Both the position numbers and the translations under genes were made by a program. Positions 1-64,000 of a stretch of 64,000 nt of DNA are shown here, in pieces (within the stretch, counting starts at the first letter, position 1; each line of letters begins with the position of its first letter). Where the stretch lies: NCBI GenBank assembly GCA_029006195.1, contig JAQXGH010000017.1, positions 1 to 64,000 on the forward strand, in the 5' to 3' direction. This DNA is from Bacillota bacterium (GTDB taxonomy: Bacteria; Bacillota; Clostridia; Peptostreptococcales; Anaerovoracaceae). The notes under the pieces were generated by a model. It did not search any database. It saw nothing but the letters and a program-made list of their open reading frames with translations, and had not been told where the DNA came from.

Positions 1-177
1 GGAAATCCGTCACACCCAGCCGCTAATCATGAGGCAGCTATGAGGCAATCTTGACGCAATCCTGTGTCAATGCCGATTTATTCCACTCCAGGTGCTCATA
101 CTGTTGCGCTAATGTTGCGCCTTGCTCCGTATAATACATAAATAGAGTGTAAATAATGGGAAAGAAAGGCTTTAGGC

Positions 178-1743
178 ATGAATTTTTTTAATGCAGCTGA
201 GTTGTACGGGGAAGCGATTCTTCACGAAAGTTCATTTTTTTATGAATTCGATGTAACGGATGGATTTATTAGAAGCGATTTACATACAAAAGGCAGTTAC
301 GATCCGTTCTTTGGGTTGAAGCTTTGTTTACCGATAGGGTACGACGAATTAAATACGATAAGACGACAGAAACTGAATATAATTGCTGAAACAGAGAAAG
401 AGGCTGAATACTGGACATGCGAAGGCTTAAAGAAAGCCTATGAAGAAGGCATGAGAAGCGTTGGGATACACTATCATTCTGACCTGCTTCTTCTTAGCTG
501 GACTGCAACAGTAGTGCTTGCCGAAAACCCTGAAAATGGGCATCTCTGTGCTCTTTATATGTGCAGGGATATCACCGAAATCAAGAATAACGATAGAATT
601 AAACGAGAGGAACTGGTAGACACACTGGAAGACGCTAGAACAGCTAGACAGACTTCGGTCAAACTGCTTTACAATATGTCTCATGACATTAGAGACTCAT
701 TGATCAGTATTGCTGGATATGCCGATTTGGCAGAAAGGCATTTGGATAATCCGGACAAAATATGCGAATACATCGGCAAAATAAGATCAGCTGGCAGTTA
801 CATTAATGAAGTGATTGACAATGCCATGGACATGGCAAGGCTGGAAAATTCCGAGGATACTCTCAACGAGAGACCATGGAACATTCACGAATTTAATGAC
901 ATGATCTTCTTGATTTTTTATGATCGGATACAGGACAAGAATATAGATTTTAAGAGGACCTTTAGAGTAAATCATGAAAACGTACTTTGCGATACGAAGA
1001 AGCTCAGAGAAGTATTCTGCAGCATATTGGTCGATGTTTTAGATAAGACACCAAAAGGCGGCAAAGTTTCTATGAGCTTGGTTGAAATTCCAACCGATAG
1101 ACCAGGCTACGTAATTCTGAAAACCGTTATTTCCGACACAAGCGTCGATACAACACAAAAAGAAACAGAACTCATGCTCCAGGGTGAGGGCGGCAGATCA
1201 AACATTGCTGCGCTCGTCGATATTCTGGAAGGATCGTTTAGCGTTAACTGCACCGAAGGATACGGCAGAACATTTACAATAATCCTGCCGCATAGACTGG
1301 CAGTTGCTCAGGAAGTGGTAGAACCTAACAGCCGTTCGGAAGATTTTAATAGCGAAGAATTTGTTGATAAGAGAATCCTTTTAGTTGAAGATAACGCGCT
1401 TAATAGCGAAATCGCAGGAGCAACTCTGGAAGACATTGGTTTTGAAGTTGAGTTTGCAGAAGACGGTGAAGCCTGCATCGAAATGCTGGAGAGCATGGAT
1501 GCTGGTTACTACGATTTGGTCATGATGGATCTGCAGCTGCCAAACATCAGCGGTTTTGAAGCGTGCCGTCAGATAAGAGCCATGGACGACCCTGTCAAAT
1601 CCACAATTCCGGTTGTGGCAGTTACAATCCATACGCATGATGAAGCAAAGGCTGCAGCCTTTGAATCAGGCATGAATGGATTCCTGTCAAAGCCAGTAAG
1701 AGTGGACAAGTTAATAGAAATAATAAGAAATATTTTCAATTGA
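178..1743 (+). CDS. Hybrid sensor histidine kinase/response regulator (HisKA-like + HATPase + C-terminal receiver)
   Basis: ORF 521 aa; H-box-like LLYNMSHDIRDSLISIAGYADLA; receiver domain KRILLVEDNALNSEIAG...DLVMMDLQLPNISGFEACRQIR...GFLSKPV. Confidence 0.85.
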   Translation: MNFFNAAELYGEAILHESSFFYEFDVTDGFIRSDLHTKGSYDPFFGLKLCLPIGYDELNTIRRQKLNIIAETEKEAEYWTCEGLKKAYEEGMRSVGIHYHSDLLLLSWTATVVLAENPENGHLCALYMCRDITEIKNNDRIKREELVDTLEDARTARQTSVKLLYNMSHDIRDSLISIAGYADLAERHLDNPDKICEYIGKIRSAGSYINEVIDNAMDMARLENSEDTLNERPWNIHEFNDMIFLIFYDRIQDKNIDFKRTFRVNHENVLCDTKKLREVFCSILVDVLDKTPKGGKVSMSLVEIPTDRPGYVILKTVISDTSVDTTQKETELMLQGEGGRSNIAALVDILEGSFSVNCTEGYGRTFTIILPHRLAVAQEVVEPNSRSEDFNSEEFVDKRILLVEDNALNSEIAGATLEDIGFEVEFAEDGEACIEMLESMDAGYYDLVMMDLQLPNISGFEACRQIRAMDDPVKSTIPVVAVTIHTHDEAKAAAFESGMNGFLSKPVRVDKLIEIIRNIFN

Positions 1744-1767
1744 TAATATTACCATTTCATTCATTAT

Positions 1768-1804
1768 AAAAGCCCATTTGGTTTTAGGACTAAATGGGCT
1801 TTTA
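1768..1804. terminator. Rho-independent terminator hairpin
   Basis: AAAAGCCCATTT...AAATGGGCTTTT inverted repeat after the histidine kinase stop. Confidence 0.75.
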
Positions 1805-1868
1805 TTTGCGCCTTTTTTCATATACAATCATTAGGGATTTTCGACAGTTCGAAAACAGAAAGGAAAAA

Positions 1869-3452
1869 ATGACAAAAACAGATAACAGGAAACAACGAAA
1901 TGCCAAAAGGCATTATCATAACCACAAAAAGAAATCAGCTGCAGCCAAAAGGGCCAAAAGAGTGAAGAGAGACATGGTTTCATTCCTCAGCCTCTTTGAC
2001 ATTGAACAGTACAGAATGAAAGCTGCAGCTATGAATAGAAAGTTCGTGCTTCATGTTGGTCCGACAAACAGCGGTAAAACCTATAGTGCGATTCAGGCGC
2101 TCAGACAGTGTGCCAAAGGGGCATATTTAGGACCTCTTCGTCTGCTTGCGCTGGAAATGTTCGATACTCTAAATGAGTATGGTTGCCTTTGCGAACTTCT
2201 GACAGGCGAGGAGTTTGTCAGAGTAGAAGGGGCGCATCACACGTCTTCAACAATTGAGCTCTGCAATTTCAAGGAAGAGTATGACGTGGTAGTAATCGAT
2301 GAAGCACAGCTTATTGCAGATCCATATAGAGGTGGTAACTGGACAAAGGCTATTTTTCTGGTGAATGCCAAGGAAGTGCATCTCTGCCTGAGCCCAGATG
2401 CGGAGAATCTGATCTGTAAGATTATTGAAGGTTTTGGGGCAGAATACGAGGTGCACAGGCACGAGCGTTTGGCGCCGCTCGACTTCACGGGTTCCATCGG
2501 TGGGATCGATGAAGTTCAGGATGGCGATGCGGTTATCGTGTTTTCCAGAAGAGCGGTACTGGCAACAGCTGGTGAATTGCAGAATATAGGAAAGAAGGCC
2601 AGCGTAATTTACGGAGCACTGCCACCAGTTTCGAGAAGGGAAGAGGTTAGAAAGTTTGCCACAGGCGAAAACACAGTAGTTGTCTCAACTGATGCCATTG
2701 GCATGGGCCTTTCTCTTCCGATCAAGAGAGTTGTATTCCGCGAAGTGACAAAATTTGACGGGGAACAGAATAGACCTTTGACGCCAAGTGAAATCAAACA
2801 GATCGCAGGTCGTGCGGGAAGATATGGCATATACGATAGGGGAGAAGTTGTTACTATGGCTGCCAGAAAGATGGTCAAGAATGCTTTGGAAACAGAGAAT
2901 GAACCTCTCGAGGAAATCACTATTCCATTCCCGAAGGAAGCCATCGAAACAGGGTTTGCCTTTGACAAGCTCTTTGACGAATGGGCAATGCTGCCATTTA
3001 CGCCGGGCTTTTGCCGTGAAGACATGAGTGAGGCCAGATATCTCTATATGCTCCTTGGCAGGGAGTCGAGACGTATAGAAAGAGAGCTCCTTTACGATTT
3101 GATCACATGTCCAGTGGATGTTAAAAACGATAAGCTTACACGCTACTGGTTAGTATGCGCCATGGCTATAAGTGCTGGCGAGATACCGGAAATGCCGTAC
3201 TTCAATACGGATACTCTGGAAGGTTGCGAGCTCCAGTATAAGGCTTTTGACATAAGACATCAGATACTCAGAAGAATCGGGATAGAAGAGCCGTGTATGG
3301 ATGAGAAGATGGCGCTTTGCGCTAAGATAAACAATATGCTTCTGGATGACAAAATGAACTACAGAAAGAGATGCAGAAGATGTGGCAGATATCTGCCGGC
3401 AACATATCCATATGGCATTTGCGATAAGTGCCACAGAAAAGTACAAAGATAG
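1869..3452 (+). CDS. SUV3-like ATP-dependent RNA helicase with C-terminal zinc ribbon
   Basis: FVLHVGPTNSGKTYSAIQAL P-loop typical of SUV3; DEAQ (VVVIDEAQLIADPYRG); VSTDAIGMGLSLPIKRVVF; QIAGRAGRYG; CRRCGRYL..CDKCHRK. Start moved from 1794 (inside the terminator) to the ATG at 1869. Confidence 0.8.
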   Translation: MTKTDNRKQRNAKRHYHNHKKKSAAAKRAKRVKRDMVSFLSLFDIEQYRMKAAAMNRKFVLHVGPTNSGKTYSAIQALRQCAKGAYLGPLRLLALEMFDTLNEYGCLCELLTGEEFVRVEGAHHTSSTIELCNFKEEYDVVVIDEAQLIADPYRGGNWTKAIFLVNAKEVHLCLSPDAENLICKIIEGFGAEYEVHRHERLAPLDFTGSIGGIDEVQDGDAVIVFSRRAVLATAGELQNIGKKASVIYGALPPVSRREEVRKFATGENTVVVSTDAIGMGLSLPIKRVVFREVTKFDGEQNRPLTPSEIKQIAGRAGRYGIYDRGEVVTMAARKMVKNALETENEPLEEITIPFPKEAIETGFAFDKLFDEWAMLPFTPGFCREDMSEARYLYMLLGRESRRIERELLYDLITCPVDVKNDKLTRYWLVCAMAISAGEIPEMPYFNTDTLEGCELQYKAFDIRHQILRRIGIEEPCMDEKMALCAKINNMLLDDKMNYRKRCRRCGRYLPATYPYGICDKCHRKVQR

Positions 3453-3463
3453 ACATTAAAAAA

Positions 3464-3490
3464 AGGCGGTACCAAGATTTGGCACTGCCT
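3464..3490. terminator. Intrinsic, possibly bidirectional terminator between convergent genes
   Basis: AGGCgGTaCCAAgatTTGGcACtGCCT inverted repeat, A-run upstream and T-rich downstream. Confidence 0.6.
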
Positions 3491-3496
3491 GTTATT

Positions 3497-3892
3497 TTAT
3501 TTGGCTACTGTGTCGACGTCATCTTCGTCAGCACCGTGAATTTCTACAACCACCTCATTTGGAAGGCATATTACGCTTTCCCCTGAGGAGTCGATTTTAC
3601 CCATGCCTTCACAGAGTTTGTCCGGGCAAGTGGCGTTCTGAAGCCAAGCCTTACCATCTGAAATGATGAGTCTGTTTGTTCCGCCGTCTTTGCCCTCAAT
3701 TACCATATCAACGTCTTCGTCCAGGCCAAAGCTATAAACCTGTTCACCGCTTACGCGAACGATAACAGTATCGCCGCTGGATTTGGTTAAGTTAAGAACC
3801 AAAGCAGCTATGCCCAGTGCAATTATGAGCCCGCCGATCAAAAGAATATCGGCGCGGCGCGGTTTTTTTGTTGTTTCTTTAGTGTTTGTCAT
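3497..3892 (-). CDS. NusG domain II-containing membrane-anchored protein
   Basis: N-terminal TM helix then VIVRVSGEQVYSFGLDEDVD...NRLIISDGKAWLQNATCPDKLCEGMGKIDSSGESVICLPNEVVVEI. Confidence 0.8.
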   Translation of the reverse strand: MTNTKETTKKPRRADILLIGGLIIALGIAALVLNLTKSSGDTVIVRVSGEQVYSFGLDEDVDMVIEGKDGGTNRLIISDGKAWLQNATCPDKLCEGMGKIDSSGESVICLPNEVVVEIHGADEDDVDTVAK

Positions 3893-3898
3893 ATTGAT

Positions 3899-4942
3899 TT
3901 ACTTAATTACGTCAAGTGGTCTTTCTGTAGTGAACACATCTTCAAGTCCGCTGGAAATAATAACGCTTCCATCATCGCGAACCAGTATGATTTCGAATTC
4001 GTCTGAATGATCCTGCCAGTACTTAACGGCATACTCTTCGCCCATAATGTATAGTGAAGTAGAAAGCCCATCAGCTAAAGTTCCGTCTTCACTTACGATA
4101 CTTACGCTTGAAAGTCCAGCGTTAGCAGGACGGCCAGTCGATGGATCGATGATATGATGATATCTCACACCATCTGCTTCAAAGAAACGTTCATATCCGC
4201 CGGAAGTGATAACCGCACAGTCAGCTGCTTCCAGAACGCCTGCGTAGTCTGAAGCGTCATCTTCGGGAGCCTCGATAGCTACCTTCCAGAGATTGCCGTT
4301 TGGCTTATTGCCAAGAAGCTGAACGTTTCCGCCCAGAGAAACAAGTCCGTGCTCTATGCCGTGCTCCTTAAAGATATCCATGATTCTAGCTGATGTGTAG
4401 CCTTTGGCGATACCGCCAAGATCGATCTGCATATTCTTTGGTAATTTGATGTGAGCTGTATCTTCATCAAACTCGATCTTGTCAGCATTCACATTCTGCA
4501 AAAGCTCTGCGATCCTCTCGTCAGAAGGTACCTTGAATTCTTTTGTTGTAAAACCCCATTCAACCATAAGAGGGTAAACGGAAATGTCAAAAGCACCGCC
4601 CGTACTGTCATGGATTTCCAGAGCTCTCTTAACCAGATAAGCTGAGTCTTCGCTGAGTGTAGCCTCACCATCTTTGTTGAGTTTGGCGATTTCGCTTCCC
4701 TTATTTCCTGTGCTAAGCATTGCATCCAGTCTTTCAACTTCAGCGGCTGCTGCATCAACGGCTTCCTGCGCAAGGTCAGCATCTTCGTTATATGCTGTAA
4801 GTGTCATAGTGGTATCCATGGCATTGATGTCTTTGACAGCTGATGGCATTTCGTCATCAGCTGCTCCGCCACAGCCGGTTAGGAGCATAAGACAAAAGGC
4901 CAGTGTCAGGGATGCCAAACCAAATCTGATTTTTCTATTCAA
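3899..4942 (-). CDS. apbE: FAD:protein FMN transferase (ApbE family) lipoprotein
   Basis: Lipobox LLTGCGG; MDTTMTLTAY; IDLGGIAKGYTSARIMDIF; GGNVQLLG; HHIIDPSTGRPANAGLSSVSIVS. Confidence 0.9.
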   Translation of the reverse strand: MNRKIRFGLASLTLAFCLMLLTGCGGAADDEMPSAVKDINAMDTTMTLTAYNEDADLAQEAVDAAAAEVERLDAMLSTGNKGSEIAKLNKDGEATLSEDSAYLVKRALEIHDSTGGAFDISVYPLMVEWGFTTKEFKVPSDERIAELLQNVNADKIEFDEDTAHIKLPKNMQIDLGGIAKGYTSARIMDIFKEHGIEHGLVSLGGNVQLLGNKPNGNLWKVAIEAPEDDASDYAGVLEAADCAVITSGGYERFFEADGVRYHHIIDPSTGRPANAGLSSVSIVSEDGTLADGLSTSLYIMGEEYAVKYWQDHSDEFEIILVRDDGSVIISSGLEDVFTTERPLDVIK

Positions 4943-4955
4943 TTGAAAGTCTCCT

Positions 4956-5489
4956 TTATTCTGCTATGCTCTTTGGCAGTCTCTTTATAACCATAGAGCT
5001 GAGTATTCCTATTATTGCGCCTGCAACAATGCCGCTGGCCCAAAGTGGGATGAGATAGTAAGCCAAAGCCTTGGTCTCAAGCACTATCATGGCAACGATG
5101 ATCTGGCCAACGTTATGCATTACTCCGCCTGCGATGCTGACAGCTGTTACGCTGAAGCGACCGGTTTTCTTAAGGAGTATCATACATGTTCCGCTGAGAA
5201 TTCCGCCTGCAGCACTATATAGCAATGAAAATGCATTACCAAAAGTGAGTCCGACCAGGAGAATTCTAAGCAGGTTGATGCCAAGTGCATCCTTGCTTCC
5301 CAGTATATAAAGCGCTACCAGAACTACCAGATTCGTAAGCCCAAGCTTCATGCCTGGAACAGCGAAAAATGCAGGGATCTGAGCTTCCAGCCAGGAAAGG
5401 ACGAAAGCCACAGCCACCAGCATAGCTCTTGTAGCCATTGCTTTAGTTTTATTACTTCTATTCTGATTATCAGTCATTTCAAATATCAC
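4956..5489 (-). CDS. Gx transporter family membrane protein
   Basis: MLVAVAFVLSWLEAQIPAFFAVPGMKLGLTNLVVLVALYILG...RILLVGLTFGNAFSLLYSAAGGILS; next to ApbE and NusG-II. Confidence 0.75.
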   Translation of the reverse strand: MIFEMTDNQNRSNKTKAMATRAMLVAVAFVLSWLEAQIPAFFAVPGMKLGLTNLVVLVALYILGSKDALGINLLRILLVGLTFGNAFSLLYSAAGGILSGTCMILLKKTGRFSVTAVSIAGGVMHNVGQIIVAMIVLETKALAYYLIPLWASGIVAGAIIGILSSMVIKRLPKSIAE

Positions 5490-5628
5490 CTTTTGGCGCT
5501 GAAAAAAATCAGCGCATACTTATCCACATAATACCACAATGTGGTCAGAAATGCATTTAAACAATAATATTCCGACTTATCTGATGTGCAGGATATAGCG
5601 AAAGTGATATAATTTCATTTGGTAGATT

Positions 5629-6180
5629 ATGTGTACAGCAGAGAGGATGCGGTTTATGAAGAGTACTATGCCTATGGACGAATACCTGGAGAACTTTCTG
5701 GCAAATGAGGTTGAGCTTTTCTCATTTGAAGTCCTGCTTACAGAGGGGTTGGAAGTAGAGATAGAATGTGGCAAGTCAGATATGATCCTGCGCCTGGAGG
5801 AAGAATACGGGGATGCCTTCATAGAGCTGGAGAACGCTTTTGTGGCTTTGGCAGGGGAGCATGTAGGAATTAATGCATGCGATTTCATAGATGATATCAA
5901 TCAGTTTGACGTTGAGGACGAAGATGCTTTTCTGGCAAACTTTAAGTTCAGTGACGAGGTGAGAATTGACGGGAAATACCCAATGTATAATTTCGTAACA
6001 CTGCTTTCTCAGGAAAAGCAGATGGAGATAACCTGTGGCGCATCAAACGAAATGATGTCTCTGGAGAACATATATGGCGAAAGATTCGCTGAGAGAGAAG
6101 AGGAGTTTATGGAAACAACCGCGGACAGCGTGCTTGCGCACGGATTCCTCTTTATCAAAGCATTGGAATCATTAAGTTAA
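5629..6180 (+). CDS. Hypothetical protein with an internally duplicated acidic module
   Basis: ORF 183 aa; two similar blocks (FSFEVLLTEGLEVEIECGKSDMILRLEEEYGDAF / YNFVTLLSQEKQMEITCGASNEMMSLENIYGERF). Confidence 0.6.
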   Translation: MCTAERMRFMKSTMPMDEYLENFLANEVELFSFEVLLTEGLEVEIECGKSDMILRLEEEYGDAFIELENAFVALAGEHVGINACDFIDDINQFDVEDEDAFLANFKFSDEVRIDGKYPMYNFVTLLSQEKQMEITCGASNEMMSLENIYGERFAEREEEFMETTADSVLAHGFLFIKALESLS

Positions 6181-6186
6181 TAACAG

Positions 6187-6217
6187 AAAAGTGGGTTCAG
6201 AATTGAATCCACTTTTA
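6187..6217. terminator. Intrinsic terminator between convergent genes
   Basis: AAAAGTGGgTTCAgaaTTGAAtCCACTTTT inverted repeat. Confidence 0.65.
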
Positions 6218-6225
6218 ATATACAT

Positions 6226-6981
6226 TTAAGCTTGAATAAAAAGTTCATAAAGAAGCTTGATAATAAAGATTGCCAAAACAGTGACCATAACGGGTTTGAC
6301 GAAAGTGGCATCTTTTTTTGTGAATGAAGTTGCCCCTATGTAATTGCCAAGGATGTTAAAGCATCCACAGATGAGACCCATCTTCACAATAACAACGCTG
6401 TTTGAGAAGAAAACCACCAAAGCTGCAATGTTTGTAGTAAGGTTTATGCATTTTGTTATGCCGTTTGCCTGACGCAGGTCAATTCTGGCAACTGCTGTCA
6501 AAAGCAGGAGCAGGAATGTGCCTGTTCCCGGTCCGTAGAACCCATCGTAAATACCAACAACAAAAGCGCTTGCCATGCAGAGAAGTATAGTCTTTCTCTT
6601 TGAGAAGGGCTCTTTGGTGACATCAAAATTCTTTTTCTTAAGTACATAAACCAAAGTCAAAGGAACGATTACCAGCATGAGGATTTTGAAATAATACTCG
6701 TTAATCATCAGAGCCAGGTTGGCACCGATAGAAGATCCTATAAAAGCGCAGGCAACATAAAAGGGCACCTGCTTCCATGGAATCATTCCGCGGAGCGCGT
6801 ATTTAGTTGTAGCAACAGTAGTGCCCATCGATGAGCTCAGCTTGTTTGTAGCAATGGCGTTATGAACAGGAAGCCCAACGATCATATAAGCGGGCAGTGA
6901 AATCAGTCCGCCGCCGCCAGCAATGGCATCGATGAATCCGGCCAAAAACATAAGAGGGCATAGAATGAGGTAAGTTACCAT
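6226..6981 (-). CDS. TSUP (TauE/SafE) family sulfur-anion permease
   Basis: Multi-TM; AGFIDAIAGGGGLISLPAYMIVGLPVHNAIATNKLSSSMGT; YDGFYGPGTGTFLLLLLT. Confidence 0.85.
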   Translation of the reverse strand: MVTYLILCPLMFLAGFIDAIAGGGGLISLPAYMIVGLPVHNAIATNKLSSSMGTTVATTKYALRGMIPWKQVPFYVACAFIGSSIGANLALMINEYYFKILMLVIVPLTLVYVLKKKNFDVTKEPFSKRKTILLCMASAFVVGIYDGFYGPGTGTFLLLLLTAVARIDLRQANGITKCINLTTNIAALVVFFSNSVVIVKMGLICGCFNILGNYIGATSFTKKDATFVKPVMVTVLAIFIIKLLYELFIQA

Positions 6982-7004
6982 TTAATACAGCACCGAACCC
7001 TTCA

Positions 7005-7511
7005 CTAATGTCTTGTTGAACCGTCAGCCATAAGCATTTCAATGCCGTGCTTAAGTGAATCGATAACTGCGCCCAAACATTCCTTTGACGCCTTAGGGCT
7101 GCCGGGAACGTTGACGATGAGAGTCTTTCCTCTGATTCCGGAAGCTTCTCTTGAGAGCATGCCTCTAGGAGTGATTCTCATTGATTCTGCGCGCATTGCT
7201 TCTGGGATTCCAGGGCATTCTCTAAGAATCACTGATTTGGTAGCTTCAGGAGTGATGTCCCTTTGTGAGAAACCTGTGCCGCCAGTAGTGATAACCAGTG
7301 CGATATTCTTATTATCAGCGCAATCGATAAGTTCAGCTGCGATTTTGTCAAAGTCATCTGGTACGATAGTCCTATGTACTATAGTCCAGCCGTTTGCTTC
7401 AAGCATTTCGGCCAGAAGAGGACCGCTTAAATCTTCGCGTTCCCCAGCAAAACCGCTGTCGCTTACTGTGATTACTGCTGCTGTGTATTCCATAATAATC
7501 TCCTTATCCAA
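7005..7511 (-). CDS. mogA: MogA/MoaB family molybdenum cofactor biosynthesis protein
   Basis: AAVITVSDSGFAGEREDLSGPLL; LVITTGGTGFSQRDITPEAT; LIVNVPGSPKASKECL. Confidence 0.85.
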   Translation of the reverse strand: MDKEIIMEYTAAVITVSDSGFAGEREDLSGPLLAEMLEANGWTIVHRTIVPDDFDKIAAELIDCADNKNIALVITTGGTGFSQRDITPEATKSVILRECPGIPEAMRAESMRITPRGMLSREASGIRGKTLIVNVPGSPKASKECLGAVIDSLKHGIEMLMADGSTRH

Positions 7512-7532
7512 AAACTATAAACTTATGAGAGT

Positions 7533-8009
7533 CTAAGCTCTGTTGAAATCTCCGCTTTTGCCGCCGCTCTTGTGAAGGAGGCAGATTTCATCAATAACCA
7601 TATCCTTCTGGACTGCCTTACACATATCGTAAACAGTCAAAGCTGCGGCCGATACTGCAGTTAGAGCTTCCATTTCTACTCCGGTTACTCCCTTGCACTT
7701 AACAGTAGCGCTGATTTCTACAGCGCATTCTTCATCATTCATATTGAACTTGATGTCAATGCCTGTGAGCTGAAGCGGGTGGCACATGGGGATGATATCC
7801 CAGGTTTTCTTGGCTGCCATGATGCCTGCGATTTGAGCTGTAGCCAGAACATCGCCTTTCTTCATGCCACCAGTCTTGATCATGTTGTATGTATTATCGT
7901 TGACCAGAACTCTACCGGCTGCAACAGCAACTCTCTCGGTCACATCCTTGCCGCCAACATCTACCATTCTGGCTCTGCCTTCATCGTTAAAATGTGTAAA
8001 ATCACTCAT
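7533..8009 (-). CDS. moaC: Cyclic pyranopterin monophosphate synthase MoaC
   Basis: [64 protein letters not shown]. Confidence 0.95.
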
Positions 8010-8025
8010 GATATTCTCCTGTATA

Positions 8026-8988
8026 TTAACCGCCGATCATATTCATGTTTCTTCCGGCCTTGCTTCGATTTGTTTCGTCCATCACGTCACGAGATTTTGG
8101 CTTTTGCATAATAGACTGCTTAAGGACTTCGCGCATCTCATCTTCTGAAAGCCCCTTAAGTGGATATTCGCCTTCCAGGTGGAGGCATGGCTTTATCATA
8201 CCGTCTGCTGTTAAGCGGATCTTGTTGCAGCTGCCGCAAAATTCACAGCTTAGTGGACGGATAAGGCCAACACGGCCTTTGCTGCCAGGTAGTTTGTACA
8301 TCTGGGCAACACCGTCGTAAGTTGTTTTGCCGGAAATCGGCTCGAGCTCAGGCACTGCGTCCAAAACCGCACTGCATGAAATGTAGCCCAGGTCGCTGGC
8401 GTCAAGCCCTTCGCCAATAGGCATGAGTTCGATGAATCTGACGTCAATGGCTTGGTCCTTTGTCAAAGCTACAAAATCGGAAATTTCGTCGTCGTTAAAT
8501 CCCTTCATCAGAACAACGTTCATGCGTATGTCTGTGAAACCTGCTTCTTTGGCAGCTTCAATTCCGTCAAAGACCGTTTGTATATCGCCGATTCTTGTGA
8601 TATCTGTGAATTTATCCGCCTTTAATGTATCAAGGCTGATGTTTAGTCTTGTTACTCCTGCGTCCTTAAGACCCTGTGCATGCTGAGCTAAAAGAACTCC
8701 ATTTGTAGTAATGCAAAGTTCCTTAAGGCCATCGAGCTGGCCAAGCTCCTTACAGAATTTGACGATGCCCCTTTTGACGAGAGGTTCGCCACCTGTAATT
8801 CTGATTTTAGTCACTCCCAGGGAAACAGCAGCACGTGCAGCTGTTATGAATTCATCCATATGCATCATATCTTCGTGACGACGCTTACAGACACCATCCT
8901 CTGGCATGCAGTAGCGGCATCTCAGATTGCATAAATCAGTCACTGATATGCGCATATAGTTTATTTCTCTACCGTAATTGTCAATCAT
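8026..8988 (-). CDS. moaA: GTP 3',8-cyclase MoaA (radical SAM)
   Basis: [67 protein letters not shown]. Confidence 0.95.
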
Positions 8989-8989
8989 T

Positions 8990-10261
8990 TTAGAATAAGT
9001 GTACCTTTACCATGTCTCCTGCGTTTTTAACTTCGCCTGCTGAAATCACAATATAGCCATCAGCCTGGCTGAGCATTGTGATCGCGCTTGATTTCTTGTT
9101 GATCGGTGTAGCTTCAGGCTTATCACCAGCTGAGAGGCTTACAGTAATGCAAGTGTCTCTTGATGCTTTAGCCTTAGCCTCACTAGTAAGAAATGCTGGA
9201 ACAACAAATTCTGATTCTTCGGCAGACTTGCCAGTCATATACTCATTGATCGGCTCCATGACTACCATTTCGAATGACATCATAGCTGAAGCAGGGTGGC
9301 CAGGAACGCCTACAAGCAGAGTCTTTGTTTCATCGTCAAAACCGAGGATCGTTGGCTTACCAGGCTTAAGTGAAATGCCGTGGACAAAGATTCCAGGGTT
9401 TGAAACCTTGTCAAAGATTCTAGCTGTCGCATCCTTCTTGCCGACTGAACTGCCGCCTGATGCAGCGATGATATCAGCTGTTTTCATAGCTTCACGTACA
9501 GTCTTTTCCAGAAGTTCTTCGTCATCTTCCAGAAGTGACATCTGAGTTATCTCCATCCCGTACTTCTGAGCCAAACCCATAAGTGAATAGCTGTTGATAT
9601 CACGAACTTTGGCTGGAGCCAAAGGCGCATCGATAGCAACCAGTTCATCGCCTGTGGAAATAATAGCCATCTTCAGAGGTTTATAGACTTTGACTTCTGT
9701 TCTGCCAAGTGATGCTAATGTGCCGATTTCCTGAGGGCGGAGCTTTCTGCCTTTGGCAAGAACGATTTCGCCCTTCTTAACATCTTCGTCAATAGGAACG
9801 AAGTTGCCGTTTGGCTTTGGCTGCTCATAGAGCTCGATATAGATCGGCTCTGCGTCAGGATCAGCCGGAAGTGATGGAATATCACCGCCAGTTTTAGTCT
9901 TCTCTATGATTACTGTGCCATCAGCACCTTCAGGAACCATACCGCCTGTAGGCACATATGCACAAGTTCCGTGTTCGATTGTGAATTCAGGAACGTGTCC
10001 CATGCAGACTTCACCTATAAATTTAAGCTTTACAGGATTTTCAGGCGTTGCCCCGCGAACATCTTCACATTTAACTGCATAGCCGTCCATTGCGGTTCTG
10101 ACAAATCCAGGAATGTTTTCGTTTGATTTCACGTCTTCTGCCAAGGTTCTTCCAAAAGCTTCAGTAATGCTAACGCATTCTGTCTCAAGCCCTTTGGATT
10201 TAATAGCTTCCAGCATTTTGGCTTTGGCTGAAGCTACTGTTTCTAGTTTTGTAAAAATCAT
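8990..10261 (-). CDS. moeA: Molybdopterin molybdotransferase MoeA
   Basis: TAMDGYAVKCEDV; ISTGDELV; VRDINSYSLMGLAQKYG; ASGGSSVGKKDAT; GVPGHPASAMMSFEMVV. Confidence 0.95.
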   Translation of the reverse strand: MIFTKLETVASAKAKMLEAIKSKGLETECVSITEAFGRTLAEDVKSNENIPGFVRTAMDGYAVKCEDVRGATPENPVKLKFIGEVCMGHVPEFTIEHGTCAYVPTGGMVPEGADGTVIIEKTKTGGDIPSLPADPDAEPIYIELYEQPKPNGNFVPIDEDVKKGEIVLAKGRKLRPQEIGTLASLGRTEVKVYKPLKMAIISTGDELVAIDAPLAPAKVRDINSYSLMGLAQKYGMEITQMSLLEDDEELLEKTVREAMKTADIIAASGGSSVGKKDATARIFDKVSNPGIFVHGISLKPGKPTILGFDDETKTLLVGVPGHPASAMMSFEMVVMEPINEYMTGKSAEESEFVVPAFLTSEAKAKASRDTCITVSLSAGDKPEATPINKKSSAITMLSQADGYIVISAGEVKNAGDMVKVHLF

Positions 10262-10387
10262 TTTCTTTCTCCATATTTCAAGACTTGCTTATTTCTCCTA
10301 ATTATATACAAAAAGAATATGCTCATAAAGCGTCTTGACAAAAAATCGGAAATATTTTTCAATGGGTTTTGACAGGAGGCTAAAGCT

Positions 10388-11122
10388 ATGACAAAGAAAG
10401 TAATAGGCATCGTTCCTAAGGCAAACAGTCTGTTCACAACGGATTTTTATAACGACGATATATATGCTTTTGTCAACAACTACGGCAAAAGAATAACTGA
10501 AGCGGGTGGGTTGCCCATAGGCCTGGTTCCTATAGATGCTGGAGAAAACGCATCGGGTATTGAAGAGCAGCTTGATATGTGTCATGCACTTCTCTTTAGC
10601 GGAGGCGGAAGGATATGGCCGTATCACATCAGGGCAATTCATTATGCATATAAAAGAGGGATCAAGGTTCTGGGAATCTGCATGGGCATGCAAGTGATGC
10701 ATACGTATTTCATTCTGCGTGATGAAGCTCAAAGGAGAGGGTTGACAGATGCCAGCGCTGATGAGCTTTTGGAAATTTATGATGAAATGAAAAAGGCGCG
10801 ATACTATTTTGTTGAACCTGTCTCGCACCACTGGGATATTGACCCGACGGCATCACATATGCAGGATGCTAAGCATTTGGTCGCCGTCAAATGCCAATCA
10901 AATACGTCAAAAGTCATGGGGCTTGAGCCTTTTGACAAAATCAATGCGGTAACAATGCATAGGTACAGAGTGATAAATCCGTCAAAGGACCTTGCGGTAA
11001 CTATGATGGCGGATGATGATACTATCGAGGGCATCGAGTACGGAGATATTTTTATCGGGGTGCAGTTTCATCCTGAAGCGGAAACTGAATTTATGGAACT
11101 ATTTAAATGGCTGTGCGCTTAG
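10388..11122 (+). CDS. Class I glutamine amidotransferase-like / gamma-glutamyl-gamma-aminobutyrate hydrolase (peptidase C26) family
   Basis: LLFSGGGRIWPYHI; VLGICMGMQVMHTYF nucleophile elbow; IFIGVQFHPEAETEF. Confidence 0.8.
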   Translation: MTKKVIGIVPKANSLFTTDFYNDDIYAFVNNYGKRITEAGGLPIGLVPIDAGENASGIEEQLDMCHALLFSGGGRIWPYHIRAIHYAYKRGIKVLGICMGMQVMHTYFILRDEAQRRGLTDASADELLEIYDEMKKARYYFVEPVSHHWDIDPTASHMQDAKHLVAVKCQSNTSKVMGLEPFDKINAVTMHRYRVINPSKDLAVTMMADDDTIEGIEYGDIFIGVQFHPEAETEFMELFKWLCA

Positions 11123-11266
11123 GCGTGCAGCTTTTGTACTTTATTTGATTCTTAAAACGTTAGAGGTAGCCAGATTCCAATATTTGGTGTATAATGGGTC
11201 ATAATTGTAGATATTTGCGCCCAAATGCAAATTTTAGGGGTTTATTAATACGAACAGGAGATAAAT

Positions 11267-12235
11267 GTGTCATTTACATTCATAGTACTTATCGCTGTTG
11301 TTTGTGTTGTTGTTGCATTCTGTGTGCTTTGTCTTAAAACGCTGTTTGACAGTGTTGAGAAAGCTGATAAGCTCGAAAAGAGAATTAAAAATATAGAACG
11401 AAACATTGGCAACATTAACACAGCTGTTACGACGATGCCAGGAAAACTTGAGTCATCAACTAAGAGCATTGTTGAGAACATTAAAATCAGAGAGCCAGAG
11501 CCGGTATTCAAGGCTCCGCCGGTTTCACCTGATCCGGCTCCAGCTGCAGCTCCAGCCCCAGTGCCAACGGCACCTAAGCCAGAACCTAAGCCAGAGCCAC
11601 CGCAGGAGAAGTCTGCACCGGTAGTAGAGCAAGTTAAAGAAAAAGCGCCGGATGTTTCAGCAGAAGATGAGTTTGAAGCTCTGCTTGCTGAACTAAGAGA
11701 AATCGGTGATTTTGAAAATTTAGACAGGGATACTTTGATGGAAGTGCTTGCTGAGATCGATGAAGTGCCTCGGGCAGAAGCGCCAGCTCCAGTAAAGCAG
11801 GAAGCGCCAGCTCCGGCAGCACCGGCTCCCGCTGAACCGATCGAAGAACTTGATGATATCGAAGAAATCGATGAAATCACTCTCGATGATATCCTCATGC
11901 AGATCAGTACAGAAGAAGTCGAACAGGCTCCGCAGCCAAAGCCGCAGCCAAAGCCGCAGCCAAAGCCAGAGCCAAAGCCAGAGAATCCTTTGGAAACAAT
12001 ACTCGTTGTTCCTAAACAGGAAGATAACGTGCCGCCAGTTAAGTATGGCTTCAGCGTAGGAGACATACTGCCTGATCCTTTAACTCAGGGCTCGGCACTT
12101 GATATATATTTTTCAAATAAGAAAGCAACACCGCGAAGGGCATCGGCTAAGCCAGAAATGACTGAAGAATTCGATGTAGGAAGAAGCGGTAAGAAGTATA
12201 CAGTCTCTGAACTGAAAAAAATGATCAGAGACTAA
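11267..12235 (+). CDS. Membrane-anchored Pro/Glu/Lys-rich low-complexity protein
   Basis: GTG start with AGGAG upstream; N-terminal TM; long PAPVPTAPKPEPKPEPP and PKPQPKPQPKPEPKPE stretches. Confidence 0.7.
   Translation: MSFTFIVLIAVVCVVVAFCVLCLKTLFDSVEKADKLEKRIKNIERNIGNINTAVTTMPGKLESSTKSIVENIKIREPEPVFKAPPVSPDPAPAAAPAPVPTAPKPEPKPEPPQEKSAPVVEQVKEKAPDVSAEDEFEALLAELREIGDFENLDRDTLMEVLAEIDEVPRAEAPAPVKQEAPAPAAPAPAEPIEELDDIEEIDEITLDDILMQISTEEVEQAPQPKPQPKPQPKPEPKPENPLETILVVPKQEDNVPPVKYGFSVGDILPDPLTQGSALDIYFSNKKATPRRASAKPEMTEEFDVGRSGKKYTVSELKKMIRD
11931..11983 (+). repeat. In-frame ~12-bp tandem repeat (CCGCAGCCAAAG and CCAGAG variants)
   Basis: cgcagccaaagccgcagccaaagccgcagccaaagccagagccaaagccagag, encoding PQPKPQPKPQPKPEPKPE. 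Confidence 0.8.
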
Positions 12236-12254
12236 TACAGGAGGAGGAAATAAA

Positions 12255-14699
12255 ATGTATTGCAGTAATTGCGGAAATCAGATTACGGAAGAAGCTAGAT
12301 TTTGTAGCTTTTGCGGAACTAAGGTGGCAGATGCGCCTGCACAGAATGATATTCCGTCAATCGACGAATTGATTCCAGAGGTGAAACCTGTAGAAGAACC
12401 GGAAGCTCCAGCACCAGTAGCAGCGCCTGTAGAAGCGCCAGTTGAGGCTCAGGCTGCTCCTATTGAAGCAGGTCCTGAACTCAATCTCGAACAGATTGAA
12501 ATCGAACCGGCTCCTACAACTACATTTGACGAATTCCAGTGGAATGTTGATGAGTATCCATCAAGAACAGTTTACGAGAAGACAGAAGACGTAGACTTTG
12601 ACTGGAATGCAGATCCTGCAACAATCGTAACAGGCGGTGGCATCACACCGGAAACAGCTGCAGAAATTCGTGTCAAGGCTGACCTCATGGAAGAACAGGC
12701 TCAGGCACCTGAGCAGTCACCTACACTTGGTGAATTCTTCACAATTAGTAAGAAGAACGAAGAATTCCAGCAGCTCCTTAACAAGGAATATGAGAAGGTT
12801 AAGGCTAACAACACAATCGGCGATGAAATCAGTGCAGCTGAACAGCTGGCTGAAGAAAAGTTCGAATCAAGACCTGTCGACAACTCAATGGAAGCATTCC
12901 TGGAAAGAGAAGGTGTCGAAAAGCTTTATGAACCTAAGGAATTCGAAACAGACGTGCTGAAGAAGATCGAAGCACAGGAAAAAGCTAAAGAAAGAAAGCG
13001 TCTCGAAGAAGAAGCTAGAGAAAAGGCTCTGGAAGAAGCTAGGCAGGAAGCTCTGCGTAAGAAGCAGCAGGCTGAAGAAGCTAGACAGGCTATCGCTGAA
13101 GCAGAAGCTAAGCGCGCTCAGGCTGAAGAAAACGCTAGAATTAAGGCTGAAGAAGCTGCAAAGGCTGCAGCCGCTGCTCAGGAAGCTATGAAGAAGGCAG
13201 AAGCCGAAGCTGAAGCTGCTAGACTCAGAGCAGAAGAACAGGCTCAGGCTCAGGCTGAAGCAGAAAGACTGGCTGCTATGGAAGCTGCTAAGATCCAGCA
13301 GCAGAAGGAAGCTCGTTGCGCTGCAGAAGAAGAAGCTAGAGCTAAGGCTGAAGAAGAAAGACGTCGTTACGAAGAAGAACGCCTCAAGTCAAAGCTCGAA
13401 GCTGAACGTCAGGAACTTACAAGAAAGGCTGAAACAGCAGCTGCTGCTGAAGAAGCAAGAAAGGTTCTTGAACATACGACTCGCATGAGAGAAGAAGAAG
13501 CTGCTAAGATCAAGGCTGCAATCGCAGGTCTTAGAGGTGAACTGGATAGAACTATTAATCCTCCAGTTGAAGATATCCCTGCAGAAGAGCCTGCTCCAGT
13601 AATTGAAGAAACTCCTGTAGTAGAAACTCCAGCATTAGAAGCTCCTGCAGAAGACGTTGTCGAAGTAACAAGCTTCGAAGATTTAGGATTCCTGGAAGAT
13701 GAACCAGCTGAAGAAACTCCACTGGTAAGCACTCAGCGCATGCCGGAAATCAAGGAAGCGATTGAAGCATATGCAGCTCCTGTAGAAGAACCTGCTCCAG
13801 TAAGAGAAGATCTTAGCGAAATGGCTAAGGCTAGAGATACATATTTCGCTACATTCTACGGTGAAGAATCACTGGCTGACCAGATGAAGGCTGAAGCACT
13901 CAAGCCAGCTGAACCAGCACCAGAACCAGTAGCTGAAATCGTAGCTGAAGAAATCGTAGCTGAAGAAATTACAGAACCAGAACCAGAAAAGAAGGATGAT
14001 CTTTCTGGTACAAGAATCATAGATAAGTCAGCTGTACTTGCTGGTCTTGAAACAACAAGAAGAATCTCAAAGGCAGAACTTAGAGCTCAGGAAGATAAGG
14101 AATTCTTCGAAAGCCTCGAGTCAGTTCCATCAGATGAAGAACCTGCTGCAGAAGCAGAAGCTAATGAATTCGAATTTATGGAAACTGCAGACACAGTTGA
14201 TGACCTCATCAAGCAGTTCACAAAAGAAATGACTGATGAAGAAATCAACGCAACGCTTGAAGGTTTTGTACAGAAGGACGAACCAGCCGTAGCTCCAGAC
14301 GCTGAAGCTGCAGCAACAGAAAGACCTGGCCTGACTGATACAATGATTATGCCTGGTAAGGAAATCGAAACAAGCATTACTCAGGACTTCGACAATTATG
14401 GTGTTGAAGAAGCAGAAAACTTCAAGAAGCAGCAGGAAATGGCTTCAGAAGCCGAGGCTGCAGCAGTAACAACTACAGAAACTGCTCTTGTAGAAGTATT
14501 CGAAGATGATGACGACGAATACGATGAACCTAAGGGTGGTATCGGTCGTCTGATCCTCAAAATCATACTCATCTTATTAGTAGTGATCTTCGTTGCTGAA
14601 TTAGCTGGAATCGGAATCAAGTTCCTGGCTCCAGACAGTGGTGCAGCTGGCATCATCGACAATCAGCTCGAAAAAATTATTCATTTAATTACTGGCTAA
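12255..14699 (+). CDS. Zinc-ribbon protein with long Ala/Glu/Lys/Arg coiled coil and C-terminal TM anchor
   Basis: MYCSNCGNQITEEARFCSFCGTKV zinc ribbon; ~250-residue EARQEALRKKQQAEEARQ... coil; LILKIILILLVVIFVAELAGIGIKFL TM. Confidence 0.8.
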   Translation: MYCSNCGNQITEEARFCSFCGTKVADAPAQNDIPSIDELIPEVKPVEEPEAPAPVAAPVEAPVEAQAAPIEAGPELNLEQIEIEPAPTTTFDEFQWNVDEYPSRTVYEKTEDVDFDWNADPATIVTGGGITPETAAEIRVKADLMEEQAQAPEQSPTLGEFFTISKKNEEFQQLLNKEYEKVKANNTIGDEISAAEQLAEEKFESRPVDNSMEAFLEREGVEKLYEPKEFETDVLKKIEAQEKAKERKRLEEEAREKALEEARQEALRKKQQAEEARQAIAEAEAKRAQAEENARIKAEEAAKAAAAAQEAMKKAEAEAEAARLRAEEQAQAQAEAERLAAMEAAKIQQQKEARCAAEEEARAKAEEERRRYEEERLKSKLEAERQELTRKAETAAAAEEARKVLEHTTRMREEEAAKIKAAIAGLRGELDRTINPPVEDIPAEEPAPVIEETPVVETPALEAPAEDVVEVTSFEDLGFLEDEPAEETPLVSTQRMPEIKEAIEAYAAPVEEPAPVREDLSEMAKARDTYFATFYGEESLADQMKAEALKPAEPAPEPVAEIVAEEIVAEEITEPEPEKKDDLSGTRIIDKSAVLAGLETTRRISKAELRAQEDKEFFESLESVPSDEEPAAEAEANEFEFMETADTVDDLIKQFTKEMTDEEINATLEGFVQKDEPAVAPDAEAAATERPGLTDTMIMPGKEIETSITQDFDNYGVEEAENFKKQQEMASEAEAAAVTTTETALVEVFEDDDDEYDEPKGGIGRLILKIILILLVVIFVAELAGIGIKFLAPDSGAAGIIDNQLEKIIHLITG

Positions 14700-14737
14700 C
14701 GCTGGTTGCCTCGGCACCCGAGAAAGGGGGTTACTAA

Positions 14738-17635
14738 GTGGAAACAAAGAAAAAAGGAAGACATCTAGGACTTAAAGGGCTGATCATAGCAGTGATTGTG
14801 CTCATCGTCCTTTTTGCCACATTAATCAACTGGATTACTGACTTCATGTGGTTTAGCGATTTAGGCTACGTTTCAGTATTCCTCACTAAACTCTTAACTC
14901 AGCTTAAGATCGGTGTTCCGGTGTTTGTCGTTGTGACACTCCTGGCTTATATCTATCTTAAGTGCCTTAAGAAAGGGTACACTAAAAAGGTCGACTCAGA
15001 TGAAGTTCTGAACAATAAGGCACTTAACCTTATTACTTGGGGACTGGCTGTTGCTTTCGGTGGAGTAACAACATACTTCTCAGCTAGCAACTTATGGTTC
15101 CAGACACTTCAGTTCATTAAGAGTACAGGATTTAATATCAAGGATCCGTTATTCAATATTGATATTTCCTTCTATGTATTCAAGCTGAACTTCATCGAAC
15201 AGCTGAATGAACTGGCAATCGTTCTCCTCGTTACATTCGTTATTATCACAGTTGTGTATTATCTGATTCTGATCTCAATGAGAACACCTAAGATTTTCGA
15301 AACTGTAGAAGAAGACGTAGATGACGAATACGAATATGAAGACGAAGAAGATGATGGTCCTGATATTCGTAGACAGTATGGTCCAGACGCTAATCCATTC
15401 AGCGAAATCAATGATATCGTTGGCAAGTTCGCTAAGGGTTTCAAGAACGGCAGAATGGGCGGCGGACGTCGTAAGAAGAAGCAGCTGGATAACAACAATA
15501 TCAAGCTTATGGTAAACATTGCCGAAAAGCAGTTGATCGTTGTAAGTGTCCTGCTCTTCATAATGGTAGCTGTCCACTTCTTCCTCAAGCAGTATGATCT
15601 GCTTCTGGGATCAACAGGCGCTGTATACGGTGCAGGATTCACAGATGTAACAGTTACACTGTGGGCATATAGAATCCTGGCAGTTCTCGCAGTTCTCGCA
15701 GCGATAGGTGTAGCTGCAGGCATCGCCAAGAGAAAGGTCAAGGTAGCTGTAACAGTACCTATCATCATGGTTTGCGTATTCCTAGTTGCTACTGGAGCAG
15801 CTATGGTTGTACAGAACCTGATCGTTACACCAGACGAAATCAACAAAGAAAGCAAGTATCTGGAGAGAAATATTGAGTACACTCAGTATGCATACGGTCT
15901 TGACGGTGTAGATGTTAAGCCATTTAAGGCTAATGAAGATCTGACAGGCGAAGACATCGCTAATAACTCAGAAACAATTTCAAACATCAGAATCAATGAC
16001 TATGCACCAGCTAATACTTTCTATAATCAGACACAGAGTATCAGACAGTACTACACATTCAATGATGTAGACGTTGACAGATACAACATCAATGGTGAAT
16101 ATACTCAGACATTCCTCTCAGCTAGAGAAATTGATGAAGAAAAAATCAGTAACACTTGGCTGAACAAACATCTGAAGTACACTCACGGTTATGGTGTAAC
16201 TCTCTCAAGAGTAGACAAGATCACAGCAAGTGGTCAGCCAGATATGCTGATCGACAGCATCCCACCACAGTCATCTGTTGATATTGAGATCAAGAATCCA
16301 GAAATCTACTATGGTGAAATGACTAACGATTATGTTCTGGTTAATACATCAGAAGATGAATTCGACTATCCTGACGGTAACAGCAATAAGTACTGTCAGT
16401 ACAAGGGCGATTCAGGCATCAAGATGAACCCTCTCACTAGACTCATGTTCTCAGTAAGAGAAAAATCACTGAAGATGCTGGTATCAGGAAATATCAATAG
16501 CGATTCTAAGATCCTGATCAATAGAAACATAAACGCTAGAGTTCAGGCTATTATGCCTTACCTGGAATATGACAGCGATCCATACATGGTAACTGTTGAT
16601 GGTAAGCTCTACTGGATCATCGATGCTTATACAGCAACAAACAGATATCCATATTCAGAACCTTATAGCCAGGAAACAAGAGTAAACTATGTTAGAAACT
16701 CAGTTAAGGTTGTAATCGATGCGTACACTGGTGAAACTAATTACTATGTAGTAGATAACGAAGATCCTATCGCTGCTACATTCGCTAAGATTTACCCTAA
16801 GCTGTTTAAGGATGTAAGCGAAATGCCAGAAGGCATCAAGTCACACATCAGATATCCAGGAACTCTTCTGAATATCCAGGCAGAAATTTATCAGAGATAC
16901 CATATGAACGACGTTAAGGTATTCTACCAGAACGAAGACTTATGGCAGGTAGCTAGTGAAATCTATGGTACTGAAGAACAGGCTATGACTCCTAACTACT
17001 ACATCATGAAGCTGCCAGGTGAAGAAGCAGCTGAGTTTGTAAACTCAATTCCATTCACACCTAAGGATAAGAAGAACCTCATGGGTCTTCTCGTAGCAAA
17101 GAATGATGGCGAAAATTACGGTAAGCTGGTTCTATACCAGATGCCTAAGAGCAAGATCGTTTACGGTCCAATGCAGGTAGAAGCTCAGATCGACCAGAAC
17201 ACAGAAATCTCAAAGGAATTCTCACTTTGGAATTCATCAGGATCAAAGTACAGCAGAGGTAATCTGTTCGTAATTCCTATCGAAGATTCACTGCTCTACG
17301 TTGAACCTGTATATCTGGAAGCTACAAACTCAAGTATTCCAGAAGTTAAGAGAGTAATCGTTGTTTACGGTGATAAAATCGCATACGAAACTACGCTGGC
17401 AGAAGCACTGAACTCAATGTTTGGTGAAGGCAGCGCTCACGAAAGCCCGGGAAGTCAGGATCAAGAAGAAGCTAATGGCGACAACAAGGGCGATAAAGAA
17501 CTGACTCAGTCAGAAATCATCCAGAAGTGTCAGGATGCTTATGACAATGCACAGGATGCACTTAAGGATGGTAAGTGGGCTAAGTACGGCGAGTACATGG
17601 ACGAACTGCAGAAGTACCTGAACAAGCTTAATTAG
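14738..17635 (+). CDS. UPF0182 family membrane protein
   Basis: GTG start; multiple N-terminal TMs with NWITDFMWFSDLGYVSVFLTKLLTQ, then YWIIDAYTATNRYPYSEP...NYVRNSVKVVIDAYTGETNYYVVD...RYPGTLLNIQAEIYQRYHMNDVKVFYQNEDLWQV. Confidence 0.9.
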   Translation: METKKKGRHLGLKGLIIAVIVLIVLFATLINWITDFMWFSDLGYVSVFLTKLLTQLKIGVPVFVVVTLLAYIYLKCLKKGYTKKVDSDEVLNNKALNLITWGLAVAFGGVTTYFSASNLWFQTLQFIKSTGFNIKDPLFNIDISFYVFKLNFIEQLNELAIVLLVTFVIITVVYYLILISMRTPKIFETVEEDVDDEYEYEDEEDDGPDIRRQYGPDANPFSEINDIVGKFAKGFKNGRMGGGRRKKKQLDNNNIKLMVNIAEKQLIVVSVLLFIMVAVHFFLKQYDLLLGSTGAVYGAGFTDVTVTLWAYRILAVLAVLAAIGVAAGIAKRKVKVAVTVPIIMVCVFLVATGAAMVVQNLIVTPDEINKESKYLERNIEYTQYAYGLDGVDVKPFKANEDLTGEDIANNSETISNIRINDYAPANTFYNQTQSIRQYYTFNDVDVDRYNINGEYTQTFLSAREIDEEKISNTWLNKHLKYTHGYGVTLSRVDKITASGQPDMLIDSIPPQSSVDIEIKNPEIYYGEMTNDYVLVNTSEDEFDYPDGNSNKYCQYKGDSGIKMNPLTRLMFSVREKSLKMLVSGNINSDSKILINRNINARVQAIMPYLEYDSDPYMVTVDGKLYWIIDAYTATNRYPYSEPYSQETRVNYVRNSVKVVIDAYTGETNYYVVDNEDPIAATFAKIYPKLFKDVSEMPEGIKSHIRYPGTLLNIQAEIYQRYHMNDVKVFYQNEDLWQVASEIYGTEEQAMTPNYYIMKLPGEEAAEFVNSIPFTPKDKKNLMGLLVAKNDGENYGKLVLYQMPKSKIVYGPMQVEAQIDQNTEISKEFSLWNSSGSKYSRGNLFVIPIEDSLLYVEPVYLEATNSSIPEVKRVIVVYGDKIAYETTLAEALNSMFGEGSAHESPGSQDQEEANGDNKGDKELTQSEIIQKCQDAYDNAQDALKDGKWAKYGEYMDELQKYLNKLN

Positions 17636-17707
17636 TTATAGTTTATAGTTTTTCGAATAAATATAGATTCAGAATATTAGATTCAATACTTTATTAGATT
17701 AACAAGC

Positions 17708-17750
17708 AGAACATTCCCTGAGGAGACTCTCTCTTCTGGGGAATGTTCTT
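17708..17750. terminator. Intrinsic terminator
   Basis: AGAACATTCCC...GGGAATGTTCT inverted repeat before the glutamine synthetase gene. Confidence 0.65.
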
Positions 17751-17787
17751 ATCCATTTAATAAACAAAGATGTTGGGGGAGGCAATA

Positions 17788-19251
17788 ATGCTTAAATACG
17801 AACTGGATAAAATGCTTTATACAATACCGGCAGAGAGCCACAGCGAAGGTGAAATCAGAGCGGCTCTGGCAGCACACCCTGAGGTAAAATTTGTATCGGT
17901 TGTTGGTATCGACGTTGGCGGACATGATACGGATGAGAAGATTCCTGTAGAAGAATTCTTAAAGGATGTAGAAGGCTTCTTACAGACAGGCGTTCAAACA
18001 GATGGATCCAGTGTAGTATTGCCTAAAATTGCAGAACTCAACAATGCTAAGGTAGACATTATTCCTGACAGAAGCGTTGACTGGTTTGTTGACCACAACT
18101 TCAATTATCCTGATCCTACAACTGGACTTCCTGTTGGTACGCTGAGAATCCCTGGATCACTGGTACATAACGACAGCATGAAGGTTGGATCAAGAGTTGT
18201 ATTAAGAGAAGCAATCAGCAACTTTAAGAAGGATATCTTAGAACTGCTAAAGAACAATCCATATGTATTTGAATACATGGATATCGATAGCGTCGATGAA
18301 ATCGACGAAGTTGTTATCACAGCAGCTACAGAACTGGAATTCTGGGTAAAGACTCCAGATGATGATGCTGATAGAGAACAGCTTTCAACAGCACAGATGC
18401 TGAAAGAACAGTACTGGAAGAGAACAACAGGTCCAGTTAGAACAGCTCTCGAAGAGTGCCTGCTTGTACTTCAGAAGTACGGTTTCGAAATGGAAATGGG
18501 TCATAAGGAAGTTGGCGGAGTTAAGGCTAAGCTCGGAAACTCAGGCAGCTATGACCATGTAATGGAACAGCTTGAAATTGACTGGAAGTATTCAACAGCA
18601 GTTCAGGCAGCAGATAATGAAAATCATATTAAATATGTAGTAAGAGACGTTTTCAGAACATACGGCCTGGAAGTAACATTCATGGCAAAGCCAATGGAAG
18701 GCATCGCAGGAAACGGCGAACATACTCATATGGGCGTTGCAGTTAAACTTAAGAATGGTAAGAGAGTTAACCTCTTCGCACCTAAGAACGATAAGGAACA
18801 GTTCCTTACTCCAATCGGATTCGGTGCGCTTATGGGTATCCTCAAGAACTATGACATCATCAATCCGTTCGTAAGCTCAACAACAGATGCACTGAACAGA
18901 CTCAAGCCTGGTTATGAAGCTCCGGTTTGTACAGTAACATCACTTGGAATCAACGCAGCATCACCATCAAGAAACAGAACAGTACTGGTTGGTCTTGTTA
19001 GAGAACCTGGCAATCCGCTGGCAACAAGATTTGAACTTAGATCACCAAACCCAAAGAGCAACACTTACCTGGTTCTGGCAGCATCATATATGGCAATGCT
19101 TGATGGTATCAAGGAAGCTCTCGAAAACAAGAAGACTCCAGAAGAACTTGAAAAATCAATTTCTAAGGAATACGGCCAGGAAGATTTCTACCTCGAAAAG
19201 GATAGAATCTACAGAAGTGAACTGGATGTATTCGAAGAATATACAGAATAA
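17788..19251 (+). CDS. Glutamine synthetase family protein, N-terminal/catalytic segment ending at a premature in-frame TAA
   Basis: RBS GGGGGAGG; NGEHTHMGVAVKL; ASPSRNRTVLVGLVREPGNPLATRFELRSPNPKSNTYLVLAASYMAMLDGI; same frame stays open after the TAA at 19249-19251. Confidence 0.8.
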   Translation: MLKYELDKMLYTIPAESHSEGEIRAALAAHPEVKFVSVVGIDVGGHDTDEKIPVEEFLKDVEGFLQTGVQTDGSSVVLPKIAELNNAKVDIIPDRSVDWFVDHNFNYPDPTTGLPVGTLRIPGSLVHNDSMKVGSRVVLREAISNFKKDILELLKNNPYVFEYMDIDSVDEIDEVVITAATELEFWVKTPDDDADREQLSTAQMLKEQYWKRTTGPVRTALEECLLVLQKYGFEMEMGHKEVGGVKAKLGNSGSYDHVMEQLEIDWKYSTAVQAADNENHIKYVVRDVFRTYGLEVTFMAKPMEGIAGNGEHTHMGVAVKLKNGKRVNLFAPKNDKEQFLTPIGFGALMGILKNYDIINPFVSSTTDALNRLKPGYEAPVCTVTSLGINAASPSRNRTVLVGLVREPGNPLATRFELRSPNPKSNTYLVLAASYMAMLDGIKEALENKKTPEELEKSISKEYGQEDFYLEKDRIYRSELDVFEEYTE

Positions 19252-19710
19252 GAAAGAGAAAAGTTCTTCGGACCTGCCCCTAGAACAGTATGGGAAAACA
19301 TTACTGCATTTGATGAACATGCAGACAAACTGAAAATTCTCCAGAGAGACGATGTAATGACAGCTAAGACTCTGGAATCATATAGAGAAGCAGTAATCGA
19401 ACAGTGGGCTACAGAACTTCAGAACAGAACTCTGCAGGAAATGAGAGCACTGCTCGGAGAAGCAGTAAAGCTTCACGATAGTTCAGACTGTGTTGATTAC
19501 GATGAAAAACTGTGGCAGCAGATAATCGAACTGCGCAACTCAATCGGCAAGAACACACTTACAGAAAGATGTCTCCTTGCTAAGATCGCAAAGGCTTTAG
19601 ACCAGAAAGATTATGATGTTGCATCAGAACTGCAGATAGAAGTGCAGCAGAAAATTGAAGAGTTTATTAAATTATACACCGTATACAGGAAAAACCTGTT
19701 CCTTGCATAA
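17788..19710 (+). pseudogene. Full-length glutamine synthetase-like frame interrupted by one in-frame TAA at 19249-19251
   Basis: After the TAA the same frame reads EREKFFGPAPRTVWENITAFDEHADKLKILQRDDVMTAKTLESYREAVIEQWATELQ... to the TAA at 19708-19710; no frameshift. Confidence 0.7.
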
Positions 19711-19752
19711 TTGTGATATATGGACTAATTTACGCATATTTGGAGGAGAAAA

Positions 19753-21024
19753 ATGTTAGATATTAAGCGAATTAGAGAAGATTTTGACGCAGTTAAGGCA
19801 TCTGTAGAATCCAGAGGTAAGGGTGACTTTGGAATCGATAAGGTTCGTCAGCTTGACTTAGACAGAAGAGAAGTTCTGGCTGAAGTAGAAAAGATGAAGA
19901 ACGAACAGAAAGTAAAGTCAAAGCAGATCCCTGTTCTTAAGAAGAACGGAGAAGATACAACTCAGCTGATGGCTGAAATGAAGGAACTGAGCGACGCTAT
20001 CAAGGAACTGGACGGCAAGGTAAGTGAAATCGAAACAGCATTAAACGATGCTATCCTGAATATTCCTAACACACCAAATCCTGAAGTACAGGTTGGCGCT
20101 GATGACAGCGATAACGTAGAAATCAGAAAGTGGGGAGAACCTACAACATTTGATTTCGAACATAAGGCTCACTGGGATATCGGTGAAGACTTAGGAATCC
20201 TGGATTTCGAAAGAGCTGCTAAGATCGCAGGTGCTAGATTTACAGTATATAAGGGTCTGGGCGCTAGACTTGAAAGATCAGTTATCAACTTTATGCTGAA
20301 CCTTCACACTGAAGAACACGGATTCACAGAAATTCTGCCACCATTTATGGTAAACAGAAAAGCAATGACAGGTACAGGTCAGCTGCCTAAGTTCGAAGAA
20401 GACATGTTCTACATTCCACAGAAGGACTTCTTCCTCATCCCAACTGCAGAAGTTCCTGTAACTAACCTTTATGATGATGAAATCCTGGATGCAGATGCTC
20501 TTCCTATCTATCACACAGCATACACTCCTTGCTTCAGAGCAGAAGCAGGCAGCGCAGGTAGAGACACAAGAGGTCTTATCAGACAGCATCAGTTCCAGAA
20601 GGTTGAACTGGTTAAGTTCGTTAAGCCAGAAGGTTCATACGAAGAACTGGAATCACTGACTAGAGCTGCAGAAGAAGTACTTAAGAGACTTGAAATCCCA
20701 TACAGAGTTGTTAGACTCTCAACTGGTGACCTGGGCTTCTCATCAGCAATGACTTATGATATCGAAGTATGGATGCCAAGCTATGGCAGATATGTTGAAA
20801 TCTCATCATGCAGTAACTTCGAAAACTTCCAGGCTAGAAGAGCAAACATCAGATTCAGAGAAGGTAAGAACAAGCCGGAATTCGTACATACTCTTAACGG
20901 TTCAGGACTTGCAGTAGGCAGAACTGTAGCTGCTATTTTAGAAAACTATCAGCAGGCTGACGGATCAGTTGTTATCCCAGAAGTACTGCGCCCTTACATG
21001 GGAGTTGATAAAATCACAAAATAG
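19753..21024 (+). CDS. serS: Seryl-tRNA synthetase
   Basis: [119 protein letters not shown]. Confidence 0.97.
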
Positions 21025-21097
21025 TTGTATAATATAAGGACTTATTTTTAAGAATATAAGAAGTTGTACTTATATTATAAAAAACGGAGAACATTTT

Positions 21098-22123
21098 ATG
21101 GTCAAGACACTTAAAGAACATACGAAGACAATCATTGCCATAATGGCAGGTATCATCGTACTGCTCGGAGGCTTTATCATATACCAGCAAATTACACAGC
21201 CATATGCAGTATACGCTAACGGTGATAAAGTAACTAAGCCATATGCTATTACAGTAAATGGAGAAGATATTCTTCTCGTTGGAGACGAAGAAACAGCAGA
21301 AGGCGTTGTTACAGAAGTAATGGAGAACTACACACCAGAAGGTGCACAGGTAAACTCCATCACAGTTGATAAGCATATTCAGGTTAAATCCAAGAAATTA
21401 GAGAAGTCAGAAGTGCCTGAAACAGTACTTACTAAGGAAGAAGCTGTTAACTACATCATGGATAAGAATGACAGCGATGAGCCTATATTCTCAGTAACAG
21501 TATCAGCAGATACAGGTTCAATCGAGGCTGTTAAGGCTGGAGTTGCATACGAAGACAATGATGAAGATTACGAAGGCAACCTCTCATTAAAGAGCGAAGG
21601 TAAGTCAGGCAGCCAGGTAGTTACAGATGAAATCACATGTGTTAACGGTAAAATCCTGACTCAGGAAGAAGTAAACACTAAGATTGTCCAGGATGCAATT
21701 GATGAAATCATTCTGCAGGGAACAAAGGAAAGACCAGCTGACACAGTATTCCAGGATTATTCTGGTGAAGCTATGGCAGAAGGCGATGGACAAACTGTAG
21801 TAAACTTTGGCAGACAGTTCCTTGGCAATCCTTATAGATGGGGTGGCACAAGCCTTACAAACGGTTGCGACTGTTCAGGATACATCTATGCACTGTATAA
21901 CCACTTCGGAGTACCTGTTCCTAGAATGGGTATCTACAGAGTTGGCAGAGGCGTAAGTTTAGCAGAAGCTAAGCCAGGCGATGTAGTTTACTATCCTGGT
22001 CACTACGCTATGTATGCAGGAAATGGCAAGATCATCCACGCTTACAACTCAAGAGTTGGTATAGTAGAAAGCAATGTTCATGCACCAGGAACAATTCTTT
22101 CAGTAAGACGAATTGTTGAATAA
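21098..22123 (+). CDS. C40 (NlpC/P60) cell-wall peptidase with N-terminal TM
   Basis: FGRQFLGNPYRWGGTSLTNGCDCSGYIYALYNHFGVPVPR...GDVVYYPGHYAMYAGNGKIIHA. Confidence 0.9.
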   Translation: MVKTLKEHTKTIIAIMAGIIVLLGGFIIYQQITQPYAVYANGDKVTKPYAITVNGEDILLVGDEETAEGVVTEVMENYTPEGAQVNSITVDKHIQVKSKKLEKSEVPETVLTKEEAVNYIMDKNDSDEPIFSVTVSADTGSIEAVKAGVAYEDNDEDYEGNLSLKSEGKSGSQVVTDEITCVNGKILTQEEVNTKIVQDAIDEIILQGTKERPADTVFQDYSGEAMAEGDGQTVVNFGRQFLGNPYRWGGTSLTNGCDCSGYIYALYNHFGVPVPRMGIYRVGRGVSLAEAKPGDVVYYPGHYAMYAGNGKIIHAYNSRVGIVESNVHAPGTILSVRRIVE

Positions 22124-22145
22124 TTAAATAACAGACATAAAAACG

Positions 22146-22178
22146 AGGCTGCTGATTCTTTTGTTGGTAGCCTTTTTT
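22146..22178 (+). terminator. Intrinsic terminator
   Basis: AGGCTgC...GgTAGCCTTTTTT after the NlpC/P60 gene. Confidence 0.6.
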
Positions 22179-22237
22179 GCACTCTTTGCGCTAAAAAGGT
22201 GTTTTTTGACTCAAACTTGAGAAATACGCTGAAAAAA

Positions 22238-22267
22238 TTGACATAAATTTGAGATGAGTCGTATAAT
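22238..22267 (+). promoter_or_regulatory. Sigma-70-type promoter upstream of Moco-like RNA copy 1
   Basis: TTGACA (22238-22243), 18-nt spacer, TATAAT (22262-22267). Confidence 0.75.
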
Positions 22268-22306
22268 TAAGATAGCAAGAAAAAAGTTGCCACAATAACA
22301 ATAAAT

Positions 22307-22390
22307 CTCCGATTTTCATTCGACACTAGTTGCCGGTGAAAACGATAGGGTTACAGAAGCGATTTTGTAGCCTGCCATTGCGCAAAGGAG
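22307..22390 (+). ncRNA. Candidate Moco/Tuco RNA motif (riboswitch), copy 1
   Basis: 84-nt CTCCGAT...CGACACtAGtTGCCGG...ACGATAGGGT...GAAGCGATTT...GCCTGCCAtTGCGcAAAGGAG; aligns without gaps to 50791-50874; CTCC/GGAG terminal pairing; resembles the conserved 3' TGCCA..GCGAAGGA part of the E. coli moaA leader from memory. Confidence 0.7.
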
Positions 22391-22427
22391 ACCAGGCCTG
22401 GAAGGCTGGTTTTGCTTTGCTTTTTTT
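22382..22427 (+). terminator. Attenuator-type terminator overlapping the 3' side of the Moco-like RNA
   Basis: GCAAAG...CCAGgCCTggaAGGCTGG...CTTTGC followed by TTTTTTT; overlaps the AAAGGAG strand of the RNA. Confidence 0.65.
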
Positions 22428-22463
22428 ATATTATTTTCATAACAAAAACTGCATTTCGAGCTG

Positions 22464-22593
22464 TAAATCCTAACGGAATCAGTCCTATGGATTTAAGCCA
22501 GGGTGTTTTAGGGAAACTGAAGCGCCTCCCGATATTGGAAAGAAACGCAAAAACGGTATTTAGATTTAGTGATAGATTTTAAGTATTTATCCT
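22464..22593 (+). ncRNA. Unidentified candidate structured leader RNA
   Basis: TAAATCC...GGATTTA helix (22464-22470/22489-22495), then AGCCAGGGTG...AGGGAAACTGAAGCGCCTCCCGATATTGG, directly followed by a perfect attenuator terminator. Confidence 0.35.
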
Positions 22594-22635
22594 ACAGTTC
22601 TTTGAGTTCCTTTCGATTCAAAGAACTGTTTTTTT
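22594..22635 (+). terminator. Second attenuator-type intrinsic terminator immediately before the RBS of the surface-protein gene
   Basis: ACAGTTCTTTGA-gttcctttcga-TTCAAAGAACTGT 12-bp stem followed by TTTTTT; start codon at 22657. Confidence 0.8.
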
Positions 22636-22656
22636 ATTCTAGGAAAGGATGACAGT

Positions 22657-24207
22657 ATGAAGAGATTATTATCAATAATTATGGCTTTGGCGCTGGCTCT
22701 TACAATGTGCTTTTCACAGTCAGTAGTGTACGGCGCAGAAAAAACAACCGATAATGACTTCGTTGCCTTAAAGGTTTTTTACAAGGACAAACTGGTAAAG
22801 GAAATGACGCTTTATGACCTTGAAGAACTTGAGGAAGCTGAAGGGTCAGTCATTCGCTCATATTCAGGTTACAACAGAAATGTAACTTACAAGGGTAAGG
22901 AGTTAAAGGATCTTCACGGCCCGACTATCCAAGGCATTTTAGCTGAAGCAGGAATAGACGTAACTGCTCTTAAGAGTACAGATATCATTGAAATAAACGG
23001 CTATGATCAGTACGGTTACAAGTTCCAGATCGGCCAGCTCTTTAAAACAAGATACTATTACCCTAAGGCAGCTGATGAGGACTATCAGATCGGCGCGCCT
23101 GTCAAGCCAGAAACAATGGAAGGTGCAGTAGAAGTGCCTGCTATTCTGGCTCTTGACTGCAGAGAAGAAGAGGACGAGGATAAGCGTATTGACCGTCTGG
23201 TATTCGGCCAGGAATATCCTAATGAACAGAACTATACTCTGTTCACCAAGTACATGGTCGACTATAAATATAGAAACCTGAACGGTACTAGAATTTCAGA
23301 AATCAGAGTTAAGCCGGCTAAGGCAACTAAGTGGTCCAATGTAACAAGTCCAACTTACAAAAATAAGGCTAAAGTTCCTATCGGAAGTCAGATAAACTTT
23401 AAGACAAAATACAAACCGCCTCAGGACGTTGCATGGATCGTTTATACAACAGATGGAACTACACCTGATGTATCATCCAGTAAGTATAACTATTCAAGAT
23501 GGGGCGATAACAGACCGGTAGAAATTAATAAACTGGGCAAGATGACAGTCAAGGTTAAGACCATAGGCGTGGGCAAAAGTGATAGTTCAGTAATGACTCT
23601 TAACTACACAGTAATCGTTGGCAAACCTGCAAACTTTAGTGCCAAGTCCACAAACTACGACGAAGTAACCCTTAGCTGGGATAGCAATAAATACATAACA
23701 GGCTACGAAGTATACCAGCTGGTAGGTAAGAAGTACCAGCTCATAGATACAGTGATTCCGGAAAATGGTGAGGCACTGCCTGATAAGCATGAATATACTG
23801 TAAAAGATCTTAAGACTGGAACAGCATGCAAGTTCAAGGTGAGAGCATTCGTAACGGAAGGTGAAAAGACAACTTACAGTGCATATACAGCAATCAAATC
23901 AGTAACACCTGCTGTACTCGCGCCTGAAATAGAAGATATCTATCAGGAAGAAGAAGGCGATGGAACTGCTATGCTGCAGTGGTCAGTAATCGAAGGCGCT
24001 GACGGATACGAAGTACAGAGATCGCTTTATAAGTCAAAGAAGTTCGCCAAAGTTCTGACAACAGAAGGTAATGAAGAAATCTTTGCCAGCAACACAGGAC
24101 TTAAGACAGGCAAGACTTACTATTATAAGGTTAGAGCGTACAGACTTGTTGATGGTAAAAAGAAATACGGTTCATACTCGATAGTTAATTCTATAAAGAT
24201 TAATTAA
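22657..24207 (+). CDS. Secreted protein: SUOX/molybdopterin-fold-like module + chitobiase-C-like + FN3-like domains
   Basis: Signal peptide; VTYKGKELKDLHGPTIQGILAEAGID...DIIEINGYDQYGYKFQIGQLF...VPAILALD; two FN3-like blocks (VTLSWDSNKYITGYEVYQ; AMLQWSVIEGADGYEVQR). Confidence 0.65.
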   Translation: MKRLLSIIMALALALTMCFSQSVVYGAEKTTDNDFVALKVFYKDKLVKEMTLYDLEELEEAEGSVIRSYSGYNRNVTYKGKELKDLHGPTIQGILAEAGIDVTALKSTDIIEINGYDQYGYKFQIGQLFKTRYYYPKAADEDYQIGAPVKPETMEGAVEVPAILALDCREEEDEDKRIDRLVFGQEYPNEQNYTLFTKYMVDYKYRNLNGTRISEIRVKPAKATKWSNVTSPTYKNKAKVPIGSQINFKTKYKPPQDVAWIVYTTDGTTPDVSSSKYNYSRWGDNRPVEINKLGKMTVKVKTIGVGKSDSSVMTLNYTVIVGKPANFSAKSTNYDEVTLSWDSNKYITGYEVYQLVGKKYQLIDTVIPENGEALPDKHEYTVKDLKTGTACKFKVRAFVTEGEKTTYSAYTAIKSVTPAVLAPEIEDIYQEEEGDGTAMLQWSVIEGADGYEVQRSLYKSKKFAKVLTTEGNEEIFASNTGLKTGKTYYYKVRAYRLVDGKKKYGSYSIVNSIKIN

Positions 24208-24212
24208 TATAT

Positions 24213-27200
24213 TTGTTCGTTATTACATTAAAAAAGGAGAAAGTTATGAGTAAAGCAAGCAAAGGCAAGAGTATCATGGCTAAATTCCTGGGATTCTTCC
24301 TGGCAATAGCAATGGTATTCACAATGATGCCGCTGAATGCAAATACGTATTCATACGCTGCCGAAAACGAAATGACTCTGCAGACACCAGAACTGGTAGT
24401 TACAGGTTCAGCAGTTATCGGTAACGGAGGCGTATATTCAGCGGACAATGTTGGTCTCGAGAAATCATACACTCGTGATCAGCTGAAGCAAATGGTTACT
24501 AGCGGAGCAGGCGGTGCGGACGTTCTGTATTCAGCACAGAAGACAAAAGAACCGTACACAAAGCTTCTCTACAGAGCAACTGGTGTTTGGGTTACATCAC
24601 TTCTCGAAGGAACAGCTTATGATGCATCAACAGATGTATTACAGCTGATCGCTTCAGACGGCTATGTAACTTCATTCGACCCAGCTCGTAAAGAGCTGCA
24701 GGGAACAAAGATCAATGGTCTTAACGTAACTAGATATGCATTCCCTGGAATCATGAAAGGCGACGAAGCTAATGCAAAGGAAGTTCCAGCTATGCTGGCA
24801 TATGCATCAACTGAAAGCGAAGTTGAGGACCCTGAAACTGCAGGAGCAGAGAAAAATCAGCTCACACTGCACATTGGTCAGGAAACTGTAACAGAGCACA
24901 ACAATGGCGCTTACGCTAAGAAGATCAAGACAATGGTCGGCGGAGATAAGCTTACAGAAGTTGCTCTCACAGTAGGATCAGAAACATTCACAAGAGCTGA
25001 CGTACTGGCAATGCCATACGCAGAAAGAACATTCAATTACACAACATCAAATGGTAACGCTACTGATAACGTAAAGGGCGTTCCTATGTCAGTACTTCTG
25101 GATGGATGTAACGAAAACGATACAGTAAACTTCGAAGCAGCGGATGGATATGCAGTTGCAGCTTCAGGAATGACTGTTAAGCAGCTCATCGACGGCAACT
25201 TCATTCTGGGCTATGAAGTAAACGGTCAGGGTCTTTACAGCACAAAGAAGAAGGACCCTAGCGTATACGGTTTCTTCAACCTCTATGGCGATGGCGATGC
25301 ATATGCGAAGCCTGCGAAGCTGGTTAACAAGATTTCAGTCGTATCATCAGAAGGAATCGACTTCACAACAAGCCCATATAAGCACATCACAAACGGTGGA
25401 CAGTCAGGTTCATCACCTTATAACATCGACGCTATCACAGGTGCAACTCTCACAGTAGAAGGCCCTGGAGTAAAGTCAAGTGTACCACTCCCAGTAAGAG
25501 ATCTGGAAGGACAGAATAAGGGTGCTGTTCGTGGTGTTTACACAGATGAAAGAAACGGCAAAGAAACTACTCGTTCATACGAAGGTATCGATCTCTACTA
25601 CATTCTTAACAACATGCAGACTGGTACAAACGGTATCATTCTCACAGATAAGGCTAAGAAAGTAGAAATCAAGAACAGAAACAGAAGGACTATTGCAACA
25701 TTAACAATTGATGAAATCAATAAAATGCATGAGTCGGACCATCCTGCAATCGTAGCATACGGTACTGCAAATGAAGATGGTACAAATGAAAGACCTTTCG
25801 TATACAACGGAGCAACAGGTGAAGATTTAGAACTTGGTAATAACGACGGATGTCTGAAGCTGGTTTGTGATACAAGCAGCATGGCAGATCAGACATATAA
25901 GACATTTGGAAACATGGCTTATATCTATGTTGAAGAAGATACAACACCTGGATTTAAGCATGACAAGGAACCATATAACCATAAGGACAATACTAAGTAC
26001 ATCGTAACACTCACTGGTGACAAGATGGGTAAGGAAGCTCTCTACACAGTAGATCAGCTGGAAGACATGGTCACTTATGATGCAGATGGAAACGTAGAAG
26101 CCGGAGGTATCGGTTATCGTGATGAATATAGCTTAGCAAACTCAACATACTGGTATGTAAATACTTATGAAGGCGTTAAGCTCTGGGATCTGCTGGTTAA
26201 GTCAGGACTGGATCCTGCACTGGCAGATGATGACAGCGTTAAGGTTTCATTCGGATCAACAGACAACTACACTGGTTTTGATACATTCACAACTAAGCAG
26301 CTGGCTGACCCTAACAACTTCAAGTTCTACGAAAAGAACGCTGCTGACTTAAACGACGGCAAGTATGAATCAACAGATGAAGCTGACCTTATCAAGGCTG
26401 GTTATCCTGTACTCCTCTCATACGGTGTAAACGGATATCCATATGTTAAGAGCAGCAAGCTCGACGGTTACCTCAGCGGTCTGCAGAACGATGGCGGTCC
26501 ACTGAGAGTTATCTGGGGCAAGACATCATATAACCACGCTAACGGATCAAACCAGGCTAAGCTGGTAGACAGAATCTTCGTTGGCGGAAACACATATCAC
26601 TATGCTACACATAAGTACACTGACGCAGTTGCAAATCCAGCTCAGAGTGCTCAGAGTGCACTTCAGGATAACAAGATCACAGTAAATATCTACAATGGCG
26701 CTGGTGATGCTGCTCGGCTGATCAAGTCAGAGGAATACACAGTAGGCGATATCGAAGAGATCATCTATGATGGTGGCCTTACTGCTAACCAGAAGAAGGT
26801 TGCAGCTGTTAAGAACTTCTATGAAGTAAAAAAGAACGGATTTACATATTCAGATATTTACGAAGGTATCAACCTCAACTACTTCCTGGAGAACGTAGTA
26901 GAACTTCCAGGTGCTGAAGGTACGATCTCATTTAACGGTGCTGACGAACAACATGATCTGGGAACAGTACTTTCAATTGATAACGGCGTTAATAACAAAG
27001 AAGGCATCAGCGGACTTACACCAGTACTCGCTTATGGTAAGAACGGTTACCCTCTGGTAACAGATAAGGGAGAGGGATTTGTAAAGGCTGCAAACAACAA
27101 CAACGGACCTCTGCAGGTAATCATCCCTAGCAAGAGCGCTGGCGAAGCTTTCTCAGCATATAACAACGTAACAGAAATCTCAATCAACCTGACAGCTGAT

Positions 27201-30200
27201 AAGTATGCACATATAAATGAACCATACGATCAGTACAAGAACGAAACACTTGAAATCACAGGTGATGGAGCTAGAAATAATGTAACATTAACAGTTGCTG
27301 ACCTCGAAGGTAAGCAGAAGCTGGCTCAGACAACTACATTCAGTATCAAAAAGAATAATAAGGGTACTGTATCAGAAACATATAGAGGCTTCAACCTCTA
27401 TAACCTGCTCACCTCAACAACAGTTGGCCTCAAGAGCAGTGCTAACGGCATCATTGTTACAGACACTAATGAAGCAACATATAAATTCTCAATGGATGAC
27501 ATCAGAAAGATGTACACGAACACTCTGTCTAAGGAAGATGTTCCAGTAATGCTGGCATATGGTATCAACATTGATGGAACAGAATATCCACTGGTTCCAC
27601 AGAGAGATTCAGAAGGCTACGCTACAGATGCTGGCAAAGTTATCGAAAACCACGGTGGACCACTGAAGCTGATCATCGGACAGACTGACGAATCAGACAG
27701 CAACGGTTCAAAGTGCATTAAGAATGTAGCTAAGATCGAAATCACAGCTGCAGAAACAGATAGCTGGACTCATGATAGTGGAGTATTCACGCAGTATCTT
27801 GATGATGAAGCTCTGACACTTCAGGTTGTTGATAACGACAACAAGGAACTCTTTGTTAAGACTTATACAACAGCTGAACTTGAAGCTATGACAAGCATCG
27901 TTGAAAGAGCTGATGTCATGACTACTTCAAAGGAAACTTGGGAAGGTCTTAACCTTTGGAAGTTCGTGCTTCAGGAAGCTGGAAGCATTGAGGGAGTTAG
28001 CGATCCTGTTTCAGTAACAGCAATCGCTAAGGATGGATTCTCTAAGGAACTGAGAAGTATCTTCGGTCTTGATGCTCTTCAAAACGGTGTACAGGACGGT
28101 ACAACATATGTTCCTATCCTCCTGGCATACGCAAAAAACGGATATCCACTCGTACCTGGCGGCGGCAAGAACGGGGGAACTCCAGGTGAAGGTTTCGATG
28201 CAACAATCGGAAACGACGGTGGTCCAATCAGGCTCGCTACACACCTTAACCAGGGTGCAGCACTTTCAGAAACAAAAACGATCGTAGTTAAGGTAGGCGG
28301 TTCAAGTGCTCCTGAAACTAAGCCTGGCGATTTCACAATTGCTGGTTCAGTTGATAAGATAATCTCACTTGACGACCTGAATAAGTATGAAGGCAGAGAA
28401 GCTACCTACACTTGTAAGAAGAGCACTGACGTAGTTAAGGGCGTTTCATTAGAAACAATCCTTAAGGATAACGGCATTGATGTTGCAACTACTAAGATCA
28501 CTCTCAATGCAACTGACAACTACGAAAAGACTGAAACAACATATAACAACATTACTCTGGCAGATGCAATCGATCAGAAGTACTTCGTAGCATGGGAAGA
28601 ACAGAAGGCTGATGGTCAGTTTGTTCCTATCCACGACACTAACAAGGACGGATCAGAAACATACTGGAGAATCTACAGAAACTACAACGAATCAATCGGA
28701 AAAGAACCAACAGTTGACTGGAGAAATAAGTGCACAGGACTTCTGGGAATCACAGTAGATATCCCTCAGGTAGTTAAGTTTAAGACTCTCGTAGCTGATG
28801 GTGATGCACTTCCAATGGCAGGCATCAGAGCCGTATCAAAGGCTGAAGACGGCAGCATGTGGCTGGCAACTTACGGACAGGGTATCGTAAAGCTTAATGA
28901 AAAAAAGGAAGTAGCAGCTATTTATAACACTGCTTCAACTCCAGGACTTAGGGTAGACGTAGTATCAGCTGTATGCCCAGATGATGAAGGCGGCGTATGG
29001 TTTACTCAGAACGCCAGCTATGAAAATCCTGAAAACAATCAGGGTGTTGGTTACCTTAAGGACGGCGAAGTAACATACTATACCGAAGCTGACGGAAACA
29101 CAATTCCTAACAACTATGTTCAGGAAATCAAGATCGATGCAGACGGAAACGTATGGTTCGGTTCATTTGGCGGCTTAACTAAGTACACTCCAGAAACTGA
29201 CACATGGCAGACTTGGAATGAAAATGACGGATTCCCTGCAAGATCAATCGATAATATCGAAATCGATGCTAATGGCGGAATCTGGTGTGGATTCTATCCA
29301 AACGGAGAAGGTACACAAACAGATCCTTATACAGGCGGATTCGCTTACTTCAAGGATGGCGTAGTAACTTGCCCAGATACATATAAGTACAAAGCAGCAT
29401 ACGATGATGCAAGCGGCAGCTCAATGCTGGCTCAGGTATGGATCAGAGACATTGCTATCGATAAGGATGGCGGTGCTTGGATCGTAGCATCAGGAACAAG
29501 ATCAGGTATCGTAAACGAAGGCGGTACTGTATGGTACGTGAAGGCTCCTGGTGAAAAGCCTCTTAAGTACTCAGGTAAGGAATTACTTGGAGACGCTCTT
29601 GACGGAGCAGACAATGCAGAAGTTAGAATGGTAGCATGTGATGCAGATGGTGGACTTTGGTTCGGTACATCAGCAGATGGTATCATATACGTTAAGAATC
29701 CAGCTGTAAGCGCAGATCACAGCATGGCTGTAACAGCAGAATACAGCAAGGAAACAGGCTCATGGGATGCAAGTCTCAACAACATTTACAGCCTCGACAT
29801 CATCGATGACGTGGTAATCGCAGGTTCAGCAAACGGCCTTGCATGGAAGGGAGGACTGGCTAAGTCAATCGTTTATAACAGCGGTAGCGAAGAACCGGAT
29901 GATCCAGAGGCTGCAGAACTGAACGATGCAATCGCTAAGATCGACATCGAAAACATCACTCTGGATGATGAAGAAGCAATCAATGCATTAGTTAAGCAGT
30001 ATGCTGAAATGACTGAAGAACAGAAGGCTCAGGTCGAAAACCCTCAGGCTCTGGTTGATGCAGTTAATAAGATCGCTGAAACTAAGCAGGTAATTGCTGA
30101 AACTAAGAAAGAAATCGTTACAACAGAAAGCTACGTAAACTACAAGGATTATGCAGCTGACGATATGATGTATCTGTGGATCATGTCACAGAAGGCAGAG

Positions 30201-30839
30201 AAGGCTATTGAAAACGCTAAGTCAATAGCAGAAGCTCAGACTATTATGGATGGATACATGGGCGCTATCATGGATACTCCATCAAAGTTCTCAACTACTC
30301 AGGTTAAGAACGTAGCAGCAGCTTCATACTCATTCGACAGTAACGAAGTTACTTGGGATGCTAAGGAAGGCGCAGTATCATACGATATCTATAGAGCTAC
30401 TAAGAAGAACGGTAAGTATACTAAGGTTGGAGAAGCAACAGGCACTTCATATGTAGACACTGGCCTGCCAACAGGTAAGTACAGATACTACAAGGTAAAG
30501 GCTGTAGACTACTTCGATCACTACTCCAAGTTCTCAGCTAAGAAGTATGCTAAGCCACTGCCAGAAGCACCAGTAATCACATCAGTAACTCCAGGTGAAA
30601 ATACAGCAGAACTCACATGGGGCGCTGTAAACGGTGCAACAGGATACAGAATTTACTACAAGCGTGCAAAGGCTAAGGCTAAGTACGTTAACGTAACAAG
30701 ACCTGAGCAGCTTGAAAGAGTAATCAAGAAGCTTAAGTCTGATAAGGAATACAAATTCAAGATCAGAGCTTACACTAAGGTAGGAAAGACTAAGTACTAC
30801 GGTAAGTGGTCAACAGTTGTTAAGGAAACAATCCTGTAG
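24213..30839 (+). CDS. Giant secreted protein (about 2200 aa): about 8 SUOX/molybdopterin-fold-like modules, a beta-propeller segment and FN3-like repeats
   Basis: ORF from 24213; more probable ATG at 24246 (AAAAAGGAGAAAG RBS). Repeated pattern W/YEGv.L..LL...G...v.f...D.Y......L....P.lLaYg.nGyPlv....GGPLr.i; propeller-like VQEIKIDADGNVWFGSFGGLTKYTPETDTWQTW; FN3-like VTWDAKEGAVSYDIYRATKKNGKYTKV. Confidence 0.7.
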   Translation: MFVITLKKEKVMSKASKGKSIMAKFLGFFLAIAMVFTMMPLNANTYSYAAENEMTLQTPELVVTGSAVIGNGGVYSADNVGLEKSYTRDQLKQMVTSGAGGADVLYSAQKTKEPYTKLLYRATGVWVTSLLEGTAYDASTDVLQLIASDGYVTSFDPARKELQGTKINGLNVTRYAFPGIMKGDEANAKEVPAMLAYASTESEVEDPETAGAEKNQLTLHIGQETVTEHNNGAYAKKIKTMVGGDKLTEVALTVGSETFTRADVLAMPYAERTFNYTTSNGNATDNVKGVPMSVLLDGCNENDTVNFEAADGYAVAASGMTVKQLIDGNFILGYEVNGQGLYSTKKKDPSVYGFFNLYGDGDAYAKPAKLVNKISVVSSEGIDFTTSPYKHITNGGQSGSSPYNIDAITGATLTVEGPGVKSSVPLPVRDLEGQNKGAVRGVYTDERNGKETTRSYEGIDLYYILNNMQTGTNGIILTDKAKKVEIKNRNRRTIATLTIDEINKMHESDHPAIVAYGTANEDGTNERPFVYNGATGEDLELGNNDGCLKLVCDTSSMADQTYKTFGNMAYIYVEEDTTPGFKHDKEPYNHKDNTKYIVTLTGDKMGKEALYTVDQLEDMVTYDADGNVEAGGIGYRDEYSLANSTYWYVNTYEGVKLWDLLVKSGLDPALADDDSVKVSFGSTDNYTGFDTFTTKQLADPNNFKFYEKNAADLNDGKYESTDEADLIKAGYPVLLSYGVNGYPYVKSSKLDGYLSGLQNDGGPLRVIWGKTSYNHANGSNQAKLVDRIFVGGNTYHYATHKYTDAVANPAQSAQSALQDNKITVNIYNGAGDAARLIKSEEYTVGDIEEIIYDGGLTANQKKVAAVKNFYEVKKNGFTYSDIYEGINLNYFLENVVELPGAEGTISFNGADEQHDLGTVLSIDNGVNNKEGISGLTPVLAYGKNGYPLVTDKGEGFVKAANNNNGPLQVIIPSKSAGEAFSAYNNVTEISINLTADKYAHINEPYDQYKNETLEITGDGARNNVTLTVADLEGKQKLAQTTTFSIKKNNKGTVSETYRGFNLYNLLTSTTVGLKSSANGIIVTDTNEATYKFSMDDIRKMYTNTLSKEDVPVMLAYGINIDGTEYPLVPQRDSEGYATDAGKVIENHGGPLKLIIGQTDESDSNGSKCIKNVAKIEITAAETDSWTHDSGVFTQYLDDEALTLQVVDNDNKELFVKTYTTAELEAMTSIVERADVMTTSKETWEGLNLWKFVLQEAGSIEGVSDPVSVTAIAKDGFSKELRSIFGLDALQNGVQDGTTYVPILLAYAKNGYPLVPGGGKNGGTPGEGFDATIGNDGGPIRLATHLNQGAALSETKTIVVKVGGSSAPETKPGDFTIAGSVDKIISLDDLNKYEGREATYTCKKSTDVVKGVSLETILKDNGIDVATTKITLNATDNYEKTETTYNNITLADAIDQKYFVAWEEQKADGQFVPIHDTNKDGSETYWRIYRNYNESIGKEPTVDWRNKCTGLLGITVDIPQVVKFKTLVADGDALPMAGIRAVSKAEDGSMWLATYGQGIVKLNEKKEVAAIYNTASTPGLRVDVVSAVCPDDEGGVWFTQNASYENPENNQGVGYLKDGEVTYYTEADGNTIPNNYVQEIKIDADGNVWFGSFGGLTKYTPETDTWQTWNENDGFPARSIDNIEIDANGGIWCGFYPNGEGTQTDPYTGGFAYFKDGVVTCPDTYKYKAAYDDASGSSMLAQVWIRDIAIDKDGGAWIVASGTRSGIVNEGGTVWYVKAPGEKPLKYSGKELLGDALDGADNAEVRMVACDADGGLWFGTSADGIIYVKNPAVSADHSMAVTAEYSKETGSWDASLNNIYSLDIIDDVVIAGSANGLAWKGGLAKSIVYNSGSEEPDDPEAAELNDAIAKIDIENITLDDEEAINALVKQYAEMTEEQKAQVENPQALVDAVNKIAETKQVIAETKKEIVTTESYVNYKDYAADDMMYLWIMSQKAEKAIENAKSIAEAQTIMDGYMGAIMDTPSKFSTTQVKNVAAASYSFDSNEVTWDAKEGAVSYDIYRATKKNGKYTKVGEATGTSYVDTGLPTGKYRYYKVKAVDYFDHYSKFSAKKYAKPLPEAPVITSVTPGENTAELTWGAVNGATGYRIYYKRAKAKAKYVNVTRPEQLERVIKKLKSDKEYKFKIRAYTKVGKTKYYGKWSTVVKETIL

Positions 30840-30886
30840 GCAAATAAATAGTAGGATTACTTCAAAAAAGAAGTATAATAAAGATG

Positions 30887-30911
30887 AAGGGCTAGGCTAA
30901 ATGCCTAGCCC
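30887..30911. other. Perfect intergenic hairpin without T-run
   Basis: AGGGCTAGGC-taaat-GCCTAGCCCT between the giant surface protein and the ABC permease. Confidence 0.7.
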
Positions 30912-30936
30912 TCATTGCAATTTACCGGAGGATTTT

Positions 30937-31971
30937 ATGAACAGCACAAAGAACAGCATAAAATCGAATAGAAGTGCATTACTTAACGTAATGCTGTTTT
31001 TTGTGTTGCTCATAATCGTTATGGCAGCGCTTTGTCTAGGTAAATATTCCATCGCACCAGGCGACTGCATTAGAATTCTTATAGACCAGATCATGCCGGG
31101 GAAGTCTGGAGTCGATCCGATGGATGAGAACGTCCTTATGGGAGTCAGACTCCCGAGAACAATGGCTACAGTAATAGTGGGTGCGGCATTGTCTCTTTCG
31201 GGCGCGGTATATCAGGGCATCTTCAAGAACCCGCTGGTATCACCTGATTTCTTAGGTGTATCCGCAGGGGCATGCGTTGGTGCAGCCATCGCCATTCTCT
31301 TAATGATGCCGGCAGGATTCGTACAGGTATTCGCATTCTTTGGAGGAATACTGGCGGTAACGCTTACAGTTCTCATACCAAAAGCAATAAGAAGTAATTC
31401 CAGCATCATGCTGGTTCTGGCAGGCATAATCGTCAGCGGAGCCATGTCATCCATACTGGGATTCATCAAATATATAGCTGACCCTGAAACTCAGCTGGCA
31501 GCCATCACATACTGGCAGCTGGGCAGCTTCGCATACGTTGATAACAAGGCAGTACTGCAGATACTGCCGCTTGTTATAGTCGCATCAGCCATTATCATAG
31601 CAATGTCCTGGTGGATCAACGTGCTGTCTCTTGGCGACAGCGAAGCACAAAGCCTGGGAGCGGACGTAAACCTGCTCCGCGGAATCTGCATCGTTTGTTC
31701 AACAGTACTGACAGCAAGTGCTGTATGCATTTCAGGAACCATCGGATGGATAGGTCTTGTTATACCTCATTTCGGCAGAATGCTGGCTGGTTCAGACAAC
31801 AGAAATCTGCTTCCTGCAGCTTGCCTTATGGGCGGAATATTCATGCTGGTGGTGGATACAGCAACTAGATTGATCGGCCCTGCAGAAATGCCTGTAAGCA
31901 TTCTCACAGGACTCATCGGCGCGCCGTTTTATGCATGGCTTTTATATAAGCAGAGGAGTACGCTCAGGTAG
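30937..31971 (+). CDS. FecCD/BtuC family ABC transporter permease
   Basis: VRLPRTMATVIVGAALSLSGAVYQGIFKNPLVSPDFLGVSAGA; GTIGWIGLVIPHFGRMLAGSDNRNLLPAACLMGGIFMLVVDTATR. Confidence 0.92.
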   Translation: MNSTKNSIKSNRSALLNVMLFFVLLIIVMAALCLGKYSIAPGDCIRILIDQIMPGKSGVDPMDENVLMGVRLPRTMATVIVGAALSLSGAVYQGIFKNPLVSPDFLGVSAGACVGAAIAILLMMPAGFVQVFAFFGGILAVTLTVLIPKAIRSNSSIMLVLAGIIVSGAMSSILGFIKYIADPETQLAAITYWQLGSFAYVDNKAVLQILPLVIVASAIIIAMSWWINVLSLGDSEAQSLGADVNLLRGICIVCSTVLTASAVCISGTIGWIGLVIPHFGRMLAGSDNRNLLPAACLMGGIFMLVVDTATRLIGPAEMPVSILTGLIGAPFYAWLLYKQRSTLR

Positions 31972-31979
31972 GAGGAAGT

Positions 31980-32765
31980 ATGAATACGATTTATGAAGTA
32001 AGTAATCTGACATATAAATATCCTTCCGGAGACAGAATGGTGCTTGATGGCGCAAGCCTTAGACTTGGTGAGGGCGAGATACTCTGCATTCTGGGACCTA
32101 ATGGTGCCGGCAAAACGACGCTTCTTAACTGCCTGGCAGGTCTTATAAAGCCAAAGAATGGTGAAATAAAGCTTAAGGGCAGAAGCATTAATGATATGAA
32201 GGTCAAAGACATAGCTCAAATTGTTGGCTACGTACCGCAGGTGCACACGCCAGCCTTTGATTACAAGGTTAAAGACTTCGTATTAATGGGCGCATCGCCA
32301 GGAATGGGAATGTTCGAAAGACCATCAAAAGAAGACGAAGAGGCCTGCATTAAAGTACTGGCAGGAATGAATCTAGAGCATCTGGCTGAGAAATCATACA
32401 TGAACATCAGCGGTGGCGAAAGGCAGCAAGTGCTTATAGCCAGAGCCATACTGCAGAAGCCATCGGTTATACTCTTTGACGAACCGACTGCTCACCTTGA
32501 CTACGGCAATCAGCACAGAGTGCTCAAGCGAATAAAGAAAATGTCCGAAGACGGATATTCGGTAATAATAACAACGCATAACCCTGATCACAGCCTGCTG
32601 CTTGGCGGTAACGTAGCCATAGTGGGAAGAGACGGTAAGATAATTCAGGGCAAATGCGAAGAAATGATAACAGAAGAAAATTTACGCAAAGTCTATGATA
32701 TCGACCTCAGACTCATGTGGGTCGAAGAACTTGGAAGGAAAGTATGTCTAGTACCAGAACTTTAA
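31980..32765 (+). CDS. FecE/BtuD family ABC transporter ATP-binding protein
   Basis: Walker A GPNGAGKTTLLN; signature ISGGERQQVLIARAI; Walker B VILFDEPTAHLD. Confidence 0.95.
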   Translation: MNTIYEVSNLTYKYPSGDRMVLDGASLRLGEGEILCILGPNGAGKTTLLNCLAGLIKPKNGEIKLKGRSINDMKVKDIAQIVGYVPQVHTPAFDYKVKDFVLMGASPGMGMFERPSKEDEEACIKVLAGMNLEHLAEKSYMNISGGERQQVLIARAILQKPSVILFDEPTAHLDYGNQHRVLKRIKKMSEDGYSVIITTHNPDHSLLLGGNVAIVGRDGKIIQGKCEEMITEENLRKVYDIDLRLMWVEELGRKVCLVPEL

Positions 32766-33823
32766 CTAAGATAATTGCTATGATCCTGTGCCTTGTGATG
32801 GCACTTACATGTTTGACTGCATGCGGAGGCAGCTCGGCTTCCAGCGATGAAGTTTTATCTCAAAACGGAGATAAACCAGGAACCGTCATAGAAGAAACAG
32901 ATGAATATGTTACTATAGTAGATCAGGCTGGAAGAGAAGTTACAGCCAAGAAGAAACCTGAAACTATAGCTCTTTGCTACAGAGTAATAATAAGATTTCT
33001 TCTTAATCTGGAGCAGGGAGATAAGATTGTCGGCGTAGGTAAGTCGGAGAAATTCCTCGATGAACTGGAACCAAATATTGCTAATGCAGTAGATGTAGGT
33101 AAGGGCGTGGCAGATGTGGAAGCAGTTGCGGAGCTTAATCCGGATATCTTCTTACATAAGGCTTCTGATGTAGAAACTCTGGACGCAATTCAGGATCTGG
33201 GGATACCATCTGTCGGCATCAGAGTAGAGAATCAGGAAGACATGGTTACAGCCTTTGAAATAATGGGTAAAATCTGTGGCAAAGAAGACAAAGCAAAGGA
33301 GCTCATAGATTTTTACAATTCACACATAGAGAAGTGCCAGAGCCTGACTAAAGATATAGAGAATAAAAAGTCTGCAATCGTTATGGGTTCATCCATAGGC
33401 AAGGTTGCTGACGGATCAATGCTGCAGGGCAATATGATCGAAATCGCAGGCGGAATTAACTGCGCTGACGAGCTTAAGGCTACAGAACTTTGGCCGACTG
33501 CCGGTGCGGAGCAGATATTCGCATGGAACCCTGATTACATCTTCATAACTAATCAGGAAGGTGCTGTATATGATGCGGATGACATATTAAATGATCCGGC
33601 CTGGTCAGAAATTACAGCAGTCAAGAACAAAGATGTTTATGTAATGCCGGCTAAGGAAGACTCCTGGGAACTCCCTGGAATCGTCAGCGTTATCGGCATT
33701 GAATATATGATAAGAACAATGTACCCGGATCTTCTCAGTGACGAAGAACTGGAAAAGGATGTTAACGATTTATACGAACTTTCTTATGGCAAAACTTTTG
33801 AAAGGGACGAATTGGGTTACTAA
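32744..33823 (+). CDS. FecB/BtuF-type ABC transporter substrate-binding lipoprotein
   Basis: Lipobox LTCLTACGGS; VTIVDQAGREVTAKKKPETIAL; AVAELNPDIFLHK; start moved to ATG 32744 after GGAAGGAAAG. Confidence 0.88.
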   Translation: MSSTRTLTKIIAMILCLVMALTCLTACGGSSASSDEVLSQNGDKPGTVIEETDEYVTIVDQAGREVTAKKKPETIALCYRVIIRFLLNLEQGDKIVGVGKSEKFLDELEPNIANAVDVGKGVADVEAVAELNPDIFLHKASDVETLDAIQDLGIPSVGIRVENQEDMVTAFEIMGKICGKEDKAKELIDFYNSHIEKCQSLTKDIENKKSAIVMGSSIGKVADGSMLQGNMIEIAGGINCADELKATELWPTAGAEQIFAWNPDYIFITNQEGAVYDADDILNDPAWSEITAVKNKDVYVMPAKEDSWELPGIVSVIGIEYMIRTMYPDLLSDEELEKDVNDLYELSYGKTFERDELGY

Positions 33824-35268
33824 TGGGAAAGCTATCATTGAACTTGAAAAAAACAGTGGCAATAATCACTGTCATATTGTTTGTTTTGCTTCAGTTCACG
33901 ATACTGATTCCGCAGGAAGCTTTAGCTAGAGACACAGCTCTCGAAATCAGAGTGCAGTATCTAATGGAACGTGGCGATATGGTAAGACTAAAAACTACCA
34001 TAAGCAGCGCAGATCTTGATGCTGCAGCTCAGGAGTATTGCTTTGCCAATATCAGAAATACTGGTAACATTCTGGTAATGATGGCAAAGGGAGTTCCAAT
34101 AACAGAAATCCTTAGGGCTGCCGGAATTGATATCAATTCAGTTGACTGCATCTATCCTGATACAGATGATGCTTACGGTAAGGATCCTCAGAGCGGAACC
34201 ATTCACGTTAAGTACACTAGAAATGATATTGAAGGCGTGGGATACTACTATCCTAAGCTGAATGCAATAGATGAAACAGAGGAGGGAGAATTCGTAACCT
34301 ACTTTACTAAGTCGGGTTCCGTGATCACTCCTTTAGAAGGCTTTGACGAAGGCGCAGTGCAGGTGCCTGCGATCCTGGCAACGGAATTTGGCGAGGGCTC
34401 AGGGCAGGGGGAACTTGCTGAAGACCAAAAGCTGAGTCGTAATAAGACTTATAGATTTTGCATAGGCCAGACTAAACTTAAGGCCGGTAAGAAGACCACT
34501 AGTGCCGACGTAACCGCTAAGGAATCGGCGCACAGCATTTACGGTCTGACTGTAGTGCTAAAAGGCTACCCGGTTAAGGGCGTAAACCTTTCTGTAGACG
34601 ACCCTGATGTTGTGATAGGAAGTCAGAAGACTGTCCACGCCAGCATCGTAGGGGATGAAACTTTCGCAGAGCTTCTTGATACAGGAACGCTGAAGTGGAA
34701 GTCCAGCAATACGGCTATCGCTACAGTCGATCAGAATGGCGTGGTTACTTTTAAGAAGAAGGGTAAGGTAACCATTACAGCAACTGCCCAGGATGGCACA
34801 GTTGGTAAAATCACTTTTGGATCCAGTGGATCAAGTACGGTTGACGATCCTAGCTCAGGCGGCTCATCGTCTGGCTCGCATTCGGGAAGCGGAAGTTCGT
34901 CATCGGAATCAGGTTCATCGGCTTCCGGCAATTCTCAGGTAAAGAATCCAGATAACAGAGATTCTGACGGTCTGGAACAGATGATAGAAATACAGGACCG
35001 CGATAAAAACAAGAAACAGCACAAAATCGCATCAGTAACTACGATTACAGCTAGAGAAATAAGCATTGGCGACCAGGTAATGCCTCTTCCTATGGAGGAA
35101 ATATCAGCGCAGGATCAGCAAAGACTCGAAATGGCGGATAACGCCCAGAGCCTGGAAGCTAATAAGCAGTTTACAGCAGCGGCAGGAGCAACAGCGGCCG
35201 GTTCGGCGCTGGCAGCATGCGCGGCAGGTGTAGCGCTTAGAATTAGAAGATACAAGATGGAGGTATAA
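33823..35268 (+). CDS. Surface protein: SUOX-like module, Ig-like (BIG2-type) domain, Ser/Gly linker, C-terminal TM anchor
   Basis: N-terminal TM/signal; GVPITEILRAAGIDINSVDCIYPD...VQVPAILATEF; KWKSSNTAIATVDQNGVVTFKKKGKVTITATAQDG; AAAGATAAGSALAACAAGVALRIRRYK. Confidence 0.65.
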   Translation: MGKLSLNLKKTVAIITVILFVLLQFTILIPQEALARDTALEIRVQYLMERGDMVRLKTTISSADLDAAAQEYCFANIRNTGNILVMMAKGVPITEILRAAGIDINSVDCIYPDTDDAYGKDPQSGTIHVKYTRNDIEGVGYYYPKLNAIDETEEGEFVTYFTKSGSVITPLEGFDEGAVQVPAILATEFGEGSGQGELAEDQKLSRNKTYRFCIGQTKLKAGKKTTSADVTAKESAHSIYGLTVVLKGYPVKGVNLSVDDPDVVIGSQKTVHASIVGDETFAELLDTGTLKWKSSNTAIATVDQNGVVTFKKKGKVTITATAQDGTVGKITFGSSGSSTVDDPSSGGSSSGSHSGSGSSSSESGSSASGNSQVKNPDNRDSDGLEQMIEIQDRDKNKKQHKIASVTTITAREISIGDQVMPLPMEEISAQDQQRLEMADNAQSLEANKQFTAAAGATAAGSALAACAAGVALRIRRYKMEV

Positions 35269-35269
35269 C

Positions 35270-36247
35270 ATGTCAGAATTTGTGAAGAGCATCCTTAGAG
35301 CCATAAGCAGCTCACTGCAGATTCCAACTATAATCATATTGATAATCCTTATACTGGTTACAATAGTAATGCTAGGAGCTATCATAGCTGAAGTATTCAC
35401 AGAAAGAAGAAGGCTCACAGACAGCATCCCTAGCCTTGTAGATGACATGCAAAAAAAATCCATACCGCAGCTCAAAACTGTAATAGAAGAGAGCGGTATC
35501 TTAAGAAGGCAGAAGGAAGCGGCTTTAGAGCTCCTTAACAGAAGTGATTATCCGGCTAATACCAGAGAAGCTCTGGCCAGACAGCTTATCGCCGATGAGG
35601 AAAGTCACTATAACAGCCTCACTAAAGTAACTGATATCATAGCTAGAATTGCACCTATGTTCGGCCTCATGGGAACACTGATCCCGCTGGGTCCTGGACT
35701 TATGGCGCTGGCACAGGGCGATACAAAGACACTGTCAGATTCACTGCTTATAGCCTTTGATACAACAGTTGCCGGCCTCATCAGTGCGGCAGTATGTTAC
35801 GTGATCTCAGGCATCAGAAGAAACTGGTATGAAGGCTACATGGTAGGCCTTGAAACTATCATGGAAACTATTCTGGAAGAACAGAGCAGAACTGACCTGC
35901 CTGCTGAAGCTAAGGCTCCTGAATCAGAAGCTGCCGAAGAAACTGTTCAGGCAGAATCTTCATATAAACCACCACAGAAAGAAACTGAAGAGCTGCCTAT
36001 ACCTGAACTGGTGTTGGCTCCGCAGGTAGAAGTCATACCGGCTCCAATTACTGAGCTGGAACCTGAAGTGATACCTGCACCGGTTTTAGAGCCTATACCT
36101 GGGCCACAGCCAGAAGTGATTTCAAAACCTAATAACGAGCCACCGAAGGCTGAGGCAAACACTGAAGAAGAAATCAAAGAGGTATCAGATGCTGATCTGG
36201 CATCGATTCTGGATTCGATCCTCAAGAATTCGGAGGTGGATAAATAA
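35270..36247 (+). CDS. MotA/TolQ/ExbB proton channel family protein with Pro/Glu-rich C-terminal tail
   Basis: IIARIAPMFGLMGTLIPLGPGLMALAQGDTKTLSDSLLIAFDTTVAGLISAAVCYVIS; C-terminal tail rich in P and E. Confidence 0.85.
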   Translation: MSEFVKSILRAISSSLQIPTIIILIILILVTIVMLGAIIAEVFTERRRLTDSIPSLVDDMQKKSIPQLKTVIEESGILRRQKEAALELLNRSDYPANTREALARQLIADEESHYNSLTKVTDIIARIAPMFGLMGTLIPLGPGLMALAQGDTKTLSDSLLIAFDTTVAGLISAAVCYVISGIRRNWYEGYMVGLETIMETILEEQSRTDLPAEAKAPESEAAEETVQAESSYKPPQKETEELPIPELVLAPQVEVIPAPITELEPEVIPAPVLEPIPGPQPEVISKPNNEPPKAEANTEEEIKEVSDADLASILDSILKNSEVDK

Positions 36248-36561
36248 TGAGACTTAACCAAGGCAAGGGCAGGCTGCGCAGGACGCGAAAAGCCGAAGAC
36301 TTCAGCCCTATGGAGGGCGTGGGCAATATGGCGGATGCCATGCTGGTATTTGCCTGCGGACTCATAGTAGCGCTCATACTCAGCTGGAATGTTGATGTGT
36401 CTGAACAGGGCACCATCAATCAGAGAGCTAACAACAAATACGAGGTCGAAGGAATGGATGACGGCCAGGAACAGGAAATTGAAGTGAACAAGGATCTGCA
36501 GGAGATGGGTAAAGTCGTCTACGATCCGGAAACAGGAAAGTACTATGTTATCGAAGAATAG
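36247..36561 (+). CDS. DUF2149/ExbD-TolR-like small membrane protein
   Basis: FSPMEGVGNMADAMLVFACGLIVALILSWNVD (Asp in single TM as in ExbD/TolR); adjacent to the TolQ-like gene. Confidence 0.7.
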   Translation: MRLNQGKGRLRRTRKAEDFSPMEGVGNMADAMLVFACGLIVALILSWNVDVSEQGTINQRANNKYEVEGMDDGQEQEIEVNKDLQEMGKVVYDPETGKYYVIEE

Positions 36562-37042
36562 AATTGCAAAGGCTATAGCCTTTGCCTTAATGGCATTAAT
36601 GATGTGCTTTGCCATGACAGGCTGCGGCACAGATGATATCGATATTTCACCATACGCGGATGAAACGCTGACAATTACAGGCGTTCAGGACGAAGATATC
36701 GTATTGACAATAGCCGATCTAAAGGCTATGGACTGCGAAACCATAAAGACTCACAGCACTAGTGACAAGATAGGCGATGTTAAGGTTACAGGACCGACAC
36801 TTGAAACGGTTCTTGCACAGTACGGCGCGTCGCTGGCTGATTATCATTCAGCACATTTCTATGGCCGTGACAACTATGATATCGTGCTATACGATGACTA
36901 TTTGGCTGAGCATGATCTTTATCTGACTTTTGGCGAAAGCGGGGAGCCGTGGGATGAGGAGAGTGCGCCGCTGAGGGTGATTATACCGGAGTCGGATTCG
37001 GCGTATTGGATTCGTATGTTAGAGAAAATTGAATTTGAATAA
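36545..37042 (+). CDS. Lipoprotein with a single SUOX/molybdopterin-fold-like module
   Basis: Lipobox FAMTGCGT; VLTIADLKAMDCETIKTHST...VTGPTLETVLAQYGASLADYHSAHFYGRDNYDIVLYDDYL...APLRVIIPESDSAYWIRMLEKIEF. Confidence 0.65.
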   Translation: MLSKNRIAKAIAFALMALMMCFAMTGCGTDDIDISPYADETLTITGVQDEDIVLTIADLKAMDCETIKTHSTSDKIGDVKVTGPTLETVLAQYGASLADYHSAHFYGRDNYDIVLYDDYLAEHDLYLTFGESGEPWDEESAPLRVIIPESDSAYWIRMLEKIEFE

Positions 37043-37047
37043 GTAAT

Positions 37048-37072
37048 GGGGCTGTCGCCAAGGCGACAGCCC
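37048..37072. terminator. Terminator-like hairpin between convergent genes
   Basis: GGGCTGTCGCC-aa-GGCGACAGCCC. Confidence 0.65.
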
Positions 37073-37091
37073 TAAATTCTGAAATTCAATA

Positions 37092-37883
37092 TTATGCCTG
37101 CGGTGTCCAGAACAGTGCGTTTAGAGCTTCCAGCAGCTCTGCTCGATTTACCTCCACCTGCTCATCTGTAGGGAGCGGTGACGGCTCTGCCTTCACTTCC
37201 CATTCGATATTGACCTTCTGACCGCCTGCCTCCATTTCGCAGCCTTCGGCCAAACTGCATGTAGCGCAGTTGCCATCGCAATCATCGTGATCGTGGTCCT
37301 CGTGGATAAGGTGAGTGTTTGAATCGCCCATGCCGTAGATCAGCTCCAGGATGTGAGCGGCATCTTTGCCTTCGCGCTTGAGCTTGTTTCTATCGGCCAT
37401 GCTTGATGTGATGTAAGGGATGCCGGGAGCTTCCTCTACGAAAGTCACACCCATATCTTCGGCAAGGGCCTTGACAGGCTCTAAAAATTCCTCAGAAACG
37501 TCTTCGGGCCTGTGGAGGATATATTCCTCATTATTGCATCCGCCGCTTATTCCCAGGTCGATTAGGACTTCGTATGCGGAATCAACGGGTATGTCAGGAT
37601 AGTCCTTTTGGAACTTGTCCATAAGTCTAGGGCAAGTCAGAAGCATAGTCGGTTTGCCCAGCTCTTCCCAGTGTTTAACGAGATCCGGATCATCTGCTGC
37701 ATAGTCGTAGATGAACATTCCGGTATCTGGCCTTTGGAAGAGAAGGGAATCGAACATTTTAACGATTATATCAGGTTCATAGCCGCTGAGCCCGTAGCCC
37801 GGGAAGAAGGCGTATGAACATTTGTCTGGAGACTGACCTGTGAAGTAATCCATAGGCTTTCTCACTACATCATATTTTTTCAT
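37092..37883 (-). CDS. CCG-domain-like (heterodisulfide reductase HdrB/D-type) paralog lacking the cluster cysteines
   Basis: CSYAFFPGYGLSGYEPDIIVKMFDSLL matches CSYAFFPGCNMGALDPEYVLKPYKWLL in the 38122-40422 protein; downstream CCG cysteines replaced; C-terminal DHDHDDCDGNCATCSLAEGC. Confidence 0.65.
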   Translation of the reverse strand: MKKYDVVRKPMDYFTGQSPDKCSYAFFPGYGLSGYEPDIIVKMFDSLLFQRPDTGMFIYDYAADDPDLVKHWEELGKPTMLLTCPRLMDKFQKDYPDIPVDSAYEVLIDLGISGGCNNEEYILHRPEDVSEEFLEPVKALAEDMGVTFVEEAPGIPYITSSMADRNKLKREGKDAAHILELIYGMGDSNTHLIHEDHDHDDCDGNCATCSLAEGCEMEAGGQKVNIEWEVKAEPSPLPTDEQVEVNRAELLEALNALFWTPQA

Positions 37884-37898
37884 ATATTACTCCAATTT

Positions 37899-38141
37899 TT
37901 ATTTTTCTTCTATCATAGATTCTACATCAGCCATCTTGCCTGTGACAAGTTCCTCAGGCAGGGAAACCTGGCCGCATTCAGGGCAGCGTGGAACCTTGTA
38001 TCTGAAGTCACGGCTGAGGTACTTAAAAGCTACATCGACTAACTCGAATTCTACCTTGCATTTGTCGCAGATAAGAGTTTCTGTCATAGGAGCGCTGCCG
38101 CTGGCACCGCCAGTTGATTTGCTACCCATCAATTTTCTTGC
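37899..38141 (-). CDS. Small zinc-ribbon/redox protein (resembles the DVU_1557-type family)
   Basis: MARKLMGSK...LICDKCKVEFELVDVAFKYLSRDFRYKVPRCPECGQVSLPEELVTGKMADVESMIEEK; ORF track starts at 38252 but the internal Met of MARKLMGSK is the likely start. Confidence 0.65.
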   Translation of the reverse strand, partial: ARKLMGSKSTGGASGSAPMTETLICDKCKVEFELVDVAFKYLSRDFRYKVPRCPECGQVSLPEELVTGKMADVESMIEEK

Positions 38142-40422
38142 CATTGAATACCGCCTCCAGTTGAATCTGCATTCTGTGAGAATACATGTTGTGGATATAT
38201 CTGATGTTTTCCGCTTCTTCGGTGTATTCCACCCATAAAGTAACGGAGCCAATTTCCTTATATGCTTTGTAATGCTGAGTGTCAGGGCTGTAAGTTCTTC
38301 TGCCCGTTTCCTCTGCGTGCGCGATTACGGCGCATATATCTTCGTTCAGGATTTTTTGGTGTTTGATTTTGTCTGCCGTTTCCGGACTCATCTTGAGCTC
38401 ATAAGGCAGAGCGGCCGGTTTATCGTTCATTGATTCACCCCATATTTCTGTAAGTAAGCGTTCCTTTAATTCTACGCGGTTCTCTCGTCTTAAAGAGAGG
38501 CCAGGTGACGGCGCGGAGTTATACGTATTTATTGCAAAGACTGCATCCAGTATATGTACAGCTTCTTTGCCGTAATCGTTAAAGACGTCGCGGCAGTTTG
38601 AGCAGTAAACAAGATAAGGGTTGTCGCTTAAGGATGCCCTTTTTTCTGTAACATATTTAGAAAAGTCGCCGGCGGCGATATCGCCCTGACCGCCGAAGCC
38701 ACAGCAGCCGTGCTTGTCTGATTTAGGTAATTCTTCTATGCTGAGACCTACCTTAGAAGCCAGGTCTCTAACTGCATCCTGAACGCTGACATTTCCTCTA
38801 GCGGAGCATGGGTCAAAGATGCTGTAGACTTTGCATTCCTGCTGACCTGGAGTTGTGATCCCGATTTGACTCATGATTTCATAGAGCGAACGAGTTTCGA
38901 TTTCAGGAAGATTTTCGCTCAGGTGCTTATGGCAGGACATGCAGGCTGTGATGAGAATCGGCTTTCCCAGGCTTTCCCATTCCGCCTTAAGTGCTGCGAT
39001 TTCCTGATCGTGCATTTGAGTGTTTCCGCTCCAGTCGCATGGTATGCCGCAGCAGCGCAGGATGAGTCCTGTGCCAGGCATGTTTTCAAGAAGCCATTTA
39101 TAAGGCTTTAATACGTATTCCGGATCCAGGGCTCCCATATTGCATCCTGGGAAGAATGCGTATGAACATGATGAACCTTGTGAGCCGGGCGCGAGCTTAG
39201 TTAATGCTGCGAAATGGCTGTTTGCGAATTCCATATCCCGGATGTAATACTGAGTGAAGCCTGCTGGCATTTTGTCTGCGTTATGCATCTGATGCCTTGC
39301 AGACTTGATCATGCCGCAGAGGTCGATGCCGCTAGGGCAAACGTCACGCATGATGTCGCAGTCTGTGCAGGCTGCAATATATTTCCTTGATGGACACTTG
39401 TGAACAAGTGAACCGGCAGGTTTAACTGAAAGAAAAATCTCATCGCGCATCTTAAGGGGCCACTTCTCATAAAAGCCAACTATGTCGCAGTATGAGTCAC
39501 AGGCGTCGCACTGGCATTTTATGCAGCGCGAAACTTCAGCCTGACATTCCTCATCGGAATAAACGAGCCTGCCGTCTATCTCTTCTGTTGGTTTAACAGC
39601 AGAAGCTAAGGTGAGCTTATCCTCATTAGCAACACATCTTGTGGCTACGGCAGGAGCTGGGTATTCCAGCTTCTTTACCTTAATGTAGTTTTCTGCACTT
39701 GTTGATAAGGCGATGGCTTGGGCCAGAGCGTTGACTGGGTCAAGGCCCATGATGCTGCCGCCAAGGAATACGCCTGCTTTGCCGATAATAGCGCAGCCAT
39801 CACTTGACGGAATACCGAAATCATTGCCGCCTTTTCCTGTGGCGATGAAAATAACGTCGTACTCCTGAGAAAGCTCATCAAGATCTGTAATTTCACTGTT
39901 CAGCTGAAGGTTATACTTTTCGTTTTTTAGCTGGAGCTCGAATTCGGCCATAAAGCTGCTTTCATCCATTAGCTCTACCAGACTGCCGCCGATACGATCG
40001 GTTTTTTCAAAGATGGTCACATCGTATTTACGCGATGCCATCTTGGCAGCGAAACCCATACCGGCAAGTCCTGCACCGATAATGGCAATGCGCTCTTTCT
40101 TAGCAGGTAGGTTGTAGGCATTAGGTTCTTTCTTTGTGGTTTTAGCTATGAGCGTTTTTTCTAGAAGGTTAATGCTTATTGGTTCATCTATACTGCGTCT
40201 GATGCAGCTTTGTTCGCAATAACCTGGACAGATTTCAGCAACGATGCCGGGGAAGGCTACCTTGTCGCGCAGAGTCTTATATGCTGCGCTGTAGCGTTTC
40301 TTAGAAAGGCGTTCCTGAATATCAAGAATGTCAATCTTAAAAGGGCACGCGTCCGCACACATGGGTATTTCGCGTTCCCTGCAATCATCGAAATGATCGT
40401 AATAGTCTTTTACTGTTTTCAT
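38122..40422 (-). CDS. Pyridine nucleotide-disulfide oxidoreductase fused to CCG dicluster-binding domain
   Basis: N-terminal Cys motifs CADACPFKIDILDIQERL, CPGYCEQSCIRRSID; FAD motif RIAIIGAGLAGMGFAAKMASRKYDVTIFEKTDRIGG; CCG motifs FFPGCNMG, RCCGIPCDWSG, DKHGCCGFGGQGD, YCSNCRDVF. Confidence 0.85.
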   Translation of the reverse strand: MKTVKDYYDHFDDCREREIPMCADACPFKIDILDIQERLSKKRYSAAYKTLRDKVAFPGIVAEICPGYCEQSCIRRSIDEPISINLLEKTLIAKTTKKEPNAYNLPAKKERIAIIGAGLAGMGFAAKMASRKYDVTIFEKTDRIGGSLVELMDESSFMAEFELQLKNEKYNLQLNSEITDLDELSQEYDVIFIATGKGGNDFGIPSSDGCAIIGKAGVFLGGSIMGLDPVNALAQAIALSTSAENYIKVKKLEYPAPAVATRCVANEDKLTLASAVKPTEEIDGRLVYSDEECQAEVSRCIKCQCDACDSYCDIVGFYEKWPLKMRDEIFLSVKPAGSLVHKCPSRKYIAACTDCDIMRDVCPSGIDLCGMIKSARHQMHNADKMPAGFTQYYIRDMEFANSHFAALTKLAPGSQGSSCSYAFFPGCNMGALDPEYVLKPYKWLLENMPGTGLILRCCGIPCDWSGNTQMHDQEIAALKAEWESLGKPILITACMSCHKHLSENLPEIETRSLYEIMSQIGITTPGQQECKVYSIFDPCSARGNVSVQDAVRDLASKVGLSIEELPKSDKHGCCGFGGQGDIAAGDFSKYVTEKRASLSDNPYLVYCSNCRDVFNDYGKEAVHILDAVFAINTYNSAPSPGLSLRRENRVELKERLLTEIWGESMNDKPAALPYELKMSPETADKIKHQKILNEDICAVIAHAEETGRRTYSPDTQHYKAYKEIGSVTLWVEYTEEAENIRYIHNMYSHRMQIQLEAVFNGKKIDG

Positions 40423-40590
40423 ATTTTTCCTTGCTTGTTTGTATATAGAAATATAAATACGTAAGCTATTATAACATATTTTCAGAAAATTTTAGCCGTG
40501 CCTATGGTATAATATGCATATATGAGACATGGGGGTGTTTCATATTCAAGGGATAACTAAACGAGATTCGAGCTTCAAGGGGGTTTTTTT

Positions 40591-43500
40591 ATGCCAAGAA
40601 ACGTAGGAGTAGAATTATTTAAAAAACTGGAGAAGAATTTAACTGATAAAGCTTTCCTTAAAAGAGTAGATATGTCTAAGAAGGATATGTCTGCGCTTCT
40701 TTCGAATAAAGGTTGGAAATTACTGTCCGCAGAAATCATGGGAAGCGAAGATAAGAGCTGTAAATATATCGAGAACATAAGTAGAGACACTATAAGCAGT
40801 ATATGCGGTACACCTGAAGGAGGCTGGCTGAAATACTGCTACGATTGCACTCTGCTTTTTTTATTTCCGGATATAGATATAGAGCCTGTAGATGAGAAGT
40901 ACTATCAGGGCAGACTGATTCTGAGTGAAATACTTAGAACCATTTATCTGCTTGATAGAAGAAAGAGGGAATTCTCACCGGTATTTGATTTTGACATCCT
41001 CACAAGAGAGGAGTACGAAGAAGAACTTACAGGTAAAGAATACGAGAACTTCATAGCAGCTGACAGAAGTGAATACATCTATGAATTTATGAGAATCGGT
41101 GCAGAAATCACACCGTTCAATACTCTGGCTCATGTTGCGGGCGTTCATCATGTAGCGCTTCACGTGGGAAGACAGCTTAAGGCTCTGGGGCTTCCTGTTG
41201 ATCTGGCGCTGGTAAGCGGTTCTGCTGCATCACATGATATCGGCAAATTCGGATGTAAGAAGAATGAACTTAAGCGAGTTCCTCACTACCACTATTACTA
41301 TTCAGATGTATGCATGAAGAGACTCAAGATGCCAAGGGTCGCTCATATAGCAAGTAACCATTCAACCTGGGATCTGGAACTTGAGGATCTGTCTGTTGAA
41401 TCACTGCTTCTAATATACGCTGACTTCAGAGTCAAGAGTATCAGAAACGAAGACGGCGCAGAAGAAGCTAAATTCTATAGCCTTAAGCAGGCCTTTGACG
41501 TAATACTCAGCAAGCTTGAGAATGTGGATGCTGCTAAGGAAGCCAGATACCGCAAGGTATATAACAAGCTCCACGACTTCGAGGAATATATCACTAGTCT
41601 TGGAGTGATCACAGAAGTGGACCAGGATGGACCGGATCCTAAACAGTGGAAGACAGAATCACTTCTGGATGGGGATGAAGTCGTAGATAGAATCAAATAT
41701 CTGGCTATCAGACATAACATAGAAGTAATGAGTAAGTTCGGCAACGAAACAGAGTTTGCCAACCTGCTTGAAGAAGCTAGAAGCGATAAGAACTGGAAGA
41801 ACGTCCGCGCTTACATAAATACATTAAAAGAATACTACGCATACATGTCGCAGAATCAGAAGCAGATGTCACTGAGATTCCTTAAGGAGCTCAGCGTTCA
41901 TAGAGAAGGCGACATCAGAAGAATGGCGGCTGGACTTGTGGGCAGCATCATAGCAAGCTACGAAGAAGAAAGCCGTAAGGAACTTCCGCCTAGCGCTAAG
42001 GGTCTGATGATGGCGCAGAGCTATGCGCTCTTTAGAGAGTACATCAGTTATGTAATCTATCCGGACCTCACATCGACAGAGCAGCAGAAAAGATGGATGG
42101 GCTACTCCTTTAAGGCGGCTTTAAGCAACCTGCTCGAGGAAACTGATGGTGTAGACAGAAAATGTTATCTGGATGACTTCCTGGAAGTTATGGATGAAAA
42201 GTCATTTAATGAGGTGTCCGTCTTCATCATACTGGATACGCTGCTTGAAATACCACTCAAATACTGCACTCCGCTTGATATAGTTAGAATGCTGAATTAT
42301 TGCCATGATGCAATAAACAAGGGCAATCTGGAAATCAAAGTTTCAGCCCTCAGAGTTGCCAGATACATAGCAGAAAACAGCGAAATAGAACTTACAAACG
42401 AGATGAGGGGAATCATTGCAGATATCGCATCTTCCGTAAGCGAAGAAGATGAGAACGTCTGCATAGTATATTTGAAATACGAAATCTACAAGGCCTTAAA
42501 TGAAGATGCTCAGGCGGCAATGTATAGTGAACGTCTGCTTGTACAAGAAAAGAAATCATCAGACATCTTCAGAGAAAACCTGAAGGTAGGAACACCATGG
42601 AATATTAAGGCTGTAAACATCGAGCTGCTCATGGATCAGCTTGAAAGGCAGAAGGCCGGTGCGCCTAAGATCATAGAAGAGTTCTATGTAGCAACTCACT
42701 TCTCTAACCTGCTCAAGGTAAGTGAACGAGTTACAGTTAGACATACTGCAGGTAAGGCACTGATCAGAGTGTTCGAAATGCTTTCCTGGGATAAGAGAAA
42801 CGAGCTGGCTGTTGAACTTACTAAGGGTCTTGAAATTGGCGAGTATCAGTTCAGCAAGTACATCCCTGATTACCTGGGCGTTTTAGTAATGTCACTGCAT
42901 CCTGCAGAACTGGACGAAATCATTTTGACATTCTCTGAACTTATGGAATCAGGGAATGAGAAGGTAGCCAGTGTAACACTGGATACTCTTGGCGTAATGA
43001 TCAATCATTACAGCAGTTACGAGGAGAAGTTTGCAGACTTTGCAGAAGAAAACGGAGCGAGAAAGGATAAAATCCTGGGCATGATCCTTAAAGGTATGGC
43101 GGACTACCACGAAGCCATCAGTGAAGAGGCCTTCATGGTTCTGGGACAGAATATTTTTGGATCTGACCTTCTCAGCCTGGAAGATAAGGCTGACATTTTC
43201 GTTAGAATCAATAAGAAGATGCTTACCCTTATCGAGGATAATAAGGATGAAACTCTGAGATTCTTTAATAATGCGTCAGCACTGAACCATATTTATAGAT
43301 TCATTTCCGACTATCAGTTTGAATTCGGAGATATTAATACTAAGAAGCACAGTAAGGTGGCCTTCTTCCCTGGAACATTTGACCCGTTCTCACTGGGGCA
43401 CAAGGGCATTGTTACAGAAATCAGAAACCACGGTTTCGAAGTTTATCTGGCTCTGGATGAATTCTCATGGTCAAAGAAGACTCAGCCTAGACTCTTCAGA

Positions 43501-45393
43501 AAGAAGATCATGACTATGTCCTGTGCTGATGAAATAGATGTATATGTATTTCCTGACAATATGCCGGTGAATATTGCAAATAAGGATAACATTAAGGCTC
43601 TTAAGGAGCTGTTTGCCGGCAGAGATCTTTATCTGGTTGTTGGCAGCGATGTTATCGCCAACGCCAGCTCCTACAGAATTGAAGCGGAGGAAAATTCCGT
43701 TCAGTCTCTGAATCATGTTGTATTTAAGCGTGAGAGCCAGGAGCAGGGCAGTGAAGCGGAAATGGCATATAAGGAACATGCTAAGAATATTACAGGAGAA
43801 ATATTCGAGCTGACTCTGCCTATCCATCTTGAGGATATCTCGTCCACAAGGATCCGTAACAATATCGACGAGGGTAATGATATTTCCAACCTTATCGATA
43901 GCGTGGCTCAGAGCTACATTTACGAGAATGCACTCTACCTTAGAGAAGCTCAGTACAAAGGCGTTCTCAATGCTAACGAAATGCAGTTCGAGACATTTAA
44001 GAATGAGAGGGGCAGGATCTCATCTGTAGAGATGACCTATAACGATAGAGGAACTAGCAGGACTAATAAATCATTCATGCATCTTGTAAAGGCTGTAGAC
44101 CTTTATGGTGAATTCCAGGACGAAAACTTATCTGGATATATCAGAGAGAAGGGTCTTGGTAAGATTCTGGTCATCGATGATATTCAGATGGATAGTTCCA
44201 TGGCAAATGAAGAGGCCTGCCAGCTCATACTGACAGAAACTCTGGCAGAAGCTTTAAGAAACGACTACACATATGCTGTATATAAGAAGAATCCTGATAA
44301 TGCAGATGATAAGATCATCAGATCTGTTCTTAAGCGTCAGGGCTTCAAGGAAATAGAAATAGATGGCAAGGCTACTGGATGTCTGGCTGTAGATATGCGA
44401 AATCCGGTTATCATCACAAGGAATATGGAAACCGTCCTCAAGAATCCCTTCAATAAGAATAAGCGAGTTATGAGGACTTTGCGAGAGGCTCATGCTAAGA
44501 TGCAGGATGCTCTTGTTAACGTATATCCGGATACTCTGATCCTGTCCGTAAATTCATCGGTACTGGACAACAGAGTAATGCATAAGGTTACAGAAGTTAA
44601 CGGTGTTCCTTCTAAGCCGACTAAGCCTAGAAAGCTGGGCCCTGCAATGTGCGTACCTTTTGGTAAGATCCTTACTGGAATGGCTGTTCCTAATACGGTT
44701 ACGAAGACTTTGCATACTGAGAAATGCTTCTATTCTGACCTTCAGGACTTCGAAATCACTGAAGCTCCATTCTACTCATCGCTGGACGACCAGGTGAAGA
44801 CTATCAAGTCCTTCATGAGACCGGTAATTCTGGTTGATGACGTACTGCATAAGGGATTCAGAGTGAAGATTCTGGACAAGATCCTCAATGAAAATCAGGT
44901 AAACGTTCAGAAACTCATAGTCGGTATTCTGTCAGGACGAGGCAGAGACCTTATCACAATGCAGAACAGAGAAGTTGATTCGGTTTACTTCATTCCTAAC
45001 CTGAGAGCCAGCTTCACAGAAACATGGATGTATCCCTTCATTGGCGGCGATGGTGTTTACAGAAGGGGAGAATCCGGCGACAGACGTCATATGTACATCT
45101 GTATGATTCTGCCGTATGCGGTTTCTTCATTCATGAAGGACTGCAGCGTCAGCGCTGTCTATGATTTCTCCATGGTATGTCTGGAGAATACCAGAGATAT
45201 ATTGAAGGTTCTGGAAGAAGAGTATCAGAGAGAATATAAGAAGAAATTAACAATGGAAAGGCTATCCGAGACGATTTCCAATCCTAAGATCCCGGATGTT
45301 GGTGAGTGCCTGAAGTTTGATAGAACTATCGCTGCCAGCGAATATCTGGAAAGCGATATTGAAAGACTGGTTAGACTCAAGACAAGCATATAA
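40591..45393 (+). CDS. Giant multidomain protein: HD phosphohydrolase-like + helical repeats + nicotinate-nucleotide-adenylyltransferase-like + phosphoribosyltransferase-like
   Basis: VSGSAASHDIGKFG...HIASNHS (HD); KVAFFPGTFDPFSLGHKGIVTEI...YLVVGSDVIANASSYR (NadD-like); RPVILVDDVLHKGFRVKILDKIL (PRTase-like). Confidence 0.75.
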   Translation: MPRNVGVELFKKLEKNLTDKAFLKRVDMSKKDMSALLSNKGWKLLSAEIMGSEDKSCKYIENISRDTISSICGTPEGGWLKYCYDCTLLFLFPDIDIEPVDEKYYQGRLILSEILRTIYLLDRRKREFSPVFDFDILTREEYEEELTGKEYENFIAADRSEYIYEFMRIGAEITPFNTLAHVAGVHHVALHVGRQLKALGLPVDLALVSGSAASHDIGKFGCKKNELKRVPHYHYYYSDVCMKRLKMPRVAHIASNHSTWDLELEDLSVESLLLIYADFRVKSIRNEDGAEEAKFYSLKQAFDVILSKLENVDAAKEARYRKVYNKLHDFEEYITSLGVITEVDQDGPDPKQWKTESLLDGDEVVDRIKYLAIRHNIEVMSKFGNETEFANLLEEARSDKNWKNVRAYINTLKEYYAYMSQNQKQMSLRFLKELSVHREGDIRRMAAGLVGSIIASYEEESRKELPPSAKGLMMAQSYALFREYISYVIYPDLTSTEQQKRWMGYSFKAALSNLLEETDGVDRKCYLDDFLEVMDEKSFNEVSVFIILDTLLEIPLKYCTPLDIVRMLNYCHDAINKGNLEIKVSALRVARYIAENSEIELTNEMRGIIADIASSVSEEDENVCIVYLKYEIYKALNEDAQAAMYSERLLVQEKKSSDIFRENLKVGTPWNIKAVNIELLMDQLERQKAGAPKIIEEFYVATHFSNLLKVSERVTVRHTAGKALIRVFEMLSWDKRNELAVELTKGLEIGEYQFSKYIPDYLGVLVMSLHPAELDEIILTFSELMESGNEKVASVTLDTLGVMINHYSSYEEKFADFAEENGARKDKILGMILKGMADYHEAISEEAFMVLGQNIFGSDLLSLEDKADIFVRINKKMLTLIEDNKDETLRFFNNASALNHIYRFISDYQFEFGDINTKKHSKVAFFPGTFDPFSLGHKGIVTEIRNHGFEVYLALDEFSWSKKTQPRLFRKKIMTMSCADEIDVYVFPDNMPVNIANKDNIKALKELFAGRDLYLVVGSDVIANASSYRIEAEENSVQSLNHVVFKRESQEQGSEAEMAYKEHAKNITGEIFELTLPIHLEDISSTRIRNNIDEGNDISNLIDSVAQSYIYENALYLREAQYKGVLNANEMQFETFKNERGRISSVEMTYNDRGTSRTNKSFMHLVKAVDLYGEFQDENLSGYIREKGLGKILVIDDIQMDSSMANEEACQLILTETLAEALRNDYTYAVYKKNPDNADDKIIRSVLKRQGFKEIEIDGKATGCLAVDMRNPVIITRNMETVLKNPFNKNKRVMRTLREAHAKMQDALVNVYPDTLILSVNSSVLDNRVMHKVTEVNGVPSKPTKPRKLGPAMCVPFGKILTGMAVPNTVTKTLHTEKCFYSDLQDFEITEAPFYSSLDDQVKTIKSFMRPVILVDDVLHKGFRVKILDKILNENQVNVQKLIVGILSGRGRDLITMQNREVDSVYFIPNLRASFTETWMYPFIGGDGVYRRGESGDRRHMYICMILPYAVSSFMKDCSVSAVYDFSMVCLENTRDILKVLEEEYQREYKKKLTMERLSETISNPKIPDVGECLKFDRTIAASEYLESDIERLVRLKTSI

Positions 45394-45398
45394 GGAAA

Positions 45399-46385
45399 TT
45401 GGTAGAGGAAGATTTTATGAGACTTACGAGCATATTTGAAAATACTGAGCTGCTTACGGGCGGATCAGATGATATAGCCTGTGTTTCCGGTTACAAAAGC
45501 TACGCAGGCAAGAAGGTGAAGTTGAATGTTCTGGCGCTGGGTGATGTTGGAAGCACTCTGGCGATGGCGCTTATGCTTAGGGGAGCGGACGCCATCGAAA
45601 AAATAGGACTTTGCGATATTAATCCGGTTTGGGCGGCCAGATTCGAATTCGAGTTTGGCCAGTTCTCAATGCCAACGGATTACCACGCTTTTCCTGAAGT
45701 TTGTGCCGTGGCACCTGAAGATGTCTTTGACTGCGATGTATTCGTATTCTGCGCAGCACTTGGCGTTCCTAAGGTTGGTGAGGAACAGGGCGATGTTAGA
45801 ATGATGCAGCTTCAGCGTAATGTTAAGCTGGTCCAGTCTTATGCAGAGCGAAGCCTTAAAGACGGATTTGAAGGTGAATTCTTCGTTGTGTCTGATCCGG
45901 TTGATCCGCTGTGTAAGGGTGCGCTTGACGCAGGTGTTCCCAGAAACAGAATACAGGGCTTCGGGCTTGGCGTAATGAATGCCAGAGCGGCTTACTTCGC
46001 TAAGAAGGATCCGTCGCTTGCCCAGTATCTTACTGAGGGCAGAGCCTATGGTCCGCACGGAAGCGGACTTGTAATAGCTGACAGCATTACAAATTATAAT
46101 CACGAGAAATCCCTGGAGCTTTCGAAGCTTACGATTACGGCTAATCTTAAGATGCGTGAAATGGGATTCAAACCATACATTGCTCCTGCAGTATCTTCGG
46201 GAGCGCTATCGATCATAGAGAATCTGCGTGGTAACTGGCACTACAGTTCGGCATGCTTTGGCGGTGCATTTTGGGGTATGAAAAACCGCAGAGCAGCAGG
46301 CGGGCTTGAAATCGAAAATCCGGATCTTGATGAGAAACTCATGGACAGAATAAGAACTTCATACGAAGAACTTAAGAACATTTAA
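45399..46385 (+). CDS. Lactate/malate dehydrogenase-like NAD-binding protein
   Basis: KLNVLALGDVGSTLAMALMLRGADAIEKIGLCDINPVWAARFEFEFGQ; FVVSDPVDPLCKGALDAGVPRNRIQGFGLGVMNARAAYF. Confidence 0.7.
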   Translation: MVEEDFMRLTSIFENTELLTGGSDDIACVSGYKSYAGKKVKLNVLALGDVGSTLAMALMLRGADAIEKIGLCDINPVWAARFEFEFGQFSMPTDYHAFPEVCAVAPEDVFDCDVFVFCAALGVPKVGEEQGDVRMMQLQRNVKLVQSYAERSLKDGFEGEFFVVSDPVDPLCKGALDAGVPRNRIQGFGLGVMNARAAYFAKKDPSLAQYLTEGRAYGPHGSGLVIADSITNYNHEKSLELSKLTITANLKMREMGFKPYIAPAVSSGALSIIENLRGNWHYSSACFGGAFWGMKNRRAAGGLEIENPDLDEKLMDRIRTSYEELKNI

Positions 46386-46398
46386 GGGGTGAAATGGG

Positions 46399-47484
46399 AT
46401 GAATAGAGATAATAAAATCATTTGCATCAGACCTAGATGCGAGAATCCTGAAAATGAGGATAGACTTGTAGAAGCAATAAACTACGCACTGGAAGGTGTG
46501 AGCGTAGAATACATAACGACGGCGCAGGAACTTGATGAGGCAAACCTCAGAAAGAAGCGTATACTCTTTGCTATCAATCTGGGTGATTCAGGTATAAATC
46601 TGGAGTACTATAGAATGCTTAAGATAATAAGACTTAAGCGCCACAAATTCGATGGTTCTGTGGGCGGTGCTGTTGTTGATGGACACAGCGAACTGTTCAC
46701 AAAGTCATTTTCTAGACAGCTGGTATTCAGTGCCAACAGATCCGGCTGCACATTCGTTGGAAGACCTCTGGTTGAAGGCACAGAGACAATGCTGAATTTC
46801 AATGTTGTTTCTAAGATTATGAATACAGAAAAGATGGATGCGTACAAGCAATCCTGCAGAGAGCTGGTGGAGAAACTGCTCGCTTACGAAGATATCAAAG
46901 TGCAAAGGCCTAAGATCCTGGCAATCAACGCCAGCACCAGTGAAAAGTATTCCAACACCTTGCTCCTCTGGAATATGATCAAGAAGAATCTGGAGGACTG
47001 CGACGTTATGGATATTTCCATAAGGGACGGTGAGATATGGGACTGCAGAGGCTGTTCTTATGAAACATGTCTGCACTTCGGTGAAAACCAGCAATGCTTT
47101 TATGGCGGAGTAATTACAGATCAGGTTTATCCGTCGATAATGGAATGCGATGCGCTTGTAATGCTCTGCCCTAACTATAACGATGCGGTCAGCGCTAATC
47201 TGACAGCTTGCATCAACAGGCTTACATCGCTCTACAGGGTTGCGGATTTCAGCGCTAAGAAGCTATTCGCCGTAATCGTTTCAGGCTATAGCGGTAGTGA
47301 CATAGTAGCTCAGCAACTCATAAGTGCGCTGAATATGAATAAGAGCTTCGTGCTTCCTCCGCGATTTGCGATTATGGAAACCGCTAATAATCCGCAGTCA
47401 ATAAAACGAGTTCAGGGCATAAATGAAAATGCGTCTGAGTTTGCTCACAATATGATGAAATCATTAATTGAAGATTATGATTAA
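46399..47484 (+). CDS. Flavodoxin-fold NAD(P)H-dependent oxidoreductase
   Basis: KILAINASTSEKYSNTLLLWNMIKKNLEDCDVMDISIRDGEIWDCRGCSYETCLHFG...DALVMLCPNYNDAVSANLTACINR. Confidence 0.75.
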   Translation: MNRDNKIICIRPRCENPENEDRLVEAINYALEGVSVEYITTAQELDEANLRKKRILFAINLGDSGINLEYYRMLKIIRLKRHKFDGSVGGAVVDGHSELFTKSFSRQLVFSANRSGCTFVGRPLVEGTETMLNFNVVSKIMNTEKMDAYKQSCRELVEKLLAYEDIKVQRPKILAINASTSEKYSNTLLLWNMIKKNLEDCDVMDISIRDGEIWDCRGCSYETCLHFGENQQCFYGGVITDQVYPSIMECDALVMLCPNYNDAVSANLTACINRLTSLYRVADFSAKKLFAVIVSGYSGSDIVAQQLISALNMNKSFVLPPRFAIMETANNPQSIKRVQGINENASEFAHNMMKSLIEDYD

Positions 47485-47489
47485 CAACA

Positions 47490-47518
47490 AAAAACCCGGG
47501 TAGCTAGCCCGGGTTTTC
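47490..47518. terminator. Bidirectional intrinsic terminator between convergent genes
   Basis: AAAACCCGGGtagctagCCCGGGTTTT. Confidence 0.85.
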
Positions 47519-47555
47519 TTAGGTAATTACAGTCATTAATAAATTAATGGATTGA

Positions 47556-50528
47556 TTACTTCATTGTGTCTTCCTGACCTGGCTTCCATCTTACGCCTTC
47601 CTTGCCGAGTCTGTGGAACTCGAGGTTTTCTGGCTTTGAAGGATCCATTGGGTTGTTAACGATATCTTCGATAGCATCCCACATATCGTTACCGAGGAAG
47701 TACTTTTCTGGCTTGTTAGGGTTAGGTTCGCCCTTAGCCTTAGCATCGATACCAGCCTTGATCTTAGCAGCTGTTGCAGGCAGTTCGTAAATTCTTACGC
47801 CTACTGCATTGTTGATAGCGTTGATTACTGCCATGTGGTTTGATGACTGGAATGCTTCTGAAGCGCCTGATGAACCGAAAGGTCCTCTAGGGTCATATCC
47901 GTCGATACCAACTGCGTGGTAATCTGGATAGTCAGGAACATCCTTGATGTAAGGAACGCCGCACTTGAACATGTTTGTATCCTTCTTAACATCTTCGTAG
48001 TTTTCGCTGAGAGCGAAACCGATTGAGTGTGACATACCACCGTAGATCTGGCCTTCAACTGCCTGGATGTTACCAGGAGTACCGATCCAGTATACGCAAG
48101 TCATTCCTGTGCAAGTAGTCTTACCAGTAGCAACTTCTACGTCAACTGTTGCCAGGTAGAGAGCGTATGTATATGTGTAAGTTGGGTTACCGCTTCCATC
48201 GTTAGGGTCGAGGTCATAGAAGTAGTCATATTCGTCAACTGTTGCCCAGTCACCCTGGTATCTAGTAGGGATTCCTTCTGCAACAATTTCTTCATATGTT
48301 CTATATGTTCCGTCAGCCTTTCTCATAGCGTCTGCGATGTTCTTAGCAGCTACGATTGAAGCCTTACCGTTAGCATAGTGTGATCTTGAACCTGCTGATT
48401 CACCAGTGTTAGGACAGTACTTTGAGTCGTCCTGTACGAGCTTGATGTCGTTAGGTGTGATTTCAGGGAAGTATTCCTTCATTGCTTCGAGCATGCAGAT
48501 GAGTGAACCCTGGTCGCCGCCCTGGCCCTGATCCTGCCAAGTGTCGTACTTTCTGAATGTTCCATCTGGCATCAGTTCGATAGCAACGTGAGCTTCGTCA
48601 ACTGCACCAAGACCTACGTTGTATCCGCCCCATGCTACGCCGATACCCTTCTTAACGTCTTCGTGTGCTGCATTCCAAGCTTCAACTTCAGCCTTCTTAG
48701 CTTCGTATTCTGGTCTGAGCTTTTCCATCATTTCTTCCATTGGATAATGGAGGTATGGATACTGGTTCAGGTTAGTGTCTTCTGGAGTTCTAGCGATATT
48801 TCTCCATCTGAGTTCGAATGGGTCAATACCTGATTCTTCTGCCAGCATATCAACGATTGCTTCTGAAGCAGTGAATGCCTGTGGAGCACCGTAACCTCTG
48901 TATGCTGTACCGAATGAGTGGTTAGTGAATGCTACTCTAGCGATACCAGCTGCATTTGGCATGTAGTATGGATACCACATGAATCTTAAGATCTTAGTCA
49001 GCTTGTCATCGCCCAGTTCTGCGAATGGACCGTGGTCAACGCCTGATTCGTATTCACCTGCAACAAACTTACCGTTTTCGTCACAAGCCATTCTAGCATT
49101 GAAGTAAGCTGGTGATCTCTTACCTGACATAGCGTTGAACTGTGCATAATCCATTGAAAGTGAGCATGGCATGCCAGTAACCTTAGTAGCGATACCTACC
49201 ATTGAGTATGAGTGAGCACTCATTGCCCAACCGAATGAACCGCCTGTAGGATTTTCGATTACTCTGAGCTTTTCTACAGGGATACCGATAGCTTCTGCCA
49301 TATCGTCTCTGTCGAAGTAGAGTGTCATTGTCTTACAGTGTACGCAAAGGTTATCGTCTTCATCATAGTAAGCCTGCATTACGTCGCCTTCGATTGAAAG
49401 GTGAGGTTCTCTTGATGAGTAGAATGAACCTTCTACTGAGTAAGCAGCGTTATCGATCATGTCTGGAACGTTCTTCCAGTCACCCTTGAGTACAGGCTGC
49501 TGTGAGTAAATATTTGCACCATATGTTTCAGGCATCCAATCGTGGATCTTCTGAGCATCTGGAGTAACTGCTTCGAGGTAGCTCATGTATTCAGGCAGTG
49601 GTTCGAGTTCAACCTTAACTGCGTCAGCAGCTGCCTTAGCGTGATCTCTTGTGTCGGCACAAACCAGAGCAACTACATCACCATAGTACAGAATCTTGTC
49701 TTCTGCCAGGATGTGGTGGTTCTGCTGGAGTTCAACTGTTCTAGCTGAGAAAGAATAAGTCATCAGCTTGTTAGCGTCCTTAATGTCATCGTAAGTGATG
49801 ATCTTAACAACGCCTGGCATCTTTTCTGCTTCGCTGTAATCGATGTTCTTGATGATAGCGTGGCTGTACTGTCTAGGCATAACAACTTCAACCTTGAGAG
49901 TTTCAGCTGGCATGTGCAGTTCGATATCATCGCCGTAATCAGTAACGCCGCAAGCCTTAGGAAGAGCATTAGGTCTTTCAAGTGGCTTACCATAGAAGTT
50001 ACCGATATCTTCAGTCCAGTCGTAGATGAAGTCGTCAACTGTCTTTTCGCCTCTGAGTACTTCAGCAGCTGCCATAACAACGTCAACGATGTGCTTGTAA
50101 CCAGTACATCTACATACGTTTCTGTGCTTCTGGAACCAGTCTCTTACGTCTTCTCTAGTTGGGTTAGGATTTTCTTCGAGGAGCTGATAAGCTGATACGA
50201 TGAAACCAGGTACGCAGAAACCGCACTGTACAGCACCAAAAGCAACCCATAATCTCTGAAGAGGATGTGGGTGCATTACTGTTCCGATACCTTCGATAGT
50301 GATGATTTTGCTGTACTCAGGAACCTTAGAGATTTTACGAGTACATGATCTGACAACTTTGCCGTCAAGGATTACTGAACAAGCACCGCAGACACCAGTT
50401 CCGCAGCCAACTTTTGTTCCAGTAAGGCCAATACGACGAAGTACATCAGCGAGAGTATCCTTGTTAGGATCGCAGATGAACATACGGTCGGCACCGTTAA
50501 TGTTCAAAAACATTCTTGTGTAATTCAT
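47556..50528 (-). CDS. Molybdopterin-dependent aldehyde oxidoreductase (xanthine oxidase family, MOP-like)
   Basis: 2Fe-2S motifs GTKVGCGTGVCGACSVILDGKVVRSC and GAVQCGFCVPGFIVSAYQLL...HRNVCRCTGYKHIVD; NPTGGSFGWAMSAHSY; FGTAYRGYGAPQAFTASEAIVDMLAEE. Confidence 0.92.
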   Translation of the reverse strand: MNYTRMFLNINGADRMFICDPNKDTLADVLRRIGLTGTKVGCGTGVCGACSVILDGKVVRSCTRKISKVPEYSKIITIEGIGTVMHPHPLQRLWVAFGAVQCGFCVPGFIVSAYQLLEENPNPTREDVRDWFQKHRNVCRCTGYKHIVDVVMAAAEVLRGEKTVDDFIYDWTEDIGNFYGKPLERPNALPKACGVTDYGDDIELHMPAETLKVEVVMPRQYSHAIIKNIDYSEAEKMPGVVKIITYDDIKDANKLMTYSFSARTVELQQNHHILAEDKILYYGDVVALVCADTRDHAKAAADAVKVELEPLPEYMSYLEAVTPDAQKIHDWMPETYGANIYSQQPVLKGDWKNVPDMIDNAAYSVEGSFYSSREPHLSIEGDVMQAYYDEDDNLCVHCKTMTLYFDRDDMAEAIGIPVEKLRVIENPTGGSFGWAMSAHSYSMVGIATKVTGMPCSLSMDYAQFNAMSGKRSPAYFNARMACDENGKFVAGEYESGVDHGPFAELGDDKLTKILRFMWYPYYMPNAAGIARVAFTNHSFGTAYRGYGAPQAFTASEAIVDMLAEESGIDPFELRWRNIARTPEDTNLNQYPYLHYPMEEMMEKLRPEYEAKKAEVEAWNAAHEDVKKGIGVAWGGYNVGLGAVDEAHVAIELMPDGTFRKYDTWQDQGQGGDQGSLICMLEAMKEYFPEITPNDIKLVQDDSKYCPNTGESAGSRSHYANGKASIVAAKNIADAMRKADGTYRTYEEIVAEGIPTRYQGDWATVDEYDYFYDLDPNDGSGNPTYTYTYALYLATVDVEVATGKTTCTGMTCVYWIGTPGNIQAVEGQIYGGMSHSIGFALSENYEDVKKDTNMFKCGVPYIKDVPDYPDYHAVGIDGYDPRGPFGSSGASEAFQSSNHMAVINAINNAVGVRIYELPATAAKIKAGIDAKAKGEPNPNKPEKYFLGNDMWDAIEDIVNNPMDPSKPENLEFHRLGKEGVRWKPGQEDTMK

Positions 50529-50599
50529 ATGATTGCCTCCGCTTTTGATATTAATTTGTAACTTGCTTGCTTTGTATATTGAAAATTATACGCATCAAT

Positions 50600-50628
50600 A
50601 TTTTAAATAGTCAGAAAACTAATGTCAA
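50600..50628 (-). promoter_or_regulatory. Candidate sigma-70-type promoter for the aldehyde oxidoreductase gene
   Basis: Minus strand: TTGACA (50628-50623), 17-nt spacer, TAAAAT (50605-50600). Confidence 0.55.
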
Positions 50629-50738
50629 GAAAAGGCAAGAGTTGTATCGAATTTGCGACAGCCTTCTTATATATGAATGAAATGTTGTTTTGATGGAAGA
50701 AAATTTCCGAAAAACGGCATTGGCGGCGCGTATTTCGG

Positions 50739-50767
50739 TTGACAAATGGGGTTTTCGGTGCTATGAT
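50739..50767 (+). promoter_or_regulatory. Sigma-70-type promoter upstream of Moco-like RNA copy 2
   Basis: TTGACA (50739-50744), 17-nt spacer, TATGAT (50762-50767). Confidence 0.75.
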
Positions 50768-50790
50768 TACGCTATCCAAAACTGAATATT

Positions 50791-50874
50791 CTCCGATCCT
50801 TGTACGACACCAGATGCCGGCAAGGACGATAGGGTCAGTGAAGCGATTTGCTGGCCTGCCAATGTGCGAAGGAG
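50791..50874 (+). ncRNA. Candidate Moco/Tuco RNA motif (riboswitch), copy 2
   Basis: 84 nt, same length as copy 1 and about three-quarters identical by hand alignment; located upstream of ferredoxin + aldehyde:ferredoxin oxidoreductase; T-run at 50941-50947 after GC-rich GCCTGCGCAC. Confidence 0.75.
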
Positions 50875-51139
50875 TCATAAGCGGGTTTAAGTACAGCCGT
50901 AGGCGATGCTTAGATTCGAGGTTGGACTTGCCTGCGCACTTTTTTTATTGAAATTTATACGAATTTGATTCTTTTAGACTCATTTTGTCGATTCTAAAAC
51001 TTCTTTGAATTCATATGATTGCTTGCTTGTTTTTGATAAAAAAGGTGCGCAGACAGGTCCAGCGAATGTACATATATCGGATATATTTATGAGTTAGCAA
51101 TGGTTCATTATAGAAGTTTTTGAGGAAAGGAAGAGGCTA

Positions 51140-51526
51140 ATGAAGAGATTAAAGTTCAAGAAGGAGCTCTGCATAGGCTGTACACTTTGTGCACAGATTT
51201 GTTCAGCTTACAAGGAAGGCGAATACGTTCCTTCAAAGGCAAGAATTTTCATAGAGAGTTACTATGAAAGAGGCGAACTGAAGTATGACGGAGCATATTG
51301 TATCCTCTGTGGTAAGTGCGCTAAGGCTTGTCCAGTAGAAGCAATCAAGTTTACTGATCACATCGAAGTAGATCATGATTTATGTTGTGGCTGTGGTCTT
51401 TGCGAAGAAGCATGTCCTAAGCACGTTGTTAGACTTAGAGACGACGTTGCATATATCTGCGATACATGCGGCGGAGATCCTAACTGTGTTAAGACTTGTC
51501 CACAGAGCGCACTGACATTTGAATAA
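51140..51526 (+). CDS. 4Fe-4S dicluster ferredoxin-like protein (AOR-associated)
   Basis: CIGCTLCAQICSAYKEG; CILCGKCAKACPVEAI; CCGCGLCEEACPKHVV; CDTCGGDPNCVKTCPQ. Confidence 0.9.
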   Translation: MKRLKFKKELCIGCTLCAQICSAYKEGEYVPSKARIFIESYYERGELKYDGAYCILCGKCAKACPVEAIKFTDHIEVDHDLCCGCGLCEEACPKHVVRLRDDVAYICDTCGGDPNCVKTCPQSALTFE

Positions 51527-51546
51527 ATAGGGAGGAGGACAGTAAT

Positions 51547-53376
51547 ATGAAGTATACAATTTTAAGAGATAAGTATGAACAGCAGGCTGCCGATCCTAAC
51601 CAGACTATTATGAGCGCATATCAGAACAGAGTTCTGAGAATCAACCTCACTGAGAAGAAGGCAACAGTAGAACCTCTGAGAATGGACTTCGCTGAGAAGT
51701 ACGTTGGCTCAAAGGGTCTCGTAATTAGATATATGTATGAAGATATGGCTCCAGGAATCGATCCACTGGGTCCTGAAAACAATCTTTATCTGACAACTGG
51801 CCCTATGACTGGTACACCAATTCCTTGTTCAGGTAAGCTGTCAGTAGCAGCTAAGTCACCTGCAACAGGTACAATGAATGACTGCTCAATCGGTGGTCAC
51901 GCTGGTATCAGAATCAAGTTCGCTGGATATGATATGGTAGTATTTGAAGGTCAGCTTGAAGAACCTGGTATCGTTATTATCGATGATGACGAAATCAAAT
52001 TCGAAAGCGCAGAAGGTCTTTGGGGCAGAGGCTCACATGAAGTTGAAGCTGAACTGATCGACAGATTCGGCAGAGAATTCTCATGTATGTCAATCGGTCC
52101 TGCAGGCGAAAACCTCAGCAACATGGCTTGCATCAACTCAGACTACTACAGACAGGCTGGTAGAGGCGGCATCGGTGCTGTAATGGGTTCAAAGAAGATG
52201 AAGGCTATCATGATCAGAGGTACTGGCTCAGTTAAGATTCCTAACATCAAGGAAGGTACTGATAGAATCCTCGAACTGCTTCACCAGAGCTGTCTGGATG
52301 AAGAAAACCAGTTCATCTTCGACGTTGGTACATTCGGCTTCCTGGAAGCTTGCCAGGACGGCGGTATCATGCCATATAAGAACTTCTCAGATACAACTGA
52401 CGAAAACTGGACTGAATATAATGACGCAGCAGTTCTCCCTTATAGACAGGGTAAGAGAGGCTGCGGAAGCTGCGGTCTCGGCTGCGGTAACTTCATCAAG
52501 ATGGGCGATGTAGTTTGTGAAGGTCCTGAATATGAAACAACAGCAGTAGCTGGTCCAAACGCTGGCAATACTGATCCTAAGGAAATCCTTAGATACAACA
52601 TGGTATGCGATGACATGGGTCTCGATACTATCTCAGCTGGTGACACTCTCGTATGGGCTATGGAAATGACTGAAACTGGTCAGCATGACTTTGGCATCCA
52701 CTGGGGTGAAACAAACAAGATGTGTGAATACATCGAAAAGATGGCTAGAAGAGAAAACGAAATGTTCTCAGACCTGGCTGATGGCGTTAAGATCGCTGCA
52801 GAAAAGCACGGCGGTTTCGACATCGCAATGCAGGTTAAGGGCCTCGAATATCCACAGTATGAACCACGTGGTTCATGGGGTATGGCAATGTCATATGCAG
52901 TATCAGACAGAGGCGCTTGCCACATGAGATCATATGCACCTAACGAAGAAGTATTCGCTGCTTCAGTTCCTCCTTACACTGCAGAAGGTAAGGGCCAGGT
53001 TGTATATAATCTTGGTGAATTCAATGCTATCAAGTTCAGCTGCTGTATCTGCGACATGTGGGGTACAATCGACTATGCAATCATGGCAGAACTCCTGACT
53101 ATCATTACTGGTAAGGAATGGACTGAAGATGACATGGCTGCAGTAGGTAGAAGAGTTATCAACATCGCTAGAGCATTCAACCAGAGAGAAGGATTCAACA
53201 GACAGCAGGATACAGTTCCTAAGAGAGTTATCAGAGACGCTCTGAAGACAGGCCCTGCAGCTGGTCAGGTTATTCCACCAGAAGCATTCGAAAGTATGCT
53301 CGACCAGTACTACGAAGTTCTCGGTTGGAACAAGGATGGTACAATGCCAGACGAACTGATCAAGTCAATTCTCTAA
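51547..53376 (+). CDS. Aldehyde:ferredoxin oxidoreductase family (tungsto/molybdo-bis-pterin enzyme)
   Basis: YQNRVLRINLTEKKATVEPL; AEKYVGSKGLVIRYMYEDMAPGIDPLGPENNLYLTTGPMTGTPIPCSGKLSVAAKSPATGTMNDCSIGGHAG; RQAGRGGIGAVMGSKKMKAI; GCGSCGLGCGNF; CDDMGLDTISAGDT. Confidence 0.95.
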   Translation: MKYTILRDKYEQQAADPNQTIMSAYQNRVLRINLTEKKATVEPLRMDFAEKYVGSKGLVIRYMYEDMAPGIDPLGPENNLYLTTGPMTGTPIPCSGKLSVAAKSPATGTMNDCSIGGHAGIRIKFAGYDMVVFEGQLEEPGIVIIDDDEIKFESAEGLWGRGSHEVEAELIDRFGREFSCMSIGPAGENLSNMACINSDYYRQAGRGGIGAVMGSKKMKAIMIRGTGSVKIPNIKEGTDRILELLHQSCLDEENQFIFDVGTFGFLEACQDGGIMPYKNFSDTTDENWTEYNDAAVLPYRQGKRGCGSCGLGCGNFIKMGDVVCEGPEYETTAVAGPNAGNTDPKEILRYNMVCDDMGLDTISAGDTLVWAMEMTETGQHDFGIHWGETNKMCEYIEKMARRENEMFSDLADGVKIAAEKHGGFDIAMQVKGLEYPQYEPRGSWGMAMSYAVSDRGACHMRSYAPNEEVFAASVPPYTAEGKGQVVYNLGEFNAIKFSCCICDMWGTIDYAIMAELLTIITGKEWTEDDMAAVGRRVINIARAFNQREGFNRQQDTVPKRVIRDALKTGPAAGQVIPPEAFESMLDQYYEVLGWNKDGTMPDELIKSIL

Positions 53377-53426
53377 TCTGAGGATAAAATTAGTAAATGA
53401 AACATTTCAATATGTGATGTATAATA

Positions 53427-53457
53427 AATGGGTCAGAGGCTTAGCTTCTGACCCATT
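53427..53457. terminator. Terminator-like hairpin after the AOR gene
   Basis: AATGGGTCAGAG-gcttag-CTTCTGACCCATT then CTTATT. Confidence 0.6.
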
Positions 53458-53501
53458 CTTATTACAAGAACTATTGTTAAATATTTAAGGAGGTGTGGAT
53501 T

Positions 53502-53738
53502 ATGAAAGTGACAATCGCTATGCGCGGCACTCTTAAGAAGAGATACGGCACAGAAGAAAGAATTGTCGAAGTTCCTGAAGGCACAACTTGCAGTCAGGCT
53601 TTAGAAGCAATTGGAATCAAGTACCAGGAAGATAAAGGCTTTGGTTTTGTTTCAGTGAACAGCATGAGATGCGATATAGAAACAGAGCTTCATGATGGTG
53701 ATTATCTTAAGGCTTTTAGTAAAGTATACGGAGGCTGA
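53502..53738 (+). CDS. MoaD/ThiS-family sulfur-carrier protein
   Basis: Small beta-grasp-like sequence ending in ...FSKVYGG (C-terminal Gly-Gly); ATG 53502 preceded by AAGGAGGTG. Confidence 0.8.
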   Translation: MKVTIAMRGTLKKRYGTEERIVEVPEGTTCSQALEAIGIKYQEDKGFGFVSVNSMRCDIETELHDGDYLKAFSKVYGG

Positions 53739-54421
53739 TGGATATGGATATTAGATATACTAGGAATATAGGAACGATATCTGAGGATGAACAGTCCGCA
53801 CTTGCCACTAAGAGAGTTTGCGTTGTAGGATGCGGCGGACTTGGCGGCGGAGTGATCGAAGGCCTTGTTAGAATTGGTGTTGGACATCTGACAGTAGTTG
53901 ACGGAGATGTGTTTGATGAAACAAATCTCAATAGACAGGTGCTTTCGAATGAAGATAATCTGGGCCATCCTAAGGCTGTTGAAGCCAGACTTCAGATGAA
54001 GACGATCAACTCAAACGTTCAGATAGATTCAGTGCAGGGACTTTTGACAGAAGAGAATGCAGCTGCCATAATAGCGGGGCATGACCTTGTAGTAGATGCG
54101 CTTGATAATATGGAAGCCAGACTGGTTCTGGAGGATAAATGCGAAGAGGCTGGAATCCCTCTCGTTCATGGTGCTATCGGAGGATGGCAGGGTCAGGTCA
54201 CAGTGGTGATGCCTGGTGACTGCATACTGCATCAGATTTACGAGGACGCAGAAGTGGATAAAAGTGTTAAACCAACAAACCCTCCATTCACACCAGCAGT
54301 AGTATCAGCAATTGAGGTAAGTGAAGCTGTGAAGGTTTTGCTCGGCAGAGAAGAAGCGCTTAGAGGTAAGGTATTGACTTTAGACCTTCTCAATCACGAA
54401 TACGATGTTATAGAATTTTAG
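53738..54421 (+). CDS. HesA/MoeB/ThiF family adenylyltransferase
   Basis: RVCVVGCGGLGGGVIEGLVRIGVGHLTVVDGDVFDETNLNRQVLSNEDNLGHPKAVEA; DLVVDALDNMEARLVLEDKCEEAGIPLVHGAIGGWQGQVTVV. Confidence 0.9.
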   Translation: MDMDIRYTRNIGTISEDEQSALATKRVCVVGCGGLGGGVIEGLVRIGVGHLTVVDGDVFDETNLNRQVLSNEDNLGHPKAVEARLQMKTINSNVQIDSVQGLLTEENAAAIIAGHDLVVDALDNMEARLVLEDKCEEAGIPLVHGAIGGWQGQVTVVMPGDCILHQIYEDAEVDKSVKPTNPPFTPAVVSAIEVSEAVKVLLGREEALRGKVLTLDLLNHEYDVIEF

Positions 54422-54431
54422 AGGTGACCTG

Positions 54432-54599
54432 ATGGAAGATAGAAAATTTGATCTTTACGTTAAACTTGATGGTGAAGAAATCACTCTCATGCCTTTTATC
54501 GAGAATATGACTCGCGATGTTGTTCTTGGCGTTGTTAGAAATCTTAAGGGATACGAAGAAGGTCAGGAAATCGAAATCGTTCTTAAGCCAATAAGATAA
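54432..54599 (+). CDS. Conserved-looking 55-aa small protein of unknown function
   Basis: Below the ORF-track cutoff; MEDRKFDLYVKLDGEEITLMPFIENMTRDVVLGVVRNLKGYEEGQEIEIVLKPIR*; AGAGGTG upstream; stop abuts the next ATG (TAAATG). Confidence 0.7.
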   Translation: MEDRKFDLYVKLDGEEITLMPFIENMTRDVVLGVVRNLKGYEEGQEIEIVLKPIR

Positions 54600-55844
54600 A
54601 TGAAGTTAGTAAACGTACAGGGAAGAAAAAAGACCGGTAAAACCACAACGGTCACAAATATAATATCTGAACTTGTTAGGCGCGGCTACACTGTTGGTTC
54701 AGTGAAGGGCATTCATATAGATGCTTTTTCGATGGATTCGGAGACGGCGGATACCGGTAAGCACAAGCGCGCTGGCGCAGATCCGGTTACAGCCAGATGC
54801 CACGACGAAACTAACGTGATGTTTAAGGGAAAAAGAAATCTGCGTGAAATTCTTAAGTTTTATGACACCGATTGGGTGGTCATAGAGAGTCACGTGGATT
54901 TAAGATGCCCGAATATAATTACAGGCAGGACTGCTTACTACGATGGAGAGGGTAAGGACGTAAGTCTTGATGAGCAGGTAAACGAACTGACCATCGCATG
55001 CAGCGGTGTGATTTCTAACGAGATCTCTGAGTTTGAAGGGCTGCCTGTTATAAATTCGATGACATCCATTGAGAAGCTCGTGGATGTTATTGAGAACTTT
55101 TATAATTGTAAAGAAGAAGTTAGGATCCTTGAACCTGAGGAAGAGATGGCGCTGATAGAATCAAACGATTTTATTAAGGTGCATGCTGACGGCAGGGAAG
55201 AAGCTGGATCAGATCATATGCTGATGGAGAATACCGTTGAGGTATATATCAATGGCAAGCTGAGAGGAGCTGTTCCTTGTACGCCTCAGAATATCCCTGA
55301 ACTGGTGATAGGATGGCTTAATGCTGAAGGCTTTATCGATGATATCAGAGAGATTCAGCAGATAACAATAAACGATGAAGGAACTCTGGCAGAGGTTCTT
55401 CTGGATAATGAGTGGGGAAATTATCCGGTCCGTCCGGTTTCTCAAGTGAAATGGAAGAAAGAATGGATCTTTGCACTGGCTAAGGATTTCGAAATCATTA
55501 TGCCTCTCAGACAGGAGACTATGGCTGCGCATAATTGCCGCATAGCCAGAGGTCTTGATGACGGGAGCATTGACATCCTCTTTAAGTGTGAAGATATAGG
55601 AAGGCATAGTGCGATCGACAAAGTGATCGGATGGAGCATGAGAAATGGAATCGATATGACAGACTGCATATTGTTCACAAGCGGGAGAGTCAGCCGTGCC
55701 ATGGTCCAGAAGGTTATTCGCGCGGGCATTCCGGTAATGGCTGGCAAGGGCACCATTTCTAAGAAAGCGGTGGCGCTGGCTAAAGCAAACAACCTGACAT
55801 TGATCGGGTATGCTAAGGCTGATAGCCTTTGCATATTCGCTTAA
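54600..55844 (+). CDS. MobB (molybdopterin-guanine dinucleotide biosynthesis)-FdhD-like fusion
   Basis: N-term MKLVNVQGRKKTGKTTTVTNIISELVRRGYTVGSVKGIH; C-term CEDIGRHSAIDKVIGW...LFTSGRVSRAMVQKVIRAGIPVMAGKGTISKKAVALAKANNLTLIGYAKADSLCIF (FdhD). Confidence 0.88.
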   Translation: MKLVNVQGRKKTGKTTTVTNIISELVRRGYTVGSVKGIHIDAFSMDSETADTGKHKRAGADPVTARCHDETNVMFKGKRNLREILKFYDTDWVVIESHVDLRCPNIITGRTAYYDGEGKDVSLDEQVNELTIACSGVISNEISEFEGLPVINSMTSIEKLVDVIENFYNCKEEVRILEPEEEMALIESNDFIKVHADGREEAGSDHMLMENTVEVYINGKLRGAVPCTPQNIPELVIGWLNAEGFIDDIREIQQITINDEGTLAEVLLDNEWGNYPVRPVSQVKWKKEWIFALAKDFEIIMPLRQETMAAHNCRIARGLDDGSIDILFKCEDIGRHSAIDKVIGWSMRNGIDMTDCILFTSGRVSRAMVQKVIRAGIPVMAGKGTISKKAVALAKANNLTLIGYAKADSLCIFA

Positions 55845-55882
55845 ATAAAAAAACAAACAAGCAAGCAAAGGAAAACTAAATA

Positions 55883-57289
55883 ATGATATTAAGTAAGACT
55901 CAGAGCTTGTGTCCTAAGTGTCACAAGCCTATTAACGCACTCTATATCGAGGAGAAGACGGGATGCTCCTGCTGCGAGGATGGTAAAGTTTATTTCGTGC
56001 AGCAGTGTCCGGAGCACGGCGAGTTTAAGACTCTGGCTTCGGAATCATCGGCGGATTTTAAGAGATGGGTGAAAAACCCTGTGATAAATATCCCGCCAAA
56101 GGAAGCTATAACTGAGGGTGATCCCGAGGACGCCAGCTGTCCGCTGCATTGCGGCACATGCACCAATCACTTGCAGACAGCATGCTGCGTACTTATCGAT
56201 ATAACAGACAGATGCAATCAGTACTGTCCTTACTGTTTCGCGCGTGCGGATGAGGATGCGTCAAAGGCTAATGAGCCAACGCTTATAGAGCTTGAAGCTA
56301 AATTTGACAGATTGATTGAGCTTGGCGAGGAAGGAAGAGAATTCAATATTCAGCTTTCGGGCGGCGAGCCAACAGTCAGAGATGATCTTCCTGAGATTAT
56401 TCGCATGGCGAAATCTAAGGGTTTCGAGTATATCCAGATTAACTCAAATGGCAAGAGACTCGCTGAAGAAGATGGCTACGCCAAGACTTTGGCAGATGCC
56501 GGTGCGTCAGTTATATTCATGCAATTTGATGGAACTGATGATGAGATATACATGAAGCTGAGGGGCCAGGCTCTATTTGAAACAAAAGTCAAGGCCATAA
56601 GAAACTGCGAGAAGGCAGGTCTGGCGGTAACGCTAGTGCCGACAATTGTTAAAGGTGTAAACGACCAGAATATTGGTGAAATGATGGATTTCTTAGTTGA
56701 TAATGTCAACGTTGTCAAAGGCATCCATTTCCAGCCAGCAAGCTTCTTTGGCAGATATCCGGATGGAGACGAGCTTGAAGGCAGAATCACAATGTTCGGG
56801 CTGCTCCGTCAGTTGGAAGCTCAAAGGCCTGAATTCAAATATGAGGACTCACTTCCGATTGCTACCGGTCATACGCTTTGTTGCTTTTACAGCACATACA
56901 TCAAAGAACCGGATGGAAGCGTTAGATGCACAGTGACAAATAAGCAGAAGGATGAGGGCGTAAGTTGCTGCTGTGATATGACTCAGGCAGACCAGCTGGA
57001 AGTAATAAAGAAGGACAGAGACTACGTTCTCAATAAGTGGGATGTTAAGGTTCCAGAAGAGACTTGCTGTTGCTGCTGTGATCAGCCACAGGTGGGGAGC
57101 TCAGAGGAAATCACTGACATCGACGAATTCCTCAGCTACTACAGAAGGAACACATTCACAGTTACCGGAATGGCATTCCAGGATATCACTAACCTTGATG
57201 CAGAACGTCTAAAAAGATGCAGAGTCGTTCAGCTGACTGATGATAACAGACTGGTGCCTTTCTGCGCATACAACACTATTTATAGATAA
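55883..57289 (+). CDS. Radical SAM protein (resembles the family named TrsS)
   Basis: IDITDRCNQYCPYCFARAD CxxxCxxC; FNIQLSGGEPTVRDDLPEI; N-terminal CPKCHKPINALY...GCSCCEDG, CPLHCGTC; C-terminal GVSCCCDMTQADQ, EETCCCCCDQP. Confidence 0.88.
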   Translation: MILSKTQSLCPKCHKPINALYIEEKTGCSCCEDGKVYFVQQCPEHGEFKTLASESSADFKRWVKNPVINIPPKEAITEGDPEDASCPLHCGTCTNHLQTACCVLIDITDRCNQYCPYCFARADEDASKANEPTLIELEAKFDRLIELGEEGREFNIQLSGGEPTVRDDLPEIIRMAKSKGFEYIQINSNGKRLAEEDGYAKTLADAGASVIFMQFDGTDDEIYMKLRGQALFETKVKAIRNCEKAGLAVTLVPTIVKGVNDQNIGEMMDFLVDNVNVVKGIHFQPASFFGRYPDGDELEGRITMFGLLRQLEAQRPEFKYEDSLPIATGHTLCCFYSTYIKEPDGSVRCTVTNKQKDEGVSCCCDMTQADQLEVIKKDRDYVLNKWDVKVPEETCCCCCDQPQVGSSEEITDIDEFLSYYRRNTFTVTGMAFQDITNLDAERLKRCRVVQLTDDNRLVPFCAYNTIYR

Positions 57290-57306
57290 AAAAGGAGTTT
57301 TACATA

Positions 57307-58032
57307 ATGTCAATCGAAAGACCTGGTGAATTCAAAATCACCGACAGAGCACTGGAAATCGCTAATTTCAAAGAGGGCAGCAGAATTCTAGATATCGGCT
57401 GCGGAGAAGGTGATACAGTAAATCATCTTAACGAAATGGGAATGAAGGCTGAAGGTATCGAAATGAACCTGACTAAAATAGTAGAAGCCAAGAAAAAATT
57501 CCCTGGAATCAATGTTAATTATGGCGACGGCGAATTCCTGGATGAGTGGCCATCATACACATTTGACGGAATCACAATGGAATGCGTTCTCAGCCTTATA
57601 AATATACCTGAAGAATCACTGAACGAAGCCTACTGCGTTCTCAAAAAGGGCGGCAAGCTCATAATCACTGACCTTTATGAGAGGGACCCTGATCCTAAGC
57701 AGATGGCAGTCGTGGCGATGGAAGCCAAGAGACAGTCAAGACTTCCTCATCACGAAGGCGACTGCGAAAACAGAGGGCTCAAATACGTTGACTTCAGATT
57801 TGAAGGCGCTTTCTATAAGGAACCGCTCATCAAAATGATCGAAGAAGTGGGATTTAAGGTTAAAGCCTTTGAAGACTTTTCGATAGAGCTCGACAATTAT
57901 GCGGCTCAGATCATGCTTGATGGCGGTAAACTGGAAGACGCGTGCAAAGGCCTCAAACTCGAGCACAATGGCCAGAGAAGAAAGATCGGCTATTTTATGA
58001 TCGTAGCTGAGAAGCCTTTGCTTACAAGATAG
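57307..58032 (+). CDS. Class I SAM-dependent methyltransferase (resembles DVU_1556 family)
   Basis: GSRILDIGCGEGDTVNHLNEMGMKAEGIEMN; GGKLIITDLYERDP. Confidence 0.85.
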   Translation: MSIERPGEFKITDRALEIANFKEGSRILDIGCGEGDTVNHLNEMGMKAEGIEMNLTKIVEAKKKFPGINVNYGDGEFLDEWPSYTFDGITMECVLSLINIPEESLNEAYCVLKKGGKLIITDLYERDPDPKQMAVVAMEAKRQSRLPHHEGDCENRGLKYVDFRFEGAFYKEPLIKMIEEVGFKVKAFEDFSIELDNYAAQIMLDGGKLEDACKGLKLEHNGQRRKIGYFMIVAEKPLLTR

Positions 58033-58058
58033 ACTAAAAGAAAGGAACATACTTCAAC

Positions 58059-59162
58059 ATGATAAAACACCTGGACATCTGGACAGCAACTAAAGTACGC
58101 GATGCAGCTCACGATCCATATGCGGCTCTGACTAGAGAAGAAATAAACGCATATACAATCGAAAGACTCAAAGAGCAGCTTCTCTACGTAACAGAAAACA
58201 GCGTTTTATATCAGGATCTTTACAAGGACATAGACATCAAGGCAATGTGTCAGCTGGAGGGCTCAGAATTCATGAAAGCCTTCAGAACGCTGCCTCCGAC
58301 AACTCCTGAAATGCTGAAAGAAAGAGAAACTGACTTCCTCTGCGTGAGCCAGTCTGAAATCAGCCGCATCGTTACACTGCCTACAAGCGGCAGCACAGGA
58401 AAGCCAAAGCGCGTTTACTTCACAGAAGAAGACCAGCAGCTGACAGTGGATTTCTTTAACCACGGAATGAGACTCATCTGCGATCCTAGCGATGTTGTAC
58501 TCATCCTAATGCCTGCTAATGTTCCGGGTTCCATCGGTAAACTCTTAGGCCAGGGCCTTCGCGACATGGGTGCAAAGGCTATAGAATACGGCCTTCCGGT
58601 TTCTATTAAAGATGAGGCTGCTGATATTATCGATATCATGAAGAAGGAGAAGGTTACTTCGATCGTAGCTCTCCCAACTCATATGATTAAGCTGGCAAGA
58701 GAAGCTGAAAGCGCAGGAATCACTGACTATGATTCACCTGATTTTGTTCAGCTTAGAAGCATCCTGCTCAGTGCTGAATACGTTCCTGAAGAAACTGTAA
58801 TGATGCTTGAGGAAACATTCGAATGCTGCATCTACGAACATTACGGCATGACTGAAATGGGACTGGGCTGCGCAGTAAGCTGCGGCTTTGGAAATGGTTA
58901 TCATGTTCGGGAATCAGATCTTTTCCTGGAAATCGTCGACTCAAGAAACGGCGAACCTATGCCAGAAGGAGCATTTGGCGAAATCGTATTCACTACCCTC
59001 ACAAGAAAGGGTATGCCATTCATCCGCTACAGAACAGGCGATTTCAGCAGATGGATCACAGAACCATGTATGTGCGGCAGCGTTCTTAAGCGTATAGATA
59101 AGGTCGGCTCCAGAGATATCATCAAGGGAATGCTTGTTGATAGAATCAACGGTATTAAGTAA
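58059..59162 (+). CDS. AMP-dependent CoA ligase / phenylacetate-CoA-ligase-like (resembles DVU_1553 family)
   Basis: TLPTSGSTGKPKRVYFTEEDQQLTVDFF; FECCIYEHYGMTEMGLGCAVSC; GEIVFTTLTRKGMPFIRYRTGDFSRWI. Confidence 0.85.
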   Translation: MIKHLDIWTATKVRDAAHDPYAALTREEINAYTIERLKEQLLYVTENSVLYQDLYKDIDIKAMCQLEGSEFMKAFRTLPPTTPEMLKERETDFLCVSQSEISRIVTLPTSGSTGKPKRVYFTEEDQQLTVDFFNHGMRLICDPSDVVLILMPANVPGSIGKLLGQGLRDMGAKAIEYGLPVSIKDEAADIIDIMKKEKVTSIVALPTHMIKLAREAESAGITDYDSPDFVQLRSILLSAEYVPEETVMMLEETFECCIYEHYGMTEMGLGCAVSCGFGNGYHVRESDLFLEIVDSRNGEPMPEGAFGEIVFTTLTRKGMPFIRYRTGDFSRWITEPCMCGSVLKRIDKVGSRDIIKGMLVDRINGIK

Positions 59163-59174
59163 GGAGGGGAAGAA

Positions 59175-60611
59175 GTGATTAGAATCGGATATAACAGAGA
59201 TTTGGTCGGAGATTTCAATGAAAGATTCGGCGTAATAATTCTGGCTGCAGGCAAGTCAAGCAGAATGAACGACTTTAAGCCACTGCTTCCAGTTGACGGC
59301 ATGAGCGCTCTTGAAGGTCTCATTGAAGCCACTAAAATCGCAGGTGTTACAGACATCGCTGTAGTAACTGGATATAAGCGCGAAGAACTGTCAGATATTA
59401 TAGCAGCTTCCGGCGCAAAAGAAATATACAACGAAAACTACGAGGACGGTATGTTCTCATCAATAAAAGCTGGCCTGACTGGAGCAGAAGAAGGCTTTGA
59501 CGATAAGGAAGGCTTCCTTCTTATGCCAGTTGACTGCCCGCTGATCAGCGCCAGAGTTCTTCGTGAACTCATGTCAGTGGCAGGCACAGAAACTACACCT
59601 GAAGGCTATGAAGAATTCGCAGTAGTTACATATGAAGGAAAGAAGGGCCATCCGCTCTACATCCCTCGCGGCTACATCGCAGAAATCTGCGAGTACGACG
59701 GACCTGGCGGACTCAAGGCCATCACAGACAAGTACTGGGATAGAATGAAGCGTGTAGCTGTTGACGAAGAAGGCGTTATCCTCGATATGGACACACCGGA
59801 AGGATACCAGGATATCATTAATTTCGTATCCAAAGGCTTCAAACGCGAAAAGTTAGAACTCCTGACAGCCCGCAAGAGAATTTTCCTGGTGCGCCATGGC
59901 GAAACTCAGCAGCACGATGAACCTGTATTCATCGGCCAGTATGATGTTCCGCTTTCAGATGAAGGGCGTTCGCAGGCTTTGGAAGCTGCCAAAGGAATCG
60001 CAGCAGGCATGCAGGAAGACGTAGAAGCTGAAATGATGGGTATGGACAAGTTTGGCAGAGAACCAATGCCAGCAATCGAAAGAATCTACTCGAGCGATTT
60101 ATCACGTGCAGCAGAAACCGCAGAAATCATCAAGGATTACCTGAATGAGCATTTCGCAATGGCTGGGCTGAACCTGGACGTACGCTACGATGAGGGTCTT
60201 CGCGAAATCAATCTGGGCGCTTGGGAAGGCAAAGCCATCAGCCAGGTCCAGGCGGAAGACCCTGTTGGTTACGAACGTCGCGGCAAAGAAATGTTCACAT
60301 ACAAAACTGAAGGAGCAGAAAACTTCTACGATATGCAGTACAGAGTTCTGGGCGCATTCCGCGAGATCCTCAGAAACGATGATGCCAAGGATATCATCAT
60401 CATCGCACACAGCGGCGTAATCCGCGCTCTTGAAAACAACATCAACGACCTGCGCGTCGACGATGACTGGGATCCAATCCCTAAGGGCGGCTTCCGCATG
60501 TTCACACCATTCCCTGTGAAAAACGAAAAGCCAGAGGAAGATGCAGGCGAAAAGCCAATGAACATGAACGACATGACGCTTGAAGCGTGTCTGGAATACT
60601 ACAAACAGTAA
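59175..60611 (+). CDS. MobA/MocA-like NTP transferase fused to histidine phosphatase (resembles DVU_1551 family)
   Basis: FGVIILAAGKSSRMNDFKPLLPVDG...LLMPVDCPLIS...VTYEGKKGHPLYIPR; C-term KRIFLVRHGETQQHDEPVFIGQYDVPLSDEGRSQA...IIAHSGVIRAL. Confidence 0.9.
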   Translation: MIRIGYNRDLVGDFNERFGVIILAAGKSSRMNDFKPLLPVDGMSALEGLIEATKIAGVTDIAVVTGYKREELSDIIAASGAKEIYNENYEDGMFSSIKAGLTGAEEGFDDKEGFLLMPVDCPLISARVLRELMSVAGTETTPEGYEEFAVVTYEGKKGHPLYIPRGYIAEICEYDGPGGLKAITDKYWDRMKRVAVDEEGVILDMDTPEGYQDIINFVSKGFKREKLELLTARKRIFLVRHGETQQHDEPVFIGQYDVPLSDEGRSQALEAAKGIAAGMQEDVEAEMMGMDKFGREPMPAIERIYSSDLSRAAETAEIIKDYLNEHFAMAGLNLDVRYDEGLREINLGAWEGKAISQVQAEDPVGYERRGKEMFTYKTEGAENFYDMQYRVLGAFREILRNDDAKDIIIIAHSGVIRALENNINDLRVDDDWDPIPKGGFRMFTPFPVKNEKPEEDAGEKPMNMNDMTLEACLEYYKQ

Positions 60612-60643
60612 ACATTCGTATGATAAAAGTAATATGAACTCAA

Positions 60644-61405
60644 TCAAGGTTTTGATTTCAGCGTGAGTGCTGTTCCGTACTGTTTGAATTTGATGCCGGT
60701 AGCGACTTCGATTGCGTGGTGCCTGATTTCAGGGCCAGGGCAGAAACCGTTCAGTTCGATTGCGCCTCTTTCGAAGAGCTCGCGGCTCATTGGGGTGCTC
60801 GGTCCGAGGACTATCGGGTTGTTTGCGATGTCCAGGAGGCGGGGGAGTGTTTTGTTTATAAAAGCTGATCCTGTGATGAAGGCGTAGTCGCATTCGGGCA
60901 GGATGTATTCGCAGGCTGAATCTGGGAAGTCGCCAGGCTGTGGTTTACGTTCCAGAACGTACAGCTCGGAGTCAGTCAAATATTCTTCGAGTTTTGTGAA
61001 GTGGCCGACTACTGCGACTTTCTTGCCGGCTGCCAAAGATTTGTAGTCGTTGAAACCGTTGGAAGCGTTTGGCTTTTGGGACATGCCGCGAAAAAGCTTT
61101 GGGTCCGTCAGATGATGATAGGAGTTGAGGTAAGCGTTGAGTGCCGCGGTTCCGATGGAAGCTTCGAGGAAGTTCCAGGATTCGCAGTAGCATGCGGCGT
61201 CTTTAAGGGGCATGCCTAGGAAATCGTGATTCGCAATTCCGGAGAACTCAAAAAGGTCAAAGTCTTGTTCGTTGACTGTGACCGCCATTCCTACATATTC
61301 GCCGGCTCCGACGATGGTCCAAACTTCGCCAACGTGCACGAAGTCGATTACTGCGTCTAAATCGTCAGGTATTTCATCTATTATTTTGTCATAAAATTTC
61401 CACAT
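60644..61405 (-). CDS. DUF364-like (Rossmann-like, putative metal-chelation) protein
   Basis: MWKFYDKIIDEIPDDLDAVIDFVHVGEVWTIVGAGEYVGMAVTV...KKVAVVGHFTKLEEYL...CDYAFITGSAFINKTLPRLLDIANN.PIVLGPSTPMSRELFERGAIELNGF; start moved to ATG 61405. Confidence 0.7.
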   Translation of the reverse strand: MWKFYDKIIDEIPDDLDAVIDFVHVGEVWTIVGAGEYVGMAVTVNEQDFDLFEFSGIANHDFLGMPLKDAACYCESWNFLEASIGTAALNAYLNSYHHLTDPKLFRGMSQKPNASNGFNDYKSLAAGKKVAVVGHFTKLEEYLTDSELYVLERKPQPGDFPDSACEYILPECDYAFITGSAFINKTLPRLLDIANNPIVLGPSTPMSRELFERGAIELNGFCPGPEIRHHAIEVATGIKFKQYGTALTLKSKP

Positions 61406-61409
61406 AATT

Positions 61410-62039
61410 TTATCCTTTTTGAATGTGAGCGCAGATAAATGCGCAGACCGCCTCGCGTGCCTCATCAGAAGTTTGGGCATCGCGGTCAAAATAGAGAATC
61501 GAGCCGCCAAGCTCGCCCTCGATGAAGCGGTGAAGATCTGCGTTAAGCTTGACCAGGCTGGCATCCATTCGCTTCGTGCTTTCGGGGTGCTTGATGACTC
61601 CTATGCACGGGATGCCTGACGCCAGCAGGTTCGTGAGTGCTTGACGGTAGACTGGAACTGCCAATTCGTGGCCGCCGATCTCGTCGAGTAAGACGAGTGG
61701 TGGTGAAGTGCTAAGCGCATCGGTGAGGTAGTCGAGGGCAATGCCTTCGAAAACTTCGGAGTGCTTTTTCATTCCGAATTCGCCGAAATATTTGAATATG
61801 CCTTTGGCAAGGCATTCGTCTGCATCAAGATTAGGCCAGCCTGAAATAACTTCGTTCAGCGGGCGGGTCAGCGGTTCGCCTGCGGCTGCGATGCGAAAGG
61901 CAATGGTGTCACCGCCGGAAGTGAGGCGCTGACTTGTGAAGCCGGCCAGCGATGAGCAATCGAAGCTGGCGAGCGCCTGGCGTATTAAAGTCGATTTGCC
62001 CGTTTGGATAGGGCCTTCGAGAAATAGCAGTTTAGACAT
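61410..62039 (-). CDS. THEP1-like nucleoside-triphosphatase
   Basis: MSKLLFLEGPIQTGKSTLIRQAL (P-loop); PPLVLLDEIGGHELAVPVYRQALTNLLASGIPCIGVIKHP; start moved to ATG 62039. Confidence 0.8.
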   Translation of the reverse strand: MSKLLFLEGPIQTGKSTLIRQALASFDCSSLAGFTSQRLTSGGDTIAFRIAAAGEPLTRPLNEVISGWPNLDADECLAKGIFKYFGEFGMKKHSEVFEGIALDYLTDALSTSPPLVLLDEIGGHELAVPVYRQALTNLLASGIPCIGVIKHPESTKRMDASLVKLNADLHRFIEGELGGSILYFDRDAQTSDEAREAVCAFICAHIQKG

Positions 62040-62053
62040 AGTAGCGAGATCCT

Positions 62054-62911
62054 TTACTTGTAAGCGACAGTTCTTTCTGCGCACTTGCCGAACATGTGAT
62101 AGCCGCTGGCACCTTCGCTGATGTAGTCCAGGGCCATGTCTGGGTCAGTTACTATAATGCCGCCAGCGCATGTAACGCCTGCGTCAAAGAGTGCATCAGG
62201 GAGCATGCTGACAGTTGGACCTGTTACGATGATAGTAGCGTCTGGTTTAGCAAGTTCTAAAAGGCCTGCCAGAGTATCGTTTAACATAGTAACGCCGGTG
62301 ATAACCAGAAGGTCAGCATCTGGCACTACAGTTGCAGCCTGATCTGCTGGAACGAAATGCTCCATTTCGGCTGCTTTGAGAGTGCGGGAATCCATTTCCA
62401 GAACGTGCCAATTGCAGTTTGACTGGCGGAGCTGGCGCATGATTGGAACCATGGCACCGACAACGACAGCGTGGTTATAATTATTAACGTCTACTTCATC
62501 AAAAGCGTCACCGTAGGACATGCATGATGAAGGGCCGCCTGGAAGTTTGCCTTCTGCTTCAAGTACTGCGATCGAAAGCGCGTTCAGAGTTGAGATGCCA
62601 AGAGCGCATTTCAGAGGGTTGCTGTCAAAAATATCTTCCAGGAAACCGCGGATAGGTGTGCCGGCCATTTTGCCGGCATACGGCATAGCTTTGGCGGAAG
62701 TTGGGCAGCAAACAGCTGCGGGCATTTCCTTGATAGGTGTAAAGCAAAGGCCACCGTGCCCGGTTGAAATTTTCACTCCACTGAAGAAGAGCCCCAGTGT
62801 TGCGCGTTCAATTGTGATCTTATCTAAGGCGTCTTCGCCAAAAGCTGCTGTTGCACGAACTTTAACGGATTCGACACATTTCTGCAATAATTCAGATGAT
62901 TGCTTTTTCAT
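62054..62911 (-). CDS. DUF364/DUF4213-like protein
   Basis: ATLGLFFSGVKISTGHGGLCFTPI...GISTLNALS...AVVVGAMVPIMRQLRQSNCNWHVLEMD...DLLVITGVTMLNDTLAGLLELAKPDATIIVTGPTVSMLPDALFDAGVTCAGGIIVTDPD. Confidence 0.8.
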   Translation of the reverse strand: MKKQSSELLQKCVESVKVRATAAFGEDALDKITIERATLGLFFSGVKISTGHGGLCFTPIKEMPAAVCCPTSAKAMPYAGKMAGTPIRGFLEDIFDSNPLKCALGISTLNALSIAVLEAEGKLPGGPSSCMSYGDAFDEVDVNNYNHAVVVGAMVPIMRQLRQSNCNWHVLEMDSRTLKAAEMEHFVPADQAATVVPDADLLVITGVTMLNDTLAGLLELAKPDATIIVTGPTVSMLPDALFDAGVTCAGGIIVTDPDMALDYISEGASGYHMFGKCAERTVAYK

Positions 62912-63010
62912 GTTAATACCTCGCTTAATAAAATATGATAGTGGTATGGGATAATTTTAAAAGTTATAATAAAAATAGTCAATAAAAGCAGGCAAAATGG
63001 AGAAGTCATT

Positions 63011-63898
63011 ATGAGTATGATAAATTGGAATGAACTCTGGAAAGAAATGAACCGACAGGCGGGGACTGATAATTCCAGTGATTTTTGGGATGCTTTCGCA
63101 CCTAGATTTAGAAAGAAAGTTAAGGATAAAGATCCATATGTTGAGCAGTTTTATGAACTGGCCGAGATAAAGCCAGGGGACACGCTTTTTGATATGGGGT
63201 GCGGTTCGGGTACTTTGGCTATCCCTTATGCGAAGAAAGGGCACGAAGTTTATGCTGCGGATTTTTCGCAAGGCATGCTGGATAATCTGATGATGGGAGC
63301 AGCAGAAGAAGGTGTGGCGGACAGGATACATCCTATTAAGCTGGACTGGAACGAGGACTGGAGCCAGAGAGAACTGCCTGTGTGCGATGTAGCTTTTTCA
63401 TCAAGATCAATAATATGCGATGATCTGACGCAGGCGCTTAAGAATCTGGAATCCGTAGCCAGAAGAAGATGCTGCATGGCTGTTTGGGATAGTCCAAACA
63501 GCGGCTATGACAGATACGTAGCAGATGCAGTGGGATATGAGAGACCTGGCTGCGGCACATATGTATACGTATTAAATGAGCTTATCGATAGGGATGTTTT
63601 CCCGGAGCTGCTCTTTGTTAAAAGCCCGTTCAGATCGTCAAAGTATGAGACTTTCGAGCAGGGAGTAGAGAAGCTTCGCGGCGGATTTGAAAGACCGCTT
63701 ACGGAGGAGCAGGAGAGGATTTTCCTGGAATACTGCAATAAGCATCTGGTATTCCACATTGTAGAAGATGGAGGCGGTGTCAGTGCGAGAAAGGATGCGC
63801 AGGGCAAGAAGGAGTTCTGGCAGCTTGATCATGATACTATGTCAACGACTGCTTTCATAAGATGGGATAAAGAGAATGTTTATGGCAAAATCAGATAA
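63011..63898 (+). CDS. Class I SAM-dependent methyltransferase
   Basis: IKPGDTLFDMGCGSGTLAIPYAKKGHEVYAADFSQGMLDNL. Confidence 0.85.
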   Translation: MSMINWNELWKEMNRQAGTDNSSDFWDAFAPRFRKKVKDKDPYVEQFYELAEIKPGDTLFDMGCGSGTLAIPYAKKGHEVYAADFSQGMLDNLMMGAAEEGVADRIHPIKLDWNEDWSQRELPVCDVAFSSRSIICDDLTQALKNLESVARRRCCMAVWDSPNSGYDRYVADAVGYERPGCGTYVYVLNELIDRDVFPELLFVKSPFRSSKYETFEQGVEKLRGGFERPLTEEQERIFLEYCNKHLVFHIVEDGGGVSARKDAQGKKEFWQLDHDTMSTTAFIRWDKENVYGKIR

Positions 63899-64000
63899 CA
63901 AATTCATATATTTAGGAGACCCTCAGTGCGATAGGATTTCGGGAAACGGTCTTGATTACTCGGCGTGGGCCAGGATTCTTAAAAAGGCTATAAGCGCATG
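63882..64000 (+). CDS. 5' end of a further ORF truncated by the window edge
   Basis: ATG overlapping the preceding gene; open frame MAKSDNKFIYLGDPQCDRISGNGLDYSAWARILKKAISA... Confidence 0.5.
   Translation, partial: MAKSDNKFIYLGDPQCDRISGNGLDYSAWARILKKAISA

Follow-up and report, generated by a model that had tools for sequence, protein, structure and literature searches.

The window analysed here is a stretch of 64,000 nucleotides from a gut-type Clostridia member of the Anaerovoracaceae (assembly GCA_029006195.1, contig JAQXGH010000017.1, positions 1 to 64,000), and it carries two related RNA elements, referred to as copy 1 and copy 2 (Table 1). Copy 1 opens a long leader, in which the promoter is followed by this element, its terminator, a standard RF01055 element, a second terminator and the gene of a surface protein. 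Given that the RF01055 element is located just 3' of copy 1, the leader is a tandem one. Copy 2 has its own promoter and terminator, and it is followed by the genes of a ferredoxin and of an aldehyde ferredoxin oxidoreductase (AOR).

An earlier note, made from the sequence alone, described copy 1 as an 84-nt element closed by CTCC/GGAG, preceded by a consensus promoter and overlapping a T-run terminator, and all of these features were borne out: the promoter lies 39 nt before the element, and the terminator pairs GCAAAG (22382–22387) with CUUUGC (22415–22420), followed by seven T (22421–22427). The gapless match between the two copies was also confirmed, with 64 of 84 positions identical; the copies differ by compensatory changes in P2 and P4, P2 being UUUUCA/UGAAAA versus UCCUUG/CAAGGA. 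The window contains two instances of the core pattern, as opposed to none in 100 shuffles. The position of copy 1 upstream of a surface-protein gene was correctly described; however, the RF01055 element that lies in between was overlooked, and this is, according to Rfam, the only RF01055 element in the window.

Table 1. Features of the window discussed in the text
Feature	Position	Strand	Remarks
moeA-moaA-moaC-mogA operon	7005–10261	minus	Pfam identities
Promoter, copy 1	22238–22267	+	TTGACA-18-TATAAT, 12/12 consensus matches
Divergent Moco/Tuco-type aptamer, copy 1	22307–22390	+	84 nt, P3-less
Copy 1 P1	22307–22310/22387–22390	+	CUCC/GGAG
Copy 1 P2	22313–22318/22337–22342	+	
Copy 1 J2/4	22343–22347	+	CGAUA only, no P3
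Copy 1 P4	22348–22358/22363–22373	+	GCGA cap 22359–22362
Copy 1 P5	22374–22375/22382–22383	+	two pairs
Intrinsic terminator, copy 1	22382–22427	+	5' arm is the 3' strand of aptamer P5/J5-1/P1; GCAAAGGAG
Standard RF01055 Moco/Tuco aptamer	22442–22561	+	P3-less, GAAA loop; 56.5 bits, cut-off 36
Separate intrinsic terminator of the RF01055 element	22594–22636	+	
Surface protein, first gene after the tandem	22657–24207	+	fn3 / Fn3_assoc domains
Surface protein, 2208 aa	24213–30839	+	Oxidored_molyb (molybdopterin-binding) domains
FecCD-type ABC importer	30901–33823	+	permease, ATPase, binding protein
Promoter, copy 2	50739–50767	+	TTGACA-17-TATGAT
Divergent Moco/Tuco-type aptamer, copy 2	50791–50874	+	RF01055 31.2 bits
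Intrinsic terminator, copy 2	50864–50946	+	5' arm is the aptamer P5/J5-1/P1 strand
Capture arm	51038–51060	+	complement of the copy 2 terminator 3' arm and U-tract; -25.8 kcal/mol, 0/100 shuffles
Ferredoxin, behind copy 2	51140–51526	+	
AOR (AFOR family), behind copy 2	51547–53376	+	

Homology to the Moco/Tuco riboswitch family

The RF01055 family is characterized by the helices P1, P2, P4 and P5 around a conserved junction, and all of these are present in copy 1. A search with RF01055, which had been proposed in the earlier note as a check, gave no match on copy 1 even at E 10, and the score of copy 2 is below the curated cut-off of the family (36 bits); no other Rfam family fitted either copy in searches up to E 10. 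It was through their relatives that the homology became apparent. When a covariance model (R1) was derived from the two copies of the window only, its search of 150 related genomes gave 59 matches, spread over 35 of them, and 11 of these matches coincide in position with independent RF01055 matches (L047, L050 and L055–L063). At L047, R1 covers positions 1001–1089 with 60.0 bits and RF01055 positions 993–1105 with 49.7 bits; the respective scores are 48.5 and 49.5 bits at L056, and 48.6 and 76.7 bits at L055. Within the genus, RF01055 passes its cut-off on two GCGA-type relatives (39.5 and 38.8 bits) and gives 29.9–33.4 bits on three further elements; unlike the type members, the variant elements of this genus are mostly under the cut-off or missed. 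When a second model (R2), built from 46 sequences, was used, RF01055 was above its cut-off on 15 of 20 distant matches.

Covariation among the homologous leaders is conserved and strong. In the 46 sequences of the variant family, 96.1% of the cells are paired and 14 pairs have changed on both sides, a level not attained in 500 shuffles or in any slid control. Both kinds of element have in common the P1 pairing CUCC/GGAG, GA in J1/2, CGWYA before the P4 foot GGG and CCU behind it, a P5 of two pairs, and GGAG preceded by RAA. No variant has a P3 stem, as in the Tuco sub-type. The coincident matches of the two models, together with the shared junction, identify copy 1 as belonging to the Moco/Tuco fold, in a form that lacks P3, an assignment that we consider close to certain from these comparisons. 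The earlier designation as a Moco/Tuco-like riboswitch was therefore right as to kind, but the sub-class, the tandem setting and the predicted ON platform had been missed.

That the leader is bound by a protein or is an ordinary attenuator, resembling the Moco RNA by chance, would agree with the failure of copy 1 to match any Rfam family at E 10; nevertheless, the 11 loci where R1 and RF01055 coincide in coordinates, the relatives on which RF01055 passes, covariation over the whole fold and the association with AOR and molybdenum enzymes make this highly improbable. It could also be argued that copy 1 is a degenerate, non-functional remnant of a tandem Moco riboswitch, given its lack of an RF01055 score and the known tandem arrays of this RNA (PMC2408646, PMC9481103). 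However, R2 gives copy 1 a score of 100.1 bits, although copy 1 is itself one of the 46 sequences from which R2 was built, its helices are still compensated, its promoter is perfect and its terminator is matched, and the order of a variant followed by a standard element recurs in another genome (G027) ahead of a homologous gene; a remnant of this kind is hardly credible.

Regarding the ligand, the tungsten cofactor (Tuco) is the likely candidate. The assignment of P3-less elements to Tuco was itself an inference of the founding paper, and the ligand is unstable, direct binding having been demonstrated not even for the type members (PMC2408646). Taken as a whole, the explanation that these elements form a divergent, ON-type sub-class of Tuco type, for which we infer both the ligand and the ON direction, seems to us quite probable. 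A further consequence is that RF01055 under-counts the riboswitch family, and that the branch to which the window copies belong has been overlooked.

The G-C branch and its terminators

This branch is marked by the first pair of P5, which is G-C in the variants versus C-G or U-A in standard elements. The P3-less (Tuco/Wco) sub-type of RF01055 (Regulski et al. 2008, PMC2408646) has the same P1/P2/P4/P5 architecture, tandem arrangements and association with Mo/W genes, and its junction letters CUCCGA, CGWYAGGG and RAAGGAG are the same in the variant. In contrast with this sub-type, the variant has G-C instead of C-G in P5, GYGA or GYAA instead of GAAA, no 11-nt receptor, and a terminator that is built from the aptamer strand (predicted ON) and not separate. 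Among the G-C class, 77 of 80 resolved P4 loops are GNRA loops other than GAAA (three are GAAA) and the 11-nt GAAA receptor in P2 is absent in 87 of 90 elements, versus GAAA loops in 49 of 55 and an absent receptor in 16 of 75 in the other class. Many of the sequences behind the class counts given here and below, including those of terminators and genes, are related and hence no independent samples, so the Fisher value is not readable as a probability; in addition, a few elements that are of G-C type by eye (G123:C8, G142:C35 and G141:C69) were mis-typed, with the end of P1 mis-located, an error that can only have lessened the class contrast. Both window copies have a GCGA loop and lack the 11-nt receptor.

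Exceptions to the GAAA loop and receptor were reported in the founding paper, and thus this contact is common rather than strictly defining; four GCAA members without the receptor, already noted in 2008, may be early sightings of the G-C branch (PMC2408646). In the window's relatives, P2 forms a short hairpin that includes a mismatch (A-C) and a pair covarying between A-U and U-A, and it is plausible that this hairpin works as an alternative receptor. It is proposed that the first P5 pair was flipped from C-G to G-C, and that the contact of the GAAA loop with the 11-nt receptor was replaced by a GYGA-type GNRA loop combined with a short P2.

These changes could also mean that the branch is a separate riboswitch class on the Moco RNA scaffold, with a molybdopterin precursor, tungstate or molybdate, or a different metal-pterin as ligand, and with the P5 flip and the new P2/P4 contact as marks of an altered specificity. 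The consistent peripheral change and the G-C flip indeed go with a distinct class of genes, and variant and standard elements co-occur in the same genomes and even in one leader; on the other hand, the junction bases beside the presumed pocket are identical in both classes, and there are graded intermediates, such as elements with a G-C pair in P5 and GAAA loops, or elements that pass RF01055. A class with another ligand is considered unlikely, and the Tuco-type sub-class is retained as the preferred reading.

In 78 of 79 elements with a G-C pair in P5 and a terminator, the 5' arm of the terminator is the P5/J5-1/P1 strand of the aptamer, versus 6 of 55 in the other class, where separate terminators were found in the remaining 49. 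In a simple-hairpin comparison, loss of the aptamer strand weakens the terminator hairpin of copy 1 from -19.1 to -4.3 kcal/mol, and that of copy 2 from -32.1 to -6.7 kcal/mol. Because this strand is shared, the aptamer and the terminator of copy 1 are mutually exclusive. Elements with GCAAAGG carry UUUGC or UUGCAC ahead of the U-tract in 26 of 29 cases, and those with GCGAAGG carry GCGCR in 20 of 21; the J5/1 letter and the terminator arm change together, and the overlap is maintained in this way. An aptamer and a terminator that exclude each other correspond to an ON layout, and the case for a ligand-ON architecture of the G-C branch is, at the sequence level, strong. Without ligand, the terminator would take up the 3' strand of P5/J5-1/P1 (GCRAAGGAG) and transcription would stop; with ligand bound, P1 and P5 would hold this strand and allow read-through. 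In the case of copy 2, such an ON switch would restrict the synthesis of AOR to conditions in which the cofactor is available.

Standard elements from the same clade mostly have a separate terminator, to which their P1 strand is significantly complementary in 17 of 38 cases; this combination corresponds to an OFF layout. As a point against the proposed division, overlapping terminators also occur in five standard elements ahead of TupA/TupB; long terminators overlapping the P1 strand were seen before TupA at G042:C4:3245-3371, G022:C13:38820-38945, G048:C97:14680-14821 and G031:C30:4774-4915. The Moco riboswitch of E. coli moaA belongs to the same fold family; it differs in having P3, in controlling synthesis genes and in being an OFF switch (PMC2408646). 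No ON-type or AOR-linked Moco riboswitch was found in the literature searched, which covered few of the subscription papers. The ligand of this riboswitch class has resisted direct handling, and the example that was assayed turns expression off; a large branch whose predicted layout before a tungsten AOR is uniformly ON would offer a clean reporter system for the discrimination of Moco and Tuco, and could show which nucleotides discriminate, for example the first P5 pair or the P2/P4 contact.

Downstream of copy 2, a capture arm complements the 3' arm and U-tract of the terminator. Among the elements with a CUGCGCR-U6 terminator end, 19 have a near-perfect capture arm shortly downstream, whose letters change together with the terminator arm between genomes; elements with a CUUUGC-type terminator have no capture arm. 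It was also observed at L067, L069, L072, L076, L082, L084 and others, and accompanies nearly every CUGCGC-type terminator. The pairing is available to read-through RNA only, and it may serve to hold the read-through state or to affect mRNA stability. The miRNA-type Rfam matches at 50905–51076 merely reflect the inverted repeat of the terminator arm and the capture arm. This repeat was also considered as a MITE, which was rejected, as an exact core pattern was present in 4 of 51 genomes, a single time in each and always beside the switch.

The genes behind the two branches and the tandem leader

The earlier note had assigned the switch to the uptake-like cluster and AOR and not to Moco synthesis, stating that the moeA-moaA-moaC-mogA operon has no such leader. 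This was right, given that neither RF01055 nor R1 finds anything before the operon, and the assignment is conserved. The genes that follow the G-C class encode AOR in 75 of 90 cases, a Mop-type aldehyde oxidoreductase in seven and the surface cluster in three; together with the Oxidored_molyb surface proteins, these enzymes represent the association with Mo/W cofactor genes. Members of the class are spread over no fewer than 15 families of the phylum. A further scan, made by pattern, named Clostridia as hosts, for example Anaerovorax odorimutans, of which the cultured strain SL.3.17 has the element, Family XIII and Tepidimicrobium.

The standard branch is mainly followed by uptake genes. Within the genus, the genes behind standard elements are those of a TupA/TupB-like tungstate importer and those of the Oxidored_molyb surface cluster with its FecCD importer; in related genomes, MoeA follows. 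The name of the first importer relies on NCBIfam matches below the cut-off: the binding protein matches TupA and nothing else, and TupB is the equivalog that fits the permease best. A single ligand, the tungsten cofactor, would explain both branches, with import being stopped and the enzyme being started. The cluster at 22657–37042 of the window, with the Oxidored_molyb surface proteins, the FecCD importer, MotA/ExbB and DUF2149, recurs behind RF01055 elements in the genus and looks like a system for the acquisition of molybdenum/tungsten or pterin.

The order of a variant and then a standard element was found in the window and in G027, in both cases ahead of homologous surface genes. G030 has a variant without a standard partner, and G016 and G037 have variant-variant doublets ahead of AOR. 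The antiterminator of the standard element in G027 reaches -15.5 kcal/mol (2 of 200 shuffles equally good), and its OFF direction is well supported by this pairing; the antiterminator of the window element is weak (-6.1 kcal/mol, 111 of 200) and does not support an OFF direction, but with its separate terminator this element is still probably an OFF switch. Copy 1 would then be an ON switch ahead of a standard element, probably OFF, that controls the surface and uptake cluster, and if so, the cluster would be expressed only with ligand on the first switch and none on the second. To read this tandem as a band-pass gate is speculative.

Tandem Moco and Wco riboswitches have been described that likewise have two full switches and two expression platforms per leader, and same-class doublets are listed as pseudo-cooperative (PMC9481103); the window leader, in contrast, combines two sub-classes with apparently opposite terminator logic, and offers a natural case of two switches of one family that seem to work in opposite directions. 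A serial ON and OFF arrangement, as predicted for the window, is also present in NOT A AND B gates, where an AdoCbl OFF switch is combined with a c-di-GMP ON switch (PMC9481103). The ligands of those gates differ, whereas the window aptamers belong to one family and may respond to a single ligand, within a limited range of its concentration, or to two related ligands. A wider idea is that the Moco/Tuco riboswitches of the whole phylum comprise two branches of opposite sign, one with GAAA, the 11-nt receptor and C-G in P5 that turns metal uptake off, the other with GNRA and G-C in P5 that turns a tungsten enzyme on, and that a few genomes, the present one among them, have both in series, as a band-pass filter made of RNA, or else an A AND NOT B gate, that responds to cofactor; it is put forward tentatively, as slightly more doubtful than probable.

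Divergent pairs of elements were also observed (L038, L044/L155, L071/L159, L078 and L064/L146), with an ON-type element directed to AOR or Mop and a standard RF01055 element directed to the uptake set on the opposite strand. The AOR operon of the window also holds a radical SAM protein of the TrsS / tetraether-synthase type (55883–57289).
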